Positions 1 to 64,000 of a stretch of DNA of 64,000 nt are shown here, piece by piece. The position numbers and the translations under genes are program-made. The stretch is from Nitrospira sp. ND1 (GTDB lineage Bacteria > Nitrospirota > Nitrospiria > Nitrospirales > Nitrospiraceae). Positions within the stretch are counted from its first letter, which is position 1, and every line of letters starts with the position of its first letter. Location of the stretch: assembly GCF_900170025.1 (NCBI RefSeq), contig NZ_FWEX01000006.1, forward strand, positions 962,795 through 1,026,794, written 5' to 3'. The notes beneath the pieces are model-generated. The model was not told the origin of the DNA. It saw nothing but the letters and a program-made list of their open reading frames with translations, and made no database searches.

Positions 1-552
1 CTTCTCGCCATCGGCTGCTGGCAGCTCGGGGAGGGATCGTGGATCTATGCGAAGGCCGGGCTCGCGCAGTTCCTACTGCAGCGGGCCTGGTGCCGAGCCC
101 TGGCGGGAGAGGCGATGCCGAAACCCTGGCCCTGGGCCGATACCTGGCCGGTTGCGCGGCTTCGCATGCAGCACCCGTCGGTAGACCTGATCGTCCTCGC
201 CGGCGCGTATGGCCGGACCCTGGCATTCGGTCCCGGCCACGTCACGTCCAGCGCCCTGCCCGGGCAGGAAGGCACGGTGATGCTGACCGGTCACCGGGAC
301 ACGCATTTTCGTTTTTTGAGGGAGGTGCACACGAACGATCAGCTCGACTTGACGGGAAGCGACGGAACCACGCTGCACTATCGAATCGTTGACCAGCGAG
401 TCATGGATTCGCGACGGGAGTTCGTTCCGACAGGGAAAGACACACAGGATCTGGTGCTGGTGACCTGTTTTCCCTTCGATGCAATCCAAGCCGGCGGGCC
501 GCTGCGCTACGTGGTGCGGGCCGAACGGACCGTGGACCGTGACCATTCCTGA
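1..552 (+). CDS. class GN-like sortase, 5' end outside window
   Basis: The reading frame is open from the first base, so the N-terminus is missing; 183 residues are visible. The catalytic set of a sortase is readable in order: His in TGHRDTHF, Cys in LVTCFPFD about 60 residues later, and Arg in LRYVVRAE near the C-terminus. A hydrophobic stretch at the visible N-terminus (LLAIGCWQLGEG) is probably the end of a membrane anchor. The family is the Gram-negative class GN sortase, which in known cases sits next to a single dedicated target protein with a C-terminal sorting signal; that target is usually just upstream, so it is probably outside this window. The ATG at 115 is internal: the coding pattern continues upstream of it. 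Identification as a sortase is firm, the subclass is inferred. Confidence 0.85.
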   Translation, partial: LLAIGCWQLGEGSWIYAKAGLAQFLLQRAWCRALAGEAMPKPWPWADTWPVARLRMQHPSVDLIVLAGAYGRTLAFGPGHVTSSALPGQEGTVMLTGHRDTHFRFLREVHTNDQLDLTGSDGTTLHYRIVDQRVMDSRREFVPTGKDTQDLVLVTCFPFDAIQAGGPLRYVVRAERTVDRDHS

Positions 553-709
553 ATGTCGTGGGGAGACGTTCTCGACCACGGTCCAGCGGAACGTCTCGCG
601 CGCGAGACCGATGCAGGATGGCGTGCAGTTCGTCGAGGAAGCTGAATGAGAAACGGCCGGACGGACGAGAGGATCAGGCCACGTGGAAGAGACTCATGAA
701 TGGGCCTGC

Positions 710-2071
710 TTAGGCAGATCGTGCTTCCGGCACGTCGGACTCTCGCAGTCGATCTGCCCTGACCGGAGCATGCGGCCCTGAACCTGCAGCCACCAGCCGT
801 AGACGGCTGACATTCGCAACCGACCAGCGGGCGTACCCGCACAGCCCCCACAAGAGAATAGCTCCCATCACATAGTGAGAGAGAAACAACGTCGCGATCT
901 GGCTGCCGGCCGCTTGATCCGGCCCTGAAAACGTTACCGGAGGAGAGATGAGCAACAGGCACAGCGTCATCCCCACCGCCCAGCCGCCATGAGTTGCAAC
1001 CGGCAGGCGGTTGCCCACATACAACGACAACGGCAGCAACAGCAGCAGGTAATAGTGGGTCCATGAAATCGGGCTGATGATCAAGGAGAGACAGAGCACC
1101 ATCGACAACTCAAGATTTGTCGTCTCTCGAACCTGCAGACCGGGACTCCGAAGAAACAGCCAACCGGACAACCCGACGAGCAAGGCCGCACAGGCCTGCC
1201 CTGCCGCCCCGACATCCCAGGGCACGGCCACAGGCTTCCAATCGTACAACCGGACACCATCCTGCAGTCGCAGCAGCAGCCCCTGCACCGATTGCACATT
1301 AAACGCGGCAATTCCCTTGTCGGACAGCGGCAGGATCACCTCCCGATACCAGGCCACGTGGCTGGCCCACCCGGCGTACCAGATCGATAGACCCGTCACG
1401 GCCAGCAGGGTCAGGCCATAGCCGAACACCGCCGCCCAACGCCGCTTGCCGAAGAAATACACCGCAAACAGCAACAGCGGCAGCTTGATGATCGCCGCCA
1501 ATGCAAAACAACCCCCTGCGCTTCGATCCCACGTTTTGTCCAGGCAGACGACCCCGGCAATCAGCAGCAACAGGGCGAAGTGGGTCAGATTGCCCTCTTT
1601 CAGGCTGTAGAGTAAGGGGCCGCTCGTCATGAACAGCGCAACGATTCCCCACCGTCTGGACGCAACCCGGTCGGTCATGGACCAGAGCAGGCCGACGCTG
1701 ATGACCAGACTGAGCAGCGACAACCCGGCGAAGAGCCAGTGGGCGTGGCGGAGGGTCAGCATCGAGAACGGGGTGAAGAGAAACGCGACGATGGGAATGT
1801 TTACAAACCCGCACACCGGCGTATCCCAACAACGCACGAACAGATGGGGGATATCTTCAAGAATGGCCCGGCCGGCCGGGTAGTAGGCGACATTGAAATC
1901 CGAGAACAGGATGGATGGCTCAGAAACTTGCCAGGCCCAAAGCACAAGACCGCCCAGGACTGCGCCCAGGATTGCGAGAAAGGGCGCTCGTGCTGAACCA
2001 TATCGAAACGTGAGACACCACACCACCACTGCCAGAGCAGCCGCTCCATAAAAGATCGCATACTGATGCAT
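710..2071 (-). CDS. GT87-family (DUF2029) integral membrane glycosyltransferase
   Basis: A 453-residue polytopic membrane protein with about ten hydrophobic segments. The segment SDFNVAYYPAGRAI near residue 57 is typical of the GT87/DUF2029 group, where an acidic residue after the first helix faces the periplasm, and FALAAIIKLPLLLF in the middle is the conserved family core. GT87 members transfer mannose or similar sugars from polyprenyl-phosphate sugars to lipid-linked acceptors on the outer face of the inner membrane. The last 40 residues are polar and look like a cytoplasmic tail. The gene is transcribed away from the large membrane protein at 2439, leaving a 367-bp divergent gap. The ribosome-binding site ahead of the ATG is weak. 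Acceptor and sugar cannot be told from sequence. Confidence 0.75.
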   Translation of the reverse strand: MHQYAIFYGAAALAVVVWCLTFRYGSARAPFLAILGAVLGGLVLWAWQVSEPSILFSDFNVAYYPAGRAILEDIPHLFVRCWDTPVCGFVNIPIVAFLFTPFSMLTLRHAHWLFAGLSLLSLVISVGLLWSMTDRVASRRWGIVALFMTSGPLLYSLKEGNLTHFALLLLIAGVVCLDKTWDRSAGGCFALAAIIKLPLLLFAVYFFGKRRWAAVFGYGLTLLAVTGLSIWYAGWASHVAWYREVILPLSDKGIAAFNVQSVQGLLLRLQDGVRLYDWKPVAVPWDVGAAGQACAALLVGLSGWLFLRSPGLQVRETTNLELSMVLCLSLIISPISWTHYYLLLLLPLSLYVGNRLPVATHGGWAVGMTLCLLLISPPVTFSGPDQAAGSQIATLFLSHYVMGAILLWGLCGYARWSVANVSRLRLVAAGSGPHAPVRADRLRESDVPEARSA

Positions 2072-2438
2072 GGAATGAACCGCCTATCTCGCCCGCCCTG
2101 TCGCAGCGCCACAGAGGAGGGATTTGTCTACATTGTCGGCCTGAGGGGTTGCAGCAACCAGGCCGGTTCCCGATCCAGGCCCCAGCATGTCGCTCCCGGA
2201 GGAGTCGGTGTAGCCGGGTTCATCTGATTAAAAGTATACACAATGTCCCATCGGACCCCCTGACGCTCCAACTCACGGACAGGACAGAGAGGCGCCCAAT
2301 CCCGAACCTGCTGCGGCATCTCCCCGTTCCGTAACCGATCCGCGACCCCTCCCTGCTTCAGTCCGCAACCCAATCGACCGATTTCTTATTGTAGGGATTG
2401 GGCCCGATCGTACCCCCGTTCTAACTATCTGAATAGAC
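2072..2438. other. divergent intergenic region, no gene supported
   Basis: This 367-bp gap lies between two divergent genes and must hold their promoters. I do not see a clear -35/-10 pair. An 81-codon frame on the minus strand (2128-2373) has no recognisable domain, no good ribosome-binding site and no coding-like composition, so I do not call it. Confidence 0.4.
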
Positions 2439-5400
2439 ATGGGTTTCGAAAGAGACGGTAATACAGCACGCGCGCTTCCCTATCCCGAGCCGGAGTTCCC
2501 GGACAAGGGCACCGAGGTTTCGCCCTCACCCGCCCCGGAACAACCGCATCACACCGTACGGTTGCAGCGAACGGACTGGGTGATTGCCGCGCTCCTAACC
2601 CTCTCGGTCGGCATGGCCTGTCTCTTCATTGCTGATATGATCCCTGCCTTCCTGCTGCAATCGATGGATTTTTGGTTTGAATCGGACACGGTTCGTGAAG
2701 TCTCGAACATGACCTCCACCACCGATGACCATTCACGGACCTCGGTGCATCCCCTGTTCTCGATCCTCACCTTCGTTCCCGTCTACCTGGTGAAACATGC
2801 GTTGGCGATCCCCCCGCTGCAAGCGGTCTTGTACGTGACCAGCATCCTCGGGGGCATCTGGATGGGGACGTTGTATCTCCTGCTGCGCCTGCTCGGCTGC
2901 CGGACGCTCGATGCCTGCATCTTCACGGCACTCGGGCTCTCCAGTGCCTCGGCGATCTTCTGGCTGCCTGTGCCCAACTCCTATACCTGGGGCTCCTGGT
3001 CGATCATGCTCTCGCTCGCCCTGCTCTTGCTCGCCGAACAGCATCGAGTCGGCGCCTTGCCCTATGTGCTCGCCAGCGCCTTCACCCTCAGCATCACCGT
3101 CACCAACTGGATGGCCGGTCTCCTGACGACGCTGGCGCGCTGGCCGTTCAAACAGGCGGTACAACTCTCCATAAATGCCTTCTGCCTGGTGGTGCTCTTG
3201 TGGGGAGCGCAAAAGTTCATCTTCCCGTCCGCGGAATTTTTCATCGGCAGCCGCAAGGAAGCGAACTGGATCAACCATCCTCAGTCCGGACAAGCGAGCA
3301 ATATTGCCTCGTCGTTTGCCTTCCACACCTTCATCGCGCCGGCGATACGGTTCATCGATGACGATGGGTACATTCAGGTCGGCGACGACTCCGTTCGTCT
3401 GGCGCAACGCCTGGCGTTTCAATTTTCCACTCCCGGGTCGGCGGGCCCGCTCGGGTTGATCGCCGTCTGCCTGTGGTCGGCCTTACTTCTCAACGGACTC
3501 TGGCGGCTGGTGACTATGGATCGCCAGTTGCGCTTCCGCCTCGTGCTGGCAACCCTGTTGTTGTTCGAACTTTCGCTGCACATGGTCTATGGGGAAGAAA
3601 CGTTCACCTACAGTCTGAATTTCACTCCGCTTCTCATCGCGCTCGCCGCGCTGGGCACGCTCAGCCCGGGACGCCCGGCGGTGCTCGTCCTTGCGGGCCT
3701 CCTCGCCCTGTGTGTCGGCATCAACAACTGGCAACAATTCAGGCAGGCCACGGAATCCGCGACCCACTTCACGCCGCAACGCGACGCGATGACCAGCCTG
3801 ATGCGGAACGATCCGGACCGCCCTTGGCCCCGATCGGTCGGGCATATCCCGATGGCCGTGCCCGGCGCTCCTGAAGCCGAACATGCCTATCACGAGCCCG
3901 GTGGGGACTTCAGTCCGCAGGCCCCGAGTTTCGGTGTTTCGCTCTGGCTCTGCGATGCCGAGGGACGCCCGCTCGTCACCAGCCAGTCGGTGCCGCTCCA
4001 AGACATTCAGCAGACATTCGAACCGTCCACGCATCCTCATGTTCCCACCATCGCGACCAGGACGCCCTACTATGACGCCACCTGGACACGACTGGACGCC
4101 ACCCATTGGGAGCTGCGGTTCAAGAATCATACGTCCCACACCCCGGTGATTGTGATTCGCAGCGTCGGGCCTGCCGGAGGACCGGTCACCGAGTTGGGCT
4201 GGGACGGCGAGCAGCTCGACATCAATCGTCGTTGGACCGTCCGCGTTACGCCTGCTCCTGCGAAGGTCTCTCTCGGAGACGAGCAGACCTTGAACTGGAT
4301 GACGTCTGAATCGGCGAACCGGTCCTGGACCAATGCATCCGGCTGGGGTTACGCGCGTCTCGCGCTACCGGGGCAACTCTCAGAGGCGGGAGAGGAATAC
4401 CGGCTCATCTTGTCCGACTTACGGATTCCCATTCAAATGCAGCGGTGGTATAGAAATGCACCTGAACAGCTCCATCTCGACCTTCCCGACAAACGATTTG
4501 AGGCTTCGCTAGCGGCACAGACGACTCACCTGATGATGAGTTTGATCGGCCGGGAAACCAGACCCGGCGACCCCATCTTTTTCTATCGCGCCTGGCAACG
4601 ACAGGGGGCCTATATCGCGACCGCCCTCGCGCGCGCGGGTGACCCCCGCGTCAGCCGCGTGCTGGCCCAATATCTCGCCACCCATGATTTTGGCGGTGGG
4701 AACGGTCCCGAAGCCGATGCGCCGGGCCTGACCATCTGGGCCTTGACCACATCCGCAGACTATATCGCCGATCCTGCCCATGATCAGTGGTTGTGGCCTC
4801 ATGTGCTCCGCAAGGCACAACGCATTGAGGCCATGTTGACGGCTCGCGCCCCCATCGAAGAATCTTTTACCGTCCCCTCTCCGTACGATCTCCAACACGG
4901 ACAGCAGATAAAGAACAGTGTGCTGGCCAAACCGTCACACGACGGACTGATCGTCGGCCGTGTCGGAGACGAGTGGCCCTCGCTTTACGTGAATGCGGTG
5001 AGCTACCGCGGCTTGCTTGCCGCGGCCGAGTTCGCCGAACGGCTGGGGAAGCACCGGAACGCGACAGGCTGGCGAAACCATGCCCACACGTTACGCGACA
5101 ATTGGCAACGCCGAAACCGCAATGGCGCCTCTGATGCCAAGATCTCGACGGTGAGTCTGGGACCATCAGCTTCGATAACGTCGAATCGCGAGCAATTGGG
5201 GCAAGCATTGACGGTCTATCGGCCTTCTCCCGACACGGCAACCGTCGCCACGCAATTGAGCGACGCTCATCTGGCCTTGCGACAGGGGCGACCGGACGCC
5301 GTCTGGGCTGCGCTGCACCGGCTTTGGACTCAGCAGGCATCGCCCGGGCTGTACACGTGGGATATGCCGAGGCCGGCGACCACCGATGTGGCGGATGGCT

Positions 5401-5756
5401 GGCAATACGTCAGAGGGTGGCGCAATCAGTCCGTCGTTTCTCCCGATTATGAGACGGCGGCGTTGCTCTTGCTGTTGCAGCAAGACATGCTGGCCTATGT
5501 GGACGACGGGGCGGCAGAGCCCACAGTGGTGATCGGCGCGGGCGTTCCCCAGGCCTGGATCGCACGTTCGATGACGGTCTCGAATCTCGCGCTTCCCGGC
5601 GGCTCAATCGATTGGCGATGGGACGGACATGCGATGCGGGTGACCCTGCGTGGCCCCTCGCGCAAGATTCAGTTGGGCGCCTCCTTCCCTGACGACACGG
5701 GCATGTCCGTCACACATGACGATCGTGCAGCTGATGTCACCGCACGCGTGTCCTGA
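2439..5756 (+). CDS. large membrane protein with C-terminal glycosidase-like periplasmic domain
   Basis: 1105 residues in two parts. Residues about 48-430 hold nine or so hydrophobic helices separated by short loops (VIAALLTLSVGMACLFIADM is the first), with the layout of a GT-C or PMT-like membrane enzyme; a polar loop with FWFESDTVREVSN follows helix 1, where GT-C enzymes keep their acidic catalytic motif. From about residue 440 to the end the protein is soluble. Its last 400 residues contain repeated Trp- and Tyr-rich helices (FFYRAWQRQGAY, YVNAVSYRGLLAAAEFAERLG, GLYTWDMPRP) like the alpha/alpha barrels of six-hairpin glycoside hydrolases. I infer a polysaccharide-modifying enzyme with the second part in the periplasm. 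No family is recognised with confidence. The start has little ribosome-binding signal. Confidence 0.6.
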   Translation: MGFERDGNTARALPYPEPEFPDKGTEVSPSPAPEQPHHTVRLQRTDWVIAALLTLSVGMACLFIADMIPAFLLQSMDFWFESDTVREVSNMTSTTDDHSRTSVHPLFSILTFVPVYLVKHALAIPPLQAVLYVTSILGGIWMGTLYLLLRLLGCRTLDACIFTALGLSSASAIFWLPVPNSYTWGSWSIMLSLALLLLAEQHRVGALPYVLASAFTLSITVTNWMAGLLTTLARWPFKQAVQLSINAFCLVVLLWGAQKFIFPSAEFFIGSRKEANWINHPQSGQASNIASSFAFHTFIAPAIRFIDDDGYIQVGDDSVRLAQRLAFQFSTPGSAGPLGLIAVCLWSALLLNGLWRLVTMDRQLRFRLVLATLLLFELSLHMVYGEETFTYSLNFTPLLIALAALGTLSPGRPAVLVLAGLLALCVGINNWQQFRQATESATHFTPQRDAMTSLMRNDPDRPWPRSVGHIPMAVPGAPEAEHAYHEPGGDFSPQAPSFGVSLWLCDAEGRPLVTSQSVPLQDIQQTFEPSTHPHVPTIATRTPYYDATWTRLDATHWELRFKNHTSHTPVIVIRSVGPAGGPVTELGWDGEQLDINRRWTVRVTPAPAKVSLGDEQTLNWMTSESANRSWTNASGWGYARLALPGQLSEAGEEYRLILSDLRIPIQMQRWYRNAPEQLHLDLPDKRFEASLAAQTTHLMMSLIGRETRPGDPIFFYRAWQRQGAYIATALARAGDPRVSRVLAQYLATHDFGGGNGPEADAPGLTIWALTTSADYIADPAHDQWLWPHVLRKAQRIEAMLTARAPIEESFTVPSPYDLQHGQQIKNSVLAKPSHDGLIVGRVGDEWPSLYVNAVSYRGLLAAAEFAERLGKHRNATGWRNHAHTLRDNWQRRNRNGASDAKISTVSLGPSASITSNREQLGQALTVYRPSPDTATVATQLSDAHLALRQGRPDAVWAALHRLWTQQASPGLYTWDMPRPATTDVADGWQYVRGWRNQSVVSPDYETAALLLLLQQDMLAYVDDGAAEPTVVIGAGVPQAWIARSMTVSNLALPGGSIDWRWDGHAMRVTLRGPSRKIQLGASFPDDTGMSVTHDDRAADVTARVS

Positions 5757-6042
5757 GCCATCGGCATTCGAGGGAACGCCCCGACCATCACCCGAGCCGC
5801 AGAGTGGTCTCTCACCGCTTCGACTCGATCATTTTTCATTCAGTGCCCTCCCATTGCGATCCTGATGTCGGCCTGAAGGCAGAGGGCATCCTTCGGATGC
5901 AGCCTTATCAGCAGGCAGCACCGCCGACAATCATCTGACAGCGATAGCAATTGGAAGAAATCTAATGCTAGCCTAAGAGGCTACCGTTGACTGGCAACCA
6001 CCATATTCCTCCCGAAATGGAAGCGGAAGGAACGGAGGCGAG

Positions 6043-7578
6043 ATGGGCGAGGGACATCGCAACCGGCGGCAGACGCTTGCCATACTCTCAACCTCCCCGA
6101 CCGGAATCATTACGAGCTTCAACGAGGCCTCTGAGCGCCTCTTAGGGTATTCCGCGGAAGAGGTCGTGGGGGCGCTTCCCCTCGCGGCGTTTCATGATCC
6201 AAGCGAATTGCAGCAACGTGCTGCCGCGTGCATATCCAAACCGGCGACCAGGGCGACGGACGTATTTCGAATCATCGTCGCGAACGCCGAACCGGGCCAT
6301 ACGACAGAGCATGATTGGACGTATCTTCACCGCAACGGCCGGCCCCTTCCGGTTCACCTCTCGATCAGCGCATTCCCGGACGGATCAGGCCATATCGCGG
6401 GGTATATCCTGGTGCTTCAAGAAATCCGCGAAGAGATACGGTCGAACGACGTGCTCCAACATCACGCAAAACTGCTCGACCTCGCCAACGATGCGATTCT
6501 AGTCCGCGACTTGGAGCGCGATACGATCGACTATTGGAATGACGGGGCGGTGCGCCTCTATGGCTGGACCAGCAAGGAAGCCGCGGGCGCCTATATCCAC
6601 GATTTCCTGAAAACCACGTTTCCGCAGCCATTGGCGGACATCAAAAAGACCTTTTTAGCGAAGGGCTATTGGGCCGGGGAACTCCTGCACACGACTCGAA
6701 ACGGCCAGAGGATCACCGTCTCCAGCCGGTGGACGTTGCTCAAAACCTCAGATGGCGCAGCCAGCGCAAGTCTCGAGCTGAATACGGACATTACCGAGCA
6801 AAAACGGGCGCAAGAAGCGCTGAAAGCCGCACATGAAGAATTGGAGCATCGTGTCGCGGAACGCACGGCGGCGTTGAGCGACGCCAATAGCCGCTTGCGC
6901 ATCCTCTCCAGAAGGCTGATGGAAATCCAAGAGTTGGAACGTCGCGCGATCGCCCGGGATTTGCACGATGAGATCGGACAGGCGTTGACGGCCATCAAAA
7001 TGAACCTTCGTGAGCTTGGCGAGCAGCGTGATGGTTCGACCGCCGCTGCGGACGGCAAACCGCTTTCCGACAGTCTGCAAATCCTCGATCAAGTGCTCCG
7101 GCATATACGCAACCTGGCGTTGGACTTACGGCCCTCCATGCTTGATGAACTGGGCCTAGTCCCTGCGCTGCGATGGTATATCGGAAGACAGGCCGAACGT
7201 GCCGGATGGAAGGTTCAGTTTCTGGCCGATGAGGTGATGACGCGCCCCTCTCCCGAAGTGGAAATCTCCTGTTTTCGGCTCACCCAGGAGGCCTTGACGA
7301 ATGTCGCGCGGCATGCGAAAGCAACAGTCGTGGAAGTTCGTCTTGAAATGGGTCGCCGGCAACTCGACCTCATTATCCGCGACAACGGGATCGGCTTTGA
7401 CTCGAACCTCCTCCGCACGGGCGCTCGTGCGGGGACGAGTGTGGGGCTCTCCGGGATGGAAGAACGGGTGCGCCTCGCAGGAGGACACATGGTGATCCAG
7501 TCAGCCCCGTCGACCGGAACTGAAATTCGCGCGACATTTCCGATAGGTCCGGAGTCGGCCGAGACAGAACATGAATAA
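6043..7578 (+). CDS. PAS-domain sensor histidine kinase, NarX/HisKA_3 class
   Basis: 511 residues, apparently soluble: no transmembrane segment is visible. Two PAS domains (about 10-130 and 138-260) are followed by a coiled linker and a HisKA_3 phosphoacceptor domain where His308 sits in ARDLHDEIGQALTAIK. The C-terminal ATPase domain has N-box and G-box features (TQEALTNVARHAKA, IRDNGIGFDSN, GLSGMEERVRLAGG). Such kinases phosphorylate a LuxR-type regulator, here encoded immediately downstream with an 8-bp overlap. GGAACGGAGG upstream of the ATG supports the start. The signal is unknown; PAS domains could bind haem, flavin or a small ligand, and I see no diagnostic residue. Confidence 0.92.
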   Translation: MGEGHRNRRQTLAILSTSPTGIITSFNEASERLLGYSAEEVVGALPLAAFHDPSELQQRAAACISKPATRATDVFRIIVANAEPGHTTEHDWTYLHRNGRPLPVHLSISAFPDGSGHIAGYILVLQEIREEIRSNDVLQHHAKLLDLANDAILVRDLERDTIDYWNDGAVRLYGWTSKEAAGAYIHDFLKTTFPQPLADIKKTFLAKGYWAGELLHTTRNGQRITVSSRWTLLKTSDGAASASLELNTDITEQKRAQEALKAAHEELEHRVAERTAALSDANSRLRILSRRLMEIQELERRAIARDLHDEIGQALTAIKMNLRELGEQRDGSTAAADGKPLSDSLQILDQVLRHIRNLALDLRPSMLDELGLVPALRWYIGRQAERAGWKVQFLADEVMTRPSPEVEISCFRLTQEALTNVARHAKATVVEVRLEMGRRQLDLIIRDNGIGFDSNLLRTGARAGTSVGLSGMEERVRLAGGHMVIQSAPSTGTEIRATFPIGPESAETEHE

Positions 7579-8221
7579 TATACGAGTACTCCTTGTCGAA
7601 GATCATACCCTGGTGCGCGCAGGATTCCGGGTGTTGCTGGAAAAAATCGAGGGGATCCTCGTGATCGGAGAGGTCAGCGACGGTCGAAGCGCCACGAAGC
7701 TCGCGAAAGAGCTCGACCCCGATGTCGTGCTCATGGATATTGCCATGGCGGGCATGAACGGGCTCGAAGCGACCCGCCGCATTCGGCAGGAGTCTCCGAG
7801 GACCAAGATTTTGATGCTCTCTATGTATACGAACGAGGAGTATCTCAAGGAGGCGCTTCGCGCAGGCGCCGCCGGTTATTTGCTCAAAGACGCGGATCGC
7901 AATGAACTGGAATTAGCCATCAAAGCCGTATGGCGGGGCGAGACCTACCTGACACCGAGCATGACCAAGTTTGCCGTCGATGCCTATTGTCAACAAGGAG
8001 AAGCGCAGACAGGCCCTCTGGCACGGCTGACCGGTCGCCAGCGTGAAATCCTCCAACTGATCGCAGAGGGATGCTCGACCAAGCAGATCGCACAACGTCT
8101 TGATCTGAGTGTGAAAACCGTCGAAACCCACCGCGCGCAGCTCATGGAGCGGCTCGATATCCACGATGTGCCGGGACTGGTCCGGCTAGCCATTCGCACC
8201 GGTCTCGTCCAGTCCGACTAG
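7571..8221 (+). CDS. NarL/FixJ-family response regulator
   Basis: 216 residues. The receiver domain (about 3-120) shows the acidic pocket (LLVEDHTLV), the phosphoacceptor Asp in VVLMDIAMAGMNG, the conserved Ser/Thr region (KILMLSMYT) and Lys in GYLLKDAD. The output domain is a LuxR-type helix-turn-helix from about 147: LTGRQREILQLIAEGCSTK then SVKTVETHRAQLMERLDI. It overlaps the upstream kinase gene by 8 bp, which fixes the two as a cognate, translationally coupled pair. Target genes cannot be told from the window, but the small genes directly downstream are candidates. Confidence 0.95.
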   Translation: MNNIRVLLVEDHTLVRAGFRVLLEKIEGILVIGEVSDGRSATKLAKELDPDVVLMDIAMAGMNGLEATRRIRQESPRTKILMLSMYTNEEYLKEALRAGAAGYLLKDADRNELELAIKAVWRGETYLTPSMTKFAVDAYCQQGEAQTGPLARLTGRQREILQLIAEGCSTKQIAQRLDLSVKTVETHRAQLMERLDIHDVPGLVRLAIRTGLVQSD

Positions 8222-8359
8222 CCCCCACAACGCCCAGGTCCCACCCATCCTCAGGTGTAATTGGATCGATTTCCAGGGTATCCCTGATTCCGCCGGCATG
8301 GTCCATTGTGGCACCCTACCGGCGGCTAGTATGGGACCACCAGAGAGAGCAGAACCGCA

Positions 8360-8701
8360 ATGGACTCGGAATCGATGAAGGCTGCACAGACCGAACTGGA
8401 GCACCTTGAGATGGCGTCAACGACGATACTGTCTCAGGCCAACGATCGCTTACGAGTTCTCTCTCACAGCCTGCAAGAGGCCGGGCAATTTGAACGGGGT
8501 GCACTTGTCCGCGCTTTACACGCTGAGATTCGACACACTCTTCCGTTGATCACACTGCGCCTCAACGAACTTAGGAGACAGCCTGAGCGTCCGGATGCTC
8601 CGCCGCATGCACAACAGGTTGCCGAGAGCTTCTACATCCTCGACCGGGCGCTCCGGCAGCTCCGTGCCTTGGCGTCGGATGTGCGGAACCACAACGCATG
8701 A
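8360..8701 (+). CDS. stand-alone HisKA_3-like phosphoacceptor domain protein
   Basis: 113 residues that align by eye with the linker and dimerisation/phosphoacceptor region of the kinase at 6043. Kinase: SRRLMEIQELERRAIARDLH; here: SHSLQEAGQFERGALVRALH, and later DSLQILDQVLRHIRNLALDL versus ESFYILDRALRQLRALASDV. His54 keeps the position of the kinase phosphohistidine, and the following Glu (HAEI for HDEI) is also present. There is no PAS domain and no ATPase domain, and the protein stops just where the ATPase part would begin. I infer a partial duplication of the kinase that could act as a phosphotransfer protein, a decoy or a dimerisation inhibitor. Coding status is supported by the alignment and by AGAGAGCAGA ahead of the ATG. 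Confidence 0.7.
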   Translation: MDSESMKAAQTELEHLEMASTTILSQANDRLRVLSHSLQEAGQFERGALVRALHAEIRHTLPLITLRLNELRRQPERPDAPPHAQQVAESFYILDRALRQLRALASDVRNHNA

Positions 8702-8741
8702 TCCGCTCGCTTTCAAAAGACGCTACCGAGGAACACGACTC

Positions 8742-8876
8742 ATGTCTGCGCATAAAAGCTTCAGTGAACTGAGCCTGAAGAACCACCAATACAAAAAACT
8801 GGCCCTGGCATCTGCCATTCTCTTTGTTGCTGTCATTGCCATTCTCGTCCTCGAACTGATCGGGACCAAACACTAA
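8742..8876 (+). CDS. 44-residue single-pass membrane protein
   Basis: A short polar N-terminus (MSAHKSFSELSLKNHQYKK) is followed by one hydrophobic helix (LALASAILFVAVIAILVLEL) and a five-residue tail. GAGGA lies eight bases ahead of the ATG. The positive residues before the helix predict the N-terminus inside the cell. It is 40 bp downstream of the stand-alone phosphoacceptor gene and could belong to the same transcript. No family recognised. Confidence 0.6.
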   Translation: MSAHKSFSELSLKNHQYKKLALASAILFVAVIAILVLELIGTKH

Positions 8877-8918
8877 TCGCTCCTCACGAGTACGCCTCGA
8901 CATGGGCGGGTATTCCCG

Positions 8919-9365
8919 ATGAAACGAAATGGGGCGCACCATGATGCCAAGGGTCCGTTAGGTACCCCTCTTTGTGGGCCATCCGTCAGTGACGAAGCAC
9001 CAGTGTCATCCAATCGACCTGCCACCATCCTCGTCTCCGGCACCATCGTTCTTGTACTTGTTGCCATCAGCCTCTGCTTCGGAGAAGTGTTGATACAGGC
9101 CGTGCACCTTTTGAGCAATGACCATCTATCCGTTGAGAGCATGAAAAACAAGGCAGGCCTGATCACGTCGGATCCGAACTTCGGCGGGCATGCCACAGAG
9201 CACGATGGGGATGTGCTGACAGAAATAACCCTCAGCGGGACGAGGCACCGAGTGCATCGCCCCCACCCTTCTATAGGTCTTCCACAGGTTCTGGATTCTG
9301 CAGTTGTTGAAGCCGAACGTCTTCGTGATCGGCAATTCGTTCGCTCAGGCCACGCCAGTCTCTGA
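8919..9365 (+). CDS. hypothetical protein with one transmembrane segment
   Basis: A 148-codon frame with one clear hydrophobic segment (ATILVSGTIVLVLVAISLCFG) after a polar 35-residue N-terminus. The rest is polar with no recognised motif. The ribosome-binding site is poor and the C-terminal part has unremarkable composition, so this may be a gene, a gene remnant or chance. It follows the 44-residue membrane protein by 42 bp in the same direction, which is the main support. Confidence 0.35.
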   Translation: MKRNGAHHDAKGPLGTPLCGPSVSDEAPVSSNRPATILVSGTIVLVLVAISLCFGEVLIQAVHLLSNDHLSVESMKNKAGLITSDPNFGGHATEHDGDVLTEITLSGTRHRVHRPHPSIGLPQVLDSAVVEAERLRDRQFVRSGHASL

Positions 9366-9802
9366 CATCGATCCCTACCGGGCCGGCGCATAGTCGGCAT
9401 ACGCGTTACCTCTCGCCTCGACCGCGTCCTGTCGCGCAAACAGCACCACTTCCATCACCGGTTCGGCCGGATCTTGCATGGAATAGCTCGGGGCCTCCTC
9501 GCATTGAGCGGCAGTTTTGCGCTCGGAATGGAAAGGGGGGCTTCCCGAGCGGAATCACCGTGAGCGCAGAGAGCAGAATCGCTCACCTTGCATGGACGAG
9601 AAACTCCCTGCTGCAGCACAGGTCGTGGAACCACATGACACGTAACCGCGCCGGAGAAGAAGATACGACCAATTGATGCTGCTCGTGGAGCCCGAGTGAG
9701 CTGCAATCAGAGACGTGGTGTGTATCTTGCGTTCCTTGGAATTGGCCACTCACTCAAACGTGGGACTCATACATCCACGATGTGCGACGGGGGTGATCCG
9801 AT
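9366..9802. other. 437-bp stretch without a supported gene
   Basis: Short frames on both strands have no domain, no ribosome-binding site and no conserved-looking composition. I see no repeat, RNA gene or strong hairpin here. It should contain the promoter of the small exported protein that starts at 9803. Confidence 0.4.
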
Positions 9803-10120
9803 ATGAAACTGAATGTCCTGACGTTCATGCTTATTCTCGTGTTGCTACCCGAACTGAGCTACGGACGCTGCCGAACGGTGGGTGAAAGTGCCAGTCTCGG
9901 CACAGCATACGGCGCCTTCCCCCTCTACCCCGCAAAACGCGTGATAGCCAACGGCGAGAAACGTGACAATGTCGCGCTGCAGTGGGTCGGTTACGGGATC
10001 GGGCTGCCGCTCTTCGTTGTGGCAATGCCCTTTGCCATGGTGGGGGCAGGAATGGGCGCCGCGCTACATCCTTGGACGAAATGTGATCAGCATGATGATG
10101 ATTGGCCAGGACTGAAGTAA
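9803..10120 (+). CDS. small exported protein, multidrug-efflux-like or unknown
   Basis: 105 residues. An N-terminal signal peptide (MKLNVLTFMLILVLLPELSY) is followed by a short cysteine-containing segment, then a hydrophobic helix (GIGLPLFVVAMPFAMVGAGM) and a charged tail ending in HDDDWPGLK. CGACGGGGGTG precedes the ATG. Two Cys residues (mature residues near the start and near the tail) could form a disulfide. No family recognised. It is the last chromosomal gene before the integrated element. Confidence 0.55.
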   Translation: MKLNVLTFMLILVLLPELSYGRCRTVGESASLGTAYGAFPLYPAKRVIANGEKRDNVALQWVGYGIGLPLFVVAMPFAMVGAGMGAALHPWTKCDQHDDDWPGLK

Positions 10121-10298
10121 GGCAACCATTGTGGCAGCTCTCGACCTGCACAATCTGACGCACATCGATGCAGCGCGATACTCATCACGATTGGGAAATA
10201 TTGCGAGGCGGGGCAGCGAATCGACTCAGGGGAGAGAATCGTTTGAACGGTCTCAGCGCCTACGCTGGATTCGCCAATACTGAGCTTTGAATCAATAC

Positions 10299-10346
10299 TT
10301 CTGGAGCCGGCGAGTGGAATCGAACCACCGACCTGCGGTTTACGAA
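10299..10346. repeat. left attachment site, displaced 3' part of tRNA-Thr
   Basis: 48 bp identical to 19736-19783. It includes the CCA end, T arm and anticodon loop of tRNA-Thr read on the minus strand, then diverges abruptly at 10347, so no tRNA can be made here. This is the distal half-site left when the element recombined into the tRNA gene. Confidence 0.92.
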
Positions 10347-10458
10347 GCGATCCCCAAGTAATTTCACTACCTCATTCCACACCACAAAAACTCACAGAAG
10401 AGCCTGATCCACCATTGGGTTAGGTGGATCGTGCTTCGTCATGTGGTGTTGTGCCCAA

Positions 10459-10529
10459 AACCGTCGAAAGCGGTCTCGACGGTTACACTTTTGGTTACAC
10501 TGCACGCCTCGCTTTTTGCGGGGCGTGCA
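10459..10529 (-). terminator. two hairpins downstream of the DUF5615 gene
   Basis: Two stem-loops sit just after the stop codon of the minus-strand gene ending at 10532. The first, 10501-10529, has a stem of about 12 bp (one G-U type pair) around a five-T loop. The second, 10459-10484, has a 9-bp perfect stem (AACCGTCGA with TCGACGGTT) and, on the minus strand, is followed by TTTTGGG, a short T run. They may end transcription of the toxin-antitoxin-like pair, or be part of the recombination region. Confidence 0.4.
10481..10501 (+). repeat. paired GGTTACACT direct repeats near left end, candidate integrase arm sites
   Basis: GGTTACACT occurs at 10481-10489 and again at 10493-10501, 12 bp apart start to start. 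The same pair with the same spacing occurs at 19650-19658 and 19662-19670, near the other end of the element. Paired short repeats on both sides of a core site are typical arm-type binding sites of tyrosine integrases. Confidence 0.6.
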
Positions 10530-10531
10530 AC

Positions 10532-10912
10532 TTACTGGGGTCGGGTCCGCACGCGGATTCGAGAGCGGTCTACGATGATGAGAGACGTGGTGAGTTCGGC
10601 TTCGGTTACCTCACTGAGCAATCGACCCAAAGCCTGTTCGGTTTCTTCGATCGTTGTCGGCCAAACCCGAAGGCGCACAATGCCATGGTGTCGCTGTGCT
10701 GGAAAGGAACGGCCATCGGCGAAGTCTTCATCAAAGGTCACAACGACAGCGCCCTGTTGCTGCGCCCAGGCGAAGACCTCTTCATCAGATTTCCCGGACA
10801 ATCCCACATCGCCAGTGTGGAAGACGGCCCACGTCGGCTTTAACAGCTTCAGCCATGAAACGACGGCTTGGGGAACATTTTGGTCGAGAAGGATGGTCAG
10901 GCGGTCAGGCAC
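10532..10912 (-). CDS. DUF5615 PIN-like protein, probable toxin
   Basis: 126 residues from the GTG at 10912. The N-terminus RLTILLDQNVPQAVVSWL carries the Asp-x-Asn of the DUF5615/Mut7-C-like PIN fold, GDVGLSGKSDEEVFAWA the second acidic position and VVVTFDEDFAD the third; these acidic residues bind metal in PIN-domain RNases. The family is usually encoded directly after a DUF433 protein, as here, and is regarded as a toxin-antitoxin-like pair. The start overlaps the DUF433 stop codon by 8 bp (GTGCCTGA). A TTG further upstream would overlap more and is less likely. RNase activity is inferred from the family. Confidence 0.85.
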   Translation of the reverse strand: MPDRLTILLDQNVPQAVVSWLKLLKPTWAVFHTGDVGLSGKSDEEVFAWAQQQGAVVVTFDEDFADGRSFPAQRHHGIVRLRVWPTTIEETEQALGRLLSEVTEAELTTSLIIVDRSRIRVRTRPQ

Positions 10913-11126
10913 GCGGGATGACTTTCTCTTCGTCAATCACCTGGCTGGCATACTCAAGCGCGGCAGTGACATCGTTGGCGGTCAGTTCGGGGTACGCGTT
11001 AATGATCCGGGCCATAGTGTAGCCACCGGCTACCATGCCGAGGATGTTCTTCACCATAATACGGGTGCCTCGAATCGTGGGCTTCCCGCTGCAGATTTTG
11101 GAATCAACAACGATACGATCATCCAT
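10905..11126 (-). CDS. DUF433 protein, probable antitoxin
   Basis: 73 residues from the ATG at 11126, which has GAGGA eight bases upstream; a longer frame to 11192 lacks such a site. The family signature is clear: ICSGKPTIRGTRIMVKNILG followed by an ALEYA helix near the C-terminus. DUF433 proteins contain a helix-turn-helix-like fold and pair with DUF5615 PIN-like proteins. The gene is translated with the next one through an 8-bp overlap. A palindrome 15 bp upstream (11141-11158) is a likely autoregulatory site. On a mobile element such a pair would stabilise the element. Confidence 0.88.
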   Translation of the reverse strand: MDDRIVVDSKICSGKPTIRGTRIMVKNILGMVAGGYTMARIINAYPELTANDVTAALEYASQVIDEEKVIPRA

Positions 11127-11140
11127 GATGAATTCCTCAT

Positions 11141-11158
11141 TGACTAACTGATTAGTCA
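11141..11158. promoter_or_regulatory. palindromic operator between DUF433 and rep genes
   Basis: TGACTAA, four bases, TTAGTCA: a perfect 7-bp inverted repeat in the 54-bp divergent gap. On the minus strand a TTGACA lies at 11192-11187 and a weak TAGCCT at 11169-11164 with a 17-bp spacer, so the palindrome sits at the transcription start of the DUF433 gene. Binding there could also block the divergent rep promoter. Candidate ligand: the DUF433 protein. Confidence 0.5.
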
Positions 11159-11180
11159 GCCTAAGGCTAGGAGGTTCCGC

Positions 11181-12152
11181 GTGTCCTGTCAAGATAAGCC
11201 ACTCGATTCAAACAGCAGGAACCCAAAGCCGGACGCCCGTGCGCGGGGTGGCGCAAGCCACCCGCGCAGGGGAGCCGCGCCAGCGGCCACTCCTAAACTT
11301 GACAGGAGGACATTTCTCGGCGAACACACCTGGCCTCACATCACACTACCTCCCGCAGGGAACGTCTGGTCCATCACGATTCATGATTTCGGAAAACAAT
11401 GGGTCGAAATGTCTTGGGGAAGGTTAGACCCGATTCAAGGCAAGAGAGGAGAGAAAGGCGCATCGCGGAATAGAAAGATGAACGAGGCTCGGGCACGAGG
11501 CCGGGCCAAAAGCACGATTCGGAAGAAATGCTTGACCATCGGAGCCGACCATCTCGTGACCTTGACCTATCGAGCGAATATGGAGGATCGAGACCGGGTG
11601 TTACACGATCTAGAGCGGCTACGGCGTGCGCTATCGCGATCGGGCTGCTCTATGCCCTATGTGGCGGTCCTGGAACGGCAACAGCGTGGGGCGCTACATC
11701 CTCATCTCGCAGTGAAGGGGTTTCAGGATGTTCGGCTCTTACGACGATGCTGGTACAAGATCGTCGGGAACGGCCAGGGGCAAGTCAATGTCAGAGGCCC
11801 TCGTCCGGGAAGTTCACCCGTCAAGCTCGCCCGCTACCTATCAAAATATATCAGCAAGGATTTTGACAACATGCCGCGTGAGTTTGAGGAGCACCGATAC
11901 TTTTGTTCACTAGGCGTGAAGGTGCCCACGGAAAAGCATGAATTCGTCTTGGATCGAAGGGCAAAGGACGTTGAAAGGAAAATGTACAGCCTCATTCGGC
12001 AAGAGGCCTTGCGTCGTGTTGGGGTGTGTTGCCGTCTTACGGAATGGATGGGTGGATCGGGCACCTACGGCTGGATGGCCGGCTTTGAAGATGGTTCGAT
12101 ACGATGGGTAACTGGAAAGCCTGAAGCGGTGCCGAGTACTCAGAGTCCTTGA
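11181..12152 (+). CDS. HUH rolling-circle replication initiator
   Basis: 323 residues. The three motifs of an HUH endonuclease are readable in order: motif I LVTLTYRAN (about residue 120), motif II HPHLAVKG with the metal-binding His-x-His (about residue 172), and motif III LARYLSKYISK with two Tyr four residues apart (about residue 214). Two spaced Tyr are typical of Rep proteins of small phages and their relatives, which can cut and rejoin during rolling-circle copying. The GTG start at 11181 has CTAGGAGG six bases upstream. The first 45 residues are Arg/Pro/Ala-rich and contain a strong DNA hairpin (11241-11267). Replication of the excised element is the likely role; mobilisation is an alternative. 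Confidence 0.8.
   Translation: MSCQDKPLDSNSRNPKPDARARGGASHPRRGAAPAATPKLDRRTFLGEHTWPHITLPPAGNVWSITIHDFGKQWVEMSWGRLDPIQGKRGEKGASRNRKMNEARARGRAKSTIRKKCLTIGADHLVTLTYRANMEDRDRVLHDLERLRRALSRSGCSMPYVAVLERQQRGALHPHLAVKGFQDVRLLRRCWYKIVGNGQGQVNVRGPRPGSSPVKLARYLSKYISKDFDNMPREFEEHRYFCSLGVKVPTEKHEFVLDRRAKDVERKMYSLIRQEALRRVGVCCRLTEWMGGSGTYGWMAGFEDGSIRWVTGKPEAVPSTQSP
11241..11267. repeat. GC-rich hairpin inside rep 5' region
   Basis: GCGCGGGGTGGC, loop GCAA, GCCACCCGCGC: an 11-bp stem with a single bulged G and a GNRA-type tetraloop. It lies in the poorly conserved N-terminal part of the rep gene. HUH initiators recognise hairpins next to their nick site and often have the origin inside or just beside their own gene, so this is one of two origin candidates in the element. 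Confidence 0.5.
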
Positions 12153-12200
12153 CTTACAGCGCCGGCGCTCGGTGTGGCGCGGGCGCTCTTTGGGGGGGAT

Positions 12201-12221
12201 GGGGGTGTCGAAGACTCCCCC
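12201..12221. other. hairpin downstream of rep, origin or terminator candidate
   Basis: GGGGGTGTC, GAA, GACTCCCCC: stem of nine positions with one mismatch and a three-base loop, 48 bp after the rep stop codon. A 12-bp palindrome (AGCGCCGGCGCT, 12158-12169) lies just before it. There is no T run, so it is a poor intrinsic terminator. It may be a bidirectional stop between convergent genes or the second candidate origin. Confidence 0.35.
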
Positions 12222-12342
12222 ATAATAGTCTGAAAAGCGCATATGTGACGGGCCTTCTCGCTGTTCTGACGGGCTGCAGACGATCCAAAGCGGACCTGTG
12301 CGGCTCAGACGTAATAAGAGGTGAACCTACAAACATTTACCT

Positions 12343-15300
12343 TCAAACCAGCCGCCGAATCCGCTCATGCAAGGTCAACGCCGCCGGGAGCTGCCGCGCT
12401 ACGGCGTGCGCCGAAAGGTCGAGTAGGGGCTGGCGCAAATTCTCCTTTTGCCGTAGCTCACCTGAATGTTCGGAGACGAGAAGGTCCAGGAATTCCATGA
12501 AAGCGCTCGATGTCGAGTCCTTGTGCCATTTCCCCATATTGCCGTTGGTCTTCATCGCATCGCCAATCCATTGCAACCCATCCATACGCAGGGGCTTTCC
12601 AACCTCGTGGGCAAGAAATCTACAGAACCACGCTAGATTTTCTTCATCACTCGTGAGCCGGTTTTGAGCCCAGATCGGAAACAGGTCCCGCATCATTCCT
12701 ACAAGTGCAGCGTGACCTGGAACTCGCTTTATATAGCCCAACGCGCCGAATCCTAGAACCTCGCGCTCCAGTCGCTCACCGTAATACCACGGCCCATCCT
12801 TGGACCACTCAGAATTCAGGATCATGAACTCGACCATTGGACGCCAGCGTTTGGCGAACTCCTCGACTACAGTAGCTTCCGTTAGCTGCCCGAACCAAGA
12901 GGACAGGAAATAACTAATCGCATAGTGCCCCTTAGATCCTAGCTCAAACACCGGATGCCAAAGCGACGGCGTTTCCGAAACTGGACTTTCAACAACTAGG
13001 CGCGCCAATTCCTGTAGAAGCGCATAGCCGAACTCGTGCATCGGCTGATAGTGGTCATCCTCATCCTTGCCGCTGCCCGATAACCACCATGCCTGATGAG
13101 ACCAGAATGCCGAGACCAGTTGCCGGTGCGTCTCCAACTCCTGGACCGGAATAACACGATCAGCTTGACTGGGAAACAGCCATGTAAATGCGCTCTTGAG
13201 AAAGGCCGTATCAAGACTGCCGGAGAGTCGCCGCCCCGGCTCAATGGTGACGGTGCGATCGCGGCGCGCGTAGCGTCGGCGCCATCGTCTGACTTCAAGC
13301 CGCTCGACCCGCTGCGCAATCGCCAACGGAGCAATCGAGGACAATGTCGCTACGACGGAGAGGCTGCGCGTCCGAAGCCAGCGATGCCATCTCTGCCAGC
13401 GAGCCTTTGTGCCTTCTTTGTCGCCATACCGTGCAACGAGCATCGAGAGGCCTGACCACAACAGCGCCATAAAGAGAAGTCGCCACCAGCGCTGACCAAG
13501 CGCATCACGGTTCTGGTAGGCCGACCAAACCAACACACGCACTGCTGACGAATCCTCGCTCGTAAGCAGCCGCAATAGCCGTTCGTCGCTCTCCTGTCCT
13601 GGATCAGTAAGCCAGCGCTCAGCAGCATAGTAAGCAGCAAATTCTAAATGACTCGGTGCCGACTGAATTCGTAGCCGGTGCCCTCCATCACTATCGACAA
13701 TCTCGTCAATGGCACCATCAATGATCGACTGCGCCCTCCGCTCGGTAGCCGCGTTCTGAGCCAGCCAGTCGGAGGCACGCAAGAGAAGCAAGACTGCTGT
13801 GGCCACGCGTGGCGCATGCAACATATCTTCATCGAGATCGATCTCTTCGTCGCCGTCGAGAGCCCCCATGAGCGACGCAACGGATTCAGCGCTCTCGTTG
13901 CTAAGTGTACCCGTCTGATCGAGAGCGTCGCGGAATTGTTGAGGGAATGTCAGCGCCTGTATGGCCCGTGAGCTTTTTTGTCGGAAGGTCGCAATTGCCT
14001 CAGCGATGTCCGGCGGACAGGCGAACTCAGAAACTTGCTTTCCGGATGTAGGATCAAGCACAGATGAGTAATTCCTATAATCGAGCTCCGCCACCAGCGC
14101 TCGGAATTCCAACGCTTCCTTCTCAGACTTAGGCGAAACCCATTGGCGAGTCATTGCTGCAACAAAATCACCAACCTCCCTGTCAGCCATAATTATTTTT
14201 GGGACGATCGCCCGCAACGGCTGTCTTCGATATGGAGCCGAGAACCATCTCTTAGCCATCTCGAAGATGAACTCACCCCATCGAGCCCACGCCGTCGCAT
14301 CAAATCGATATGCATTGGCATTAACACGCCGTGAATCCCACCCATAGAAGTGCTGCACGCCAAGCAACGGCCGCAACGGGCCTTTGAGCAACTCCTTGCG
14401 ATATTTCCCAACGCTGACAAGAACACCCAGTACAGCAACTGAGGTCGTCGCTCGAAGCAAAGCTTCGATGCGCGGGACGATATCTATCCCCGCATCAATG
14501 AGGTCACATAGCCATTGTTCCAGCGCCGCAAGCGCACAATGGAGTTGACCGATGGAGTTGGAGTCTTCATCAGACCAGGAAAAGACCCAATGATTGCCTT
14601 CATACTCGCGCACTGTACCATCAGACAAACGAATTGAGAGCCTCGATGGATTGGACCCATTTCTCTTGCTGACCGCCTGCACCCATCGATCCGTACTGAA
14701 ATTGATGAGCTGATGCAGACGACCGAGCGCCGCCTCTGGTTTGATGCGGAGAAACGTGTAAAACGGACTCTTCCACGGGGCCGTCGGATAGCCTTCAGAA
14801 TCAAACTCGATGCCAAGTTCCCGACCAAGTCGTTGGTGAGAGCCATATTCTTCCTCGGGTTCACTTTCAATAATGCACCCAAGAAGCACTTCGCCCGCGA
14901 CCTCGGCATCAGCACGCATAAGCGCCTGAAAATCCGCCGATCGCAGCACGGTTTCGCGAAAAGCCCCCACGATGCGATCCCTAGGCCCAAGGGGCCAGGG
15001 TGGGAGTCTTCTACCGGAACCTATTAATCCCGATGACTCCCTGAGTTGTTGATGGCGTTTGCGATATTCAGAATCAGATGCGAGACGCTGCTTGTGTTTC
15101 GCTGCCTGCGCTGCGTGGTATGCTGTAACTTGTTCAACGATATCCGCCCGATACGGACGGCGTTGAGCCATCTCAAGTGCCCATTCCGATACGTCGGCGG
15201 TCAAGTCTGGAGCGCCCGCGAAAACAGCCTGATAAATGAGCTTCTCCCCTTGGTCAAAACCAAGATACACTACGCCTTTTGCGTGCCCGACCTGGATCTC

Positions 15301-17688
15301 TCGCGCCATTGCTAATGCTAACTCCGAAAATTCTTCTCGAAAGGGTACCCTTCCGCCGCCAGGCAATGCTGGGGGTGTGCTCGTAAGCCACAGCCTACAC
15401 ACACTTCCGAATACAGAAGATGTCAATTTCACAATCCGGTCACTATGCTTATTGAGGAAGCGCGCAATCGCGGGCCATCGGCCAAAGATTGGAGTTCGGA
15501 AATGGGTCTCGCTGTAGAGACTCAGGTCCGCGAAGGGACCTTGAGCATCGGGGCTTGGACCAGGAGCCGAACCGACATGCTCGAACCGCTTGAGCAAACG
15601 CAATAGCCGTCGTCCGCCATCCGCAAGCAAGATCTCCGCCCTTTGTTCCAGGAACACGTCGGCGCTGGGATCGAGGAACAGTGCATCGAGGAGCACATCC
15701 TCGGCGAGCCGCGCCGTATCCCTATTCTGCTCTGCCCATTCAAACGCCACATCCCAGGCATTGCGAGTCTCGACCTGGCGCCTCAAGAGAAGCTGGCCCA
15801 GCATGCGAAGCGCGCCGTGCCAGAACGGATTGCTCGCATACCCAGCCCACTGGGCGGTATTGTCCACAATCTCTTTCAGTCGCTGAAACCGTGCCCAGTC
15901 CGCAGCAAGATCGTGCTGAAACTGAATCCGACCGGTTGCTCCATCTTTGCGCAAGGGGCAGGTGACAGGGAGGCCGTCAAGAACGGCGGCGTCGCCGCTC
16001 TCTAATTCGCTGATCGCAAAGCTGTGTTCGAAACGGGCTTCACGCTCAGCAAACCTCACCAGCAGCCGGTGGACGCTCGACTTGCCTTCAGTCCAGTGAG
16101 TCCAGAGGCGGTCAGCAATTACCGGGAGTGAGAGTGCATGGTTGCCGTTCTGTGCATGGAATTGGGATGCAGCTTGAATGACCCATGCCAGTGAGCGTAA
16201 GTTTCTGAGCGTTGATACTGCATCACTATCCATCCCCAACCATTCCAAATCAGCAACTGAACGCAACACATCTTTGACGGTCTCATCCCGTAACCCTTCG
16301 ACTTCGAAGTTTGACGGCGATGCCGTACCTGCCAACTCTTGAAGTGTTCCACGGGCCCAGGCTTCCGTTTGGCCGACGATCAATACATGCCATCCGATCG
16401 ACGCCTCGGACGCGTTGCGTCGTTTCAATGACTCGATAAGCGCCTTGGCTTTCAAGGTACTGTCGTGACCTAGCCGTTCGGCAGCGTCGATGACAAGAAA
16501 ATTGTCGGCACGAGGACTCGCATCTAGTAAATCGACCAGAGGCTGATTGATACCGAGGCTTGTTCGCGCTGCTTCGTTCAGAGCGAGCTCAAGAGTGTCA
16601 GGACCAAACCATACCTGCGCAGCGTTCGGGAAACTCTCATCCAGCAATGTCTTTATGAGCGCCGACTTGCCGCTGCCGGACTCTCCGTAGACGACACATA
16701 CTCTATCGTTGGTTACTCGCTTTGATAACTCATCGATCTCATCCTTTCGATCCAGAGAAAGGCCGGATGGCAGCGCCGTCTCTATCGTACCCTTATAGTG
16801 CTCCGTCAGAGCACGAAGTTTCTGCCATGAGGCCTCGTAGTCAGGGTGATCCTTGAGCAGATACTTGCGCCGGAGCTGGCGCCATAAGTCAGCAATGTCC
16901 AACGTTCCCGAGCCAAGTCGAACCTGTCTGGCCTGAGCAACGAGCTCGCCCCACAGCCGTTTGCCTTCCTGAGAATTACCGTTGACTAACAGCCTTCTCG
17001 ACTGCGCGATGGCTTTGCTTTCGTCTTCGGAATCAGCAATTTGGAAATCGAGCGGAGTCACCTCCATACTGCTAATCATCGCCACGATATCCCTGTCAGT
17101 AGCCCTAACGCCAGCATCCCTGGCGGGCACCTTCACGCTCTCAAATATTTTACGGTGCTTAGCTGTCGCCGACATACGGCGAACCGCAAGCGTGATATCC
17201 GTGCCTAGAGCGGCGTTTTTCAAATCGCTCCACGTTGCCATAAACGCATTGTTTCTACCCCGCGTCGCCAGCATAAGGCGATCCTTGCCAAGCTGCATAG
17301 GATTTGTCGGATTGGCTTGACCCCATTGCTTCCAGCAGCGCGCCACGAAGTCGGCAGGCAAGCTCGAGGCAGTCACTTGCACGTTGCTTTTGCAAGAAAT
17401 CGCAAGGTGCCTCTTATCATCTGACCCCATCCTTACCGTTAATAAGATGTCGTCGATGGTCCAGCCAAGCGCTTCAACTTGCGTCTGGAGTCGCGTCCCA
17501 ATGCCCTCAAGCCCAGGAAGCGGCTCACCGGTAAGCACCTTTAGAAGGAGCCAGGCAGCGACCTGATCCTCAAAGTCGAAACCGGTCCCAGCCGTCGATC
17601 TCGTTGTGCTCGGTCTCACCGCCTTTTTCTTAATCTGCTTCGCAGGCAGCTTCCCTCGCTTAGCAGTCTTTTTTGATGGTTGCGTCAT
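12343..17688 (-). CDS. Cap4-like nuclease-STAND NTPase fusion, Avs-like defence candidate
   Basis: 1781 residues, the main cargo of the integrated element. After a Lys-rich tail, residues about 36-190 resemble the Cap4/DUF4297 nuclease domain: TGFDFEDQVAAWLLLKVLTG at the start, Asp79-Asp80 in TIDDILLTV, and AISCKSN with Lys100, which gives a PD-(D/E)xK-type Asp...x-x-Lys arrangement. A P-loop NTPase follows: Walker A GESGSGKS at about 335-342 and Walker B FLVIDAAERL at about 397-406, then a winged-helix-like region. The remaining 1200 residues are helical with no recognised domain, as in the sensor parts of STAND proteins. Known Avs proteins with this order detect phage proteins and then degrade DNA. 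Size and architecture match; function is inferred. By eye, base composition is less GC-rich than in the flanking genes. No partner gene is adjacent, so it probably works alone. Confidence 0.7.
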   Translation of the reverse strand: MTQPSKKTAKRGKLPAKQIKKKAVRPSTTRSTAGTGFDFEDQVAAWLLLKVLTGEPLPGLEGIGTRLQTQVEALGWTIDDILLTVRMGSDDKRHLAISCKSNVQVTASSLPADFVARCWKQWGQANPTNPMQLGKDRLMLATRGRNNAFMATWSDLKNAALGTDITLAVRRMSATAKHRKIFESVKVPARDAGVRATDRDIVAMISSMEVTPLDFQIADSEDESKAIAQSRRLLVNGNSQEGKRLWGELVAQARQVRLGSGTLDIADLWRQLRRKYLLKDHPDYEASWQKLRALTEHYKGTIETALPSGLSLDRKDEIDELSKRVTNDRVCVVYGESGSGKSALIKTLLDESFPNAAQVWFGPDTLELALNEAARTSLGINQPLVDLLDASPRADNFLVIDAAERLGHDSTLKAKALIESLKRRNASEASIGWHVLIVGQTEAWARGTLQELAGTASPSNFEVEGLRDETVKDVLRSVADLEWLGMDSDAVSTLRNLRSLAWVIQAASQFHAQNGNHALSLPVIADRLWTHWTEGKSSVHRLLVRFAEREARFEHSFAISELESGDAAVLDGLPVTCPLRKDGATGRIQFQHDLAADWARFQRLKEIVDNTAQWAGYASNPFWHGALRMLGQLLLRRQVETRNAWDVAFEWAEQNRDTARLAEDVLLDALFLDPSADVFLEQRAEILLADGGRRLLRLLKRFEHVGSAPGPSPDAQGPFADLSLYSETHFRTPIFGRWPAIARFLNKHSDRIVKLTSSVFGSVCRLWLTSTPPALPGGGRVPFREEFSELALAMAREIQVGHAKGVVYLGFDQGEKLIYQAVFAGAPDLTADVSEWALEMAQRRPYRADIVEQVTAYHAAQAAKHKQRLASDSEYRKRHQQLRESSGLIGSGRRLPPWPLGPRDRIVGAFRETVLRSADFQALMRADAEVAGEVLLGCIIESEPEEEYGSHQRLGRELGIEFDSEGYPTAPWKSPFYTFLRIKPEAALGRLHQLINFSTDRWVQAVSKRNGSNPSRLSIRLSDGTVREYEGNHWVFSWSDEDSNSIGQLHCALAALEQWLCDLIDAGIDIVPRIEALLRATTSVAVLGVLVSVGKYRKELLKGPLRPLLGVQHFYGWDSRRVNANAYRFDATAWARWGEFIFEMAKRWFSAPYRRQPLRAIVPKIIMADREVGDFVAAMTRQWVSPKSEKEALEFRALVAELDYRNYSSVLDPTSGKQVSEFACPPDIAEAIATFRQKSSRAIQALTFPQQFRDALDQTGTLSNESAESVASLMGALDGDEEIDLDEDMLHAPRVATAVLLLLRASDWLAQNAATERRAQSIIDGAIDEIVDSDGGHRLRIQSAPSHLEFAAYYAAERWLTDPGQESDERLLRLLTSEDSSAVRVLVWSAYQNRDALGQRWWRLLFMALLWSGLSMLVARYGDKEGTKARWQRWHRWLRTRSLSVVATLSSIAPLAIAQRVERLEVRRWRRRYARRDRTVTIEPGRRLSGSLDTAFLKSAFTWLFPSQADRVIPVQELETHRQLVSAFWSHQAWWLSGSGKDEDDHYQPMHEFGYALLQELARLVVESPVSETPSLWHPVFELGSKGHYAISYFLSSWFGQLTEATVVEEFAKRWRPMVEFMILNSEWSKDGPWYYGERLEREVLGFGALGYIKRVPGHAALVGMMRDLFPIWAQNRLTSDEENLAWFCRFLAHEVGKPLRMDGLQWIGDAMKTNGNMGKWHKDSTSSAFMEFLDLLVSEHSGELRQKENLRQPLLDLSAHAVARQLPAALTLHERIRRLV

Positions 17689-17699
17689 GACACGACCAG

Positions 17700-17727
17700 T
17701 TTATACCGGGGACTTTTCCCATGGGAA
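17700..17727 (-). promoter_or_regulatory. candidate promoter and palindromic operator of the STAND gene
   Basis: On the minus strand TATAAA at 17705-17700 lies 12 bp before the ATG at 17688, so the transcript would have almost no leader; no good ribosome-binding site is present, in keeping with that. A perfect 12-bp palindrome TTCCCATGGGAA (17716-17727) sits just upstream of the -10 box, where a bound repressor would block transcription. No convincing -35 box is seen. Confidence 0.4.
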
Positions 17728-17949
17728 CCGGATATTAGCGGGGAAATCTGGCGTTTGGTTGTGAGGTTATTGTTCTCTTGCTGCCTCAGCTGAAGATTCG
17801 AGGCCGAAGGTCCGCTTTTGGCCGGTCCGCGTCCGTGACGGAACAGCCTGAAACGGGCGATTGAGTCTGATAACCACATGGCGAGGACTCTTTTGTTGAT
17901 ACGACTGTGGCCTAGGTATGCCCCCATTCGTCACCGCTTCGCGGCCGAC
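17728..17949. other. element-internal intergenic region without a supported gene
   Basis: Together with the flanking regulatory sites this forms a 316-bp gap between the divergent STAND and ribbon-helix-helix genes. Two frames of 60-80 codons on the minus strand have no domain and no ribosome-binding site. I see no gene. Confidence 0.4.
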
Positions 17950-17990
17950 TTGACACACCTATAGCCATACGATATATGTTCGTATCTATA
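17950..17990 (+). promoter_or_regulatory. promoter with overlapping inverted-repeat operator, RHH regulator gene
   Basis: TTGACA at 17950-17955 and TATATG at 17973-17978 are separated by 17 bp. An inverted repeat ATACGA, seven bases, TCGTAT (17967-17985) covers the -10 box and is nested in an outer TATAG/CTATA pair. This is the usual layout for autorepression, and ribbon-helix-helix proteins bind such short inverted repeats. It probably controls the RHH, excisionase-like and integrase genes as one unit. Confidence 0.6.
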
Positions 17991-18004
17991 ACGGAGGGCC
18001 ATAG

Positions 18005-18304
18005 ATGAGTCCAAAACCGAAAAACACGCCGCATCGAGTCCTATTGTCGTTACCCACGGACCTCTACAACACCATTTCGCGAGTATCTGCTGCTATGGAT
18101 AAGCCGCGAGCCGAAATCATCCGAGACTTATTAGCCGAACAGCAGCCGATTCTCGAACATATGGCGACAATGTTGGAACAGGCGAAGGCTGGCAAATTAG
18201 ATCAGGCCATGAAGGGCTGGCAGAAAATGACCGGGGAGGCATTGAAAGGCCTGGGCGTGCTCATGTCTCCCCCAGATATAAAAAAGGCGAAGCCCAAGGC
18301 CTAA
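18005..18304 (+). CDS. ribbon-helix-helix regulator
   Basis: 99 residues. The first 50 fit a CopG/MetJ-type ribbon-helix-helix domain: a basic N-terminus, strand HRVLLSLPTDLYNTISRVSA, then a helix in MDKPRAEIIRDLLAEQQPIL. The rest is a helical, charged tail. ACGGAGGG lies ahead of the ATG. It is the first gene after the inverted-repeat promoter at 17950 and precedes the excisionase-like and integrase genes, so I infer a repressor of the excision module. It could instead be an orphan antitoxin, but no toxin follows it. Confidence 0.7.
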   Translation: MSPKPKNTPHRVLLSLPTDLYNTISRVSAAMDKPRAEIIRDLLAEQQPILEHMATMLEQAKAGKLDQAMKGWQKMTGEALKGLGVLMSPPDIKKAKPKA

Positions 18305-18356
18305 GACGGTGCAAATCTTCAATACAATCATTTCTAAATGAAAGGGGGTGAGGAAA

Positions 18357-18578
18357 ATGTCAGAGCAAGTGCTTAAACGCCTGTATTCCGTGAGGGAGGC
18401 GGCACGCTATCTCGGTGTAAGTCCGTGGTCGGTTCGCAATCTTCAGAAATTACGGACTTTGCCCTGTGTGCGGCAAGGCCGTCGAGTGCTGTTCGATATT
18501 CATGATTTGGAACGACACATCGAGAACCACAAAACGGAGGTCCATGATGGGCATGATTTATCGCCGCAAGAAGCGTGA
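18357..18578 (+). CDS. excisionase-like helix-turn-helix protein
   Basis: 73 residues from the ATG at 18357, with GGGGGTGAGG just upstream; the GTG at 18348 is too close to that site to be the start. The sequence LYSVREAARYLGVSPWSVRN followed by VRQGRRVLFDIHDLERHIE is the MerR-like winged helix of the HTH_17/excisionase group. The gene overlaps the integrase start by 35 bp. Such proteins bend attachment-site DNA and set the direction of recombination towards excision. Confidence 0.8.
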   Translation: MSEQVLKRLYSVREAARYLGVSPWSVRNLQKLRTLPCVRQGRRVLFDIHDLERHIENHKTEVHDGHDLSPQEA

Positions 18579-19803
18579 TCCGGCCACGGGCAAGCTAGAG
18601 GAGCAAGGCCCCTACTGGATGAAGTATTACATCGAGGGCCGAGCGATTCAGGAAAGCACAAAGGTTTTCGAGAAGGAACAAGCCAAGAAGATTCTCAAGG
18701 TCAAAGAGGGAGAAGTCGCGGCTGGGATTTATCGAGGGCCGAGTATGGATCGAATCAGGTTCGAAGATCTCGCCGCATTGGTCCAACAGGACTACCAGAT
18801 CAACAGGCGAAAAACGGTTCGACGGATCACCGAGTATCAAAAACACTTGGAACCGTATTTCCGTAAAACCCGAGTGTCTTCCATGACCACGGAACGGATC
18901 AAAGCCTACATCATCAAACGACAGGAGCAAGGCGCGGCCAATGGCACGATCAACCGGGAAATCGGATTTCTCAAACGGATGTTCCGCCTAGGCTACCAAC
19001 AGACTCCCCAGCTCGTGGCTCGTGTGCCCCACATTCCCCAGCTCAAAGAGCACAACATACGCTCCGGCTTCTTCGAGCATGAGGATTTCCTCGCCCTGCG
19101 CGGTGCCCTCCCCGACTATGCCCAAGTTCCAGCGACGCTGGCCTACTACAGTGGCATGAGAATGGGAGAAGTGTACTCGCTCCAATGGAAGCAGATTAAC
19201 TGGACAGAGGGGAAACTCTTTCTGAAGGCCCAGGATACCAAAACGAACACCCCACGGGTCCTCTATTTGACCGGGGACCTCTATCGGGTGCTCTTGGCCT
19301 GGAAGACCCGTTGCGACAAGAAATGGCCGGCCTGTCAGTGGATCTGCCATCGAGGCGGCATTCGCCTGCAGAGCTTCAAGCGGTCCTGGTGGGAAGCCTG
19401 CGAGGCCGTAGGTTTAGGGCACAGGGTGAAGGATGAGAGAAAGGACCGGCTCGTGTGGGACGGGAAGAGACCTCACGATTTCCGGCGTACAGCGGTGCGA
19501 AACATGATCCGGGCAGGCGTGCCGGAAAAGATCGCCATGGCCATTTCTGGTCACAAAACCAGAAGTGTCTTTGACCGGTACAACATCGTGAACGAACGGG
19601 ACCTCGAACAGGCTGCACGATCACTCACGGCCTACTTCGAAAAGCAGACGGTTACACTTGCGGTTACACTGGCAGAATTGAGGGGTGAGAGCAGCGCTGT
19701 CGCAAACCGCCAACAGGTTGATTCGTCGGAGATATTTCTGGAGCCGGCGAGTGGAATCGAACCACCGACCTGCGGTTTACGAAACCGCTGCTCTGCCAAC
19801 TGA
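18544..19803 (+). CDS. int: tyrosine-type site-specific integrase
   Basis: 419 residues from the ATG at 18544, which has CGGAGG six bases upstream; longer frames overlap the excisionase gene without a site. The N-terminal part (about 55-150) is a SAM-like core-binding domain, the catalytic domain follows with Arg in YSGMRMGEVYSLQW, His-x-x-Arg in RPHDFRRTAVRN, His in ISGHKTRSVFDRYN and Tyr in the same motif. The last 20 residues are translated from the tRNA-Thr gene itself, since the reading frame ends inside it. That means the tail is made only in the integrated form; in the circle the 3' end would be the same because the repeat is shared. It catalyses integration and excision of the element. 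Confidence 0.95.
   Translation: MMGMIYRRKKRDPATGKLEEQGPYWMKYYIEGRAIQESTKVFEKEQAKKILKVKEGEVAAGIYRGPSMDRIRFEDLAALVQQDYQINRRKTVRRITEYQKHLEPYFRKTRVSSMTTERIKAYIIKRQEQGAANGTINREIGFLKRMFRLGYQQTPQLVARVPHIPQLKEHNIRSGFFEHEDFLALRGALPDYAQVPATLAYYSGMRMGEVYSLQWKQINWTEGKLFLKAQDTKTNTPRVLYLTGDLYRVLLAWKTRCDKKWPACQWICHRGGIRLQSFKRSWWEACEAVGLGHRVKDERKDRLVWDGKRPHDFRRTAVRNMIRAGVPEKIAMAISGHKTRSVFDRYNIVNERDLEQAARSLTAYFEKQTVTLAVTLAELRGESSAVANRQQVDSSEIFLEPASGIEPPTCGLRNRCSAN
19650..19670 (+). repeat. paired GGTTACACT direct repeats near right end, candidate integrase arm sites
   Basis: Copies at 19650-19658 and 19662-19670, with the same 12-bp period as the left pair at 10481. They lie within the integrase coding sequence (encoding QTVTLAVTL), 66 bp before the core repeat. 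The shared block extends to 25 bp with two mismatches (from 19648 on the right, 10479 on the left). Confidence 0.6.
19736..19783. repeat. right attachment site inside tRNA-Thr
   Basis: 48 bp identical to 10299-10346. It runs from three bases past the CCA end through the T arm to the anticodon loop of the tRNA-Thr gene, so integration rebuilds a complete tRNA. Confidence 0.92.
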
Positions 19804-19814
19804 GCTACGCCGGC
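19739..19814 (-). tRNA. tRNA-Thr (anticodon CGT), integration target
   Basis: 76 bases including an encoded CCA. On the minus strand the acceptor arm is GCCGGCG paired with CGCCGGC, the D arm GCTC...GAGC, the anticodon arm GCGGT-TTCGTAA-ACCGC with anticodon CGT, and the T arm GGTGG-TTCGATT-CCACT. All stems pair. The gene is intact despite the element, because the attachment repeat supplies its 3' half. It decodes ACG threonine codons. Confidence 0.95.
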
Positions 19815-19914
19815 TTGTTGACCTGAACATCATCTTCGGATCGGTCAAGGAGCGCAATCTTACTCAGGGGATGGAAGCACTGTCAATGATTGAAACGCCT
19901 CCCGTTACAGAGCA

Positions 19915-20081
19915 GATAGAAAAATGGGATGATCCCGTAATTGTTCGAACATGATCTGCGCCTTGACCTCCTCGCCCGCTGGAGAGAGGTGACAATTGTC
20001 CTGAAACCATTCATCCTCAAACCGATCTTGGGGCGGAATAACAAAGGGCACTCGATACCGGGTCGCGATTGTCAGTAATCA
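19915..20081 (-). pseudogene. 3' fragment of an SGNH hydrolase gene cut by IS21
   Basis: The minus-strand frame reads ATRYRVPFVIPPQDRF and later DNCHLSPAGEEVKAQ before a TAA at 19917-19915. The Asp-x-x-His of this segment is the C-terminal catalytic pair of SGNH hydrolases, the part missing from the truncated frame at 22315-23324. It has no start codon of its own. The two pieces were one gene before the insertion. Confidence 0.85.
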
Positions 20082-20145
20082 TGCCAAATTGACCCCTGTC
20101 ATCATGTGAAATGGACCCCTCCCCCACAACCAGGAGAGGACACCC

Positions 20146-21456
20146 ATGGAGCTAGCAGAACCAGTGCGCACCCCACTACCTTCTTCTCGGGAGACGGCTC
20201 GAACGGAGGAGGATGGGATGCTGCGAGAAGACGGCGTGCGAGAGGTGCTGGCGCGACTACAGCGCGGCGAGCGTATCAAAGCCATTGCGCGGGATCTCGG
20301 CGTGGCCCGCAATACCGTGAAGCGGTGGCAACGGCTGGGGGGCTGGCGCCCGCGGCCGTCGGGACCCCGCCCCAGTCAGATCGATCCCTATCGGCTATTC
20401 GTGGAACGCCGCGGCCCCGAAGTGAATTGGAACGGCCGGGTGCTCCATCGGGAACTGCAGACGTTAGGATTCGCGGGGACCTACCAACAAGTGCAACGGG
20501 CGATTCAGCCGCTCCGCGTCGATCGCGCCTGGGCGACCGTGGCGACTGTGCGGTTTGAGACGACTCCGGGCCAGCAAGCCCAAGTGGATTTTGGCCAAAC
20601 CCGTCTCTGGATTGGCGACCGGCTGGAAGTCATCCACATCTTTGTGTTCACCCTCGGGTACTCTCGCCGACTGTGGGCGTCGGCTTATCCGCATGAACGG
20701 CTCAGTGCGCTCCTCGATGGGCATGAGCGGGCCTTCCAGCATTTTGGCGGCGTGCCGTTGGAGTGTCTGTACGATAACCCCCGGACCCTGGTCCTGGGCC
20801 GGCGCGAGGGCCGCGTGCTCTGGCATCCGGTCTGGGAGGATTTTGCGCGGCGCTATGGGTTTACGCCGCGGGCCTGCCAGCCGTATCGGGCACAGACCAA
20901 GGGCAAAGTAGAAAGCGGCGTGAAATATGTGAAGCGCAATGCCCTCGCGGGCCGCCGGTTTGCGTCGTGGGACGCCTTGAACGCCTGGCTGCAGGAGTGG
21001 ACGGTGACGGTCGCGGATCAGCGCGTCCATGGGACGACGCATGAGCGGCCGATCGAGCGGTTCGCCCGGGAGACGCTCACGCCGCTGGGCTCGCGGTCCC
21101 CCTATCACTATGAACGGGTGCGTCTGCGCCGCGTTCCGGCCGATGCGCTCGTCGCCATCGCGGCCGCCCGCTATTCTGTGCCGGTGGAGTATGTCGGCAC
21201 GACCGTCCACGTGCAGGAGAGCAGTCGTCACTATGAAATCTTCCATGGCGGGGTCTGCATTGCGCGGCATGCCAAGTCCCCGCGCCATGCGGTGGTCGTG
21301 GATCGGGCGCACTATCGCGGGCTGCTGCGCGCGGGCGGACCCGCCCCCACGCCCCGGCCGCCCCAGTGGGATCCTGGGTATGGGGACCTCGGCGAGGTGA
21401 TGGTCCGGGATCTGGCCCTCTATGCCGCCGTGGCCGAACCGGGCGGTGCCTCATGA
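20146..21456 (+). CDS. istA: IS21-family transposase IstA
   Basis: 436 residues. An N-terminal helix-turn-helix (VLARLQRGERIKAIARDLGV, then NTVKRWQRLGGW) is followed by a DDE integrase-type core: Asp in QAQVDFGQTRLW, Asp in ECLYDNPRTLV, and Glu in KGKVESGVKYVKRN. The C-terminal domain (VPVEYVGTTVHVQESS) is the usual beta-barrel of the family. CAGGAGAGG six bases ahead of the ATG gives the start. It cuts and joins the IS ends together with IstB. Confidence 0.95.
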   Translation: MELAEPVRTPLPSSRETARTEEDGMLREDGVREVLARLQRGERIKAIARDLGVARNTVKRWQRLGGWRPRPSGPRPSQIDPYRLFVERRGPEVNWNGRVLHRELQTLGFAGTYQQVQRAIQPLRVDRAWATVATVRFETTPGQQAQVDFGQTRLWIGDRLEVIHIFVFTLGYSRRLWASAYPHERLSALLDGHERAFQHFGGVPLECLYDNPRTLVLGRREGRVLWHPVWEDFARRYGFTPRACQPYRAQTKGKVESGVKYVKRNALAGRRFASWDALNAWLQEWTVTVADQRVHGTTHERPIERFARETLTPLGSRSPYHYERVRLRRVPADALVAIAAARYSVPVEYVGTTVHVQESSRHYEIFHGGVCIARHAKSPRHAVVVDRAHYRGLLRAGGPAPTPRPPQWDPGYGDLGEVMVRDLALYAAVAEPGGAS

Positions 21457-22244
21457 GCACGCCCCAACTGGAGCGACTCCAGGCACACTGTCAGCGCCTG
21501 CGCCTCTATCAAGTTGCCGCCGAACTGCCGAGTTTACTGGAGCAGGCGGCCAAGGCGGAACGCTCCTATACCGACTTTTTAGAGGAGGTACTGCGGCGCG
21601 AGGTGCAGGCCAAGACCGACAAGCATCTGGCGATGCGGTTGGCGATGGCGCGGTTCCCGTTCCAGAAGACGCTGGAGACGTTCGACTTTAAGGTCCAGCC
21701 CTCCATTGATGTGAAACTGATCCGTGAACTCGGCACCGGGCGCTATCTGGAGCAGGGCGAGAATGCGTTGTTCCTCGGGCCGCCCGGCGTCGGCAAAACG
21801 CATCTGGCCGTGGCCCTGGGCATCGCGGCCTGTGAACAGGGCCACCGCGTCTTGTTTACGACCGCCATGGGGCTCCTCGCGACGCTCGGCAAAGCGCTCT
21901 CCGAAAACCGGCTGGAGGACCGGCTCAAGGTGCTGGCCCAGCCCCAGCTCTTGATCATTGATGAGATCGGGTATATCCCCATTGATCGGCAAGGCGCCAA
22001 TCTGTTCTTCCAGCTCATCTCTCGGCGCTATGAGAAGGGCTCGATCCTGCTCACCAGCAATCAGAGCCTCGGCGCCTGGGGCGACGTGTTTGGCGATCCG
22101 GTGATCGCCACGGCGATTCTCGACCGGCTCCTCCACCATTCCATCACGATCAATATTAAAGGTGAGAGCTATCGATTGCGAGAGAAGCGGAAGGCGGGGC
22201 TCTTCAAGTCCCCTGTCGGTGCCGCGGCCCAGTCGGAGTCATAG
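21453..22244 (+). CDS. istB: IS21-family helper ATPase IstB
   Basis: 263 residues from the ATG at 21453, which overlaps the istA stop (ATGA). Walker A is LGPPGVGKTHLAVALG and Walker B LLIIDEIGYIP; a sensor-like LLTSNQSLGAWGDVFGD follows. IstB is an AAA+ ATPase related to DnaC that selects target DNA and activates IstA. The longer frame from 21366 lies inside istA and lacks a ribosome-binding site. Confidence 0.95.
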   Translation: MSTPQLERLQAHCQRLRLYQVAAELPSLLEQAAKAERSYTDFLEEVLRREVQAKTDKHLAMRLAMARFPFQKTLETFDFKVQPSIDVKLIRELGTGRYLEQGENALFLGPPGVGKTHLAVALGIAACEQGHRVLFTTAMGLLATLGKALSENRLEDRLKVLAQPQLLIIDEIGYIPIDRQGANLFFQLISRRYEKGSILLTSNQSLGAWGDVFGDPVIATAILDRLLHHSITINIKGESYRLREKRKAGLFKSPVGAAAQSES

Positions 22245-22314
22245 CGCCATCACATGCAGATTCAACTCGGGGGAGGGGTCAATTTCACATCAGAATAAAA
22301 GGGTCAACTTCGGC

Positions 22315-23324
22315 TGATGATTGACAGCGATTTCCCGCATGACGTCATAGTTCTTTTCCAGCCCCAGAATCAGAGCCTCTTCGAACCCTTTGAAGGCTCC
22401 TGCATTCTTGCTGAGATTCTGCCTTCTCGCTTGCAAGAAACCGAACAACACCACGGCTGAGCCGGCCTGTTGACTCGAAGACACGAGCATGTCGAGATTC
22501 CGTCGGAACCCTTCGGGCGCCTGCATTCGTACCCGTTCAAGCGCCGTTTTCGGATCCACTTCCCAAAACGGCTCCGTCACGACGACCGCACCGATCGGCT
22601 CCAGCCACCTGGAGTAGACGTATTTTGCTGTGCTGCTGTGCCGCAGCAGAAATTTCTCTCCTGGGCGTGGAATCTCACCCGCCCCATACCGTCTGAAGTG
22701 GGTATATTCGGGAGTGTAATTCCCGAAAAAAAGCGGCAGTACGTCGTTGCCGCCGCCATGATAGATCACGATATCGGGCTGGAGAAAACGATGTCGAAAC
22801 ACATAGCCGGCGAGCGCCTCGGCGCTGGTTCCGTAGTTCAGTCCCGCATTGACTACCTGAACCGTCTTCTTCGAAATCGTCTTGAGTTTAGCCTCGAGGC
22901 AGGCCACCCACGTATCCGCCGGGTTCTTCACGAACGGCCACATGAAGGTCGTCGATCCCCCCAGCACCAGAATTCGAATGGTGTCCGGTGGTTTTGCGAC
23001 AGTGAATTCTCTATTCCGATAGCCAAGCGAATTGGTCTGTTGATACCCGTCCGTCGTCAAATTGGGCAGATGCGTGTAGAGCAAGTAGGGATGGGACGCG
23101 AGTGACGCGCTCTCTCCGTTTACATCAGAGCGAACGGTCGGCTGTTGCCCCAGGTACAGATCGATGATCCGCTTTCCATTCGAGAAGGGCGTGCGCTCAT
23201 AGAGGTACCCTGTGACCCATTCCAGAACGATAATCGAACAACTAACGCTGGCTAGCCACAGACATGCCAGGAAGAGGATTCGACGGGCCCGTGGCCATCG
23301 TGTTCGTCCGGTCAGCATCACCAC
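22315..23324 (-). pseudogene. 5' fragment of an SGNH hydrolase gene cut by IS21
   Basis: About 335 residues of the original protein, then up to ten residues read from the IS before a chance stop at 22290. One N-terminal membrane helix (ILFLACLWLASVSCSIIVLEW) anchors a periplasmic SGNH/GDSL domain with Ser in IRILVLGGSTTF, Gly in VNAGLNYGTS and Asn in YHGGGNDVLPL. The Asp-His pair that completes the active site is on the detached fragment at 19915. Relatives decorate or trim cell-surface polysaccharides. The truncated product should be inactive, though it may still fold. Confidence 0.85.
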
Positions 23325-23351
23325 CGCCTTCCGGAAGGTAGAGTGCCACCC

Positions 23352-25319
23352 TCAACGGATCTTACTCAGAGGAATCCCGGTTAACACCGGTTGCCGACCA
23401 CCCATCGGCAGACAGAGTGTGGGCTGGCCACCCCCCGTCGCTCCTCGCGTAACGGCATCGACCTGATCATGCACGTATTCGCAGAGTTCCCCGGACAACA
23501 CAGTCCCGCTTTTGTCGAGATCGGCCGCTCCGCGCAACCCCTTCAGCAGGAAATATGTGAACAACCCATGTTGTCCCGGCTGATAGGCTTGCGCCTCCTG
23601 TAGGCCGGAGTTTCCGATCATCAGCATGACCCGATCCGGCTCCCCGCTTGAATCCTGTTGGGTCCATCGCGGAGGGACCACCCGGCCCGGATCGGAACCG
23701 GACGACGGCTCCAGGGAGAGATCCAGCATCAACACGGCTTGCTTCACGGAGGCTTTGGTCAGAGCCCGCTGAAGCCGGGCGAGGGAAAACATCCGGGATG
23801 CACCGGCTCGCGTCCCATCGTAAGGCAACAACGAGACGATCCCGGTCTCTTGATCCACCACAGCCCGGCCGGACAGATAAATATACACCGTCGCCTGCGG
23901 ACTGCCCTGCTTGGGCAACCACTGCTCAAACACTTCGATCAAGTCATCTCTAAGCGCTTTGGCGTCGGACAGCACCTTCACCTTGTGCGGAGGAACGCCC
24001 AGAACGGTCTTGAAGTACCCGCCCATGACATCAGCATCGTGTGCGGCGAACTTCACCGTCGGCACGGCCGGATCCCGGAACGCGCCGATACCGATCGCGA
24101 TCCCGACACTGTTCGGTTGCGCCGACTTTCCATTCCTGCTCGGGAGTTGGTCCACATCTACCGACAATACCTCTACAGCGGCACCGGCATCAGGATGTAT
24201 CGCGACAAAAAACTTCTTTGCTGACGGGAGCAGGACGTTGGATGACGCTCGCAGGGCACACATCAACTCGGCCTGCTCGGCGTCTGCGACCGCCCCCACC
24301 TTGCCGTCAACGGCCACGCGGCGAACTTCACCCGGCTGCAGCGTCCCCAACGAGACCGGCGACTTGAGGCCTCCGACGATCGCGGCATGACCGCTCAATT
24401 CAACCTCGACTCCCTCCGCAACTACAGCCCCCTCGTTCTTGACTTCAAACTCCACACTGAACGACTCACGTTGTTCCAGAACATGATTCTGGTTATCGTC
24501 TCGGATGATGGTCCGGAACGAGAGTTGAGTCATCCCGGATCGGATAGCCGAATCCGGGGCTGCGGCCTGCGGCGTGGAGCCGGCAGCGGATTGCAAGGGA
24601 GCTACCGGAACCACCGGTGTGGCCGCCAATGGAGCCACTGCCGGTGTCGCAGGCGGCACGGGAGCAGACTGCATGGTTCCCTTGTCGCCGCTCTTTCTGA
24701 ACTGTGCCTGCTCGCGAATTTTGGTGGCAGTGCCAAGCTGTTGCGCCATACCTTCCACAAGCTTGGCGGCCGCCTCTTCCGCCACTTTGTCGAGGCCGCT
24801 GATACTGCAGGTGTCGGCCCGCGTCTCGACTTCTCCGGTCGCAGCGCTCTGCAATTTCTTGCTCACAAGGACCGTGCCGTGGTGATCGGTATACGAAAAC
24901 TCCATCCCCAGCGTCACCGTCGCAGGATAGGATTTATTGGCCTTACGAGGAATGAACAGATCCACCTGGCGGACTCCTAACGCGGTATCCACCACACCAT
25001 CCACGGCACCAGTCGATGGGCCTGGTTCAAGGTGCACGCGTTCGAATACCTGCCCCATGCGCTTTTTCAATTGCGTCTCTAACCCGTCACGAATGGGCAG
25101 GGTGAGGGCCTGGCCACAGGCATCGCGATAGTCTAGCGACGCCGCAGCGATACTGTGATCCATCCGAAGCTGGACGGTGAGTGGGAGATTGTAATGAGTG
25201 GGCAGGCTGCTACGCTGACCGAAGAATTGGCATCCGCTCGACACCCATACCACGAACAGCAGAAAGGCGAGAGGACACCTCGACAGCCGCCGCACACTTG
25301 GTCCTATTCCTGGGCACAT
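23352..25319 (-). CDS. lipoprotein with degenerate caspase-like domain
   Basis: 655 residues from the ATG at 25319, chosen because it gives a lipoprotein signal: basic LRRLS-type start, hydrophobic core, lipobox VSSG-Cys30. Middle: a domain of unknown type that binds a long serine/proline/alanine linker, then an immunoglobulin-like CARDB-type segment (SVEFEVKNEGAVVAEGVEVE). The C-terminal 230 residues follow the C14 caspase fold (VGIAIGIGAFRD, FAAHDADVMGGYFKTVLG, YIYLSGRAVVDQETG, VLMLDLSLEPSSG). The catalytic His of the usual SGHG is replaced (SGRA), and the expected Asp-x-Cys-x-Gly reads DLSLEPSSG, so no catalytic Cys is visible. I infer a non-proteolytic pseudo-caspase on the periplasmic side of a membrane. 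Confidence 0.7.
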   Translation of the reverse strand: MCPGIGPSVRRLSRCPLAFLLFVVWVSSGCQFFGQRSSLPTHYNLPLTVQLRMDHSIAAASLDYRDACGQALTLPIRDGLETQLKKRMGQVFERVHLEPGPSTGAVDGVVDTALGVRQVDLFIPRKANKSYPATVTLGMEFSYTDHHGTVLVSKKLQSAATGEVETRADTCSISGLDKVAEEAAAKLVEGMAQQLGTATKIREQAQFRKSGDKGTMQSAPVPPATPAVAPLAATPVVPVAPLQSAAGSTPQAAAPDSAIRSGMTQLSFRTIIRDDNQNHVLEQRESFSVEFEVKNEGAVVAEGVEVELSGHAAIVGGLKSPVSLGTLQPGEVRRVAVDGKVGAVADAEQAELMCALRASSNVLLPSAKKFFVAIHPDAGAAVEVLSVDVDQLPSRNGKSAQPNSVGIAIGIGAFRDPAVPTVKFAAHDADVMGGYFKTVLGVPPHKVKVLSDAKALRDDLIEVFEQWLPKQGSPQATVYIYLSGRAVVDQETGIVSLLPYDGTRAGASRMFSLARLQRALTKASVKQAVLMLDLSLEPSSGSDPGRVVPPRWTQQDSSGEPDRVMLMIGNSGLQEAQAYQPGQHGLFTYFLLKGLRGAADLDKSGTVLSGELCEYVHDQVDAVTRGATGGGQPTLCLPMGGRQPVLTGIPLSKIR

Positions 25320-25410
25320 AGATGACTGCACAATAGTTTCGTTATACCGAATCTCACAAAGACATAACAACCGACGCGATGCCGCGTTGACAGTCCTCCT
25401 GTGCTCGGCT

Positions 25411-26325
25411 ATGGTCCAGCGCGTGAACGCTGCGAGTCCTTCAACTCACCGCTCAACACCCGCATGGTCCTGGAGCGCGGTGGCCGACCTGATCCGACTG
25501 CGGAATCAATCCGGCACCTGGCTCTTACTGTTGCCCAGCCTGTGGTCGTTAGTCCTGGCAAATCAGGGCCGTCCACCGATGTGGCTGTTGGGCGTCTTTA
25601 CGTTGGGCGCCTTCGTGATGCGGAGTCTCGGCGTGGTCTTTAACGACCTGGCCGACCGCAATTTCGACAAACACGTCGCACGCACACGCACTCGACCGCT
25701 CGCCGCAGGCCGCCTTGCGCCCAGACAAGCGCTGCTCGTCGCACTTGGCCTGGCAGTGATCGCGGCCGCTCTGGTGATCACACTCAATCCCTTCACGATG
25801 CTACTGAGTCCTATCGCTCTCTTTCTGGCAGCGATCTATCCCTTCAGTAAGCGATGGATTCAGATTCCGCAAGGGGTGCTGGGCATTGCCTTCGGTTGGG
25901 GAGCCGTGATGGCATGGGCGGCCTCGCGCGGCTCGATCGAAGCGCCGGCGTGGTGGCTCTTTGCCGCGACGACCTGCTGGGCCATCGCGTACGACACAAT
26001 TTATGCGCTGCAGGACTGCGAGGATGATCGCCGCATCGGAGTGAAGTCGTCGGCACTTCTCTTCGGTGAGGCCGTCCCGGTCGCCGTCGGAGTTTTCCTT
26101 GTGGGGATGGTACTGTGCCTGGTAGTGGCCGGACAGTTGTCCGGCCTCGGGATGGGATATTATCTAATATTGGCCCTGCCGACCGGAGTCTTCCTCTGGC
26201 AGGTACGACGATTACAAGCGCCCGTCACTCCGCACATCGCCTTCGCCATGTTCAAACAGCATGTCTATTCCGGCGTGGCGATCCTCGTCGGTATCTGGAT
26301 CGGCACCTTTAATCAGACTCCCTAG
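25411..26325 (+). CDS. UbiA-family prenyltransferase
   Basis: 304 residues with about eight membrane helices. The two Asp-rich motifs of the family are present: FNDLADRNFDKHVARTRTRP and YDTIYALQDCEDDRRIGVKS. They bind the Mg-diphosphate of a polyprenyl donor; members attach a prenyl tail to 4-hydroxybenzoate or a related aromatic ring in quinone synthesis. The gene ends 4 bp from the convergent respiratory operon. A TTGACA at 25387-25392 and TATGGT at 25410-25415 with a 17-bp spacer overlap the annotated ATG; if that promoter is real the true start is the GTG at 25423 and the mRNA is leaderless. The aromatic substrate is not certain. Confidence 0.88.
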   Translation: MVQRVNAASPSTHRSTPAWSWSAVADLIRLRNQSGTWLLLLPSLWSLVLANQGRPPMWLLGVFTLGAFVMRSLGVVFNDLADRNFDKHVARTRTRPLAAGRLAPRQALLVALGLAVIAAALVITLNPFTMLLSPIALFLAAIYPFSKRWIQIPQGVLGIAFGWGAVMAWAASRGSIEAPAWWLFAATTCWAIAYDTIYALQDCEDDRRIGVKSSALLFGEAVPVAVGVFLVGMVLCLVVAGQLSGLGMGYYLILALPTGVFLWQVRRLQAPVTPHIAFAMFKQHVYSGVAILVGIWIGTFNQTP

Positions 26326-26329
26326 CCGG

Positions 26330-27349
26330 CTATTCGCCCACCTTCCCGAGTGGCTGGTCAGGCTTCGGAGCGCGGAGGGTTTTCAGATAGAGAGCCACAG
26401 CCTTTGCATCCGCATCGTTCAATCCCAAGCTGGGCATACGCGTATCAGGCTTCATGGCTTGCGGGTTGCGCAGCCATCGGTAGACCCAGGTGGGATTCAG
26501 ACGGTATCCGGCACGATCCAGCGCAGGCCCGACCTTTCCACCCTCGTCGCCGATCTTGTGGCATCCATTGCACCCATACTTGGTCACATAAATCTGCTTG
26601 CCGACTTCCACCAGTTTCGCGGCGGCATCCGGCTTCATATTCAGATCGGGACGCGCAATGTTTACGCCCTTGCCGGGCCTGGTCGTAAAATTCGCCAGTG
26701 CGGCCGTGGCCTGGTCGAGTTCCTTTTTGGCCTGCCCCATTGCCTGCATTTCTTTGGCATAGGCGTTATCGTCGACTTCAACACCCTTCTTGTCGGCTTC
26801 GTCGCTGGCTTTCTTCTCCGCTTCCTGAGCCACCCGTTCCGCTTCCTTAAATTTCTGATCGGCTGCCTGCTGGGCGGCTTGAAGGTCTTTCTTTCGACCT
26901 TCAACATTGAACTCTAATTTCTTTCCATGCAACGAGCGCACATATCCGACGATGCCCCAGATCTCTTCCTCTGACAGCGTGTACTTGAAGGTCGGCATGG
27001 TCGGAACGGCAAATTCATCATCACCGATCTTTTCCCCGCCTGGTCCTGTGTCCTTCATATCGCGGGAAATGGTGTTAAAGATTTCCTCATCCTTAAAGGT
27101 GCCCATTTCGTCTTTATTGGAAAGGTCTTTGGGCTTCGGGTCCGTCATGGACGACCAATTGAACCCTTCGTTCTGTCTGCCATTTTCACCGTGGCAATGC
27201 ATGCAATAGTGAGCATAGAGCTTCTTGCCCTTCGCGGATTGTTCGTTCTGAAACATCGAACAACCCCCGGCTCCAATGAGGCCCGAGAGTCCCACCACCA
27301 CTGCGACCGCTCCAAATACGCGTATTCTTCGCCACGCCCTCATGCTCAC
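26330..27349 (-). CDS. dihaem cytochrome c lipoprotein
   Basis: 339 residues, last gene of the respiratory operon. An N-terminal signal with a lipobox-like LIGAGGC precedes a first haem c site (YCMHCHGENG) and a second one near the C-terminus (KYGCNGCHKIGDEG). Between them is a long, charged coiled-coil region rich in Ala, Lys and Glu (about 150-215) that separates the two haem domains. Methionines after each site (for example MPTFKYTLSEEE and MPSLGLNDAD) are likely sixth ligands. The start overlaps the stop of the gamma-like subunit gene by 4 bp. It probably carries electrons in the periplasm to or from the membrane complex. Confidence 0.88.
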   Translation of the reverse strand: MSMRAWRRIRVFGAVAVVVGLSGLIGAGGCSMFQNEQSAKGKKLYAHYCMHCHGENGRQNEGFNWSSMTDPKPKDLSNKDEMGTFKDEEIFNTISRDMKDTGPGGEKIGDDEFAVPTMPTFKYTLSEEEIWGIVGYVRSLHGKKLEFNVEGRKKDLQAAQQAADQKFKEAERVAQEAEKKASDEADKKGVEVDDNAYAKEMQAMGQAKKELDQATAALANFTTRPGKGVNIARPDLNMKPDAAAKLVEVGKQIYVTKYGCNGCHKIGDEGGKVGPALDRAGYRLNPTWVYRWLRNPQAMKPDTRMPSLGLNDADAKAVALYLKTLRAPKPDQPLGKVGE

Positions 27350-28173
27350 GACCCTTTCTTTAAACGTCTCACGAGGACCAACTCAAAGCCCAGCGCTAAG
27401 GCCACCGCGAGTAATGCATACATGTACGGCGAATAGTCCGGCGGCGCATCGGCCCGGAAATACCACCAGGACGAAATAGCTTTTTCAGAGCCCTTTTCCT
27501 TCGGCTGGCCGGTCTCCATCTTCTTGCCGTCCCAGACGGCGAAAGCGATGCTCGCGAATGTCCCTGGCTTGAACTGGGTATCTTCGGCCACATGCTCCGT
27601 GCTTAACGGACGCGAGAAAACCACTTTCCAGACGCCACCCTGGTAGACACCTTTGGCTTTGACATCCTGGTGGGCATGAGGCTTCAGCGTTCCGAACCCT
27701 TTTGCACCAAGGTCTGCGCCCTTGCCGTCCTTGTTCTTCCAATACCAGATATTGACCGGGCCGCCCTCCACCTGAGCCATGGGCTGGCCGTGGGCGAAAT
27801 GGGCCTTGGTATCGCCGACCATGAACTCCAAGGCTGCTGCGTCCTCCGGGTCTTCAGACGGATCCGAATACTCCAGAAGAATCGCCACCGTGGTCCCGTC
27901 ATGAAGTCCGCGAACCTTGACGCTCTTGGCCGTGACGTCGGTAATACGAACCGGCCAATGCACCTGAGGAGACATTGGGAATTCCGATACCGCCGCCGTG
28001 GCCCAGGCCGCTGCCGTCGGATCATCTGCCGGAAGGGATCCTTTCACGAGCGCGGCGCGCACCGACACGCTCTGCTGGCTATAGGCCGGCTGCACCTCGG
28101 CGGCCACGCACAGCCCCAGAAGGCCGACGGCTCCAACCCACCATCTGTTTCCTACGCTCCTCACTCGTGCCAT
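27346..28173 (-). CDS. ethylbenzene dehydrogenase-gamma-like haem protein (NxrC-like)
   Basis: 275 residues: signal peptide to about residue 32, then a beta-rich domain of the type II DMSO-reductase gamma family (ITDVTAKSVKVRGLHDGTTVAILLEYSD, then DLGAKGFGTLKPHAH and VYQGGVWKVVFSRPLSTEH), and a C-terminal membrane helix (YMYALLAVALALGFELVLV). In known enzymes of this family the subunit binds haem b and passes electrons from the molybdenum subunits; in Nitrospira, related proteins are proposed as the third subunit of nitrite oxidoreductase. No molybdenum or iron-sulfur subunit is nearby, so here it is more likely an electron carrier within the bc/bd assembly. Confidence 0.78.
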   Translation of the reverse strand: MARVRSVGNRWWVGAVGLLGLCVAAEVQPAYSQQSVSVRAALVKGSLPADDPTAAAWATAAVSEFPMSPQVHWPVRITDVTAKSVKVRGLHDGTTVAILLEYSDPSEDPEDAAALEFMVGDTKAHFAHGQPMAQVEGGPVNIWYWKNKDGKGADLGAKGFGTLKPHAHQDVKAKGVYQGGVWKVVFSRPLSTEHVAEDTQFKPGTFASIAFAVWDGKKMETGQPKEKGSEKAISSWWYFRADAPPDYSPYMYALLAVALALGFELVLVRRLKKGS

Positions 28174-28213
28174 ACGCTCCCCTTAATTGCTCAGCAATCT
28201 CTGATCGGAGGAA

Positions 28214-28945
28214 TTACTCGGACTCATCCCACGTTCTTGGTTTCTGTCCGGCCCCGTCATATTCGCCCATAATAACTTTCCAGATATCCTCATCGGACAT
28301 TTCCAGTTCCCATCGCGGCATAGCCGTCTTCCATGGCATCCCTTCGACAGGAAGGCCTACGCCTCCCTTCTTGATCCGCCAGAAGAGATAGCTTTCCTGC
28401 AGCATGGCGATCGTCGTCGGATCCTTAAAGTTAGCCGGCGGTGGCGTGAATCCCGCCGCAGCGAAACCCTTACCATCGAAGTTGCCGTGGCATGGCGAGC
28501 AACGCGAGGCGTAGAGCCCCTTGCCATAATTAATATTGTCCAGCGTCTTCGGAACGGGATTGGAAAGACCGGTATACTCACCGGGAGGAGCGGGATGAAT
28601 CGTGCGATTTTCACCCGGTGGTGCATCACTGGAGGCCGTGCTCCCGTAGGCCTGCCATCCGACGAGCAAGGGGAATAAGGCCAACACGAGATACCGTGCT
28701 CCACTCAGGGCCCCACCACCTTCTCCAGTGAGAAAGCGCAGGATCGGTCCAAAAAATGCGTCTTTTGATGCCCCGCTGAGCGTAGCAAAAATGACAATCC
28801 CGGCCGTCGTCAGCATCAGGTACAGGAAAATCAAGCTTGAGGGCAGCGGCGCGGAATGCGGCAGATTCGGGACAATAAACTTTAAGAACAGATAAATACA
28901 GACCGTCAGAATAATCGGTCGAACGAGTACGCCTCCCATAACCAC
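28214..28945 (-). CDS. membrane-anchored monohaem cytochrome c
   Basis: 243 residues. Three membrane helices occupy the first half (VRPIILTVCIYLFLKFIV, LIFLYLMLTTAGIVIFATL, YLVLALFPLLVGWQAYGS). A periplasmic haem c domain follows with CxxCH in ASRCSPCHGNFDGKGFA and a later Met in LPVEGMPWKTAMPRW as possible sixth ligand. It is encoded 40 bp upstream of the gamma-like subunit gene and 21 bp downstream of another cytochrome gene, all in one operon. The helix arrangement differs from cytochrome c1, which has a single C-terminal anchor. Confidence 0.85.
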   Translation of the reverse strand: MVMGGVLVRPIILTVCIYLFLKFIVPNLPHSAPLPSSLIFLYLMLTTAGIVIFATLSGASKDAFFGPILRFLTGEGGGALSGARYLVLALFPLLVGWQAYGSTASSDAPPGENRTIHPAPPGEYTGLSNPVPKTLDNINYGKGLYASRCSPCHGNFDGKGFAAAGFTPPPANFKDPTTIAMLQESYLFWRIKKGGVGLPVEGMPWKTAMPRWELEMSDEDIWKVIMGEYDGAGQKPRTWDESE

Positions 28946-28966
28946 CCTCCTCTACTTCACCGACGA

Positions 28967-29587
28967 CTATCGAGCCTGTGCCACCGCCAGCGCCCCGGCA
29001 TCAGCCGCTTTGACCGGCGCCGGTGTTGCCCGCGGCAAATCCAATTCCGTCGGACTCACGCTGATCGGCTCACCGCTCATCTGTTGCAGGAATGCAATGA
29101 CCGACAGAATTTCGTTCTTGGACAGGCCGATTGGATTCTTGTTGATATACGGCATCCGGGCCGGATACTCCTTCGGAACTCCCTCGTGTCGGTAGTCCAG
29201 ATAAAGATACGCTTGCGGCTCGGTCAGACTCTCAAAAATAAACTCGCGGGACAGCTTGGCCCCGATTCCCTTCAGATCCGGACAGCGTGCCGATTCGCTC
29301 GGGCCGATAGAATGGCAGAGCGCACACTGGCCCTTGCTGAAGAAGATCTTCTGCCCGATCGTCGCCATGTCCGTCGGCGTCTTGATATCGGCGATGTTGA
29401 TGCTTTCTTCAGCAGGCGGCAATGAGGCCATCTGGGGAACGGCCAGAGCGACCAATGAAAACAGTCCTAGCACGATCGCCACGAAACCAATGACCCGAAT
29501 GAATTGCCCCTTGATGAACAGGAGGATCACGGTTCCGAGTCCGACGACACAGAGACCGATTAACTGCAGTTTGACTACTTCACTCAT
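28967..29587 (-). CDS. membrane-anchored monohaem cytochrome c
   Basis: 206 residues. Two N-terminal helices (LQLIGLCVVGLGTVILLFIK and VIGFVAIVLGLFSLVALAVP) anchor a haem c domain with CxxCH in KGQCALCHSIGPSESARCP; Met in YPARMPYINKNPIGLS is a likely axial ligand. The extra Cys in SARCPD four residues on is unusual. The C-terminal 30 residues are Ala/Pro-rich. It follows the second CydA-like gene in the operon. Confidence 0.85.
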   Translation of the reverse strand: MSEVVKLQLIGLCVVGLGTVILLFIKGQFIRVIGFVAIVLGLFSLVALAVPQMASLPPAEESINIADIKTPTDMATIGQKIFFSKGQCALCHSIGPSESARCPDLKGIGAKLSREFIFESLTEPQAYLYLDYRHEGVPKEYPARMPYINKNPIGLSKNEILSVIAFLQQMSGEPISVSPTELDLPRATPAPVKAADAGALAVAQAR

Positions 29588-29653
29588 AAGTCCTCAACAA
29601 AGGATAATGATCACGACCCACCCCTGGTAACCAGGGGAAGATCATCTTCCCGA

Positions 29654-31534
29654 TCAGACCGGACGTTTTTCCTCAGAAGCATCGGCCTCAGGCCCATCCA
29701 GCGCCGGCGACCCGCCGGCCATCGCGGGTATGGCTCCTGGCTCGACCGAACCTTTGGTACTGGCAGCGGCCTTGGCCTTGTCTCCCATCGTGGCAACCCA
29801 GAAAATAAAAGCCACCAACATACAGAACAAGAACGTGTTCAGCGCCATCAGCGCGGCCGCATAACCAAGCGCGGGAGAAAACGCGTACTGGGAGGAATCG
29901 CGCATCACACCGTAGATGTGCCAGTGAACGCGGGATGAAGAACGCGCATAGCCCATGAGGGTCATGAGCAGGATGACCATGACCGCGTTCAATACCAGCG
30001 CATAGCCGGCGCGTGGTGGCATTCTTCCCCACACCATTTCGGTGGTGGTCTTGGCGCTCTTGAGAAGGAGCGCAGTGAGCGGAGTAATCGTCAACATCAC
30101 AAAGATGACGATACCCACCTGGGACGTAGAGAAGTAATTGATACGGATAATAGCGGGAACGAAATAACCCCAGACACCGAGCACGATGACTGCTATGGCT
30201 GCCAACCCGAGCACACCTCCCATCAGAGCCTTGGCGGCCTTGGCCCATCCTGCGGTGTCTTGCTTACCGGCACGCCAATACATAATGAAGCTCATGAATG
30301 TGACGAGCACCATGAGATTGGAAACGGTCATTTTGGCCGACATGACGCCGAATACGCCCAACAAAGGATGGTGCGTGCCGCCCATCTTTTGGGCCTCTTC
30401 CAAGCTGGCAACGAGGGAGTGCGGGGTCATCCACACACCGAGGCAGAGCAGAAGAATGATCAACATCGCCATAATCGGTTTGCGATATTGCGTTTCCGAC
30501 CCCGGAATTCGATGGGTGATTCCGAGCCAGAAGTAGTAGTTGGAGCCCAGGAAGAGCACACCGATCAACATGGCCTGCAGAATGAACAACCAGGAGAGGA
30601 ATCCGCCCATGAGCGTGATACCCATCTGCTGGTTGTACTGATAAATTTCCCGCATCAGCCAGTACCCGGCGAATGGAAGAGGCAAGAGTCCGAACACGCC
30701 GATAAAGTTCCCGACGTATCCCATCCAATCGTAGTGATAGCGCTCTTCCTGGCTCTTGGCCGACAGATACCGGATGCCGGCGTACGCGCCACAAATATAA
30801 CCACCGAGCACCACGTTGGCGATCAAGCGGTGAATGTTGACCGGCCACCAGGTCGGATTCCACGTCGCCGCCCACGCCCGCGCGAAATCGCTGCCCTCCG
30901 AGATCACCACTGGACTGGACTGGAACGTCGCCCACGAGTTGGGCACGATCATGATAAAGAACGCGAACACGTTGAGGAGAAATCCCAGGAAAATGTGAAA
31001 CTTCTTCCCGCTACCCTCGGCCATGGCGTCCCACCCGTACCAGTACAGGTACAGCGTGGCCGTTTCCACAAGGAAGAGACCGCAATAGACGAGAAAGGAT
31101 GGGAAAAAGATATCCGTGAGATAAGCCATCAACTTCGGATAGAAGCCGATGAGCAGGAACAACAGGATACCGCCGAACAGTGCCGTCGTGGCGTATGAAG
31201 ACGTCAAGAGCTTGGTAAACTCTTTGGCCAGCTTGTCATAACGCTTATCGCCTGATTTCCAGCCGACGATTTCGCACAACCAGGCAAAGATCGGCACGCC
31301 AAGCACGAAGCCGGCGAGGAGCAAATGGAGCTGGGCGATAATCCAGACAAGGTTTCGACTGCCGATATACGGAATATCTCGATACGCGGTCGGAGCCTGC
31401 GGGGCAGCTTCCTGAGCAAGGGCCGCATCCGGCATTCCCACCCATGCCAGCAGTGCCGCACATCCGGCCAACAGGGCCACACGGCCTGCGATTTGGCTCC
31501 CGTGATTGGTGACGATCTGACCCCGGTTCATCAT
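29654..31534 (-). CDS. CydA-like cytochrome bd oxidase subunit I homologue, copy 2
   Basis: 626 residues from the ATG at 31534, which has GAGGTGA eight bases upstream and gives a signal peptide ending in AALAQEA; longer frames lack such a site. About 13 membrane helices. CydA-like features: NLVWIIAQLHLLLAGFVLGV with the haem-binding His, and NIHRLIANVVLGGYICGAYA with a second His. The quinol-binding GRQPW loop of classic CydA is not seen; the corresponding place reads GVWMTPHSLV. No CydB is encoded. A C-terminal tail of about 40 residues is polar. It is a paralogue of the gene at 35510. Whether it reduces oxygen is open. Confidence 0.8.
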   Translation of the reverse strand: MMNRGQIVTNHGSQIAGRVALLAGCAALLAWVGMPDAALAQEAAPQAPTAYRDIPYIGSRNLVWIIAQLHLLLAGFVLGVPIFAWLCEIVGWKSGDKRYDKLAKEFTKLLTSSYATTALFGGILLFLLIGFYPKLMAYLTDIFFPSFLVYCGLFLVETATLYLYWYGWDAMAEGSGKKFHIFLGFLLNVFAFFIMIVPNSWATFQSSPVVISEGSDFARAWAATWNPTWWPVNIHRLIANVVLGGYICGAYAGIRYLSAKSQEERYHYDWMGYVGNFIGVFGLLPLPFAGYWLMREIYQYNQQMGITLMGGFLSWLFILQAMLIGVLFLGSNYYFWLGITHRIPGSETQYRKPIMAMLIILLLCLGVWMTPHSLVASLEEAQKMGGTHHPLLGVFGVMSAKMTVSNLMVLVTFMSFIMYWRAGKQDTAGWAKAAKALMGGVLGLAAIAVIVLGVWGYFVPAIIRINYFSTSQVGIVIFVMLTITPLTALLLKSAKTTTEMVWGRMPPRAGYALVLNAVMVILLMTLMGYARSSSRVHWHIYGVMRDSSQYAFSPALGYAAALMALNTFLFCMLVAFIFWVATMGDKAKAAASTKGSVEPGAIPAMAGGSPALDGPEADASEEKRPV

Positions 31535-31562
31535 TGTTCTCACCTCGTCATTCGCCATGATG

Positions 31563-32585
31563 TCATTTGCCGCTTCCCGCCGGTTTCCCAGCTGCTGATT
31601 GCGAAGGCTTGCCGTCGCTCTTGGGAGAGCCATCCTTGGCACCGGCTTTGTCCTTGCCGCCCTTCTGCTTGTCTTTTTCGTCTTCTGCCGTTCGCTGTTC
31701 GATCGCGGCAATCTTCAGCTCTGCGTCCTTGAACGCCTTCTCTCCCTTAGAGAGGGACTTTTGAGCATCAAAGGGCGGAGCAGCCTCCACAGTGGCAGGT
31801 TTACAACATTCGTGCGGATGGGGAGTCGACACCGGAAGCACGGCCCAGAATAGGAGACTCAATACTGCGCCCGCGGCGGTGAAGGCGGTCAACATCAAGC
31901 TCTGATCGGCGGGCACCCGGATCATATCCCAACGCGATATGAGATCTTGATAGGTGTCTCCCGCTGGTTGGGCACCGGCAGCACGACCTTCAACCAGTTT
32001 CCCAAGAATCGACAGGCCGACAAAGGTCAGCGCCAGAAGCACGACGAATGCCGCACTGCCCCAGGCCGTGAATTCCAGACCGATTCGCTCAGCGACCGGC
32101 ATAGCCTTGAGCATATCCATATCCAAAATGGATTTCGTAATTGAACGGGCGAGATCGGTCGCGCCGCCCTGTACCACCCACAAGAAGGGAAGGTAGATCG
32201 CCCCGGCGACCGCAAATCGAACCCACAGCCCAATGCCCAGTGAGTCGGGGGGCTCGAGCCGCAAGCGCTCCAAAAACACGGTACGGGCGACCAAGCCCAA
32301 GGACCAAATGTCGATTGGAATGGAGAGCAGGAACAATAAGGGAAGCCCGATCCCTTCCCCGAAATGGAACCCGACACCTAGGGAGATCACGAAGAATGCA
32401 AAGACGCTGACCGGAGTCATGAGCAACATCAGGAATGTAATCCCGAGTTTCGTCTCCAGATGGATCGTCCCCATCGCCATAAACAACATGGCAAACGCCA
32501 TCTTGATCGGCAGGGCGGTCCAGCAGGCCGGCCAGAGAATGCTAAGCCCTAATTTAAATGACGACATCGTCTCTCGACCAGTCAT
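31563..32585 (-). CDS. membrane protein of unknown function in the respiratory operon
   Basis: 340 residues. About six membrane helices (for example AMLFMAMGTIHLETKLGI, FLMLLMTPVSVFAFFVISLG, AAFVVLLALTFVGLSILGKL), a Cys pair in PHECCKPATVEA on the probable outer side, then a Lys/Ala/Gly-rich C-terminal tail (KDKQKGGKDKAGAKDG) of about 60 residues. GGAGGGG upstream of the ATG at 32585 supports the start; ATG at 32567 is possible. No family recognised. Its place between cytochrome b and the CydA-like gene suggests a structural or assembly subunit. Confidence 0.65.
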   Translation of the reverse strand: MTGRETMSSFKLGLSILWPACWTALPIKMAFAMLFMAMGTIHLETKLGITFLMLLMTPVSVFAFFVISLGVGFHFGEGIGLPLLFLLSIPIDIWSLGLVARTVFLERLRLEPPDSLGIGLWVRFAVAGAIYLPFLWVVQGGATDLARSITKSILDMDMLKAMPVAERIGLEFTAWGSAAFVVLLALTFVGLSILGKLVEGRAAGAQPAGDTYQDLISRWDMIRVPADQSLMLTAFTAAGAVLSLLFWAVLPVSTPHPHECCKPATVEAAPPFDAQKSLSKGEKAFKDAELKIAAIEQRTAEDEKDKQKGGKDKAGAKDGSPKSDGKPSQSAAGKPAGSGK

Positions 32586-32603
32586 GTGCCCAAACCCCTC
32601 CGC

Positions 32604-33719
32604 CTATTCGAGAAATTCGCGGTTGATGATTGCCGCCACGGTGAAAATCAGAATGCTCGCCATGACCACAATCCATCCGATCAAGGCGATCGGTCGCTTG
32701 AAGATATTGCGTTCCGGGCTGCGATCGATGAACGGCAATGCCGCGAGCAACGCCATGAACGCGCCCGGCAAGGCAATGGCGCCGAGGAACTGCCCGAACT
32801 CTCCGGCAAACACCTTCAGACGCAGCAGTTGGAACAAGAAGAGGAAGTACCATTCCGGTTCCGGGTGGTAATCTCCGGGATCCGGCGTGGCCTCTTCGAG
32901 GAGCACAATCGGCTCCCAGAACGCGAGGCTACAGATACACAGGAAGACCGCGACCATCCCAACAATGTCTTTCCAGATTTGACGGGGAAAGAAATAGTCG
33001 GTCTTGGCCTTAATTTCTTCCACGCTGCCCCGGAAGGGTCCGGCAGGGCCAGCCTTACGGAACAGGAACAGATGCAGTCCCGCGAGCCCCATCAAGGCCG
33101 CCGGAAGAACCATGACGTGAATGACGAAGAAGCGACTCAGCGTCATCTGGCCTGGCGTCGCGCCGCCCTTCAGGAAGCGCGCCATGAAGTCGCCGAGAAG
33201 CGGCGTCTTGTCCATGATCTCAACACCGACCGTCGTGGCCCAGTAGGCCCGTTGATCCCACGGCAGTAGATAGCCGGTAAAGCCGAATCCCATGACAATG
33301 CCGAAGAGGGCCAAACCGACCAACCAGATGAGTTCGCGCGGTTTCTTGTAGGCGCCCCAGAGAAAGACTTGGGACATATGGGCGAACACGCACACGACCA
33401 TCGCCGTGGATCCCCAAAAGTGATAGCTCAACAAGAACCAGCCGTAATCCACCGAGTGGATGATGTATTGGGTGCTCGCATAGGCATGGTCGGCCGTCGG
33501 CACGTAATAGAACATCAACAAAATGCCAGTAACCGCCTGCATGATGAAAATAAAGAGCAGGACGGAGCCAAATACATACGCCCATCGCGACCCGCCTGGG
33601 ACGGGCTCGTTGAGCATTTTGGCTTGCAGAGTCTTCAGCCCGACGCGTTCGTCGACAAAGGCGAAGACTTTTTCAATGGCTGAGGGCTGAGTGGTCGTCG
33701 GCTGCGTAGTCGTATCCAT
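32604..33719 (-). CDS. cytochrome b of a bc-type complex
   Basis: 371 residues, eight or so membrane helices. Haem b ligands are visible as His pairs on two helices: SYHFWGSTAMVVCVFAHM, and FFVIHVMVLPAALMG with GLHLFLF. The Qo-site signature PEWY is present in HPEPEWYFLFLFQLLR. N- and C-terminal parts are in one polypeptide, as in cytochrome b of the bc1 type rather than split b6 and subunit IV. The start abuts the Rieske stop codon with no gap. Quinol oxidation at Qo and quinone reduction at Qi are the known functions. Confidence 0.93.
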   Translation of the reverse strand: MDTTTQPTTTQPSAIEKVFAFVDERVGLKTLQAKMLNEPVPGGSRWAYVFGSVLLFIFIMQAVTGILLMFYYVPTADHAYASTQYIIHSVDYGWFLLSYHFWGSTAMVVCVFAHMSQVFLWGAYKKPRELIWLVGLALFGIVMGFGFTGYLLPWDQRAYWATTVGVEIMDKTPLLGDFMARFLKGGATPGQMTLSRFFVIHVMVLPAALMGLAGLHLFLFRKAGPAGPFRGSVEEIKAKTDYFFPRQIWKDIVGMVAVFLCICSLAFWEPIVLLEEATPDPGDYHPEPEWYFLFLFQLLRLKVFAGEFGQFLGAIALPGAFMALLAALPFIDRSPERNIFKRPIALIGWIVVMASILIFTVAAIINREFLE

Positions 33720-34658
33720 TTAGACAATCCGAACCTGGGCCTTGGTGCCCGCCTTGAATTCCATATCGATAATGGTGATGTCGCCCGCTGCAGTAACCTT
33801 AATCGGGAGCGGATCCAACGCACGCGGAGCCGGCCCATCAAGGACCTTTCCGGCTGCGTCATAGATGCTCAAGTGACAAGGGCACAGAAAGACCTGGCCG
33901 AGCGCCTTATGCGTTCGCCACTTGAAACCGCACCCCAGGTGAGGACACTTGCCGGAATACGCGATGTAGGGCACGTCTTTCTTGTTGGTCCAGATGACCT
34001 TTCCGGCCGCGTCGTGAAACTCCATGTCTTTACCCTGATAAATCGTCTCCAGCACCTTTGGAGTCGCCTTCAAGACCCAGACGTTTTTGTCGATTTCCTG
34101 CTCCGGCATGTAGGCTTCTTTAATTTTTCTTTTGAACTTGAACTGCACGCCGACGTCATCCTGCTTGATCTTTCCGGAGTTGCCGATCTTGAGCCATTGA
34201 TTGTCGAAGGGGGAATACATCGGCTTCATCAGGTATCGCAGCACGGGAAATGCGATCGGCAAACCGATGAGAAATCCGATGGCGTGAGTGAAATTCATGA
34301 AGAAGGTCCGCCGCTTGACGCTGCGCTCAAGCTCCGGGAAGGGAACCAGCACTTCACCCGGAGTGACATGGATGCGCTCCTCCAGGTGAGCAATTTCCAC
34401 CTCATGAGTGGTCACATACTCGTCACGCTTAAACGCCGGAAGTGCCGTGTACTCTGCCGAGGTGCCACGGAGCGTCACGACCTCTTCGGCGACTCCTTGC
34501 ACCTGCCCCATAGGGACCTGGCGCTCGACCGAATCCGCTGCGCCGGCGCCGACCACGATATGGCTAATCTCGTGGGAGAGCGGGTCCATAATGACCCTGC
34601 GCACCTCCCCGACTTCACCGTCCGTACATCGAACTTTGGATTTCAGTTTCGGCTGCAT
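33720..34658 (-). CDS. Rieske iron-sulfur protein with N-terminal PRC-barrel-like domain
   Basis: 312 residues from the ATG at 34658, preceded by GAAGTGAG and starting five bases after the previous stop. Residues about 3-90 resemble a PRC-barrel (LKSKVRCTDGEVGEVRRVIM, SHEISHIVVGAG). A membrane helix follows (FTHAIGFLIGLPIAFPVLRYL), then the Rieske domain with ligands CPHLGC and, 19 residues later, CPCHLS, where Cys and His bind the 2Fe-2S cluster. The last 40 residues complete the Rieske beta fold. Ordinary Rieske proteins begin directly with a short tail and the helix, so the N-terminal domain is an addition. It passes electrons from quinol to cytochrome c. Confidence 0.9.
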   Translation of the reverse strand: MQPKLKSKVRCTDGEVGEVRRVIMDPLSHEISHIVVGAGAADSVERQVPMGQVQGVAEEVVTLRGTSAEYTALPAFKRDEYVTTHEVEIAHLEERIHVTPGEVLVPFPELERSVKRRTFFMNFTHAIGFLIGLPIAFPVLRYLMKPMYSPFDNQWLKIGNSGKIKQDDVGVQFKFKRKIKEAYMPEQEIDKNVWVLKATPKVLETIYQGKDMEFHDAAGKVIWTNKKDVPYIAYSGKCPHLGCGFKWRTHKALGQVFLCPCHLSIYDAAGKVLDGPAPRALDPLPIKVTAAGDITIIDMEFKAGTKAQVRIV

Positions 34659-34663
34659 GATGC

Positions 34664-35470
34664 TCACTTCATCTTGATGGGCTTCGGAGTATTGACCGAA
34701 GCATTCTTGTAACTGGCCAACCAACCCGCCAGCGCCTGCACATCCTTGGGCTCCATCAGGTCCTTGTACTTGTCGGGCATCTTCCCTTTTTCGTACTCCT
34801 TCTCGAAGCCTTCGGCCTTATAGCTCTTCGGGTCGAGAATCTTTATCGCGATTTCCTCAGCCGACAGGAGGTTGCCAATGTTGTCCAATTCCGGGCCACG
34901 CTTCTTACCGCCTTCGCCGTTCAGCTTGTGACAGTTGTAGCACTCCTGAAGTTGCCATTGCTCCTCACCGAGCTTGGCGATATCACCACCCGCAGCGGCT
35001 GTCGTCGCCGTCGGTGCAGCCTCTCCACCGGCCTTTTGATCCGCCGGAGCCTGCGCAGCACCCAACGCCTGCAAACGCGCCGTCAGTTCTTTGGCCTTTT
35101 CATCGAGCGCCTTGGCGCGCTGCAACAGAACCTCGACTTTGCCGGCCTCGTAATGTTCTCGCTTCGGCTTCAAGATCTTGTCGATCTTGCCTTTTTCGTC
35201 TTCCGGATCAAACTGCGGCCATACAGCGCCACCTGCAATATAGGCGACCGATAGAATGGCGTAGAATACGACGAGGGCTCCCGCAGCTTTTCCCCCGCTG
35301 ATCGGCTTGAGCGGAGGGAGGTCGAGAATAATAAAGACGACGGCGCCGAGCATGGCATAGCCAAAAAACAGCACCTGGAACACAAACGGAAATCCCAGTG
35401 CGTTGGTGGCTCCGAACAGAATTCCGCCGATCACGATTCCAACTAGCGACTTCTTAATCACGTTTCCCAT
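34664..35470 (-). CDS. membrane-anchored cytochrome c with coiled coil
   Basis: 268 residues. Three helices at the N-terminus (GIVIGGILFGATNALGFPFV, LFFGYAMLGAVVFIILDL, GALVVFYAILSVAYIAGG), a charged coiled-coil region of about 60 residues (VLLQRAKALDEKAKELTARL), an Ala-rich linker, then a haem c domain with CxxCH in LQECYNCHKLNGEGG and Met in KGKMPDKYKDLM. Its position before the Rieske gene suggests the role of cytochrome c1, but the fold is anchored by the other end. Confidence 0.87.
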   Translation of the reverse strand: MGNVIKKSLVGIVIGGILFGATNALGFPFVFQVLFFGYAMLGAVVFIILDLPPLKPISGGKAAGALVVFYAILSVAYIAGGAVWPQFDPEDEKGKIDKILKPKREHYEAGKVEVLLQRAKALDEKAKELTARLQALGAAQAPADQKAGGEAAPTATTAAAGGDIAKLGEEQWQLQECYNCHKLNGEGGKKRGPELDNIGNLLSAEEIAIKILDPKSYKAEGFEKEYEKGKMPDKYKDLMEPKDVQALAGWLASYKNASVNTPKPIKMK

Positions 35471-35509
35471 GAGTACCCTCGTTTATCGCCCTTCGAGTAT
35501 TGTGAGCGC

Positions 35510-37213
35510 TTACTTAGCACCGGCCGGCACAGGGCTCCCCTCGTGCGCATGGCCCTTCGAATCCGAGGGGCGCAATGTCACGATGATGGCAAAGCTGACC
35601 ACGGCAAAAAAGGTCACGGTAATGCCTGTAATCCACCAGGCCGAGTAAGACAGCGTTGGCGTGAAGGACTCGGCGGTAAAATCAGGCAGCAGGTTGTAGG
35701 CGTGAAAATACTTCCGCAACAACGATCGTACGGCACCCATCAGCCCCATGGTCCAAATGGCGCTGAAGGCCAGGAAGACCAAAACGAACTGTGAGGCGAA
35801 ATCGATCTTACCCCACACAATGGTCCCCTGCGAAACCGCACGGTTGTAGATGACATAGTTCACCACCGTCACGAAGATCAAGGTGAACGCGGCGGAGTTT
35901 TTCGCCGGCATCAGTGCAAGGAAATTCCAGTCGGATGGCAATTCCAACTCCGCAACCAACTTGGCCCCAGTGGGCACAAAACCGTGCGGCGTCATCCAGA
36001 TCGCATTTCCCACGACTACCATCAAGAAGCCGACCTTGATGACCGTGCTGGACGATACTGTCAGAGGTATAAATCGCCCCAGAATAACGGGCGCCAACAG
36101 GAGCGGCACGAGGAACGCCAGCGATGTCGCATCAGGCACTGGATAGTCGGTCAGGACCTTGGTCATGACGATCGGCAGCAACACCATCACGATCGGCGCG
36201 ATCACGGTCATACGGACCCGCTCCACCCCCTCGATCCGCTTCATGCTCAACCAGATATAGTAATTGCTGGCCAAGAAAATCAGGCCCACCATGGCGCCCT
36301 GCATTTCGAAGAACATCGAGAGCTGGTCGGCCATCATGTACGGACAAATTGAGGCGTCGTAGTCGCAGAGCTCATAGGACAGCAAATAACCCATAAACGG
36401 CAAGAACAAGAGCGCGCCGACACCGATCATGTTGCCGACAAACCCCATCCAATCGTAGTAGGCCCGCTCTTCTTCCTTCTTCGAGCCCATGAACATGTAG
36501 GCGGCAATCAGGCCGGCGATGAATCCGCCGAACGTCACGTTACCGACAAGCCTATGGAGATTAAGCGGCATCCAACTATAGTTGAACACCTTATCCCACA
36601 GGGAAGCGGTCGCCAGGAATTCCGCCGGCGAGACGCCCTCGGCCCTCACAGGGGTATTCATGAAGGAGGTCGGACCGTCGATCACGAACAGCGTGATCGA
36701 ACCGATGAGATTCAACAGCACGCCCAGTGCGATATGGCGCGCCTTCTTCTCACCCTTCCACGCATCCCACGTATAAAAATACATGTAGAGGATGATGGTC
36801 TCGCCGATAAACAACAGCGGATACACCACCGCAAATATCAGGAAGAAGTGATTGATGAGCCAGGTCGTGAACTGTGGATAGGTTGCGAGCAACACGAAGA
36901 TAAAGAGACCGCCCGTTAATGCCGTCATGCTGTAGAGAATGACCGTGACCTTGGTGACCTCTTTCGCCAGCCGGTCATAGCGTGGATCCTGCTTGCGATA
37001 CCCCAACCATTCCGAGATGACGACGAAAATCGGGGCCCCCAGAATGAATCCCGCAAAGAGAATGTGGAGCTGAGCGACGATCCATACCGCCGTGCGATTC
37101 CCGGTATAAGGGAACTCCACGGGGGGCGCACTGGGAGCCTGGGCGTATGCCACACCTCCCAATATCGCCACTAGCGCGAACATAACCAACAAACAGCGCT
37201 GCCAGATTTTCAT
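35510..37213 (-). CDS. CydA-like cytochrome bd oxidase subunit I homologue, copy 1
   Basis: 567 residues with a signal peptide ending in GVAYAQAP and about 13 helices. It is a paralogue of the gene at 29654: VWIVAQLHILFAGFILGAPI and LNLHRLVGNVTFGGFIAGLI carry the conserved His residues, and the loop IWMTPHGFVPTG stands where classic CydA has GRQPW. YYDWMGFVGNMIGVGALLFL is almost the same in both copies. No CydB partner is present. A double Cys (LCDYDASICP) in one loop is found only in this copy. Possible roles are quinol oxidation, oxygen reduction, or a structural haem b subunit. Confidence 0.8.
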   Translation of the reverse strand: MKIWQRCLLVMFALVAILGGVAYAQAPSAPPVEFPYTGNRTAVWIVAQLHILFAGFILGAPIFVVISEWLGYRKQDPRYDRLAKEVTKVTVILYSMTALTGGLFIFVLLATYPQFTTWLINHFFLIFAVVYPLLFIGETIILYMYFYTWDAWKGEKKARHIALGVLLNLIGSITLFVIDGPTSFMNTPVRAEGVSPAEFLATASLWDKVFNYSWMPLNLHRLVGNVTFGGFIAGLIAAYMFMGSKKEEERAYYDWMGFVGNMIGVGALLFLPFMGYLLSYELCDYDASICPYMMADQLSMFFEMQGAMVGLIFLASNYYIWLSMKRIEGVERVRMTVIAPIVMVLLPIVMTKVLTDYPVPDATSLAFLVPLLLAPVILGRFIPLTVSSSTVIKVGFLMVVVGNAIWMTPHGFVPTGAKLVAELELPSDWNFLALMPAKNSAAFTLIFVTVVNYVIYNRAVSQGTIVWGKIDFASQFVLVFLAFSAIWTMGLMGAVRSLLRKYFHAYNLLPDFTAESFTPTLSYSAWWITGITVTFFAVVSFAIIVTLRPSDSKGHAHEGSPVPAGAK

Positions 37214-37278
37214 GATGTCTCGCCGCTCCTCCTCATTCCAACCGATTGACCCATGACTCGAACCGAACCCGGCGTGAG

Positions 37279-37782
37279 TTACTTCACCTGATCAGCAGGT
37301 ACCCAATCCTTCTTGTTGGCATCCCAGCCCTTACCCGCCAAACCGAAGGAACGTTCAAACGCCAAAATCTTCCAACGATCCTCTTCGGACAACTTGCTCT
37401 TCCAGGGCTTCATCTTGGTGTTGGGAACGCCCTCAGAAATACGCCAGAACCAAACCGAGTCAGAATACAACTTCATGCGATCGCCATTGCGGAAGTCCCG
37501 GGCGCCCGCCTTGACCGGCTTGCCGTCCTTACCATGGCAACTGGCGCAATTGACGTCGGGGTTCTTGCCGCCGATGTACAACTCCTTACCTTCTTCGATA
37601 ATTTTCGGATCCGTCCACCAACCGGCAGGCATATGCTTGTCGGCATACTCCGCGGGAGCGGGTGGCGGCGGAACTACGGGGCCTTCGCCTCCCCCTTCAC
37701 CACCGCCGCAGGCGGCGACGCCAAAACCGAACCCAAGAATGCCGACCATCAGAGCCAATCTCTTCATGCCTGCTTGTTTCAT
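37279..37782 (-). CDS. cytochrome c lipoprotein, first gene of the respiratory operon
   Basis: 167 residues from the ATG at 37782, with AGGAGCGG upstream; longer frames read through the terminator of the previous gene. A lipobox (GFGVAAC) is followed by a Gly/Pro linker and a haem c domain with CxxCH in VNCASCHGKDGKPVKAG and Met in TKMKPWKSKLSEEDR. It is 65 bp ahead of the first CydA-like gene. Likely a membrane-tethered electron carrier. Confidence 0.85.
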   Translation of the reverse strand: MKQAGMKRLALMVGILGFGFGVAACGGGEGGGEGPVVPPPPAPAEYADKHMPAGWWTDPKIIEEGKELYIGGKNPDVNCASCHGKDGKPVKAGARDFRNGDRMKLYSDSVWFWRISEGVPNTKMKPWKSKLSEEDRWKILAFERSFGLAGKGWDANKKDWVPADQVK

Positions 37783-37850
37783 AAAAAAGTTCCCGCTCCT
37801 TTCTTCATGCCGGCGCCCTCTCAAGCACCAACACCTATTACCATCGACAG

Positions 37851-37901
37851 AAAAAAAAGACGCTTCCCTGCGGCGCAACGAGCAGCCACAGCAAAAGCGT
37901 C
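37851..37901 (-). terminator. intrinsic terminator after the 37994 gene
   Basis: On the minus strand GACGCTT (37901-37895) and AAGCGTC (37865-37859) form a perfect 7-bp stem around a 29-base partly structured loop, followed at once by eight T. It would end transcripts from the gene at 37994 and separate them from the respiratory operon, which therefore needs a promoter between here and 37782. Confidence 0.7.
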
Positions 37902-37993
37902 AAGACTCACAATACAACGAGGTCACGTTTGGACTTCCCCGCCTACTTCTTGCTAATCGATCCGGCGAGGAACAATGCCCCACGGACCGTGCC

Positions 37994-38533
37994 CTATTTC
38001 TGCCGCTTCCCCTGTCCCTTCTTTCGCCGTTGCTCTTCTCGCATCCGCTTGCGGGAGATCTTTAGCCCAATCCATCCCACAATAGCAACAGCCGCGATCC
38101 CCAGCCCGTACAACAACCACTGCGGAGGACCAAGATCGCGCTCACACCCACTTCCGAAATCAACCCGAAGCTTACGTTCCGTCTCCAGATCGTTCGGGTC
38201 GAACTGGATTTTATAATTCTTTTGCTCCCCGCCGACTTCAACTAACAACGGGTCGCCCACATTATCATTGTGAAGATGCAGGGTGACTTTATAGTACCCG
38301 TCACCATCGGTCGTCACAGTCTGGCCGACCGTGATCCGCGTATCTTTTACCAGCACCTCAACATTGGCGCCGGGTCGACCGTCTTTGCCACACACAAAAC
38401 CTTCGACGGTAAATCGATGGTCGGCTGCGTGGCTCGCGAACAAGACCGACGGCACAAACAACGTCGAGATCAGGCCCCAAACGACAACGACGCGCCAGGC
38501 GGTTTTCCGACTAATTGCTCTCCGCCATCGCAT
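37994..38533 (-). CDS. periplasmic carboxypeptidase-regulatory-like domain protein with C-terminal anchor
   Basis: 179 residues from the ATG at 38533, chosen because a signal peptide follows (WRVVVVWGLISTLFVPSVLF). The mature part is a beta-sandwich with the pattern of carboxypeptidase regulatory or transthyretin-like domains: TVEGFVCGKDGRPGANVEVL, TTDGDGYYKVTLHLH. A membrane helix (WLLYGLGIAAVAIVGWIGLK) and a Lys/Arg-rich tail end the protein. Two Cys (FVCGKD and SGCERD) could pair. The frame is open to 38650, so a longer form cannot be excluded. Role unknown. Confidence 0.65.
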   Translation of the reverse strand: MRWRRAISRKTAWRVVVVWGLISTLFVPSVLFASHAADHRFTVEGFVCGKDGRPGANVEVLVKDTRITVGQTVTTDGDGYYKVTLHLHNDNVGDPLLVEVGGEQKNYKIQFDPNDLETERKLRVDFGSGCERDLGPPQWLLYGLGIAAVAIVGWIGLKISRKRMREEQRRKKGQGKRQK

Positions 38534-38815
38534 ACGTATGACCCGTGTCGGACTTGTTTTCGGCCTCACAAACATCCCGCCCACAGCCATGCTACGAGAG
38601 GCCTCATCGACACGGACACGACCCAAATTTGAGGCCGATTCTTCTAGCATAGCCCCCCCTCTTTGTCAACAAATGGATGGAGTTAAACGGAGGGAGCCAC
38701 GACGAAATGCGCGATGAAAATTGGGGACGCGTGAAGGGCAATTAAAGCCGCTGGCCAGAACGAGCCGGTACAAGAAAACGAACGACGGCCACTCGCGCGC
38801 CAGCAAGCTGACGGC

Positions 38816-39205
38816 TCACAGATGGCCGCGGGATTTGGCTTCCGCAGCGGCGCGATCAATATCCTTCCGTCGTTCCGATTCCTTTTTTGCGCTCCAGGCT
38901 TCCCAGGACTTGCCTGTGGCCGTGTCCTCACCGGTGAAGGCGATCGCGACCATCTCAGAAAACGGAATCGTCAGCGTTCCGCTGCTGGTCGCCGGAAAGA
39001 TTTCAATGGTGGGTTGCTCACCCGTCGCGGTGCGATTAAAGAGGTATCCCGTCACATGCCCCCCCGACTTCAATTCCACGGTGATATCTCCCCGGTAATC
39101 AAATGCCAGCTCGATCGCCTCTGCCAGTTCCGTGAGGGAGGCCGGCCGAAAGACCCGGCCTTCAAGACTGCCGGTCTCCGGCGCATGGTACTTCGCGTCG
39201 GTCAT
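38816..39205 (-). CDS. hypothetical protein downstream of hpnH
   Basis: 129 residues, acidic and soluble. A compact beta-rich core (LAFDYRGDITVELKSGGHVT, then GTLTIPFSEMVAIAFTGEDT) looks like a small Sm-like or DUF-type barrel and is followed by a helical Lys/Ala-rich tail. No family named with confidence. It lies 101 bp after hpnH in the same direction with a strong hairpin in the gap, so it may be its operon partner. Confidence 0.65.
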   Translation of the reverse strand: MTDAKYHAPETGSLEGRVFRPASLTELAEAIELAFDYRGDITVELKSGGHVTGYLFNRTATGEQPTIEIFPATSSGTLTIPFSEMVAIAFTGEDTATGKSWEAWSAKKESERRKDIDRAAAEAKSRGHL

Positions 39206-39235
39206 AAGTATCTCTTATCGTCTAGAGGGTGATGC

Positions 39236-39274
39236 GTGAAGCGTTCGGCCGGCTCAGCGACCGAACCGCTTCAC
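39236..39274 (-). other. large hairpin between hpnH and the downstream gene
   Basis: On the minus strand a 14-base arm and a 13-base arm (GTGAAGCGGTTCGG against CCGAACGCTTCAC) pair with one bulged base around a 12-base loop. No T run follows, so it is not a standard terminator. It may act in mRNA processing or stability, lowering expression of the second gene. Confidence 0.5.
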
Positions 39275-39306
39275 CGCTGCAGGAATCACGATATTCTTCG
39301 CCCCGG

Positions 39307-40323
39307 TTAGCGCGCATTCGGCAACAGGGTGATCTTCACGGTCTTGGCAAAGCCGGAGAACGACCCGAACGTATCCTCCACTGCCGAAGCCTCATATCCG
39401 CAATGCACCATGCAATCCGCGCACTTTTCGTTGCGCCCGGTGCCATAGGAATCCCAATCCGTCTGTTCCATCAACTCCCGGAAGCTCGACACATAGCCCT
39501 CCTGCAGCAAATAGCAGGGGCGCTGCCAGCCAAAGACGTTGTACGTGGGGTTCCCCCAGGGCGTGCATTGATACTCGCGCTTGCCCATGAGGAACTCCAG
39601 GAACAGCGGCGACTGGTTGAACTGCCAGCCGCGCTTCCGATTGCCCAAAATCTTGGAGAACAATTCCGTGGTACGACTGCGCTTGAGAAAATGCTGTTGA
39701 TCCGGGGCCTTCTGATAGCTATACCCGGGCGAGATCATCATACCCTCGACGCCGAGCCCCATCATTTCATCGAAAAACTTCCGGACCCGCTCGGGATTCG
39801 CATCGTCGAACAACGTCGTGTTGGTCGTGACGCGATGACCCCGCTTGAGCGCCGCCTTGATCGCCTTCACCGCCACATCGTAGACGCCGTCCCGGCAAAC
39901 TGCCAGGTCGTGCTCATCCCGCAGGCCGTCCATGTGCACGCTGAACGTCAGAAATTTCGACGGCGGATATTCGTCCAGTTTCCGTTCCATCAAAATGGCA
40001 TTCGTGCAGAGATACACATACTTCTGACGCTCCACGAGCCCCCGCACGATCTCAGGCATCTCGGGATGGATCAGCGGCTCACCGCCCGGAATACTGATGA
40101 TGGGCGCCGCGCATTCGTCGGCCGCAGCCCAACATTGCGCCGGGGTCAACCGCTTATCCAGGACATGATCCGGATATTGAATCTTGCCGCACCCCGCGCA
40201 CGCGAGGTTGCAACGAAACAGGGGCTCGAGCATGAGCACGAGCGGATACCGTTTGACCCCCCGGAGTTTCTGGGTCAACACGTACTTGGTCACTGTATAC
40301 ATCTGGGAGACTGGAACAGCCAT
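39307..40323 (-). CDS. hpnH: adenosyl-hopene transferase HpnH, radical SAM
   Basis: 338 residues. The radical SAM cluster motif CNLACAGC (Cys-x3-Cys-x2-Cys) is at about residue 39-46 in EPLFRCNLACAGCGKIQYP, and the N-terminus (VSQMYTVTKYVLTQKLRG) is characteristic of HpnH. A C-terminal Cys set (KCADCMVHCGYEAS) fits the SPASM-like tail of this family. HpnH joins a 5'-deoxyadenosyl radical to diploptene, the first step towards bacteriohopanepolyols that stiffen the outer membrane. No squalene-hopene cyclase gene is in the window. It has its own promoter at 40401-40430. Confidence 0.93.
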   Translation of the reverse strand: MAVPVSQMYTVTKYVLTQKLRGVKRYPLVLMLEPLFRCNLACAGCGKIQYPDHVLDKRLTPAQCWAAADECAAPIISIPGGEPLIHPEMPEIVRGLVERQKYVYLCTNAILMERKLDEYPPSKFLTFSVHMDGLRDEHDLAVCRDGVYDVAVKAIKAALKRGHRVTTNTTLFDDANPERVRKFFDEMMGLGVEGMMISPGYSYQKAPDQQHFLKRSRTTELFSKILGNRKRGWQFNQSPLFLEFLMGKREYQCTPWGNPTYNVFGWQRPCYLLQEGYVSSFRELMEQTDWDSYGTGRNEKCADCMVHCGYEASAVEDTFGSFSGFAKTVKITLLPNAR

Positions 40324-40400
40324 CCCTCTCTCCTATTCTGGTGAATGTGAATGTAACGTACGACTGAGACTGCCGGCCTTCTAGCAGACAAACCGCGCGG

Positions 40401-40430
40401 ATTCTACCATTGCGATTGAAAAATCGTCAA
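40401..40430 (-). promoter_or_regulatory. sigma70-type promoter for hpnH
   Basis: On the minus strand TTGACG (40430-40425) and TAGAAT (40406-40401) are 18 bp apart, each one base from consensus. It lies 78 bp ahead of the hpnH ATG and 12 bp after the Wzz-like gene's stop codon, so hpnH is independent of the polysaccharide locus. Confidence 0.65.
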
Positions 40431-40441
40431 TTTCGGCGGGA

Positions 40442-41668
40442 TCAACCGGGCAGACCGGCATTTCTTCTGGCGCGCGCCTCCAGCCCGTAGGCCAGGATGA
40501 TCGCGAGACACGCCCCCAACAGACCGGCTACGGCCGTATTGAAGACCACCCGCGGCTTGATCTGCTTGTCGGCGGGGATAGGCGGGTCCAGAACCTGAAC
40601 CGTGGGCGTATCACGAGCTTCGGTAATTTTCGCCTGCTCATATTGTGAGGTGAGCAACGCATAGAGCGTCTCCCGCACCTTCAACTCGCGGAACAATCGC
40701 CCGTATTGCAGGGCCAGATCCGGCACCGTCACCATGGCCGGATGGAGGCGGTCTCCCGGCGAGGCGCCTTTCGCCCCCTTCCCGAACTCCAGCAAGGCCA
40801 GCTGCTTCTTCAACTCCTCGATGCTGGAACGGACCCGTGAGAGATCGGGATTGTCCGGGGACAGGTAGGCACTCATCACCTGAAGTTGTACCTCATAGCC
40901 GGTGATCTGCCCCTGGATCATGGCCGCAGCCTCGATCATGGCCTTGGACTGCGCCTCGACGGCCACCGCTTTATTATTTCGCTGAAAGTCCCGTAAGGCC
41001 TCTTCGGTTTTCACCAGTCCCGTTTGCGTCTCCGCAAGACGCCGCTCGATGAACGCGCGATTATAACTGGCCTTGCTGACATTCAAGGTGCGGTTCAGGC
41101 GGTCCAGACTGCTCACGAAAAAGGCTGCGATATCGGCAGCCCGCTGGGGATCCGCATCTTCCACCGTCACCTTGATGACTTTTTCTTTCGAGACGCTGAC
41201 CCGAACGCGCTCTGCCAGTTCGACGCGGGTATCGTGCATCGTCCGCTCGTTGTACACCGCCATCAGGCCGAACTTGGCAATCGCCTCGTCCGCCATCACC
41301 CGCGACTTGAGGATTGCCACAAAGACGTCGGTAGGCGTCGTCGGCATGCTGGGCAGCCCCATCCCGAGATTCTGCGCCATCCCGCCGGCACCGGTGGTCG
41401 CCAACAGCGCCGCCAGACTCCCGCCTTCTTTCGAATCCAGCTGCGGCAGCAGGGTCGCGGTCGATTCATACGCTTTGGGAAGGAGGAGGGCACTGACGGC
41501 GAAGGCACCCAGCAACGAGGCCGCTATAATCGTCGCCACCAGCCCCCGACGCCGCGAGACCACCGACAAGAGATCCTGCGGCCCCATCCCGTCGCGGCTC
41601 GTCAGGTTCGCCCCGTGACCGCGCGGAGGAGTCATGACCACCTGAGGACTATCCAATACCCGACTCAT
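40442..41668 (-). CDS. Wzz/GumC-type polysaccharide co-polymerase
   Basis: 408 residues. Two membrane helices flank a long periplasmic coiled-coil region: GLVATIIAASLLGAFAVSAL near residue 40 and TAVAGLLGACLAIILAYGLE at the C-terminus. The Wzz domain follows the first helix (YESTATLLPQLDSKEGG), and a Pro-rich stretch before the second helix (VLDPPIPADKQIKPRVV) matches the family signature. There is no cytoplasmic tyrosine-kinase domain, so it is a chain-length regulator of the PCP-1 or short PCP-2 kind. It is last in the export part of the locus, 18 bp after the SLBB protein gene. Confidence 0.88.
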   Translation of the reverse strand: MSRVLDSPQVVMTPPRGHGANLTSRDGMGPQDLLSVVSRRRGLVATIIAASLLGAFAVSALLLPKAYESTATLLPQLDSKEGGSLAALLATTGAGGMAQNLGMGLPSMPTTPTDVFVAILKSRVMADEAIAKFGLMAVYNERTMHDTRVELAERVRVSVSKEKVIKVTVEDADPQRAADIAAFFVSSLDRLNRTLNVSKASYNRAFIERRLAETQTGLVKTEEALRDFQRNNKAVAVEAQSKAMIEAAAMIQGQITGYEVQLQVMSAYLSPDNPDLSRVRSSIEELKKQLALLEFGKGAKGASPGDRLHPAMVTVPDLALQYGRLFRELKVRETLYALLTSQYEQAKITEARDTPTVQVLDPPIPADKQIKPRVVFNTAVAGLLGACLAIILAYGLEARARRNAGLPG

Positions 41669-41686
41669 GATGTGCTCACGTCCCGC

Positions 41687-44320
41687 TCATCGACCGACAA
41701 CCGCGATACCGGCGGCCGTCAGAGCCACGCTGCCGATAATACTGGCCACGGTCTGCCACAGGGCCAGTTGTGGTGTCCGGGCCTCGATCTTTTGAGGCAC
41801 CACGATGGTATCTCCGGACCGCAGTTCCTTCACGGCCAGGTAGGCGGAGTCGGTGGTTCCGTTGGCCCGCATGACATACATCTCTTTCTTATTCGCATCC
41901 TCGGTCAGTCCCCCGGCCTGACGCAGGTAGTCTTCCAATCCCAGGCTCGGCCGATAGACCACCGTACTGGGATTCTTCACCGACCCGATGATGCTGACCG
42001 TTTGCGACGGAGTCGGCATCAAAATCCGATCCCGCGCTTCCAGGATGATATCGTCCTCAGTGCCTTCGAGTTGCTCGATGGAGTCCATTCGAATGACCAC
42101 ACGCCCCAATTCCAGGCGGGAGGTGATGGCCTCCAGTTGCTGGAGCCGCAATGACAACACCTGTTGCTCGGCCAATCCTCCGCCAGTGGATAACACCGCG
42201 GCCGTGCTCAGTCCGGAGGCGCCTGCCGCTCCTCCCGCCGCCTGCGCCGTCAACCGTTGGCGTTCTGACGCCACAAATCGCTCAAGTTCGGCCTGTTGCC
42301 GGAGCTTGACGGATTCCCGAGACAATACCAGCCCGGCGGGAAACGCGTTCTGCGTCACCCCGCCGGCACGCTTCAAGACGGAGCTTAATCGCTCACCCAT
42401 TTCGATCGTGAAATAGCCCGGTCTCTTCAGCTCCCCCTCAACCAGCACCAGATTGGGCGGGCGATGTTGGCTGGCAACAACCACCTGGTCCAACCGCTGG
42501 AGCACGTGATTGTCAGCCTCGCTTCCTTCGAGCAACGCCCGGGGGCTGAATTGAATGACCTTGGTTTGATAGGTGACCGGGTCGGTCCTCACGATTTCGG
42601 CACGATCGGCATAGGCATCCATCGTGAGCTGGTCGTGGATCAACAGGTCCTTCACCGTCATGCCGGGGCGATATTCGTAAGGTCCCGGGCTTTTCACGGC
42701 CCCGACGAGACTCACCACATTGGTGATTTGCGTCGGGAGAATGCCGATGCGCACATAGTCCCCGTCGAGTAGAACCGGATCGCCCCCTGCTACGCCAGGC
42801 CGGCTTTTTTCATGCCCCTGGGACGCCAGCGCGCCGACCAGATCCACATCCACCATGATCCGGCCACGTTCAGGATCAAGCCGGAACAGATGGCACCGCT
42901 GCCGGTCAGAAAGCGGCGTGAGGCCTCCGGCGAGAGTCAGGAGTTCTGTCAAACGCACCCCGGGTTTCACTTCGTAGATCGCCGGGCGCTTGATCGATCC
43001 GCTGACCGCCACCACCGGACCGAGCGGCGGAACCAGCACAACGTCTCCCGACTGCAAGCGCTGATCGAAACGCCGGTCTCCCCGCAGCAGAAAATCATAC
43101 AGGTCCAGTTCCGCGACAGTCTTCCCCTCGCGCATCACCTTGACCTGGCGCAACGATCCTGAACGGGCCGGGCCGCAGGCGGCATACAGCGCATTCGACG
43201 TGGTGGCCAACGCACTGATTTCGTAGGCACCCGGGCGGACGACTTCGCCCACGACATACACTTTGATCGTCCGGATCCGTGCCATCGACACGTGCAATTC
43301 GAATCGCTTCAGAAGGTTGCTCAGTCTGGACCGCACGGTCTGCTCGACCTGCGAAAAAGTCTGGCCGCCGACAGGAATCGCTCCCACCTGCGGGATCACG
43401 ATCATCCCGTCACGCTCGACCGGCACGATGAAGCTTCGATTGAAGCTGGGGTCGGGGACATTCCAAATGTGCACGGCAAGCGAGTCTTGCGGCCCGACGA
43501 TGAAATCCGGCCCGACCGGGATATCCTGGATCGGCGAGAAGGTATTGGCCTGCGCTTCGAAAAAGTCGTAGCCGAACTGTCGCACACGGCTCTTCACGCC
43601 GTGCAACACAGAAAACTCGGCAAAGGCTTCTTCCACATTGAAATCCTGCTGACGGAGCAATTCAGCGGTAAAGGCCTTCTTTTCGGGCAAGGGACGCACC
43701 CCACCCGGTGAGCTTCCAGGCTGATTCCCCGGCTGGCCCTGAGCTTGAGCGGCAGGCTGTTGAAGACTGGGTACGACTCCCTGCCCGAACGGCAACTGCG
43801 AGACACCCTTTTTCTCACGTTCGACCTGAACCTGATACTCGATACTCGATTTTTCCTTCTCGGCCTGCAGCTTTTCCTGCCGGCGATCGCGCTCTTCCTG
43901 TTCCTGCTTCATCCGCTGCTCGATGGAACTGGGCAGTAGGCTGCTCGGTTCGACAGGCCAATAATCATTCAAGTTGGGAACCGTTCCCTTCGAACTGAGA
44001 TCGGAGGAGAGAGGAGTCGGACAGGGAGTTTGGGTCGGCACAATCGGCTGCAATGCGGTGGGGTTGGTGACGATGGCCTGCCCGAAACCGCCCCCGGCCC
44101 CGGGAGCGTTGAAGCCGCCGGGCGTGAACAGGCTACCGGGAGTACCAGGCGACGCCTGCTGCATCATTCCCGGTGGCGCGACCTGCGGCGGAAGATTTTG
44201 GGCCAGCAGCGACGGCGGCAGAATAAAGGACAGCACTAACATCCAGATCAAGGCGTGGGAGAGGGCAACCTGACGCACAGGGGGATGGGGACGGTGATGG
44301 GGGATCATACTCACGACCAT
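41687..44320 (-). CDS. outer-membrane polysaccharide export protein with SLBB repeats
   Basis: 877 residues, longer than Wza (about 380). After a signal peptide (LIWMLVLSFILPPSLLAQ) and a Pro/Gln-rich region, the Poly_export domain is at about 270-345 (FIVGPQDSLAVHIWNVPDPS). At least five SLBB domains follow, seen as repeated VxGxVxxPGxYE-type strands (VYVVGEVVRPGAYEISA, AVSGSIKRPAIYEVKPGV, SLVGAVKSPGPYEYRPGM, LVEGELKRPGYFTIEMGE, SIIGSVKNPSTVVYRPSL). No lipobox Cys is found. The C-terminus has a hydrophobic segment (TVASIIGSVALTAAGIAVV), perhaps the outer-membrane part. It should form the channel for export of the polymer. Confidence 0.9.
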   Translation of the reverse strand: MVVSMIPHHRPHPPVRQVALSHALIWMLVLSFILPPSLLAQNLPPQVAPPGMMQQASPGTPGSLFTPGGFNAPGAGGGFGQAIVTNPTALQPIVPTQTPCPTPLSSDLSSKGTVPNLNDYWPVEPSSLLPSSIEQRMKQEQEERDRRQEKLQAEKEKSSIEYQVQVEREKKGVSQLPFGQGVVPSLQQPAAQAQGQPGNQPGSSPGGVRPLPEKKAFTAELLRQQDFNVEEAFAEFSVLHGVKSRVRQFGYDFFEAQANTFSPIQDIPVGPDFIVGPQDSLAVHIWNVPDPSFNRSFIVPVERDGMIVIPQVGAIPVGGQTFSQVEQTVRSRLSNLLKRFELHVSMARIRTIKVYVVGEVVRPGAYEISALATTSNALYAACGPARSGSLRQVKVMREGKTVAELDLYDFLLRGDRRFDQRLQSGDVVLVPPLGPVVAVSGSIKRPAIYEVKPGVRLTELLTLAGGLTPLSDRQRCHLFRLDPERGRIMVDVDLVGALASQGHEKSRPGVAGGDPVLLDGDYVRIGILPTQITNVVSLVGAVKSPGPYEYRPGMTVKDLLIHDQLTMDAYADRAEIVRTDPVTYQTKVIQFSPRALLEGSEADNHVLQRLDQVVVASQHRPPNLVLVEGELKRPGYFTIEMGERLSSVLKRAGGVTQNAFPAGLVLSRESVKLRQQAELERFVASERQRLTAQAAGGAAGASGLSTAAVLSTGGGLAEQQVLSLRLQQLEAITSRLELGRVVIRMDSIEQLEGTEDDIILEARDRILMPTPSQTVSIIGSVKNPSTVVYRPSLGLEDYLRQAGGLTEDANKKEMYVMRANGTTDSAYLAVKELRSGDTIVVPQKIEARTPQLALWQTVASIIGSVALTAAGIAVVGR

Positions 44321-44433
44321 GGATTCTCAATCCCTCCTGCGCGAAGCGAAGAGTCGGCATACTGTCGACACCCCCTGGAGGACGATCCGGCAATCATCCG
44401 GCCAGGCGATAGCCGACCAGCCAAACCGGTAGC

Positions 44434-46068
44434 CTAAAACTGCATGGCCAGAGAAGTCCAGAACAAATGGTTCTGGGCCTCGACGCCGGCAGCGAACGTT
44501 TCGACAAACGGCGTAATCTGAGAGACTTGCCCGGGATTCTTGAGACGCTGAAACGTATAGCCCACCGTGAGCTGGGTCCGGTTCGACCACCACCAGGTGA
44601 GATCCACGGCCGCCTCCCGTTTCTTCTCATGGACCGGTTGCCCGCGATCCCTCTCCTGCAGGTTGAAGTTCGCGCCCAACTGCAGTGTGTCGGTCAGATA
44701 TCGAGTGGTGCGTACAAAAAAGTCGGTCCCGTCGGTTCCCATATGGTGCCCGAGCGGAAACCCGCGGTACCGCATACCGCTGGTATAGGGCGAATTGTTG
44801 TACCAGACCTGCCGTAGCTCGGGATGACGGCGCCTGCCGTAATCGGTGTCGGCATATTCGATACGCAAATCCAGCGTATCCCCCTGGAACACCTGTGGAA
44901 TATAGAGGCCGCCGAGAAAGGCGGTGCGGCTCGGAACGGGAAGTTGCGACCATTTGTCCTCCGTTCCAGCCTCGCCGTAGAGCTGCAGCCCGGCCGGAAA
45001 GGGAATCAGATAGGGAATCGAAGGAATCCGGAGCCGGAAATCGGCCATCGCCTGCTCATTCACATCCCGATTGCCGGTTTGATTGGGCTCCGAGATATAG
45101 GCATCGAACACCACTCCGGGGAATGACTGGTCACGCCCGCGGCCGCCGAACTGCGTCAGACGAGTGAGCCCGAACTCCAGCCAGGAAGCCGGCAGGTAAC
45201 TGAGCCGCACCCCGAACAGTTTCGCGCGAGGGAAATCCCGATTCTCCTCCAACCGGCCCAGGAACGCATTGACCTTCCAGTCCCCGAGCCCGCTGAGAAA
45301 TCCCGGCAATTGAAACGGGCGTTCCGTTCCGAGCTTGATCATTTCCATCGGGAACGCGTGATCGGTCAGCAGCAACGACCCGTGATAGCCGGGCCCCCAC
45401 CACTGCGTCCCCCGCCCCACTTCCAGCGCGACATTGGCATAACTCAATTTGAGGCTGAACTCGCGCAGGTAGAAATTTTCGCTGTTGTTTGTCGCACCCA
45501 ATCCCAAGAGATGGCGATTGCTGATGAACTTCGGCTGCACCATGACCGCGGCCCAGTCGCTCAACTCCGCCCATGCGCGCACATCGGTTTGATTCTGCAC
45601 GCCGTTTACCGAGTATTCCCCGCCTCGATTTTCGCGAAACCGCACGGTCTGGCCGCCGCCGATCGAGGAGGCATCGAACTCCGACGTGACACGGGCGCCG
45701 AACCGTAAGGCGCCGGTTTTATCGTCGGGGCGCGCACGGACGGTACCCAGACGAATGAGTTCCGGACGGAACTCCGCGAGCAATCGTTCCAGGAGCGGTT
45801 CGGCAATCGCCTCCCGACCGTCCAATTCGACCTGATCCGCGCGGACTCGCTCGACCGCCCGCGCCACATACTGGGCCGCCTGCACGCGGCTGAACGGCTT
45901 CGCGCCGATCAACGCGCGGTCGATCACACCCAATCCGATCAAGCGCTCAATGGCGTCATAACTCCAGTGGTGCAGCGGCACATTGCTGGAGGCCAGGGCA
46001 ATCCCGTTCAGCAAGAGCCACAGCGCCAGGCCGAGACTGAGCGCGAATGAAAGGCGACGGATTTTCAC
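44434..46068 (-). CDS. Wzi-like outer-membrane capsule assembly protein
   Basis: 544 residues from a GTG at 46068 that begins a signal peptide (IRRLSFALSLGLALWLLLNG); a longer ATG frame overlaps the next gene. An N-terminal helical domain (WSYDAIERLIGLGVIDRALI) is followed by an 18-strand-like barrel with alternating aromatic residues (WWGPGYHGSLLLTDHAFPME is a signature of the Wzi family). The C-terminus ends in Phe (LFWTSLAMQF), the usual outer-membrane insertion signal. Wzi binds capsule at the cell surface in E. coli; here it likely retains or guides the polymer. Confidence 0.88.
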   Translation of the reverse strand: MKIRRLSFALSLGLALWLLLNGIALASSNVPLHHWSYDAIERLIGLGVIDRALIGAKPFSRVQAAQYVARAVERVRADQVELDGREAIAEPLLERLLAEFRPELIRLGTVRARPDDKTGALRFGARVTSEFDASSIGGGQTVRFRENRGGEYSVNGVQNQTDVRAWAELSDWAAVMVQPKFISNRHLLGLGATNNSENFYLREFSLKLSYANVALEVGRGTQWWGPGYHGSLLLTDHAFPMEMIKLGTERPFQLPGFLSGLGDWKVNAFLGRLEENRDFPRAKLFGVRLSYLPASWLEFGLTRLTQFGGRGRDQSFPGVVFDAYISEPNQTGNRDVNEQAMADFRLRIPSIPYLIPFPAGLQLYGEAGTEDKWSQLPVPSRTAFLGGLYIPQVFQGDTLDLRIEYADTDYGRRRHPELRQVWYNNSPYTSGMRYRGFPLGHHMGTDGTDFFVRTTRYLTDTLQLGANFNLQERDRGQPVHEKKREAAVDLTWWWSNRTQLTVGYTFQRLKNPGQVSQITPFVETFAAGVEAQNHLFWTSLAMQF

Positions 46069-46153
46069 AAGGCAGGCCGGACAGGAGTAGAAAGGGAAAG
46101 TTCGAGAATGAGCCGTGCGGCCTGAATCTCCGACAGAGAACGGTGGCGATGCA

Positions 46154-48124
46154 TCATTTCCGCCTGTGCGGAGCGGCCGGCGCAAGACCGGCGACCGTTT
46201 CTATGCCGGCCGGGGACTGCGCAGGGATTTCGGACAGGAGAGCATCGGTCTCGCCTCCCCGCTCCTGGCTCAACAATGTACCGGCGGGGCAATAGGTGGG
46301 AAGGATAGCGCAGAGGAGGGCCAGCACCTTCGACACATGACCCTCCGCAGCAGACTCCTCCAGTCTGGCCACGAGCCCGGACAACTGAGCGAAATTACGC
46401 GCAGGGTCAGGCCGGATACAGAGGACTTTCTGAACCGTAGTCGACTCCACCGTTTCGTGACCGGCGACCAGTTCCTCCGTCAGTTTCTCGCCCGGCCTGC
46501 AACCGAGATAGGTCAAGGCAATGTCTTTGTCGGGGACCAGTCCGGACAGACGAATCAGATTGCGCGCCATCTCCACCACGCTGATCTGCTCGCCCATCTC
46601 CAACACGAAGAGTTCTCCTCCCCTGGCCAACCGTGCGGCCTGGAGCACCAGATGCACGGCCTCGGTCATCAGCATGAAATAGCGGCGCATGTTGGGGTCC
46701 GTAATCGTCACCGGCCCGCCCGCTTTGATCTGCGCCAGAAAGAGCGGGACGACGCTGCCATTGCTGCCCAACACATTCCCGAATCGCACGGTGGCGAATA
46801 CCGTCCGGGACGTTCGGGCCAGCCTCTGCACAAGCAGTTCCGCCACTCCCTTGCTTGCACCCATCACACTGACCGGATTCACCGCCTTGTCGGTCGAGAT
46901 CAGAATGAAACGGTCGACTTCATGCCGATGGGCGGCCTCCGCGACCACCCTGGTCCCGCCGACATTGTTTAAGACGGCCTCGCAGGGATTTCCCTCCATG
47001 AGCGGCACATGCTTATGCGCGGCGGCATGAAACACCAGCGTCGGGCGATACTCGGCAAACAACCGGTTCATCTGGCCGACCTCGGTGACGTCGCCGATCA
47101 CCGGCGCCACAAACGTCTTCCCGGCCGCTGCCAACTCGTTCGCCACCGCAAACAACCCGTTCTCAGAGCGATCCAGCAACACCAGGGATGCAGGAGCCAG
47201 ACCGGCGACCTGCCGGCACAATTCCGCGCCGATCGACCCTCCGGCTCCGGTCACCAACACCCGCTCCCCCTGCACCAACGCGCGAAGCGGTTCAGGATCC
47301 AGATCGACCGGAACCCGGTCCAGCAGGTCCTCGATGGACAGGTTCCGAATCTGGCTCACCTCCACCCGGCATTGCAACAGATCCCGTAAGTTCGGCAGGG
47401 TTTGAATGGGGAGATGGAACGGCTCCAACACCTTCACCACCGCCCGAATCGCGGCAGGCTTGGCACTGGGCATCGCCACGAGCACCACGTCGGGAGCCTG
47501 TCGGGCGATGATGTGAGAGAGGCAATCCCGGTCTCCCAGGACTCTCACCCCATGAATGCGGTGCCCGACTTTCGCCGGATTGTCGTCAACGAACCCGATC
47601 GGACGATAGCCGTAGGAAGGATGGTTGCGCATTTCCCGCACGATCATGGCTCCGGCATCCCCGGCGCCGACAATCAGCACCCGCTTCCGGTCGGTCCGAA
47701 ACCAACCCGCTTCCCGTATCAGCCGGGGAAGCACTCGCAACCCGGCCAGCAGGCACCACAGCAGCAAGGCGTCGATGACAAAAATGGAGGATGGATAGGC
47801 TCGCGTACCCAGCCCGAATCGCACCGCCCCGGCAAAAGCCAACGAGCTGACTGCGATACTCAGCGCAAGATTACGGAGGTCCCACAGACCGGTGTACCGC
47901 CAGATGCCGTCATAGAGCCGGAAGGGGTAGAAGGTGAACGCCCTGATGATCAGCAGCAGCGGAAGCATCGCCACGAGCAGGTCCCATTCCTGCGCAGGAA
48001 TGTTTCCATCGAAGCGAAGCAGAAATGCCACCCAGTTCGAAAGCGCAGCCAGTCCCAAGTGGCCCACAAACAGCAACAGACGCCGCTGAACCGCGGAAAA
48101 GACTGTGGGAAACAGGATCGGCAT
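46154..48124 (-). CDS. membrane-bound nucleotide-sugar 4,6-dehydratase, WbpM/CapD family
   Basis: 656 residues. Four N-terminal helices and a first Rossmann region (VLIVGAGDAGAMIVREM) precede the catalytic SDR domain with TGAGGSIGAELCRQVA and the active-site segment ISTDKAVNPVSVMGASKG, where Met-x-x-x-Lys stands in place of Tyr-x-x-x-Lys, as is known for WbpM-like enzymes. They convert UDP-GlcNAc to a 4-keto-6-deoxy sugar, the precursor of QuiNAc, FucNAc or diamino sugars. The product fits the aminotransferase at 48898. Confidence 0.92.
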   Translation of the reverse strand: MPILFPTVFSAVQRRLLLFVGHLGLAALSNWVAFLLRFDGNIPAQEWDLLVAMLPLLLIIRAFTFYPFRLYDGIWRYTGLWDLRNLALSIAVSSLAFAGAVRFGLGTRAYPSSIFVIDALLLWCLLAGLRVLPRLIREAGWFRTDRKRVLIVGAGDAGAMIVREMRNHPSYGYRPIGFVDDNPAKVGHRIHGVRVLGDRDCLSHIIARQAPDVVLVAMPSAKPAAIRAVVKVLEPFHLPIQTLPNLRDLLQCRVEVSQIRNLSIEDLLDRVPVDLDPEPLRALVQGERVLVTGAGGSIGAELCRQVAGLAPASLVLLDRSENGLFAVANELAAAGKTFVAPVIGDVTEVGQMNRLFAEYRPTLVFHAAAHKHVPLMEGNPCEAVLNNVGGTRVVAEAAHRHEVDRFILISTDKAVNPVSVMGASKGVAELLVQRLARTSRTVFATVRFGNVLGSNGSVVPLFLAQIKAGGPVTITDPNMRRYFMLMTEAVHLVLQAARLARGGELFVLEMGEQISVVEMARNLIRLSGLVPDKDIALTYLGCRPGEKLTEELVAGHETVESTTVQKVLCIRPDPARNFAQLSGLVARLEESAAEGHVSKVLALLCAILPTYCPAGTLLSQERGGETDALLSEIPAQSPAGIETVAGLAPAAPHRRK

Positions 48125-48298
48125 GACTCAGTCCGAACAAGAGGAGCTCCTGAGGGCCATTGCCTCAAGCCATACTCACGAACATACCCCGTCTCCAATC
48201 GCCGAATCCAGCCCTAGGATAAGTCCCAGGCATTCGAAGACAAACCGCTGGCAGGGGCCCTCGACAGGGAATTCAGGCGCCGAGGATCGCAGGAAGGA

Positions 48299-48901
48299 TT
48301 ATTTCTTCGCAGGCCAGACGAGCCTGAGCAATGTTTTCAGGATAAGGGAGAGGTCGAAGAGTAGAGATGCTCGTCGGAGATACATGTTCCCGAGCTCAAT
48401 CTTGTCCGGCAAAATACGGGTCACATATTCGGCTTCTGGGTCTTCCACCTGAGCCAGAAAATCCCCTTCATCTCGATACTTCAGTGACGCCAGATCTGTC
48501 ATACCGGGACGAATCGAGAGCAACGGTTCATACTCAGATCGAAAGAGTTCGACGTATTGCCGAACCTCCGGTCGCGGGCCCACCAGGCTCATATCTCCGA
48601 TCAGCACATTGAGAAGTTGCGGAAGCTCGTCAAGCTTCGTCGCGCGCAACCATCGCCCTACGCGCGTGATGCGTGCGTCATTCCGGCTGGTGATACACAA
48701 CCCCTCATTCGCCCGACCGGCCACCATGGTTCGGAATTTATAGATGAGGAACGGGATGAACCCCCGGCCGATCCGTTCCTGCCGAAACAACACCGGGCCG
48801 GAGGAGTCGAGCTTGATCAACGCGGCCAGGATCAGAAAGAGCGGACTGAACAGCAATAAGCCGATACTCGCGGCCACGATATCGACCAACCGCTTGATCA
48901 C
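48299..48901 (-). CDS. priming sugar phosphate transferase, PglC/WcaJ family
   Basis: 200 residues. A re-entrant helix at the N-terminus ([20 protein letters not shown]) is followed by the conserved core: [25 protein letters not shown], then [22 protein letters not shown]. This is the minimal catalytic domain, as in PglC, without the extra helices of WcaJ. It transfers a sugar-1-phosphate to undecaprenyl phosphate and starts the repeat unit. The start overlaps the aminotransferase stop (ATGA). Confidence 0.92.
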
Positions 48902-50058
48902 CGCCGATACTGCGTAATCAGTGATCGAACCACATCGACGACGCGCCGGATATCGGCCTCGCTCATACGCGAATAAATCGGTAGTGAGATGCTGCGTTCG
49001 AAAGCCGCGCGGGCATGCGGGAAATCATCGCGATGGTATCCATACCGCTCCCGGTAATAGGGATGCATGTGCAGGGGCATAAAATGTACGGACGTTCCGA
49101 TCTGTTCCTTCTTCAAGGCTTCGATAAAATCATCCCGGGTAATACGGAGACGCTCGGGATTCAATTGAATCACATACAAATGCCAGGCATGGTCATAGCC
49201 GGGACGGCACAGAGGTCGCTGAATCTCCGGCAGTTCGCTGAACGCATCGTGATAGGCCGCGGCGATTCGAGCACGCGCCGTCCAGAACCGGCGAGATTTC
49301 CTGAGCTGTTCGATGCCGATCGATGCGGCGATATCGGTCAGGTTGTATTTGAATCCAGGCTCGCGAATCTCGTAATACCAGGATCCGGTCCCCGCGTAGC
49401 GGCTCCACGCATCCTTCGTAATCCCATGCAGACTCATGCTCCGCATGCGCTCGGCATAGTGGGCATGGTGGGTGGTGGCCATCCCGCCTTCCCCGGTCGT
49501 AATGGATTTCGTCGCGTAGAAGGAGAAACAGGTGATGTCACCGATCGCGCCGACCATCCGTCCGTGATCTGCCGCCGGTAGCGCATGCGCGGCATCTTCG
49601 ACCACCTTCAACTCGTACTCCGTCGCCACTGACAACAGCCGATCCATCGCGCAGGGATGCCCGGCGAAGTGAACGGGCATGATCACCTTGGTCCGCGGCG
49701 TAATGGCCTGCCTCACCGCGTCGGGATCGAGGTTCAAGGTGTCCGGTTCACTATCCACCAGAACCGGTTTTGCTCTGAGATACGACACCACTTCAGCCGT
49801 GGCGGCAAACGTCATGGTCGGCAGAATGACTTCATCGCCTTCTTTGACTCCGACCGCTTCCAGGGCCAGATGCAGCGCAGCCGTGCCGGAATTCGTGGCC
49901 ACCGCATGGGTTGCGTGCACGGCCTGTGCAAACTCCTGCTCGAATTGCTTCGTCCGCTGCCCCGTCGTCAACCAGCCGGAGCGCAACGTCTCAGTGACCG
50001 CGCGAATTTCCTCTTCGCCGATCTCCGGAAGATGAAATGGGACCGCGTGTTCACTCAT
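48898..50058 (-). CDS. DegT/DnrJ/EryC1-family sugar aminotransferase
   Basis: 386 residues from the ATG at 50058; the longer frame overlaps the upstream gene too far. The PLP-binding Lys is in CFSFYATKSITTGEGGMATT and the cofactor-contacting region in EDAAHALPA. ATNSGTAALHLALEAVG is the phosphate-binding segment. Closest in pattern to the PglE/PseC-type enzymes that aminate UDP-4-keto-6-deoxy sugars, so it probably works on the product of the dehydratase at 46154. It overlaps the methyltransferase gene by 8 bp and the sugar transferase gene by 4 bp. Confidence 0.92.
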   Translation of the reverse strand: MSEHAVPFHLPEIGEEEIRAVTETLRSGWLTTGQRTKQFEQEFAQAVHATHAVATNSGTAALHLALEAVGVKEGDEVILPTMTFAATAEVVSYLRAKPVLVDSEPDTLNLDPDAVRQAITPRTKVIMPVHFAGHPCAMDRLLSVATEYELKVVEDAAHALPAADHGRMVGAIGDITCFSFYATKSITTGEGGMATTHHAHYAERMRSMSLHGITKDAWSRYAGTGSWYYEIREPGFKYNLTDIAASIGIEQLRKSRRFWTARARIAAAYHDAFSELPEIQRPLCRPGYDHAWHLYVIQLNPERLRITRDDFIEALKKEQIGTSVHFMPLHMHPYYRERYGYHRDDFPHARAAFERSISLPIYSRMSEADIRRVVDVVRSLITQYRR

Positions 50059-50809
50059 GGCGCACTGACTTCCGAATGGTTCCGAGATAATGGGTGCAGA
50101 GCCACGGCACTGCGCTGAAGAGCTGACAGGCAAACCAGGAGAACGGTGCCAGCATCCGCGTGAGCGGTGGCGCGAGAGTCATGCGGCTCAGTTCGATGGT
50201 GCAGCCCTCAAACAGCCGGTGGATCTCGCGCGACGTGACCCCGCGAACATCGGGATTGCGTGGATTGTTCATGTGAAAGTCATACCACAGGATCAACCCA
50301 TTCGGCCTCAGTACGCGCACCATCTCCCGGGCGAGCAGCAGTTGTACGTCCCGGTTCAGAATGGACGTAAACACCGTAGACTGGATGATGAGGTCGAAGC
50401 TTTCATCGGGAAATTCGAGTGCGGCCGCATTCCGACAATGAATGGCCACCCCCTCCGGACTCAGGCATCGGGCTTCCTCAACACGTTGCTCCAGAAGATC
50501 CACGCCGGTGATGTGTCGTGGGTCGGCGCCCCAACGAATGAGATCTCGAATCCAGAACCCTGCGCCACACCCCACGTCAAGAATGCGAACGGCCTGAAGC
50601 GACGACCAACCGGCCCGTTCCAGGATGGACAGGACACGGCGCTCCCGCTCCTGAAGCATGAACAGGTTGCCGCGATTGAAGAAGGAATACAGCCCGGCAC
50701 ACGAGCCGGTCGTACGGCGCGCATAGGCGTCCCGAATCCGAGCCGCTTCCCGTTCGAGATCCGCAGCATCGGTCGTACATTTCTTCTGTGACAGTTCCAC
50801 AGGCATCAT
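50051..50809 (-). CDS. class I SAM-dependent methyltransferase
   Basis: 252 residues from the ATG at 50809, which overlaps the stop of the glycosyltransferase gene (ATGA); longer frames lie inside that gene. Motif I is VRILDVGCGAGFWIRDL and the acidic end of strand 2 is ITGVDLLEQRV; the later motifs are FDLIIQSTVF and VLRPNGLILWYDF. The Cys- and Phe-rich C-terminal segment (FSWFACQLFSAVPWLC) could contact the membrane. Probably methylates a sugar or the growing glycan, as its neighbours suggest. Confidence 0.85.
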   Translation of the reverse strand: MMPVELSQKKCTTDAADLEREAARIRDAYARRTTGSCAGLYSFFNRGNLFMLQERERRVLSILERAGWSSLQAVRILDVGCGAGFWIRDLIRWGADPRHITGVDLLEQRVEEARCLSPEGVAIHCRNAAALEFPDESFDLIIQSTVFTSILNRDVQLLLAREMVRVLRPNGLILWYDFHMNNPRNPDVRGVTSREIHRLFEGCTIELSRMTLAPPLTRMLAPFSWFACQLFSAVPWLCTHYLGTIRKSVRHE

Positions 50810-51867
50810 CTGGACAGTGGGATCGTGTTCACGGCGATATCGGGCCGCTTCCGACGGATCACAAAATCGAATATCCCGCGCATATAGCCCATGCCGTAAC
50901 TGACATGGAGGGTCGGAAAGACCAGCATCAGCCACCCGGCGCAACGAAGACCGCTCGATAATCCTACCGCAAACGAGACGGCAAAATCTGCCGACAGGTA
51001 TAGGGCGACCAGCAGCACGAGCATGAATCTGGAGGCGTGGGAACCGAACGAGGCGACGGAGAGGCCGACGAGCAACCCCAGACACACCATGGGCACCACT
51101 TGCCGGGCGGTACCGATCCTGCCGAGCTTCAGGGCGACTAACGGTTTGAAATATCCATACTGATAAAACATTCTCCAAAGCTGCGCGAGCGACGACCGGG
51201 GATAATAATAGGAGACCACGTCCGGGACCAACAAAATCCGCCCCCCGCGAGCGATCAATCGGTGATTGAATTCATCGTCCTGATTTCTGATGAGCTGCTC
51301 ATCGAACAACCCGATTCGGGCGAACACGTCTTTCCTGTAACAGCCACCGAATACCGTATCGACCCATCGCGGCGTGGAGGTCCCGATTCGGAAATACGAC
51401 GTTCCCACACCGAACGGATGCGAAAGGCCCCGAGCAATCGCGTGCGCCACGGGACTGTCATTCGCAGGCACGGTCATGCACACGCCGCCGACATTGTCCG
51501 CCCCGCTCCGCGTGAGCCAGTCAACTAGTCTCGAAATGTAGGTAGAGGAATACTCCGCATGGGCCCCCATGATCATGATGATATCCCCGCGCGATTCCGC
51601 AATTCCGACATTAAACGCACAGGGAGTGATCAATTGAATATTGTCCACCAGTCTGATCGATGGATATTGCGTCACGTAACGGGACACAATCGATCGCGTC
51701 TCATCCTGGCTCATGCCGTCGATGACCAGAATTTCGAGGCGCTCCTTCGGATAATCGTTCTTGAGGATCGAGTCGAGACACGCGCCGATAAACCGCTCCT
51801 CATTGCGGCATGGAACCAGGACGGTCACGGCAGGGTGCGATGCGTCACTCATCCGCGACTCTTTCAC
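50806..51867 (-). CDS. GT2-family glycosyltransferase with C-terminal membrane helices
   Basis: 353 residues. The GT-A fold is clear: VTVLVPCRNEERFIGACLDS, LEILVIDGMSQDET, a metal-binding region near VNVGGVCMTVPAND and the acid in RNQDDEFNHR. Three C-terminal helices (VVPMVCLGLLVGLSVASFGS, FMLVLLVALYLSADFAVSFA, AGWLMLVFPTLHVSYGMGYM) are like those of ExoA-type enzymes. The start overlaps the polymerase stop (ATGA). Likely adds a sugar to the lipid-linked repeat. Confidence 0.88.
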   Translation of the reverse strand: MKESRMSDASHPAVTVLVPCRNEERFIGACLDSILKNDYPKERLEILVIDGMSQDETRSIVSRYVTQYPSIRLVDNIQLITPCAFNVGIAESRGDIIMIMGAHAEYSSTYISRLVDWLTRSGADNVGGVCMTVPANDSPVAHAIARGLSHPFGVGTSYFRIGTSTPRWVDTVFGGCYRKDVFARIGLFDEQLIRNQDDEFNHRLIARGGRILLVPDVVSYYYPRSSLAQLWRMFYQYGYFKPLVALKLGRIGTARQVVPMVCLGLLVGLSVASFGSHASRFMLVLLVALYLSADFAVSFAVGLSSGLRCAGWLMLVFPTLHVSYGMGYMRGIFDFVIRRKRPDIAVNTIPLSR

Positions 51868-53279
51868 TCCGCAAGAAGCGGCGTACGGCGGGTGGGATTC
51901 AGACGGAGCATACGGCAGACCTTTCCGTCGGTCGACGCCAGGAGCAGAATGACCGTGGGAAGCAAGAAGGCTTCGACGAGAAGCGCCTTATACCCTTCCA
52001 ATCCAGCCCTGATCAGCATGGGGATACTGGCCACGAACATCCAGGGCAGCACGCGTCCCCACAAGATCCAGAATCGCGATCGGTGCGGGCCGGTACGATG
52101 GGCATCGACAGAACATCTGGCCCACACCCATCCCCAAAGCAGCGCTCCGACCAGAATTCCAAGCACGCCGAAGTTGAGATACCACCCTGTCGCATGATGA
52201 ATGGTAAAGCCCTGTCCTTCAGCGACCCCGATACTATCGGCATAGTGCAGATAGATATCCGGCGGCCGGTTCGGCCATGCAAATCGTGGAATCACCGAGG
52301 CGAGCATGCTGAGCACACTCTCTCCATAGGTCAGCGGCACGTTGAGAGCCAGCGCTCCGTACAAGGAAAAATGAGCCGAGAAGGCTTCATTACTTGACGC
52401 GACAAACTGCGCGGCGTCCAACCAATGAGTCGGCTCGAGATCCTGCAGGCCTCCCGCAACCGCCGCCAGCGGCAAGCCGCGCAACGTGTCGACGAGCCAT
52501 AACCCGACAAAGCCGACCGCACCGGTGAGCGTCAACGCGACCAATCGAGGACGCCGTGCATTGGCGAGGTACAGGAGGCCACCTCCGATGCCAACGAACA
52601 GCAATTCATTCTTGTTCCCCAGGATGAGCGCGAACCAGAAGAGGCCGGCCGCAACGGCCAGATATCCGGCCCGTACGGCCCATCCGCCTGAACCGACGAA
52701 CAGACGAGCATCACTGCCACTGCTCAAAATGCTCAACCCGATGGCGGTTGACAGCATCGCTCCGCGGCTCAACAACTGATGGATGGTGAAATAGGGAGGC
52801 AATTCCCCCAATCCTCCTCGCGTCACCATGTAGGTGGAGAGGTTCATGGCGTCGGCCATTTCCAAGGGCTCGCGGATGAGCGCGTAACTGCCCATCCCGC
52901 ACAGCACCGCCAGGCAAAGCAAGACTCCATGGGACACATCGATCGGGGCCGTCCAGGTGTCATCCGGGAGAGGCCCGGGCTTCAAAAACAAGAGCAGCGC
53001 GATCTCGATCAGAATGATGAACGCCGCATAGAGCAGCAATGTCATCAGGTAGTGCTCATCGAGCATGACCGGAAACAATTTCGCTTCCAGATAGTCGTAC
53101 CGTTTCCCGCTCTCGCCGCCGAGCCGGTCTTGCACGATGGACCAGGCTCCGAACAGAGACCAGTAATAGATCAGACCGATGCCGAGCGGGAATGAGAGAT
53201 GGCGGGTTCTGCTCCAGACAAGCCCGGCGAGAAGCAGAATCACGATTGTGACGCCCGTTAGAAGCAGGTAAAAATCCAC
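51864..53279 (-). CDS. Wzy-like O-antigen or exopolysaccharide polymerase
   Basis: 471 residues, 11-12 helices and one large periplasmic loop (about 245-340) that includes VDTLRGLPLAAVAGGLQDLE and YGESVLSMLASVIPRFAWPN. The gene has no sequence signature beyond this topology, which is normal for Wzy proteins; the position between two glycosyltransferase genes and the presence of Wzx- and Wzz-like proteins in the locus support the call. It would polymerise repeat units at the periplasmic face. Confidence 0.72.
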   Translation of the reverse strand: MDFYLLLTGVTIVILLLAGLVWSRTRHLSFPLGIGLIYYWSLFGAWSIVQDRLGGESGKRYDYLEAKLFPVMLDEHYLMTLLLYAAFIILIEIALLLFLKPGPLPDDTWTAPIDVSHGVLLCLAVLCGMGSYALIREPLEMADAMNLSTYMVTRGGLGELPPYFTIHQLLSRGAMLSTAIGLSILSSGSDARLFVGSGGWAVRAGYLAVAAGLFWFALILGNKNELLFVGIGGGLLYLANARRPRLVALTLTGAVGFVGLWLVDTLRGLPLAAVAGGLQDLEPTHWLDAAQFVASSNEAFSAHFSLYGALALNVPLTYGESVLSMLASVIPRFAWPNRPPDIYLHYADSIGVAEGQGFTIHHATGWYLNFGVLGILVGALLWGWVWARCSVDAHRTGPHRSRFWILWGRVLPWMFVASIPMLIRAGLEGYKALLVEAFLLPTVILLLASTDGKVCRMLRLNPTRRTPLLAE

Positions 53280-53344
53280 GTTGCCTATCTCGCTCTCTAA
53301 GCAGTCGGGTCACTGAAAAAGCATACCCCGTCGCCTCACATATT

Positions 53345-54382
53345 TCAGCACATGTTGCGAACGGCTTCCCGATACACCGCCATGACACGTTCAGCGACAC
53401 GCTCGGAAGAGAGATCTTGAATGACCTCGTATCCATTGGACCGCTCGGCCTGCAGCAAGATGTCGGCCAAGGCCTTTCCAATCTCGACCGGATCTCGACC
53501 GACAATCTTCGATGGCCGAACATGAGCCAACCGCTCTTTGACATCACCGACATCGACTGACACCACCGGAAGATTGCAGGCGATGGCCTCCTTCACCATG
53601 TTCGGAGAACCTTCCCAATCGCTGGTCATGAGCAAACAATCCGCCGCATTGAGATAGAACGGGATCTGTTCCTGCGTTTCAGAACCGTCCAGGACCTCCA
53701 ACCGGATGTCATCGCACCATCGACGAGCCATCCCTATGGCAGCTTCGGCCAGGTCCAATCGCTTCCGGGTCGCGTCGAATCCTGCATTAAATATGACAAC
53801 CTTCTCCTTTGATTTCCAACCCATGCGGAGACGCGCAGCCGCTTTCGCCATCGGCCTGAATCGCTGCAGATCAACGCCGCCGGGAACAACGGCCACGAAT
53901 CTTTTTTTCCACCACAAACGATTTTTCAGCTGCGTACTGACACACATCATCCGGCTCGCGCGCAGCGCGGCGCATTGAGACAACAATCTCCCGACTGCGG
54001 AGCGAAGCGAAAACAGCCCGGGACCAGGATTCAGATCGCTACCTCTGTACGTGATCACCAGCGGGCACCGCGATACAAGGGCGCACACCGCTGCCGTCAC
54101 GGTTCCGTAGTGCGCATGAACGAGATGCGGGTGAAACTGCACCAATTCTCTCCGCAGCCGTACGATCTCTCGAACGAGCACGACAGGCGACGTCCGTGAT
54201 TGCAAAAACACCGAGCGGCACTCCACCCCGGCCTCGGATAGCGCAAGGATCTGATTCTTGGCGAAAATCATATTGGACGAATCTGCGGGGCCGGGAAGTA
54301 CATGACACACACGAAGCGCCTTGCTGGAACTCACTTGTTCCTGCGGGCACATCATGGAGACTGCGGGGACAATACCGCTCAC
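53345..54382 (-). CDS. GT4-family glycosyltransferase
   Basis: 345 residues. The N-terminal Rossmann half has the acceptor-side pattern (VCHVLPGPADSSNMIFAKNQ, HPHLVHAHYGTVTAAVCALV), and the C-terminal half the nucleotide-sugar site: VVPGGVDLQRF, VIFNAGFDATRKRLD, and SDWEGSPNMVKEAIACNLPV, where Glu-x7-Glu binds the donor. No membrane helix. It starts at the stop codon of the SGNH gene (ATGA overlap). Retaining transfer to a lipid-linked sugar is expected. Confidence 0.9.
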   Translation of the reverse strand: MSGIVPAVSMMCPQEQVSSSKALRVCHVLPGPADSSNMIFAKNQILALSEAGVECRSVFLQSRTSPVVLVREIVRLRRELVQFHPHLVHAHYGTVTAAVCALVSRCPLVITYRGSDLNPGPGLFSLRSAVGRLLSQCAALRASRMMCVSTQLKNRLWWKKRFVAVVPGGVDLQRFRPMAKAAARLRMGWKSKEKVVIFNAGFDATRKRLDLAEAAIGMARRWCDDIRLEVLDGSETQEQIPFYLNAADCLLMTSDWEGSPNMVKEAIACNLPVVSVDVGDVKERLAHVRPSKIVGRDPVEIGKALADILLQAERSNGYEVIQDLSSERVAERVMAVYREAVRNMC

Positions 54383-55584
54383 TTCGCACCTACTTCCTGC
54401 CGAGCCCCTCCGAAAACCGATTCGTAGACCGCCGACTTCCTCACGGCTCGAGCGAATACCTCATGTCCGACGCTGTTCCAATGATGATCGTCAGGATGTT
54501 CGAAACGCCGGCCGGATCTGGAATAGTCCTCCAGAAACTCCCGTTCCATATCCACGACCTCGAACCCTTGCTCGACGGCCCGGTCCATCAAATACGCGCG
54601 CATCAGCCCAAAATAACTGCGCGTGGCTGCATCGCGGCGAGCAGGCTCATACAACTCCGGCCTGGGAGCATCGACGACAAGGAGAATGGTCGACGCCGGC
54701 AGCCCCGCCCGATCCGGCAATTGCCTCAGGAAGGCATCCACCGCGGTTTTCGAATCGGCAATCCGCGCAGGATCGGCATGATCGGCGGTATTCCCCACGT
54801 ACGTGTTCGGCTTGGGGTCTGCACCGAACCAACCCTTCACCCGCTTCAGACTCCGATCCAGCAGGCCCGCGACTTCCAAATTAGCCACGACGTACATCGC
54901 CAAAGAAGAGGCCGCAACATAATCCCTCCACAGCGGAATTTCGCGGTCGAGCCGGATGAGCTGCATCTCGGCGGTCCCATTCTGCGAAAAGTAGTGAAAC
55001 CCCGGCACCTGCTTGTATCGCAGCAGGCTTTCGTCAAAATCGTTCCCGACCACGGTCACCACGAGACCGTCGGGTCGAAAGACGTCTTTGACATAGTTCG
55101 CATAGGCCAAGTATTGACTCAGCGCCGATCCGGATGCGCCGAAACTATACACAGCCCCTCTCGCTCCAATGTCACGCCTCAAGCGCGCCGCCGCCGTTTG
55201 ATCGGACGGAACCATGGCTGCTTCGATGTAGCTGTCTCCGACGATCGCCAGCAACGGAGTGGCATGTTTCGGATCGTAGTCCACCTCGGAAATGAACCCC
55301 AGATTGTTGGTTCGCACACGATTCGTAATGGAAAAATTCCAGCCTTTGGACCACACGGCCGTGCGGTTCGGCGCGTAGCGGTAAATCGGGTTCGCATCGT
55401 TGACAGCCAGAGCACGGAACCCTTCGCTGACCGGCAGCAGCCTCAGGCCGATTTCCAGGAACGTGCCGCAGGCCAACAGGGACAGCAACACGGTCACCAC
55501 CATCACGGACAGTGACGCGCGATGCGAGCCTGGAGTCATCGCTTTCACAGCCTTTTCATCTGTTCCGTCGAGACTGACTGCCAA
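54379..55584 (-). CDS. membrane-anchored SGNH/GDSL-family protein
   Basis: 401 residues. One helix near the N-terminus (LSVMVVTVLLSLLACGTFLE) anchors a periplasmic domain with the SGNH blocks: Ser in LLAIVGDSYIEAAM, Gly in GASGSALSQYLAY, Asn in VVTVVGNDFDESL and Asp-x-x-His in EHPDDHHWNSVGH. Members act as esterases or acyltransferases on glycans. Unlike the copy at 22315 it is intact. It overlaps the glycosyltransferase gene by 4 bp and so belongs to the polymer pathway, probably O-acyl decoration. Confidence 0.82.
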   Translation of the reverse strand: MAVSLDGTDEKAVKAMTPGSHRASLSVMVVTVLLSLLACGTFLEIGLRLLPVSEGFRALAVNDANPIYRYAPNRTAVWSKGWNFSITNRVRTNNLGFISEVDYDPKHATPLLAIVGDSYIEAAMVPSDQTAAARLRRDIGARGAVYSFGASGSALSQYLAYANYVKDVFRPDGLVVTVVGNDFDESLLRYKQVPGFHYFSQNGTAEMQLIRLDREIPLWRDYVAASSLAMYVVANLEVAGLLDRSLKRVKGWFGADPKPNTYVGNTADHADPARIADSKTAVDAFLRQLPDRAGLPASTILLVVDAPRPELYEPARRDAATRSYFGLMRAYLMDRAVEQGFEVVDMEREFLEDYSRSGRRFEHPDDHHWNSVGHEVFARAVRKSAVYESVFGGARQEVGAK

Positions 55585-55594
55585 TGAACGTCAC

Positions 55595-57499
55595 TCACAG
55601 ATTCGGGCTCCACCGTTGCAGCCATCGCTCCAGGGCCCAGAGGCAATAGACCCGTTGATACAAGTTGTATCTGCTGATCCGAAGGTCGTCCCACCGTTGC
55701 TCGACAAAGCACCGGAGCAATCGCTCTAGGTAACCGGCAGACACAATATCTCTGACGCGTGCCGTCGGTGAACACAGTTGATGATGGAGCTCGCGACGGC
55801 CCTGGTCCCCCAGCCAGGCATCGAACGGAAAGCCGAACCCCGCTTTGGGCCTGCGACAGATCGCCGGCGGCAAATAGCGTTCGGCAAGTTTCCGGAGGAG
55901 TCGCTTGTTCTCCCCGACCGAATACTTCCAGCGCTCCGGGATCCGAGCCGAACAGGCCAACACCGATTCTCCAAGGAATGGAATGCGAACTTCCAGGCCA
56001 TGGGCACTGCTCATCATGTCGACTTTTCTCAAATAGTCGCCTGGCAAGGCCGTGTTCATCGTGGCATCGATGAAATCCGCGCCACCGATTCCCCTTGAGC
56101 GGTCGCCGGCTCCCATGAGCATAGGAACATAATCAGCGGTCTTCTGCCTTGCGGAAGGAGTCAGCATGCCCTGTAATTCTTCGGGGAACAGATAACAGGA
56201 CAAGGCCAGAAGTCGCTCATTGCCGGACGCATCCGCAGCCCGTAACAATCTCTGAACTTGTCGCACCCGCTCAGAGGGCGAGACCCGCGAAACCGCGTGA
56301 GATAAGAGGAGCATTGCCCGCAGAGTCCAGGTCGGCGCCCGGCCCAATGTCCTGGCGAAATCCGCGTAACCATAGCGGGGATACCCCCCGAACATCTCAT
56401 CACCACCGTCTCCTCCTATCACCACTTTGACAAACGGTCTGACGGCTCGACACATCAAGTAGGAGGGAACGGCGGATGAGTCCCCGAATGGTTGATCGAA
56501 TTGCGAAAGCACCTCGTCGATCAACGCAAGACTTCCCTGTCCGACCGGCACACGGATCTCATGATGATCTGTTCGCAAATGTCGAGCCACCATGGCCGCA
56601 TAGGGGGATTCGTCATAGGAGGTCTCACCGAACGCAACCGTGAACGATGGAACCTTTCGCCCGAGATCGTTGACGAGCATCGCGAGCAGAAGGGACGAAT
56701 CAATTCCTCCGCTTAAAAACGCCCCGATCGGCACGTCTGCGACGAGCTGTTCGCTCAGGCTTTCCAAAATGGCGCGGCGGCCGGCTTCAAGAGAAACCGG
56801 TTCGCTCCAATCGGCCGGCTCCCGCTTCCACGTCCAGTATGTCCCACGCTCAATCCCCCGCCTCGTGACACGCAACCACGACCCGGGCTCGACTTCATGG
56901 ATTTCCGAGAAGAACGTGCGCGGCGGAACGGTATAGCTGAGCAGGAGAAAATCGACGAGGGAGGCATAATTCAACGTAAGCGACCGAGCGCTCAGCTCTT
57001 GGAGCGCTTTGATCTCCGATGCAAAGCAGAATGCCCCGTCGAGCGTGGCATAGTACAAGGGCTTGATTCCGGTTCGGTCTCTTGCAAGAAACAGCTCGTT
57101 CTCCATCGTGTCATACACCGCCAGCGCAAACATGCCGTGGAACTTCGACAGGCAGGTGGCCCCCCAATAGCCGTACGCTTCGAGGAGCACTTCCGTATCG
57201 GACTGCGTGCGAAACCTTTTTCCAACCTGTTCAAGCTCCTCCCGGAGACTGTGGAAATTATAAATTTCACCGTTATAGACCATGACGTAGCGCTCGTCGG
57301 CCGAACCCATGGGTTGCTGTCCTCCGGCCGGATCGATCACTGCCAGGCGCGCATGTCCCAGCCCAACTGTTCCCGTTGAATCAACCCACTTTCCTGACCC
57401 ATCCGGCCCCCGGTGGTGCAGGGCGCGAGCCATTCGGTCGATCGTTTCCGAAAGGGCGTGATCGACTGCTGGCCTGACAACACCACAGATTCCACACAT
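55595..57499 (-). CDS. asnB: glutamine-hydrolysing asparagine synthase-like amidotransferase
   Basis: 634 residues. Cys2 in MCGICGVVRP is the glutaminase nucleophile, with ALHHRGPDGSG following; the glutaminase domain runs to about 200. The synthetase domain has the PP-loop FLSGGIDSSLLLAML and VIGGDGGDEMFGGYPRYGYA. Length is typical of AsnB. In polysaccharide loci, members of this family amidate uronic or aminouronic acids or modify lipid-linked sugars, so it may serve the polymer rather than make free asparagine. Six bases separate it from the flippase gene. Confidence 0.88.
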   Translation of the reverse strand: MCGICGVVRPAVDHALSETIDRMARALHHRGPDGSGKWVDSTGTVGLGHARLAVIDPAGGQQPMGSADERYVMVYNGEIYNFHSLREELEQVGKRFRTQSDTEVLLEAYGYWGATCLSKFHGMFALAVYDTMENELFLARDRTGIKPLYYATLDGAFCFASEIKALQELSARSLTLNYASLVDFLLLSYTVPPRTFFSEIHEVEPGSWLRVTRRGIERGTYWTWKREPADWSEPVSLEAGRRAILESLSEQLVADVPIGAFLSGGIDSSLLLAMLVNDLGRKVPSFTVAFGETSYDESPYAAMVARHLRTDHHEIRVPVGQGSLALIDEVLSQFDQPFGDSSAVPSYLMCRAVRPFVKVVIGGDGGDEMFGGYPRYGYADFARTLGRAPTWTLRAMLLLSHAVSRVSPSERVRQVQRLLRAADASGNERLLALSCYLFPEELQGMLTPSARQKTADYVPMLMGAGDRSRGIGGADFIDATMNTALPGDYLRKVDMMSSAHGLEVRIPFLGESVLACSARIPERWKYSVGENKRLLRKLAERYLPPAICRRPKAGFGFPFDAWLGDQGRRELHHQLCSPTARVRDIVSAGYLERLLRCFVEQRWDDLRISRYNLYQRVYCLWALERWLQRWSPNL

Positions 57500-57505
57500 A
57501 GTGAC

Positions 57506-58915
57506 CTAACGGAGTTCTCCGGGCATGAGGGGGTTGCCCTGGATCGCAGGCTGTTCCTGAAGCTGTGCCACAGCACGTCTCCTCAACACAGCTCCGAGCA
57601 TGACGCTATTCAATAGATAGTAGACACTGATCGCGGTCGCGACTCCAACCAGACCGGCAAGCCAGGCCCCGACCCCTTTCAGAATCAATCCCACCGTGTA
57701 GGTCAGCGCCTCAATCTTCGCGGGAGTCGTCATGTCGCCCTGGGTATAAAAGGCGTTCACCAATATGTGATTGATGCCGCCCGCCAGCACAACCCCGGAA
57801 CAACTCATCAGGATGACCCACATCCTTGTCAGATCACCGGCCTGCAATGTGCCGTCGCGGCTCAACTGATCCAACAGATCCAAGCGGTGCACGGCGAACG
57901 CCCCGAGGAAAAGCACAAGCACCACCCCTCCACTCAACCATCCCATCCACCACACGCGTTCGCTCCATAACGCATTGAACGAATACCAGGATTTTTCGCT
58001 CGCCAGTCGAGCCAACCGGGGAACGATCGGAGCGACCACACCATGATTGAGCACTCTTCCTATTGCCGAATGAACCCGCAGCACCAGGTCCAAAACGGCG
58101 ATGCTTCCAGGGGCGAGAAGCGAGGCAAAAAACCGATCGACGACAAACCCTGTGCGGTGGTACGAAGCACCGGCGACAAGCGGCCGCATCCGCCTCCACA
58201 CATCCTTCGAGAGCAACGGAATATCGGCGAGAGGACCCTGTGCCACCCCGGCAAGCACCGGCAATTGCAGCAACACAGGGCCGGTAACGATCGCGACTTG
58301 TACCCAGGCAGCCAGCTGCACTCCCCATCGATCCAGCCCGACCACGAGCAGCCCCCATCCTCCACATGTGCAGAGCAGGACCGTCAAGGCCGGCCAGACA
58401 AAACGACCCTTCGCCTGGGAGAGACTCATCAGCACGATTCCACAACCGGCCCCTATCACGCCCACCGCCTGAATCTGAGCCAACTCTACCGTGAGCGCAG
58501 CAGTGGATGCAGCCAGCCCGGGCGCAAGAAGCGGGACGGCGATCGGCGCGACCAGAAATAACAGGAGGGCGACTATCGACGAGACCGCCGCGATGGCGCA
58601 CAGCAGCGGCCAACCGGCCCGGTCCCGATCGGCCTCCGTCTTCGACGAGAGGAACGGGATTAAGACGAATCCGAGCGGCTCCATGAGGAACGCGGTCGCA
58701 ATCTGCGGCAACGTGCCCCCGGCATAGAGTGCATCGGCTTGGGCACCGACGCCCAGATGCGCGACGGTATACCATTGGATGCCGAAGGCGCTCATGATTT
58801 GCAGCACAATGACGGCGGACAGGGTTGTGCCGACGTGTAGACCGCTCTTGGCCGGTCCCTCGCCGCGATCATGAGCCGCGTGAGGAGCGACACCGAGTTG
58901 CCGCGAGCTTACCAT
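57506..58915 (-). CDS. MurJ/Wzx-like lipid-linked oligosaccharide flippase
   Basis: 469 residues with about 13-14 helices and the MOP superfamily pattern; residues near ADALYAGGTLPQIATAFLMEP match the MurJ/MviN first repeat. Start ATG overlaps the dehydrogenase stop by 7 bp. Position in a polysaccharide locus makes translocation of the undecaprenyl-linked repeat unit the likely job rather than lipid II. Related loci use MurJ-like proteins as Wzx. Confidence 0.8.
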   Translation of the reverse strand: MVSSRQLGVAPHAAHDRGEGPAKSGLHVGTTLSAVIVLQIMSAFGIQWYTVAHLGVGAQADALYAGGTLPQIATAFLMEPLGFVLIPFLSSKTEADRDRAGWPLLCAIAAVSSIVALLLFLVAPIAVPLLAPGLAASTAALTVELAQIQAVGVIGAGCGIVLMSLSQAKGRFVWPALTVLLCTCGGWGLLVVGLDRWGVQLAAWVQVAIVTGPVLLQLPVLAGVAQGPLADIPLLSKDVWRRMRPLVAGASYHRTGFVVDRFFASLLAPGSIAVLDLVLRVHSAIGRVLNHGVVAPIVPRLARLASEKSWYSFNALWSERVWWMGWLSGGVVLVLFLGAFAVHRLDLLDQLSRDGTLQAGDLTRMWVILMSCSGVVLAGGINHILVNAFYTQGDMTTPAKIEALTYTVGLILKGVGAWLAGLVGVATAISVYYLLNSVMLGAVLRRRAVAQLQEQPAIQGNPLMPGELR

Positions 58916-60477
58916 TCTTCCGCCAGCCCATCACGACCTTTGCGATAGCGCCGTTGACAGACATGACATGTGAGCTGCCCTCGGGCGTCCTTGAGTTGCA
59001 CGCCACATTGACACATCCAGCCCGTGCGGCGGGCAGGATTTCCAACGACCAGTGCATGCGCGTCAACGTCGCTCGTAACCACGGCACCGGCACCGACGAA
59101 CGCATACCGGCCGACGGTCACTCCGCACACCACCGTGCAATTCGCACCCAAACTCGCGCCACTCCGAATCAGCGTCGGCTTGATCTCGTTCATGCGAGGT
59201 ACTTCACTGCGCGGATTGAGCACATTTGTAAACACTACTGATGGCCCGCAAAACACCGCGTCTTCCAGGGTCACCCCTTCATACACCGACACGTTGTTCT
59301 GGATCTTGACTCCATCTCCGATGGTCGTGTTCGGGCCGATCACGACATTTTGACCGATACGACAATTCTTCCCGATTTTCGCCCCACGCATCACATGCGA
59401 CACATGCCAGATTTGCGTTCCCGCACCGATCTCAGCCCCCTCATCGATGAACGCTGATTCATGCGCCATATAGGGACGCCTGGGCGAACCGGTCTCAGGC
59501 GTGCGTCGCATCACCTGCCCGGTTTCGAGCGATTTCTGGCACAGCTGTAACACCTGCAATACCCGCAGGGCTTCACTCCCATCAGTTCTGGGCGTGCTCC
59601 GTGTCTTCACGCAGTCGAGGAAATGCGCACATTCGGCCCGCAACGGTTCCTCGTGAGTCACGGGCACAACCTCAGCGTCCATTTTTGTGGGCACAGGGAG
59701 TTGATCTTTCCATCCGATGGAGTGGGGATAGAGCAGCAACTTATGTTCAGGCTCCATATCGTCGAAGACAGCCATCTTTTGATTGCCCACCACGATCAAC
59801 TTCTGTTCTTTGTACGGGTGCAGCCAGGAGACAAAGACGTGCGCTTTTACTCCACTGGGAAAGGACAGCAGGCTGACGGTGACATCGGCAATCCGTGGCT
59901 GCAAGTAGTTGCCGCCCTGAGCATGGACCGTCTCCGGCATCTCGTTGAGGAGCCCAAGAATCACCGACAGATCGTGAGGCGCAAACGACCAGAGGATATT
60001 TTCTTCTTTTCGAACCCGTCCCAGGTTCAATCTATTGGAGTAGATGTATTGGATGCGCCCCAGTTCCCCTTGGGCAATCAGCTGCCTCAGCGTGAGCACC
60101 GCGGGGTGATACCAGAGCAAATGCCCCACCATCAGTACCCGCCCCTGGGCCGCTGCGAGCGCGACCAATTCTCGGCCGCCTTCAAGGGTGAGGCACAGGG
60201 GTTTCTCGACGAATACATCCTTCCCCGCCAGAAGCGCATCCCTGACCAACCGGCCGTGGGTTTCTGCGGGAGTTGCGATGGCCACCGCATCGATTGTGCG
60301 GTCCCCGAGCACATCGGATGGTGAGACTGTTGTGACACATTCCGGATAGTGCTGCGTGAAATATGGAAGCACCCTCTCGTCGGTATCGCAAATAGCCCCG
60401 AGCGCCTGAAGTTCGGCGAAATTCCGGATCAAGTTCTTGCCCCAGTAGCCCGCTCCGATCACTGCAATTCGGCTCAT
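58909..60477 (-). CDS. fused Gfo/Idh/MocA dehydrogenase and left-handed beta-helix acetyltransferase
   Basis: 522 residues from the ATG at 60477, preceded by AGAGGG; longer frames lack a site. Residues about 1-330 are a Gfo/Idh/MocA oxidoreductase (IAVIGAGYWGKNLIRNF, then the active-site EKPLCLTLEGGRELV). Residues about 345-475 are hexapeptide repeats (AEIGAGTQIWHVSHVMRGAK, VIGPNTTIGDGVKIQNN, VTVGRYAFVGAGAVVTSDVD) of the WbpD/WlbB acetyltransferase kind. The last 45 residues hold a four-Cys pattern (CQCG and CHVC) like a zinc ribbon. WbpB and WbpD do the oxidation and N-acetylation steps that make UDP-2,3-diacetamido-2,3-dideoxyglucuronate in separate proteins; here they are joined. Confidence 0.9.
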   Translation of the reverse strand: MSRIAVIGAGYWGKNLIRNFAELQALGAICDTDERVLPYFTQHYPECVTTVSPSDVLGDRTIDAVAIATPAETHGRLVRDALLAGKDVFVEKPLCLTLEGGRELVALAAAQGRVLMVGHLLWYHPAVLTLRQLIAQGELGRIQYIYSNRLNLGRVRKEENILWSFAPHDLSVILGLLNEMPETVHAQGGNYLQPRIADVTVSLLSFPSGVKAHVFVSWLHPYKEQKLIVVGNQKMAVFDDMEPEHKLLLYPHSIGWKDQLPVPTKMDAEVVPVTHEEPLRAECAHFLDCVKTRSTPRTDGSEALRVLQVLQLCQKSLETGQVMRRTPETGSPRRPYMAHESAFIDEGAEIGAGTQIWHVSHVMRGAKIGKNCRIGQNVVIGPNTTIGDGVKIQNNVSVYEGVTLEDAVFCGPSVVFTNVLNPRSEVPRMNEIKPTLIRSGASLGANCTVVCGVTVGRYAFVGAGAVVTSDVDAHALVVGNPARRTGWMCQCGVQLKDARGQLTCHVCQRRYRKGRDGLAEEW

Positions 60478-60620
60478 GACCCTATTCCCTCTGCCAGCCC
60501 GGTCTTCGACACGCCTGGACTCACGCGCTCCCTGCCTGGCGGCATTCAATGAGAACCTTCCCTGCAGGGTTCCCGAACGTTGACGTTTCACACCGCTCCC
60601 ACTTATGATCCGCTCCCATT

Positions 60621-62873
60621 GTGTTTCAGCCCACCTCCCTCACATGGCGCGCGCTTCCACTGATCGTCGTTTGGACGCTCCTGGCGCTGTTTGACACACT
60701 CCCAGCCTCAGGGGACAGCACAGGGGATTCCGCCTCCGCCCCACACACGCTTGACCTGCATGTCGAAACCACAACCTTCCTCCTGAACCTTGAAAAACAA
60801 GGGCTCGAGGACAACACGTTCACGAATGGTCTGGGCCGGGATACGACCCTGATGGGCAATCTGCTGAACGTGTATGTGCGGAAACGCCTGCTGTCCTCCG
60901 TAGACTTGGACCTTGGAGTGTTCGCCAATATGCCGTACGGCCATGACACGGAAGTGTCGCAAGTCCGGCCGATCGTCCGCCTTCAATATCGCCCCACTGA
61001 AGAAATCAAGGCGCTGCTCGGCACCCTTTCGGTCCCGCACCGGGACTTTCACGACGCGGTCTTCGACAACGCCAACCGGTTTGTGCGACCGATCGAACAG
61101 GGTGCGCAAGTGACGGTGAACTCAGAGTATTACCGACAAGACCTGTTTATCAACTGGGAGCAGGCCTTCCGCGGCTCCGCCACCAATCGATACGATGTGG
61201 GTTATGCGGGACAACTTCGAGCCGGCCTCTTTCGCTTCAATGGGCAGGCTCACTGGGTCCATCACGGCCAAGCCCTTCTCAAACTCGATCGCTCCTTCAA
61301 TACCGGCAACAATCTGGTGACCGCGTTCGGCCCCGAACTCGTTTTCAAACCGGCACGGTACTTCAGTTCCCTCCGATGGTGGAATGAACTCGGCATCCGG
61401 CTGACGTATCTCAACAGCTTTAATCAAGCGGCTCGCGCCACCCCCTATGATCAGGGACGCGGCTACGACGTTCAAGCCTGGCTGGATATCGCAGGCTGGC
61501 GGCCGCGCATAGGATTCTGGCGCGGCGTGAACTTCCTCGGACAACAGGGTGACCCTGAATTCGTCGCAGGAAATTTCATGGAAGTGGGGCTCTCCAAAGT
61601 GTATGCGCTCGGGGAGAATGCCTCCATCGAGTTCGGGGTGCAAGCGAGGCGCCTGCGCAATGCGGTCAATGAATTTATCCCGCAAGGGACCAAATGGGTG
61701 AACCAGCAATATCTCGTCTTCAATTGGAACTGGGATACCGCAAATGGTCGGTTCATGAGAGACCTGTTCCCCACGCAGAGCAACCCGGCCGCCACCGAGC
61801 CTTCAGATCCCACGCCTCGGTTTACGGCCAAACTCGACACCCTGACCTATGTGTATAACATCGGCTATTCCGGCCTCCTGGAAATCGGAGGGCGACCGGT
61901 CGCGAACAGTACGCTCGCCGGTCAATACCTTGCGCCTGTGCTCAGATACAGCCCTTCGTCCAGGTTGAATCTGGATATCGGCGTCTTTGCGGGGTTACCC
62001 GTCGGGGATACGCAGCGATTCCACACGGTACAGCCGATCCTGTCGGCGGAGTATGAACTCTGGCCGGCGGTGTCGCTGATTGCCGGCACGATCAAGCGCA
62101 ACCACCCCTTTGTGGATGCCCTGTTCAACGATGCCTCCCTGTTTTCACGCCCTCTCGAACAAGGGTTCCAGCTCCTGGTGAACCGGGAACATTACCAGCA
62201 GGATCTATTCATCAACTGGAACCAGATCGAGACGTTTCAAAAGGCGGAGCGATTCGACGTGGGATACGCAGGGCGCGCGAGCGCCGGATTCTTTTCCTTA
62301 AACGGCCAAGTCTACTGGACACACAGCGGCGGGGCCCAGTACTCGGAATCACGCACGTTTTTCGGAGCCGGCCTGCCGAGGGACCGGCCGGCCTCGAACA
62401 ATTTCCTGACGGCCGTCGGACCGCAATTCACGTTCCAGCCCAATCGCTACTCGTCCGCCCTGTCGTGGTTTCGTGAAATCGACGTGATGGCGCTGTATCT
62501 CACCAGCCAAAACGAGCCGACCCAGAGCGGAGCGCCGATCGTTCGCGGCCGGGGCTACCAACTGACGGCAGGTGTGGATCTGGACGGCTGGCGGCCGTAC
62601 GTCACGATTTGGCGAGGCGAGCATTTCGTGAATGAACAGGGCGACCCGGCCTACTACGCCGGAAACTTCACGGAGTTCGGCCTCTTGCGCGATTTTTTGC
62701 TGCCGGCCGGGTTCTCCTTGCGGGTCGGCGGGTTCGGGCGCGTGATCGACAATCGCATGACCCATACCGAGTATGCGTTACTCAACTGGTCCTGGGATCA
62801 ATCGCCATGGCGCGGGTTCTGCTTGCGACCGACGTTACTGCATCGAAGCGAGTCGTCCTGCAGCCAGCCTTGA
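60621..62873 (+). CDS. outer-membrane protein made of two tandem barrel modules
   Basis: 750 residues. A GTG start at 60621 leads into a signal peptide (LPLIVVWTLLALFDTLPASG). Two homologous halves follow, about residues 45-390 and 400-735. Matching landmarks: LDLGVFANMPYG and LDIGVFAGLPVG; RFVRPIEQGAQVTVNSEYYR and SLFSRPLEQGFQLLVNREHY; QQDLFINWNQ and RQDLFINWEQ; RYDVGYAGQLRAGLFRFNGQ and RFDVGYAGRASAGFFSLNGQ. The alternating aromatic pattern fits beta strands in each half. No family recognised. It is divergent from the polysaccharide locus (143-bp gap) and could be part of it. The weak start context lowers certainty on the first residues. Confidence 0.75.
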   Translation: MFQPTSLTWRALPLIVVWTLLALFDTLPASGDSTGDSASAPHTLDLHVETTTFLLNLEKQGLEDNTFTNGLGRDTTLMGNLLNVYVRKRLLSSVDLDLGVFANMPYGHDTEVSQVRPIVRLQYRPTEEIKALLGTLSVPHRDFHDAVFDNANRFVRPIEQGAQVTVNSEYYRQDLFINWEQAFRGSATNRYDVGYAGQLRAGLFRFNGQAHWVHHGQALLKLDRSFNTGNNLVTAFGPELVFKPARYFSSLRWWNELGIRLTYLNSFNQAARATPYDQGRGYDVQAWLDIAGWRPRIGFWRGVNFLGQQGDPEFVAGNFMEVGLSKVYALGENASIEFGVQARRLRNAVNEFIPQGTKWVNQQYLVFNWNWDTANGRFMRDLFPTQSNPAATEPSDPTPRFTAKLDTLTYVYNIGYSGLLEIGGRPVANSTLAGQYLAPVLRYSPSSRLNLDIGVFAGLPVGDTQRFHTVQPILSAEYELWPAVSLIAGTIKRNHPFVDALFNDASLFSRPLEQGFQLLVNREHYQQDLFINWNQIETFQKAERFDVGYAGRASAGFFSLNGQVYWTHSGGAQYSESRTFFGAGLPRDRPASNNFLTAVGPQFTFQPNRYSSALSWFREIDVMALYLTSQNEPTQSGAPIVRGRGYQLTAGVDLDGWRPYVTIWRGEHFVNEQGDPAYYAGNFTEFGLLRDFLLPAGFSLRVGGFGRVIDNRMTHTEYALLNWSWDQSPWRGFCLRPTLLHRSESSCSQP

Positions 62874-62966
62874 GACACACTTCTCTCTTGCCACCCCGCA
62901 TCAAGCCCGTTAGAGTAGCACCAGCGACAGGCGGCAGGCAGACGTTTCGTTCATGGTGGAGGGTGT

Positions 62967-63593
62967 ATGTTTCGTAGGAAGTTAGCGGTTTTGTTAGGAA
63001 TCGTGGTGCTTTGCCTCCCCTCGCTTGGTCATGCCGAAAACTATGCTGCATTCGCCATTGGGCCGAATATCGCCACCCTCGATACCACGGACGTCGGCAA
63101 AATCGATCTCGCGAACAATCTGGCTTATGGCGCGAAATTCGGCCACTATTTCGACGATCGCGGCTTCAATTGGTTCGGCCTCGAAGTCGACATGTATCGA
63201 TCGGCGCCCGACGTTAAACAGCAAAACATCCCCGCCTCCACCAATCGCTTCCTGTCGCAAAAAGTCGTCGGCGCTGACCTCTTGGTGCATTCGCTCGCGT
63301 TTAACGCACTCGTCCGCGTCACCGGCTATCAATACAAAGTTGAGCCCTATGCAGGTCTCGGCATCGGCCTCAACATGGGGAATCTTTCGGATGGAAACTT
63401 CAGGCCGGAAGCGTCGTTCGCCCCGAGCTTTAACGTGCTAGCCGGCATCAAATATTTCGTGACACCGAAGATCGCGCCCTTCATTGAATACAAGTACAAT
63501 TTCGCCCATTTCAGCTTCAGTCGCAGCAACATCACGGCTGACTACCGCGCCAACCTCTTCATGTTCGGCGTTGCCTTCCATTTCGGACGATAG
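62967..63593 (+). CDS. OmpA-like small outer-membrane barrel protein
   Basis: 208 residues. Signal peptide (RKLAVLLGIVVLCLPSLGHA) then an eight-strand-like barrel with GLGIGLNMGNLSDGNF and FNVLAGIKYFVTPKIAPFIE near the middle. The last residues (NLFMFGVAFHFGR) form an amphipathic strand; the final aromatic is two residues from the end. GGAGGGTG precedes the ATG. Resembles OprF/opacity-type porins without the peptidoglycan-binding domain. Function unknown. Confidence 0.75.
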   Translation: MFRRKLAVLLGIVVLCLPSLGHAENYAAFAIGPNIATLDTTDVGKIDLANNLAYGAKFGHYFDDRGFNWFGLEVDMYRSAPDVKQQNIPASTNRFLSQKVVGADLLVHSLAFNALVRVTGYQYKVEPYAGLGIGLNMGNLSDGNFRPEASFAPSFNVLAGIKYFVTPKIAPFIEYKYNFAHFSFSRSNITADYRANLFMFGVAFHFGR

Positions 63594-63886
63594 CCCTAGT
63601 GACTTGCCCGGTAAAACGACTCCTCCAATCTCCGGCTCGGGCATGGACCTCCACCTAACAGCCTAAGTCCAACGTGCCCTCCCACAGCACCACGCGCACA
63701 GTGGCAGACTCTGGGTCACAGCCGATCTTTGCTATTGCCGGCTAGAAGGCGTAAGGTCACAGCTGGCTATCCCCCACACTCTGCCCCCACTGCCTGCGGC
63801 CTGCCACCGCCGACAACGCTCGAAAGGCGGCTCCCCGTGTTGACGCGTCCACACAAAATCCCGGGCTAGAACCTATCTCAAAATCA

Positions 63887-63915
63887 TTGACAGGGTGAAC
63901 AGACGTCCGTATACG
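63887..63915 (+). promoter_or_regulatory. promoter of the IS5-family transposase
   Basis: TTGACA at 63887-63892 and TATACG at 63910-63915 with a 17-bp spacer, just ahead of the transposase ATG at 63922. The short leader matches an element-internal promoter. Confidence 0.45.
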
Positions 63916-63921
63916 TGCACC

Positions 63922-64000
63922 ATGCTGCAGTTGCGCGACGATCAATGGGAGCGAATTCGGGACCAGTTTCCTGAAGAACACATCCCGGACACTCGCCCCG
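63922..64000 (+). CDS. IS5-family transposase, N-terminus only
   Basis: 26 residues are visible (the frame begins LQLRDDQWERIRDQ and runs to the window end), matching the N-terminus of IS5-type transposases in the group with the DUF4096 domain. The DDE core is outside the window. Confidence 0.7.
   Translation, partial: MLQLRDDQWERIRDQFPEEHIPDTRP

Follow-up and report, generated by a model that had tools for sequence, protein, structure and literature searches.

A conserved Nitrospira operon that most likely encodes an unusual putative cytochrome c oxidase together with a quinone-linked bc complex

Members of the genus Nitrospira, widespread nitrite oxidisers, raise the question of which enzyme terminates their respiratory chain, since in most sampled genomes of the order no haem-copper oxidase exceeds the Pfam cut-off. 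What is encoded, in such an organism, by an operon in which the genes of a bc-type core stand between those of two CydA-like proteins? The operon lies in a window of 64,000 nucleotides, the whole stretch of DNA that we analysed, within the 4.45 Mb genome of Nitrospira sp. ND1 (completeness rating 100%). We take ND1 to oxidise nitrite because it is related to N. defluvii and N. moscoviensis and because molybdoenzyme genes of the type II DMSO reductase kind, about 1150 aa long, lie elsewhere in its genome. The operon as such is already known: it is a strictly conserved respiratory operon of Nitrospira, orthologous to a cluster described in N. moscoviensis. To this our analyses add gene fusions, residue counterparts, the separation into modules and the absent match to a haem-copper oxidase.

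Layout and conservation of the operon

Between positions 26330 and 37782 of the window, eleven tightly packed ORFs lie on the minus strand, the first gene beginning at 37782 and the last ending at 26330, in the 5′ to 3′ order c1-A1-c2-Rieske-cytochrome b-MP340-A2-c3-c4-gamma-cc5. The eleven same-direction genes of an earlier sequence-only reading were thus borne out, and domain searches confirmed its parts list of a bc core, two CydA-like proteins, five cytochromes c and a gamma-like haem protein: with Pfam and NCBIfam, the eleven genes yielded cytochrome b, Rieske, two Cyt_bd_oxida_I, EB_dh (in gamma) and cytochrome c domains. With likely starts adopted for A2 (31558), Rieske (34658, MQPKLK) and c1 (37782, presumably at an internal methionine), the intergenic gaps measure about −4 to 66 bp. 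Four of the cytochromes are membrane-anchored monohaem proteins with one CXXCH each, namely c1 (37279–37782; Cytochrome_CBB3, 2.7e-8), c2 (34664–35470; PF00034, 6.4e-10), c3 (28967–29587; PF00034, 1.9e-7; motif CALCH) and c4 (28214–28945; PF13442, 1e-8). Together with the dihaem cytochrome cc5 (26330–27349; PF00034, 7e-20; two CXXCH) they account for six c haems. The gamma gene (27346–28173; PF09459, 5.3e-21; TIGR03477, 4.9e-30) encodes a haem b protein resembling the gamma subunit of type II DMSO reductases, with a C-terminal anchor.

On the plus strand, ubiA (4-hydroxybenzoate octaprenyltransferase, 25387–26325) converges on the operon and ends 4 bp past cc5, a position retained in most relatives. 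At the other end, a minus-strand gene (37994–38650), whose membrane-anchored product shows a carboxypeptidase-regulatory-like domain below threshold, is found upstream of c1 in many relatives as well. A promoter scan returned sites no more numerous than in shuffled sequences.

Our survey of the phylum covered 245 genomes, 77 of them from Nitrospirales with the ND1 genome counted; many relatives are metagenome-assembled genomes (MAGs), for which absences weigh less than presences. A1 and A2 were each matched in all 77 Nitrospirales genomes, a few copies being cut by contig ends. The eleven-gene arrangement is not due to chance: each of the 28 Nitrospirales loci that we sampled keeps the order, one of them being cut by a contig end before cc5; the record L056 differs by a fusion of A2 with c3. 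Among the 80 named loci, 46 show the full order, including those of N. moscoviensis (L116) and Ca. N. defluvii (L156), the remainder being mostly truncated at contig ends or drawn from other lineages. In three loci from other families of the class the order is the same and MP340 is very divergent.

The N. moscoviensis cluster has been described as complex III copy 1 (CIII_1), bd-like_1, bd-like_2 and alt_nxrC_1, with two cytochromes c preceding alt_nxrC_1 and with bd-like_2 as the putative complex IV (PMC6606698, 2019). It was strongly transcribed on nitrite, canonical bd oxidases were weakly expressed, and a III–IV supercomplex was proposed (PMC6606698). The ND1 operon has the same components, and in our comparison no differences in content or order from the N. 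moscoviensis cluster were found, only sequence divergence. Judged by position, A1 corresponds to bd-like_1, A2 to bd-like_2, the putative oxidase, and gamma to alt_nxrC_1. A second cluster of the ND1 genome (L086:7178–18812) encodes two further A2-like proteins and cytochromes resembling c3 and c4, along with a 630-aa gamma-like protein; it matches the published bd-like_3/bd-like_4/alt_nxrC_2 locus.

The CydA-like proteins and the probable partners of A2

A1 (35510–37213, minus strand, 567 aa; PF01654, 8.3e-22) and A2 (29654–31558, minus strand, about 634 aa; PF01654, 7.6e-12) share with canonical CydAB the N-terminal Cyt_bd_oxida_I region. Their residues were assigned by aligning them, profile-based, with a canonical CydA of the same genome and counted over 107 A1 and 102 A2 homologues; the labels H19, H186, M393 and E445 follow the numbering of E. 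coli CydA. Counterparts of H19, H186 and M393 are invariant in the A1 homologues and kept in nearly all A2 homologues, H19 being replaced by Met in three. Unlike canonical CydAB, both proteins have extra helices and c-haem partners. Neither A1 nor A2 contains GRQPW, which both canonical CydA proteins of the genome have; the profile alignment puts RSxxRxx[W/F]HxY at its position, and the His of this motif is invariant (H504 in A1, H547 in A2). The E445 position holds Ser in nearly all rows and Glu in five A1 rows; the C-terminal part of this alignment is weak, although the Glu in some A1 rows supports its register. The loss of E445 counts against reading A2 as an oxidase. GRQPW adjoins E445, the ligand of haem b595, and is itself not the quinol (Q) loop. 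The sequence-only reading had rightly noted the lack of GRQPW and of CydB, which neither Pfam nor NCBIfam detected among the eleven genes, but had misnamed the motif. As a replacement for E445 we also considered the His of a WMTPH motif and dropped it, since it is not general in the family and is Arg in several relatives. Nitrospirales A1 also carries a hydrophobic insertion of about 60 residues at approximately residues 330–390, which A1 relatives of other lineages lack. The predicted structure of A2 had a mean pLDDT of 55 at an alignment depth of 18 similar sequences.

The eleventh gene, left uncharacterised in the sequence-only reading, is MP340 (31563–32585, minus strand). It encodes a helical membrane protein without any match in Pfam or NCBIfam, and its model (pLDDT 71) gave no fold match in the PDB at E ≤ 0.001; we dismissed 9r2g_D, which belongs to a bd oxidase entry, as noise (E 2.5, TM 0.18).

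Probable partners of A2 emerged from gene fusions. In seven loci, A2 is fused to a C-terminal c-haem domain with the CALCH motif of c3, and in the A2 tree these fused forms fall on at least three branches (L119, which is the same as the L056 record; L043–L047 with L041; and L149). In L149, a single frame of 1075 aa comprises MP340, A2 and c3 consecutively. Because the genes are fused in separate lineages and, for all three, in one MAG, A2, MP340 and c3 are probably subunits of one enzyme. Gene fusion is evidence for partnership, short of proof, and that the triple fusion occurs in one MAG only we also count against an A2 oxidase. In L119, the A2-c3 fusion (10509–12887) branches outside most other Nitrospirales A2 in an otherwise normal operon, whose A1 is 86% identical to that of the window. 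A divergent A2-c3 beside so similar an A1 therefore suggests that A2 and c3 were replaced in place as a unit.

Modules in other lineages and the possible pairing of A1 with A2

Outside Nitrospirales the operon comes apart into A1 with c1/c2, A2 with c3, c4 and gamma, and Rieske with cytochrome b. Scattering of the genes in related genomes would speak against a single assembly as the sequence-only reading had proposed it; they are never scattered within Nitrospirales, but are split into modules in other Nitrospirota and in other phyla. One obligatory assembly is hence not a general property, although the fixed order in Nitrospirales and the published supercomplex hypothesis (PMC6606698) are in its favour. 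Alternatively, the operon could be a merely co-regulated set of several separate enzymes (an A2 oxidase, a bc complex and an A1 unit) that form no supercomplex. We give this alternative a little less than an even chance, as the modules do occur apart and as the A2-c3 of L119, which comes from another branch, appears to be swappable as a unit within a conserved operon. The strictly fixed order, with bc genes between A1 and A2, exceeds what co-regulation needs and argues weakly the other way.

The modules bear also on a published proposal. A1 and A2 lack the canonical quinol motif and are associated with c-type cytochromes, as are the OR-N-type bd-like oxygen reductases, the NIDE0901-like CydA-like proteins of Nitrospirales (PMC12342949; PMC10839748); their putative assignment to OR-N rests on the NIDE0901-like orthology in PMC12342949. 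The OR-N1 and OR-N2 CydA of most Nitrospirales have been assigned to a CydAA′ terminal oxidase (PMC12342949; PMC10839748), and A1 (OR-N1) and A2 (OR-N2) might accordingly form one heterodimeric oxygen reductase of this type. The presence of both genes in every sampled Nitrospirales genome agrees with such a pair. In the present survey, however, the pairing looks optional. In several Nitrospirota, A2 is accompanied by c3, c4 and gamma without an adjacent A1, and the best A1 matches there do not exceed in strength the cross-match between A1 and A2. Conversely, in four genomes of other lineages, all MAGs that may be incomplete, A1 is the sole PF01654 match, and all four have haem-copper oxidases. 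Moreover, the fusions link A2 with MP340 and c3 and never with A1. A1-type genes that stand alone in other lineages thus argue against an obligatory pairing; within Nitrospirales, where the two always co-occur, we consider the heterodimer possible but doubtful. The TO_1 cluster of Ca. Manganitrophaceae, which is called well discussed in other Nitrospirota, likewise combines a bd-like protein with a periplasmic cytochrome b (PMC9040806), and we infer that it is the A2-c3-c4-gamma module without A1.

A1-type genes of other lineages were also seen next to molybdoenzyme genes. In a Caldilineae MAG (L138, 6600–12632), an A1-type gene, accompanied by one for a dihaem cytochrome c, comes directly after the genes for the small and large subunits of arsenite oxidase. 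Alpha and beta genes resembling type II DMSO reductases precede the same pair in L142 (5899–12650), as identified by family search, and in L137 (5985–12715), as judged by ORF pattern; in L103 an A1-type gene lies beside another molybdoenzyme.

The bc core and the proposed distribution of nitrite electrons

The unsplit cytochrome b (32604–33719, minus strand; PF00033, 7e-48; PF00032, 2.7e-9) has two bis-His haem sites, H100/H114 and H201/H216, that are conserved together with PEWY in 98 sequences, and the Rieske iron-sulphur protein (33720–34658, minus strand; PF00355, 2e-8) retains both cluster motifs, CPHLGC...CPCHLS, invariant in 16 orthologues. These features are common to the complex III family. 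The operon departs from it in that its Rieske protein has a PRC-barrel-like N-terminus, its genes lie among bd-like genes, and no certain cytochrome c1 is present. Published models place the bc core in reverse electron flow (PMC8407350).

PF00115, the catalytic subunit of haem-copper oxidases, had no match in the ND1 genome (G000), with positive controls, and is absent over the cut-off in 76 of 97 genomes of the order. On established energetics, a quinol oxidase cannot readily draw its electrons from nitrite; therefore one of the bd-like proteins is likely the cytochrome c oxidase. As a c haem is fused to A2 in relatives, A2 is a better candidate than A1. The quinone-level exchange suggested for the operon by the sequence-only reading has a firm footing only for cytochrome b and Rieske with their intact ligands and PEWY; A2 would rather oxidise cytochrome c with O2, given the c-haem fusions, the lack of GRQPW and the missing haem-copper match.

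A further alternative, close to that earlier reading, is that the bd-like proteins serve reverse electron flow by passing electrons from cytochrome c to quinone and are no oxidases. Against an A2 oxidase we also count that anaerobic anammox bacteria contain related bd-like proteins (PMC3578206), so that the fold does not imply O2 reduction. A quinone-reductase role has been suggested for the bd-like protein beside nitrite oxidoreductase (PMC3578206). The replaced E445 would fit such a role, as would the A1 relatives beside arsenite oxidase or DMSO-reductase-like genes in genomes already equipped with haem-copper oxidases. Yet the operon already has, in its intact Rieske-cytochrome b core, a candidate for this task, and the genome would then be left without a visible cytochrome c oxidase. 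We regard this role as unlikely for the two proteins together, and as more plausible for A1 than for A2.

Most likely, the electrons of nitrite are shared between two products of the operon, a quinone-linked bc complex and an unusual putative cytochrome c oxidase. In the version that we cautiously prefer, and to which we give somewhat better than an even chance, the operon is the electron hub of nitrite respiration in Nitrospirales, with A2-MP340-c3 as the oxidase and the bc core reducing quinone. Electrons at the potential of nitrite would pass from the periplasmic nitrite oxidoreductase to the haem b protein gamma and the c-type cytochromes. One branch would lead to A2, a member of the bd superfamily without the canonical quinol-oxidase motif, for O2 reduction, c3 acting as the electron-entry subunit and MP340 as the membrane partner. 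Along the other, Rieske and cytochrome b might work in reverse, supplying reduced quinone for the production of NADH and ferredoxin. A1, c1 and c2 may make up another bd-like unit that is linked to donors in the periplasm and acts as a second oxidase or as a cytochrome c-linked quinone reductase. We may further speculate that MP340 stands in for CydB, a fixed c haem for the quinol site and the invariant His for E445, and that this A2-MP340-c3 enzyme forms a supercomplex with the bc core, splitting nitrite electrons between O2 and quinone; this fuller proposal is tentative and, taken as a whole, rather improbable. For biochemical work, the fusions single out A2, MP340 and c3 as a concrete set of subunits for purification, and the conserved residues offer testable sites.

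Our literature search for a fusion of a PRC-barrel domain with a Rieske protein found no paper. The genome's second Rieske protein (L101) is short and has no PRC-barrel-like domain; at the N-terminus of the operon's Rieske, this domain was detected in 7 of the 16 orthologues.
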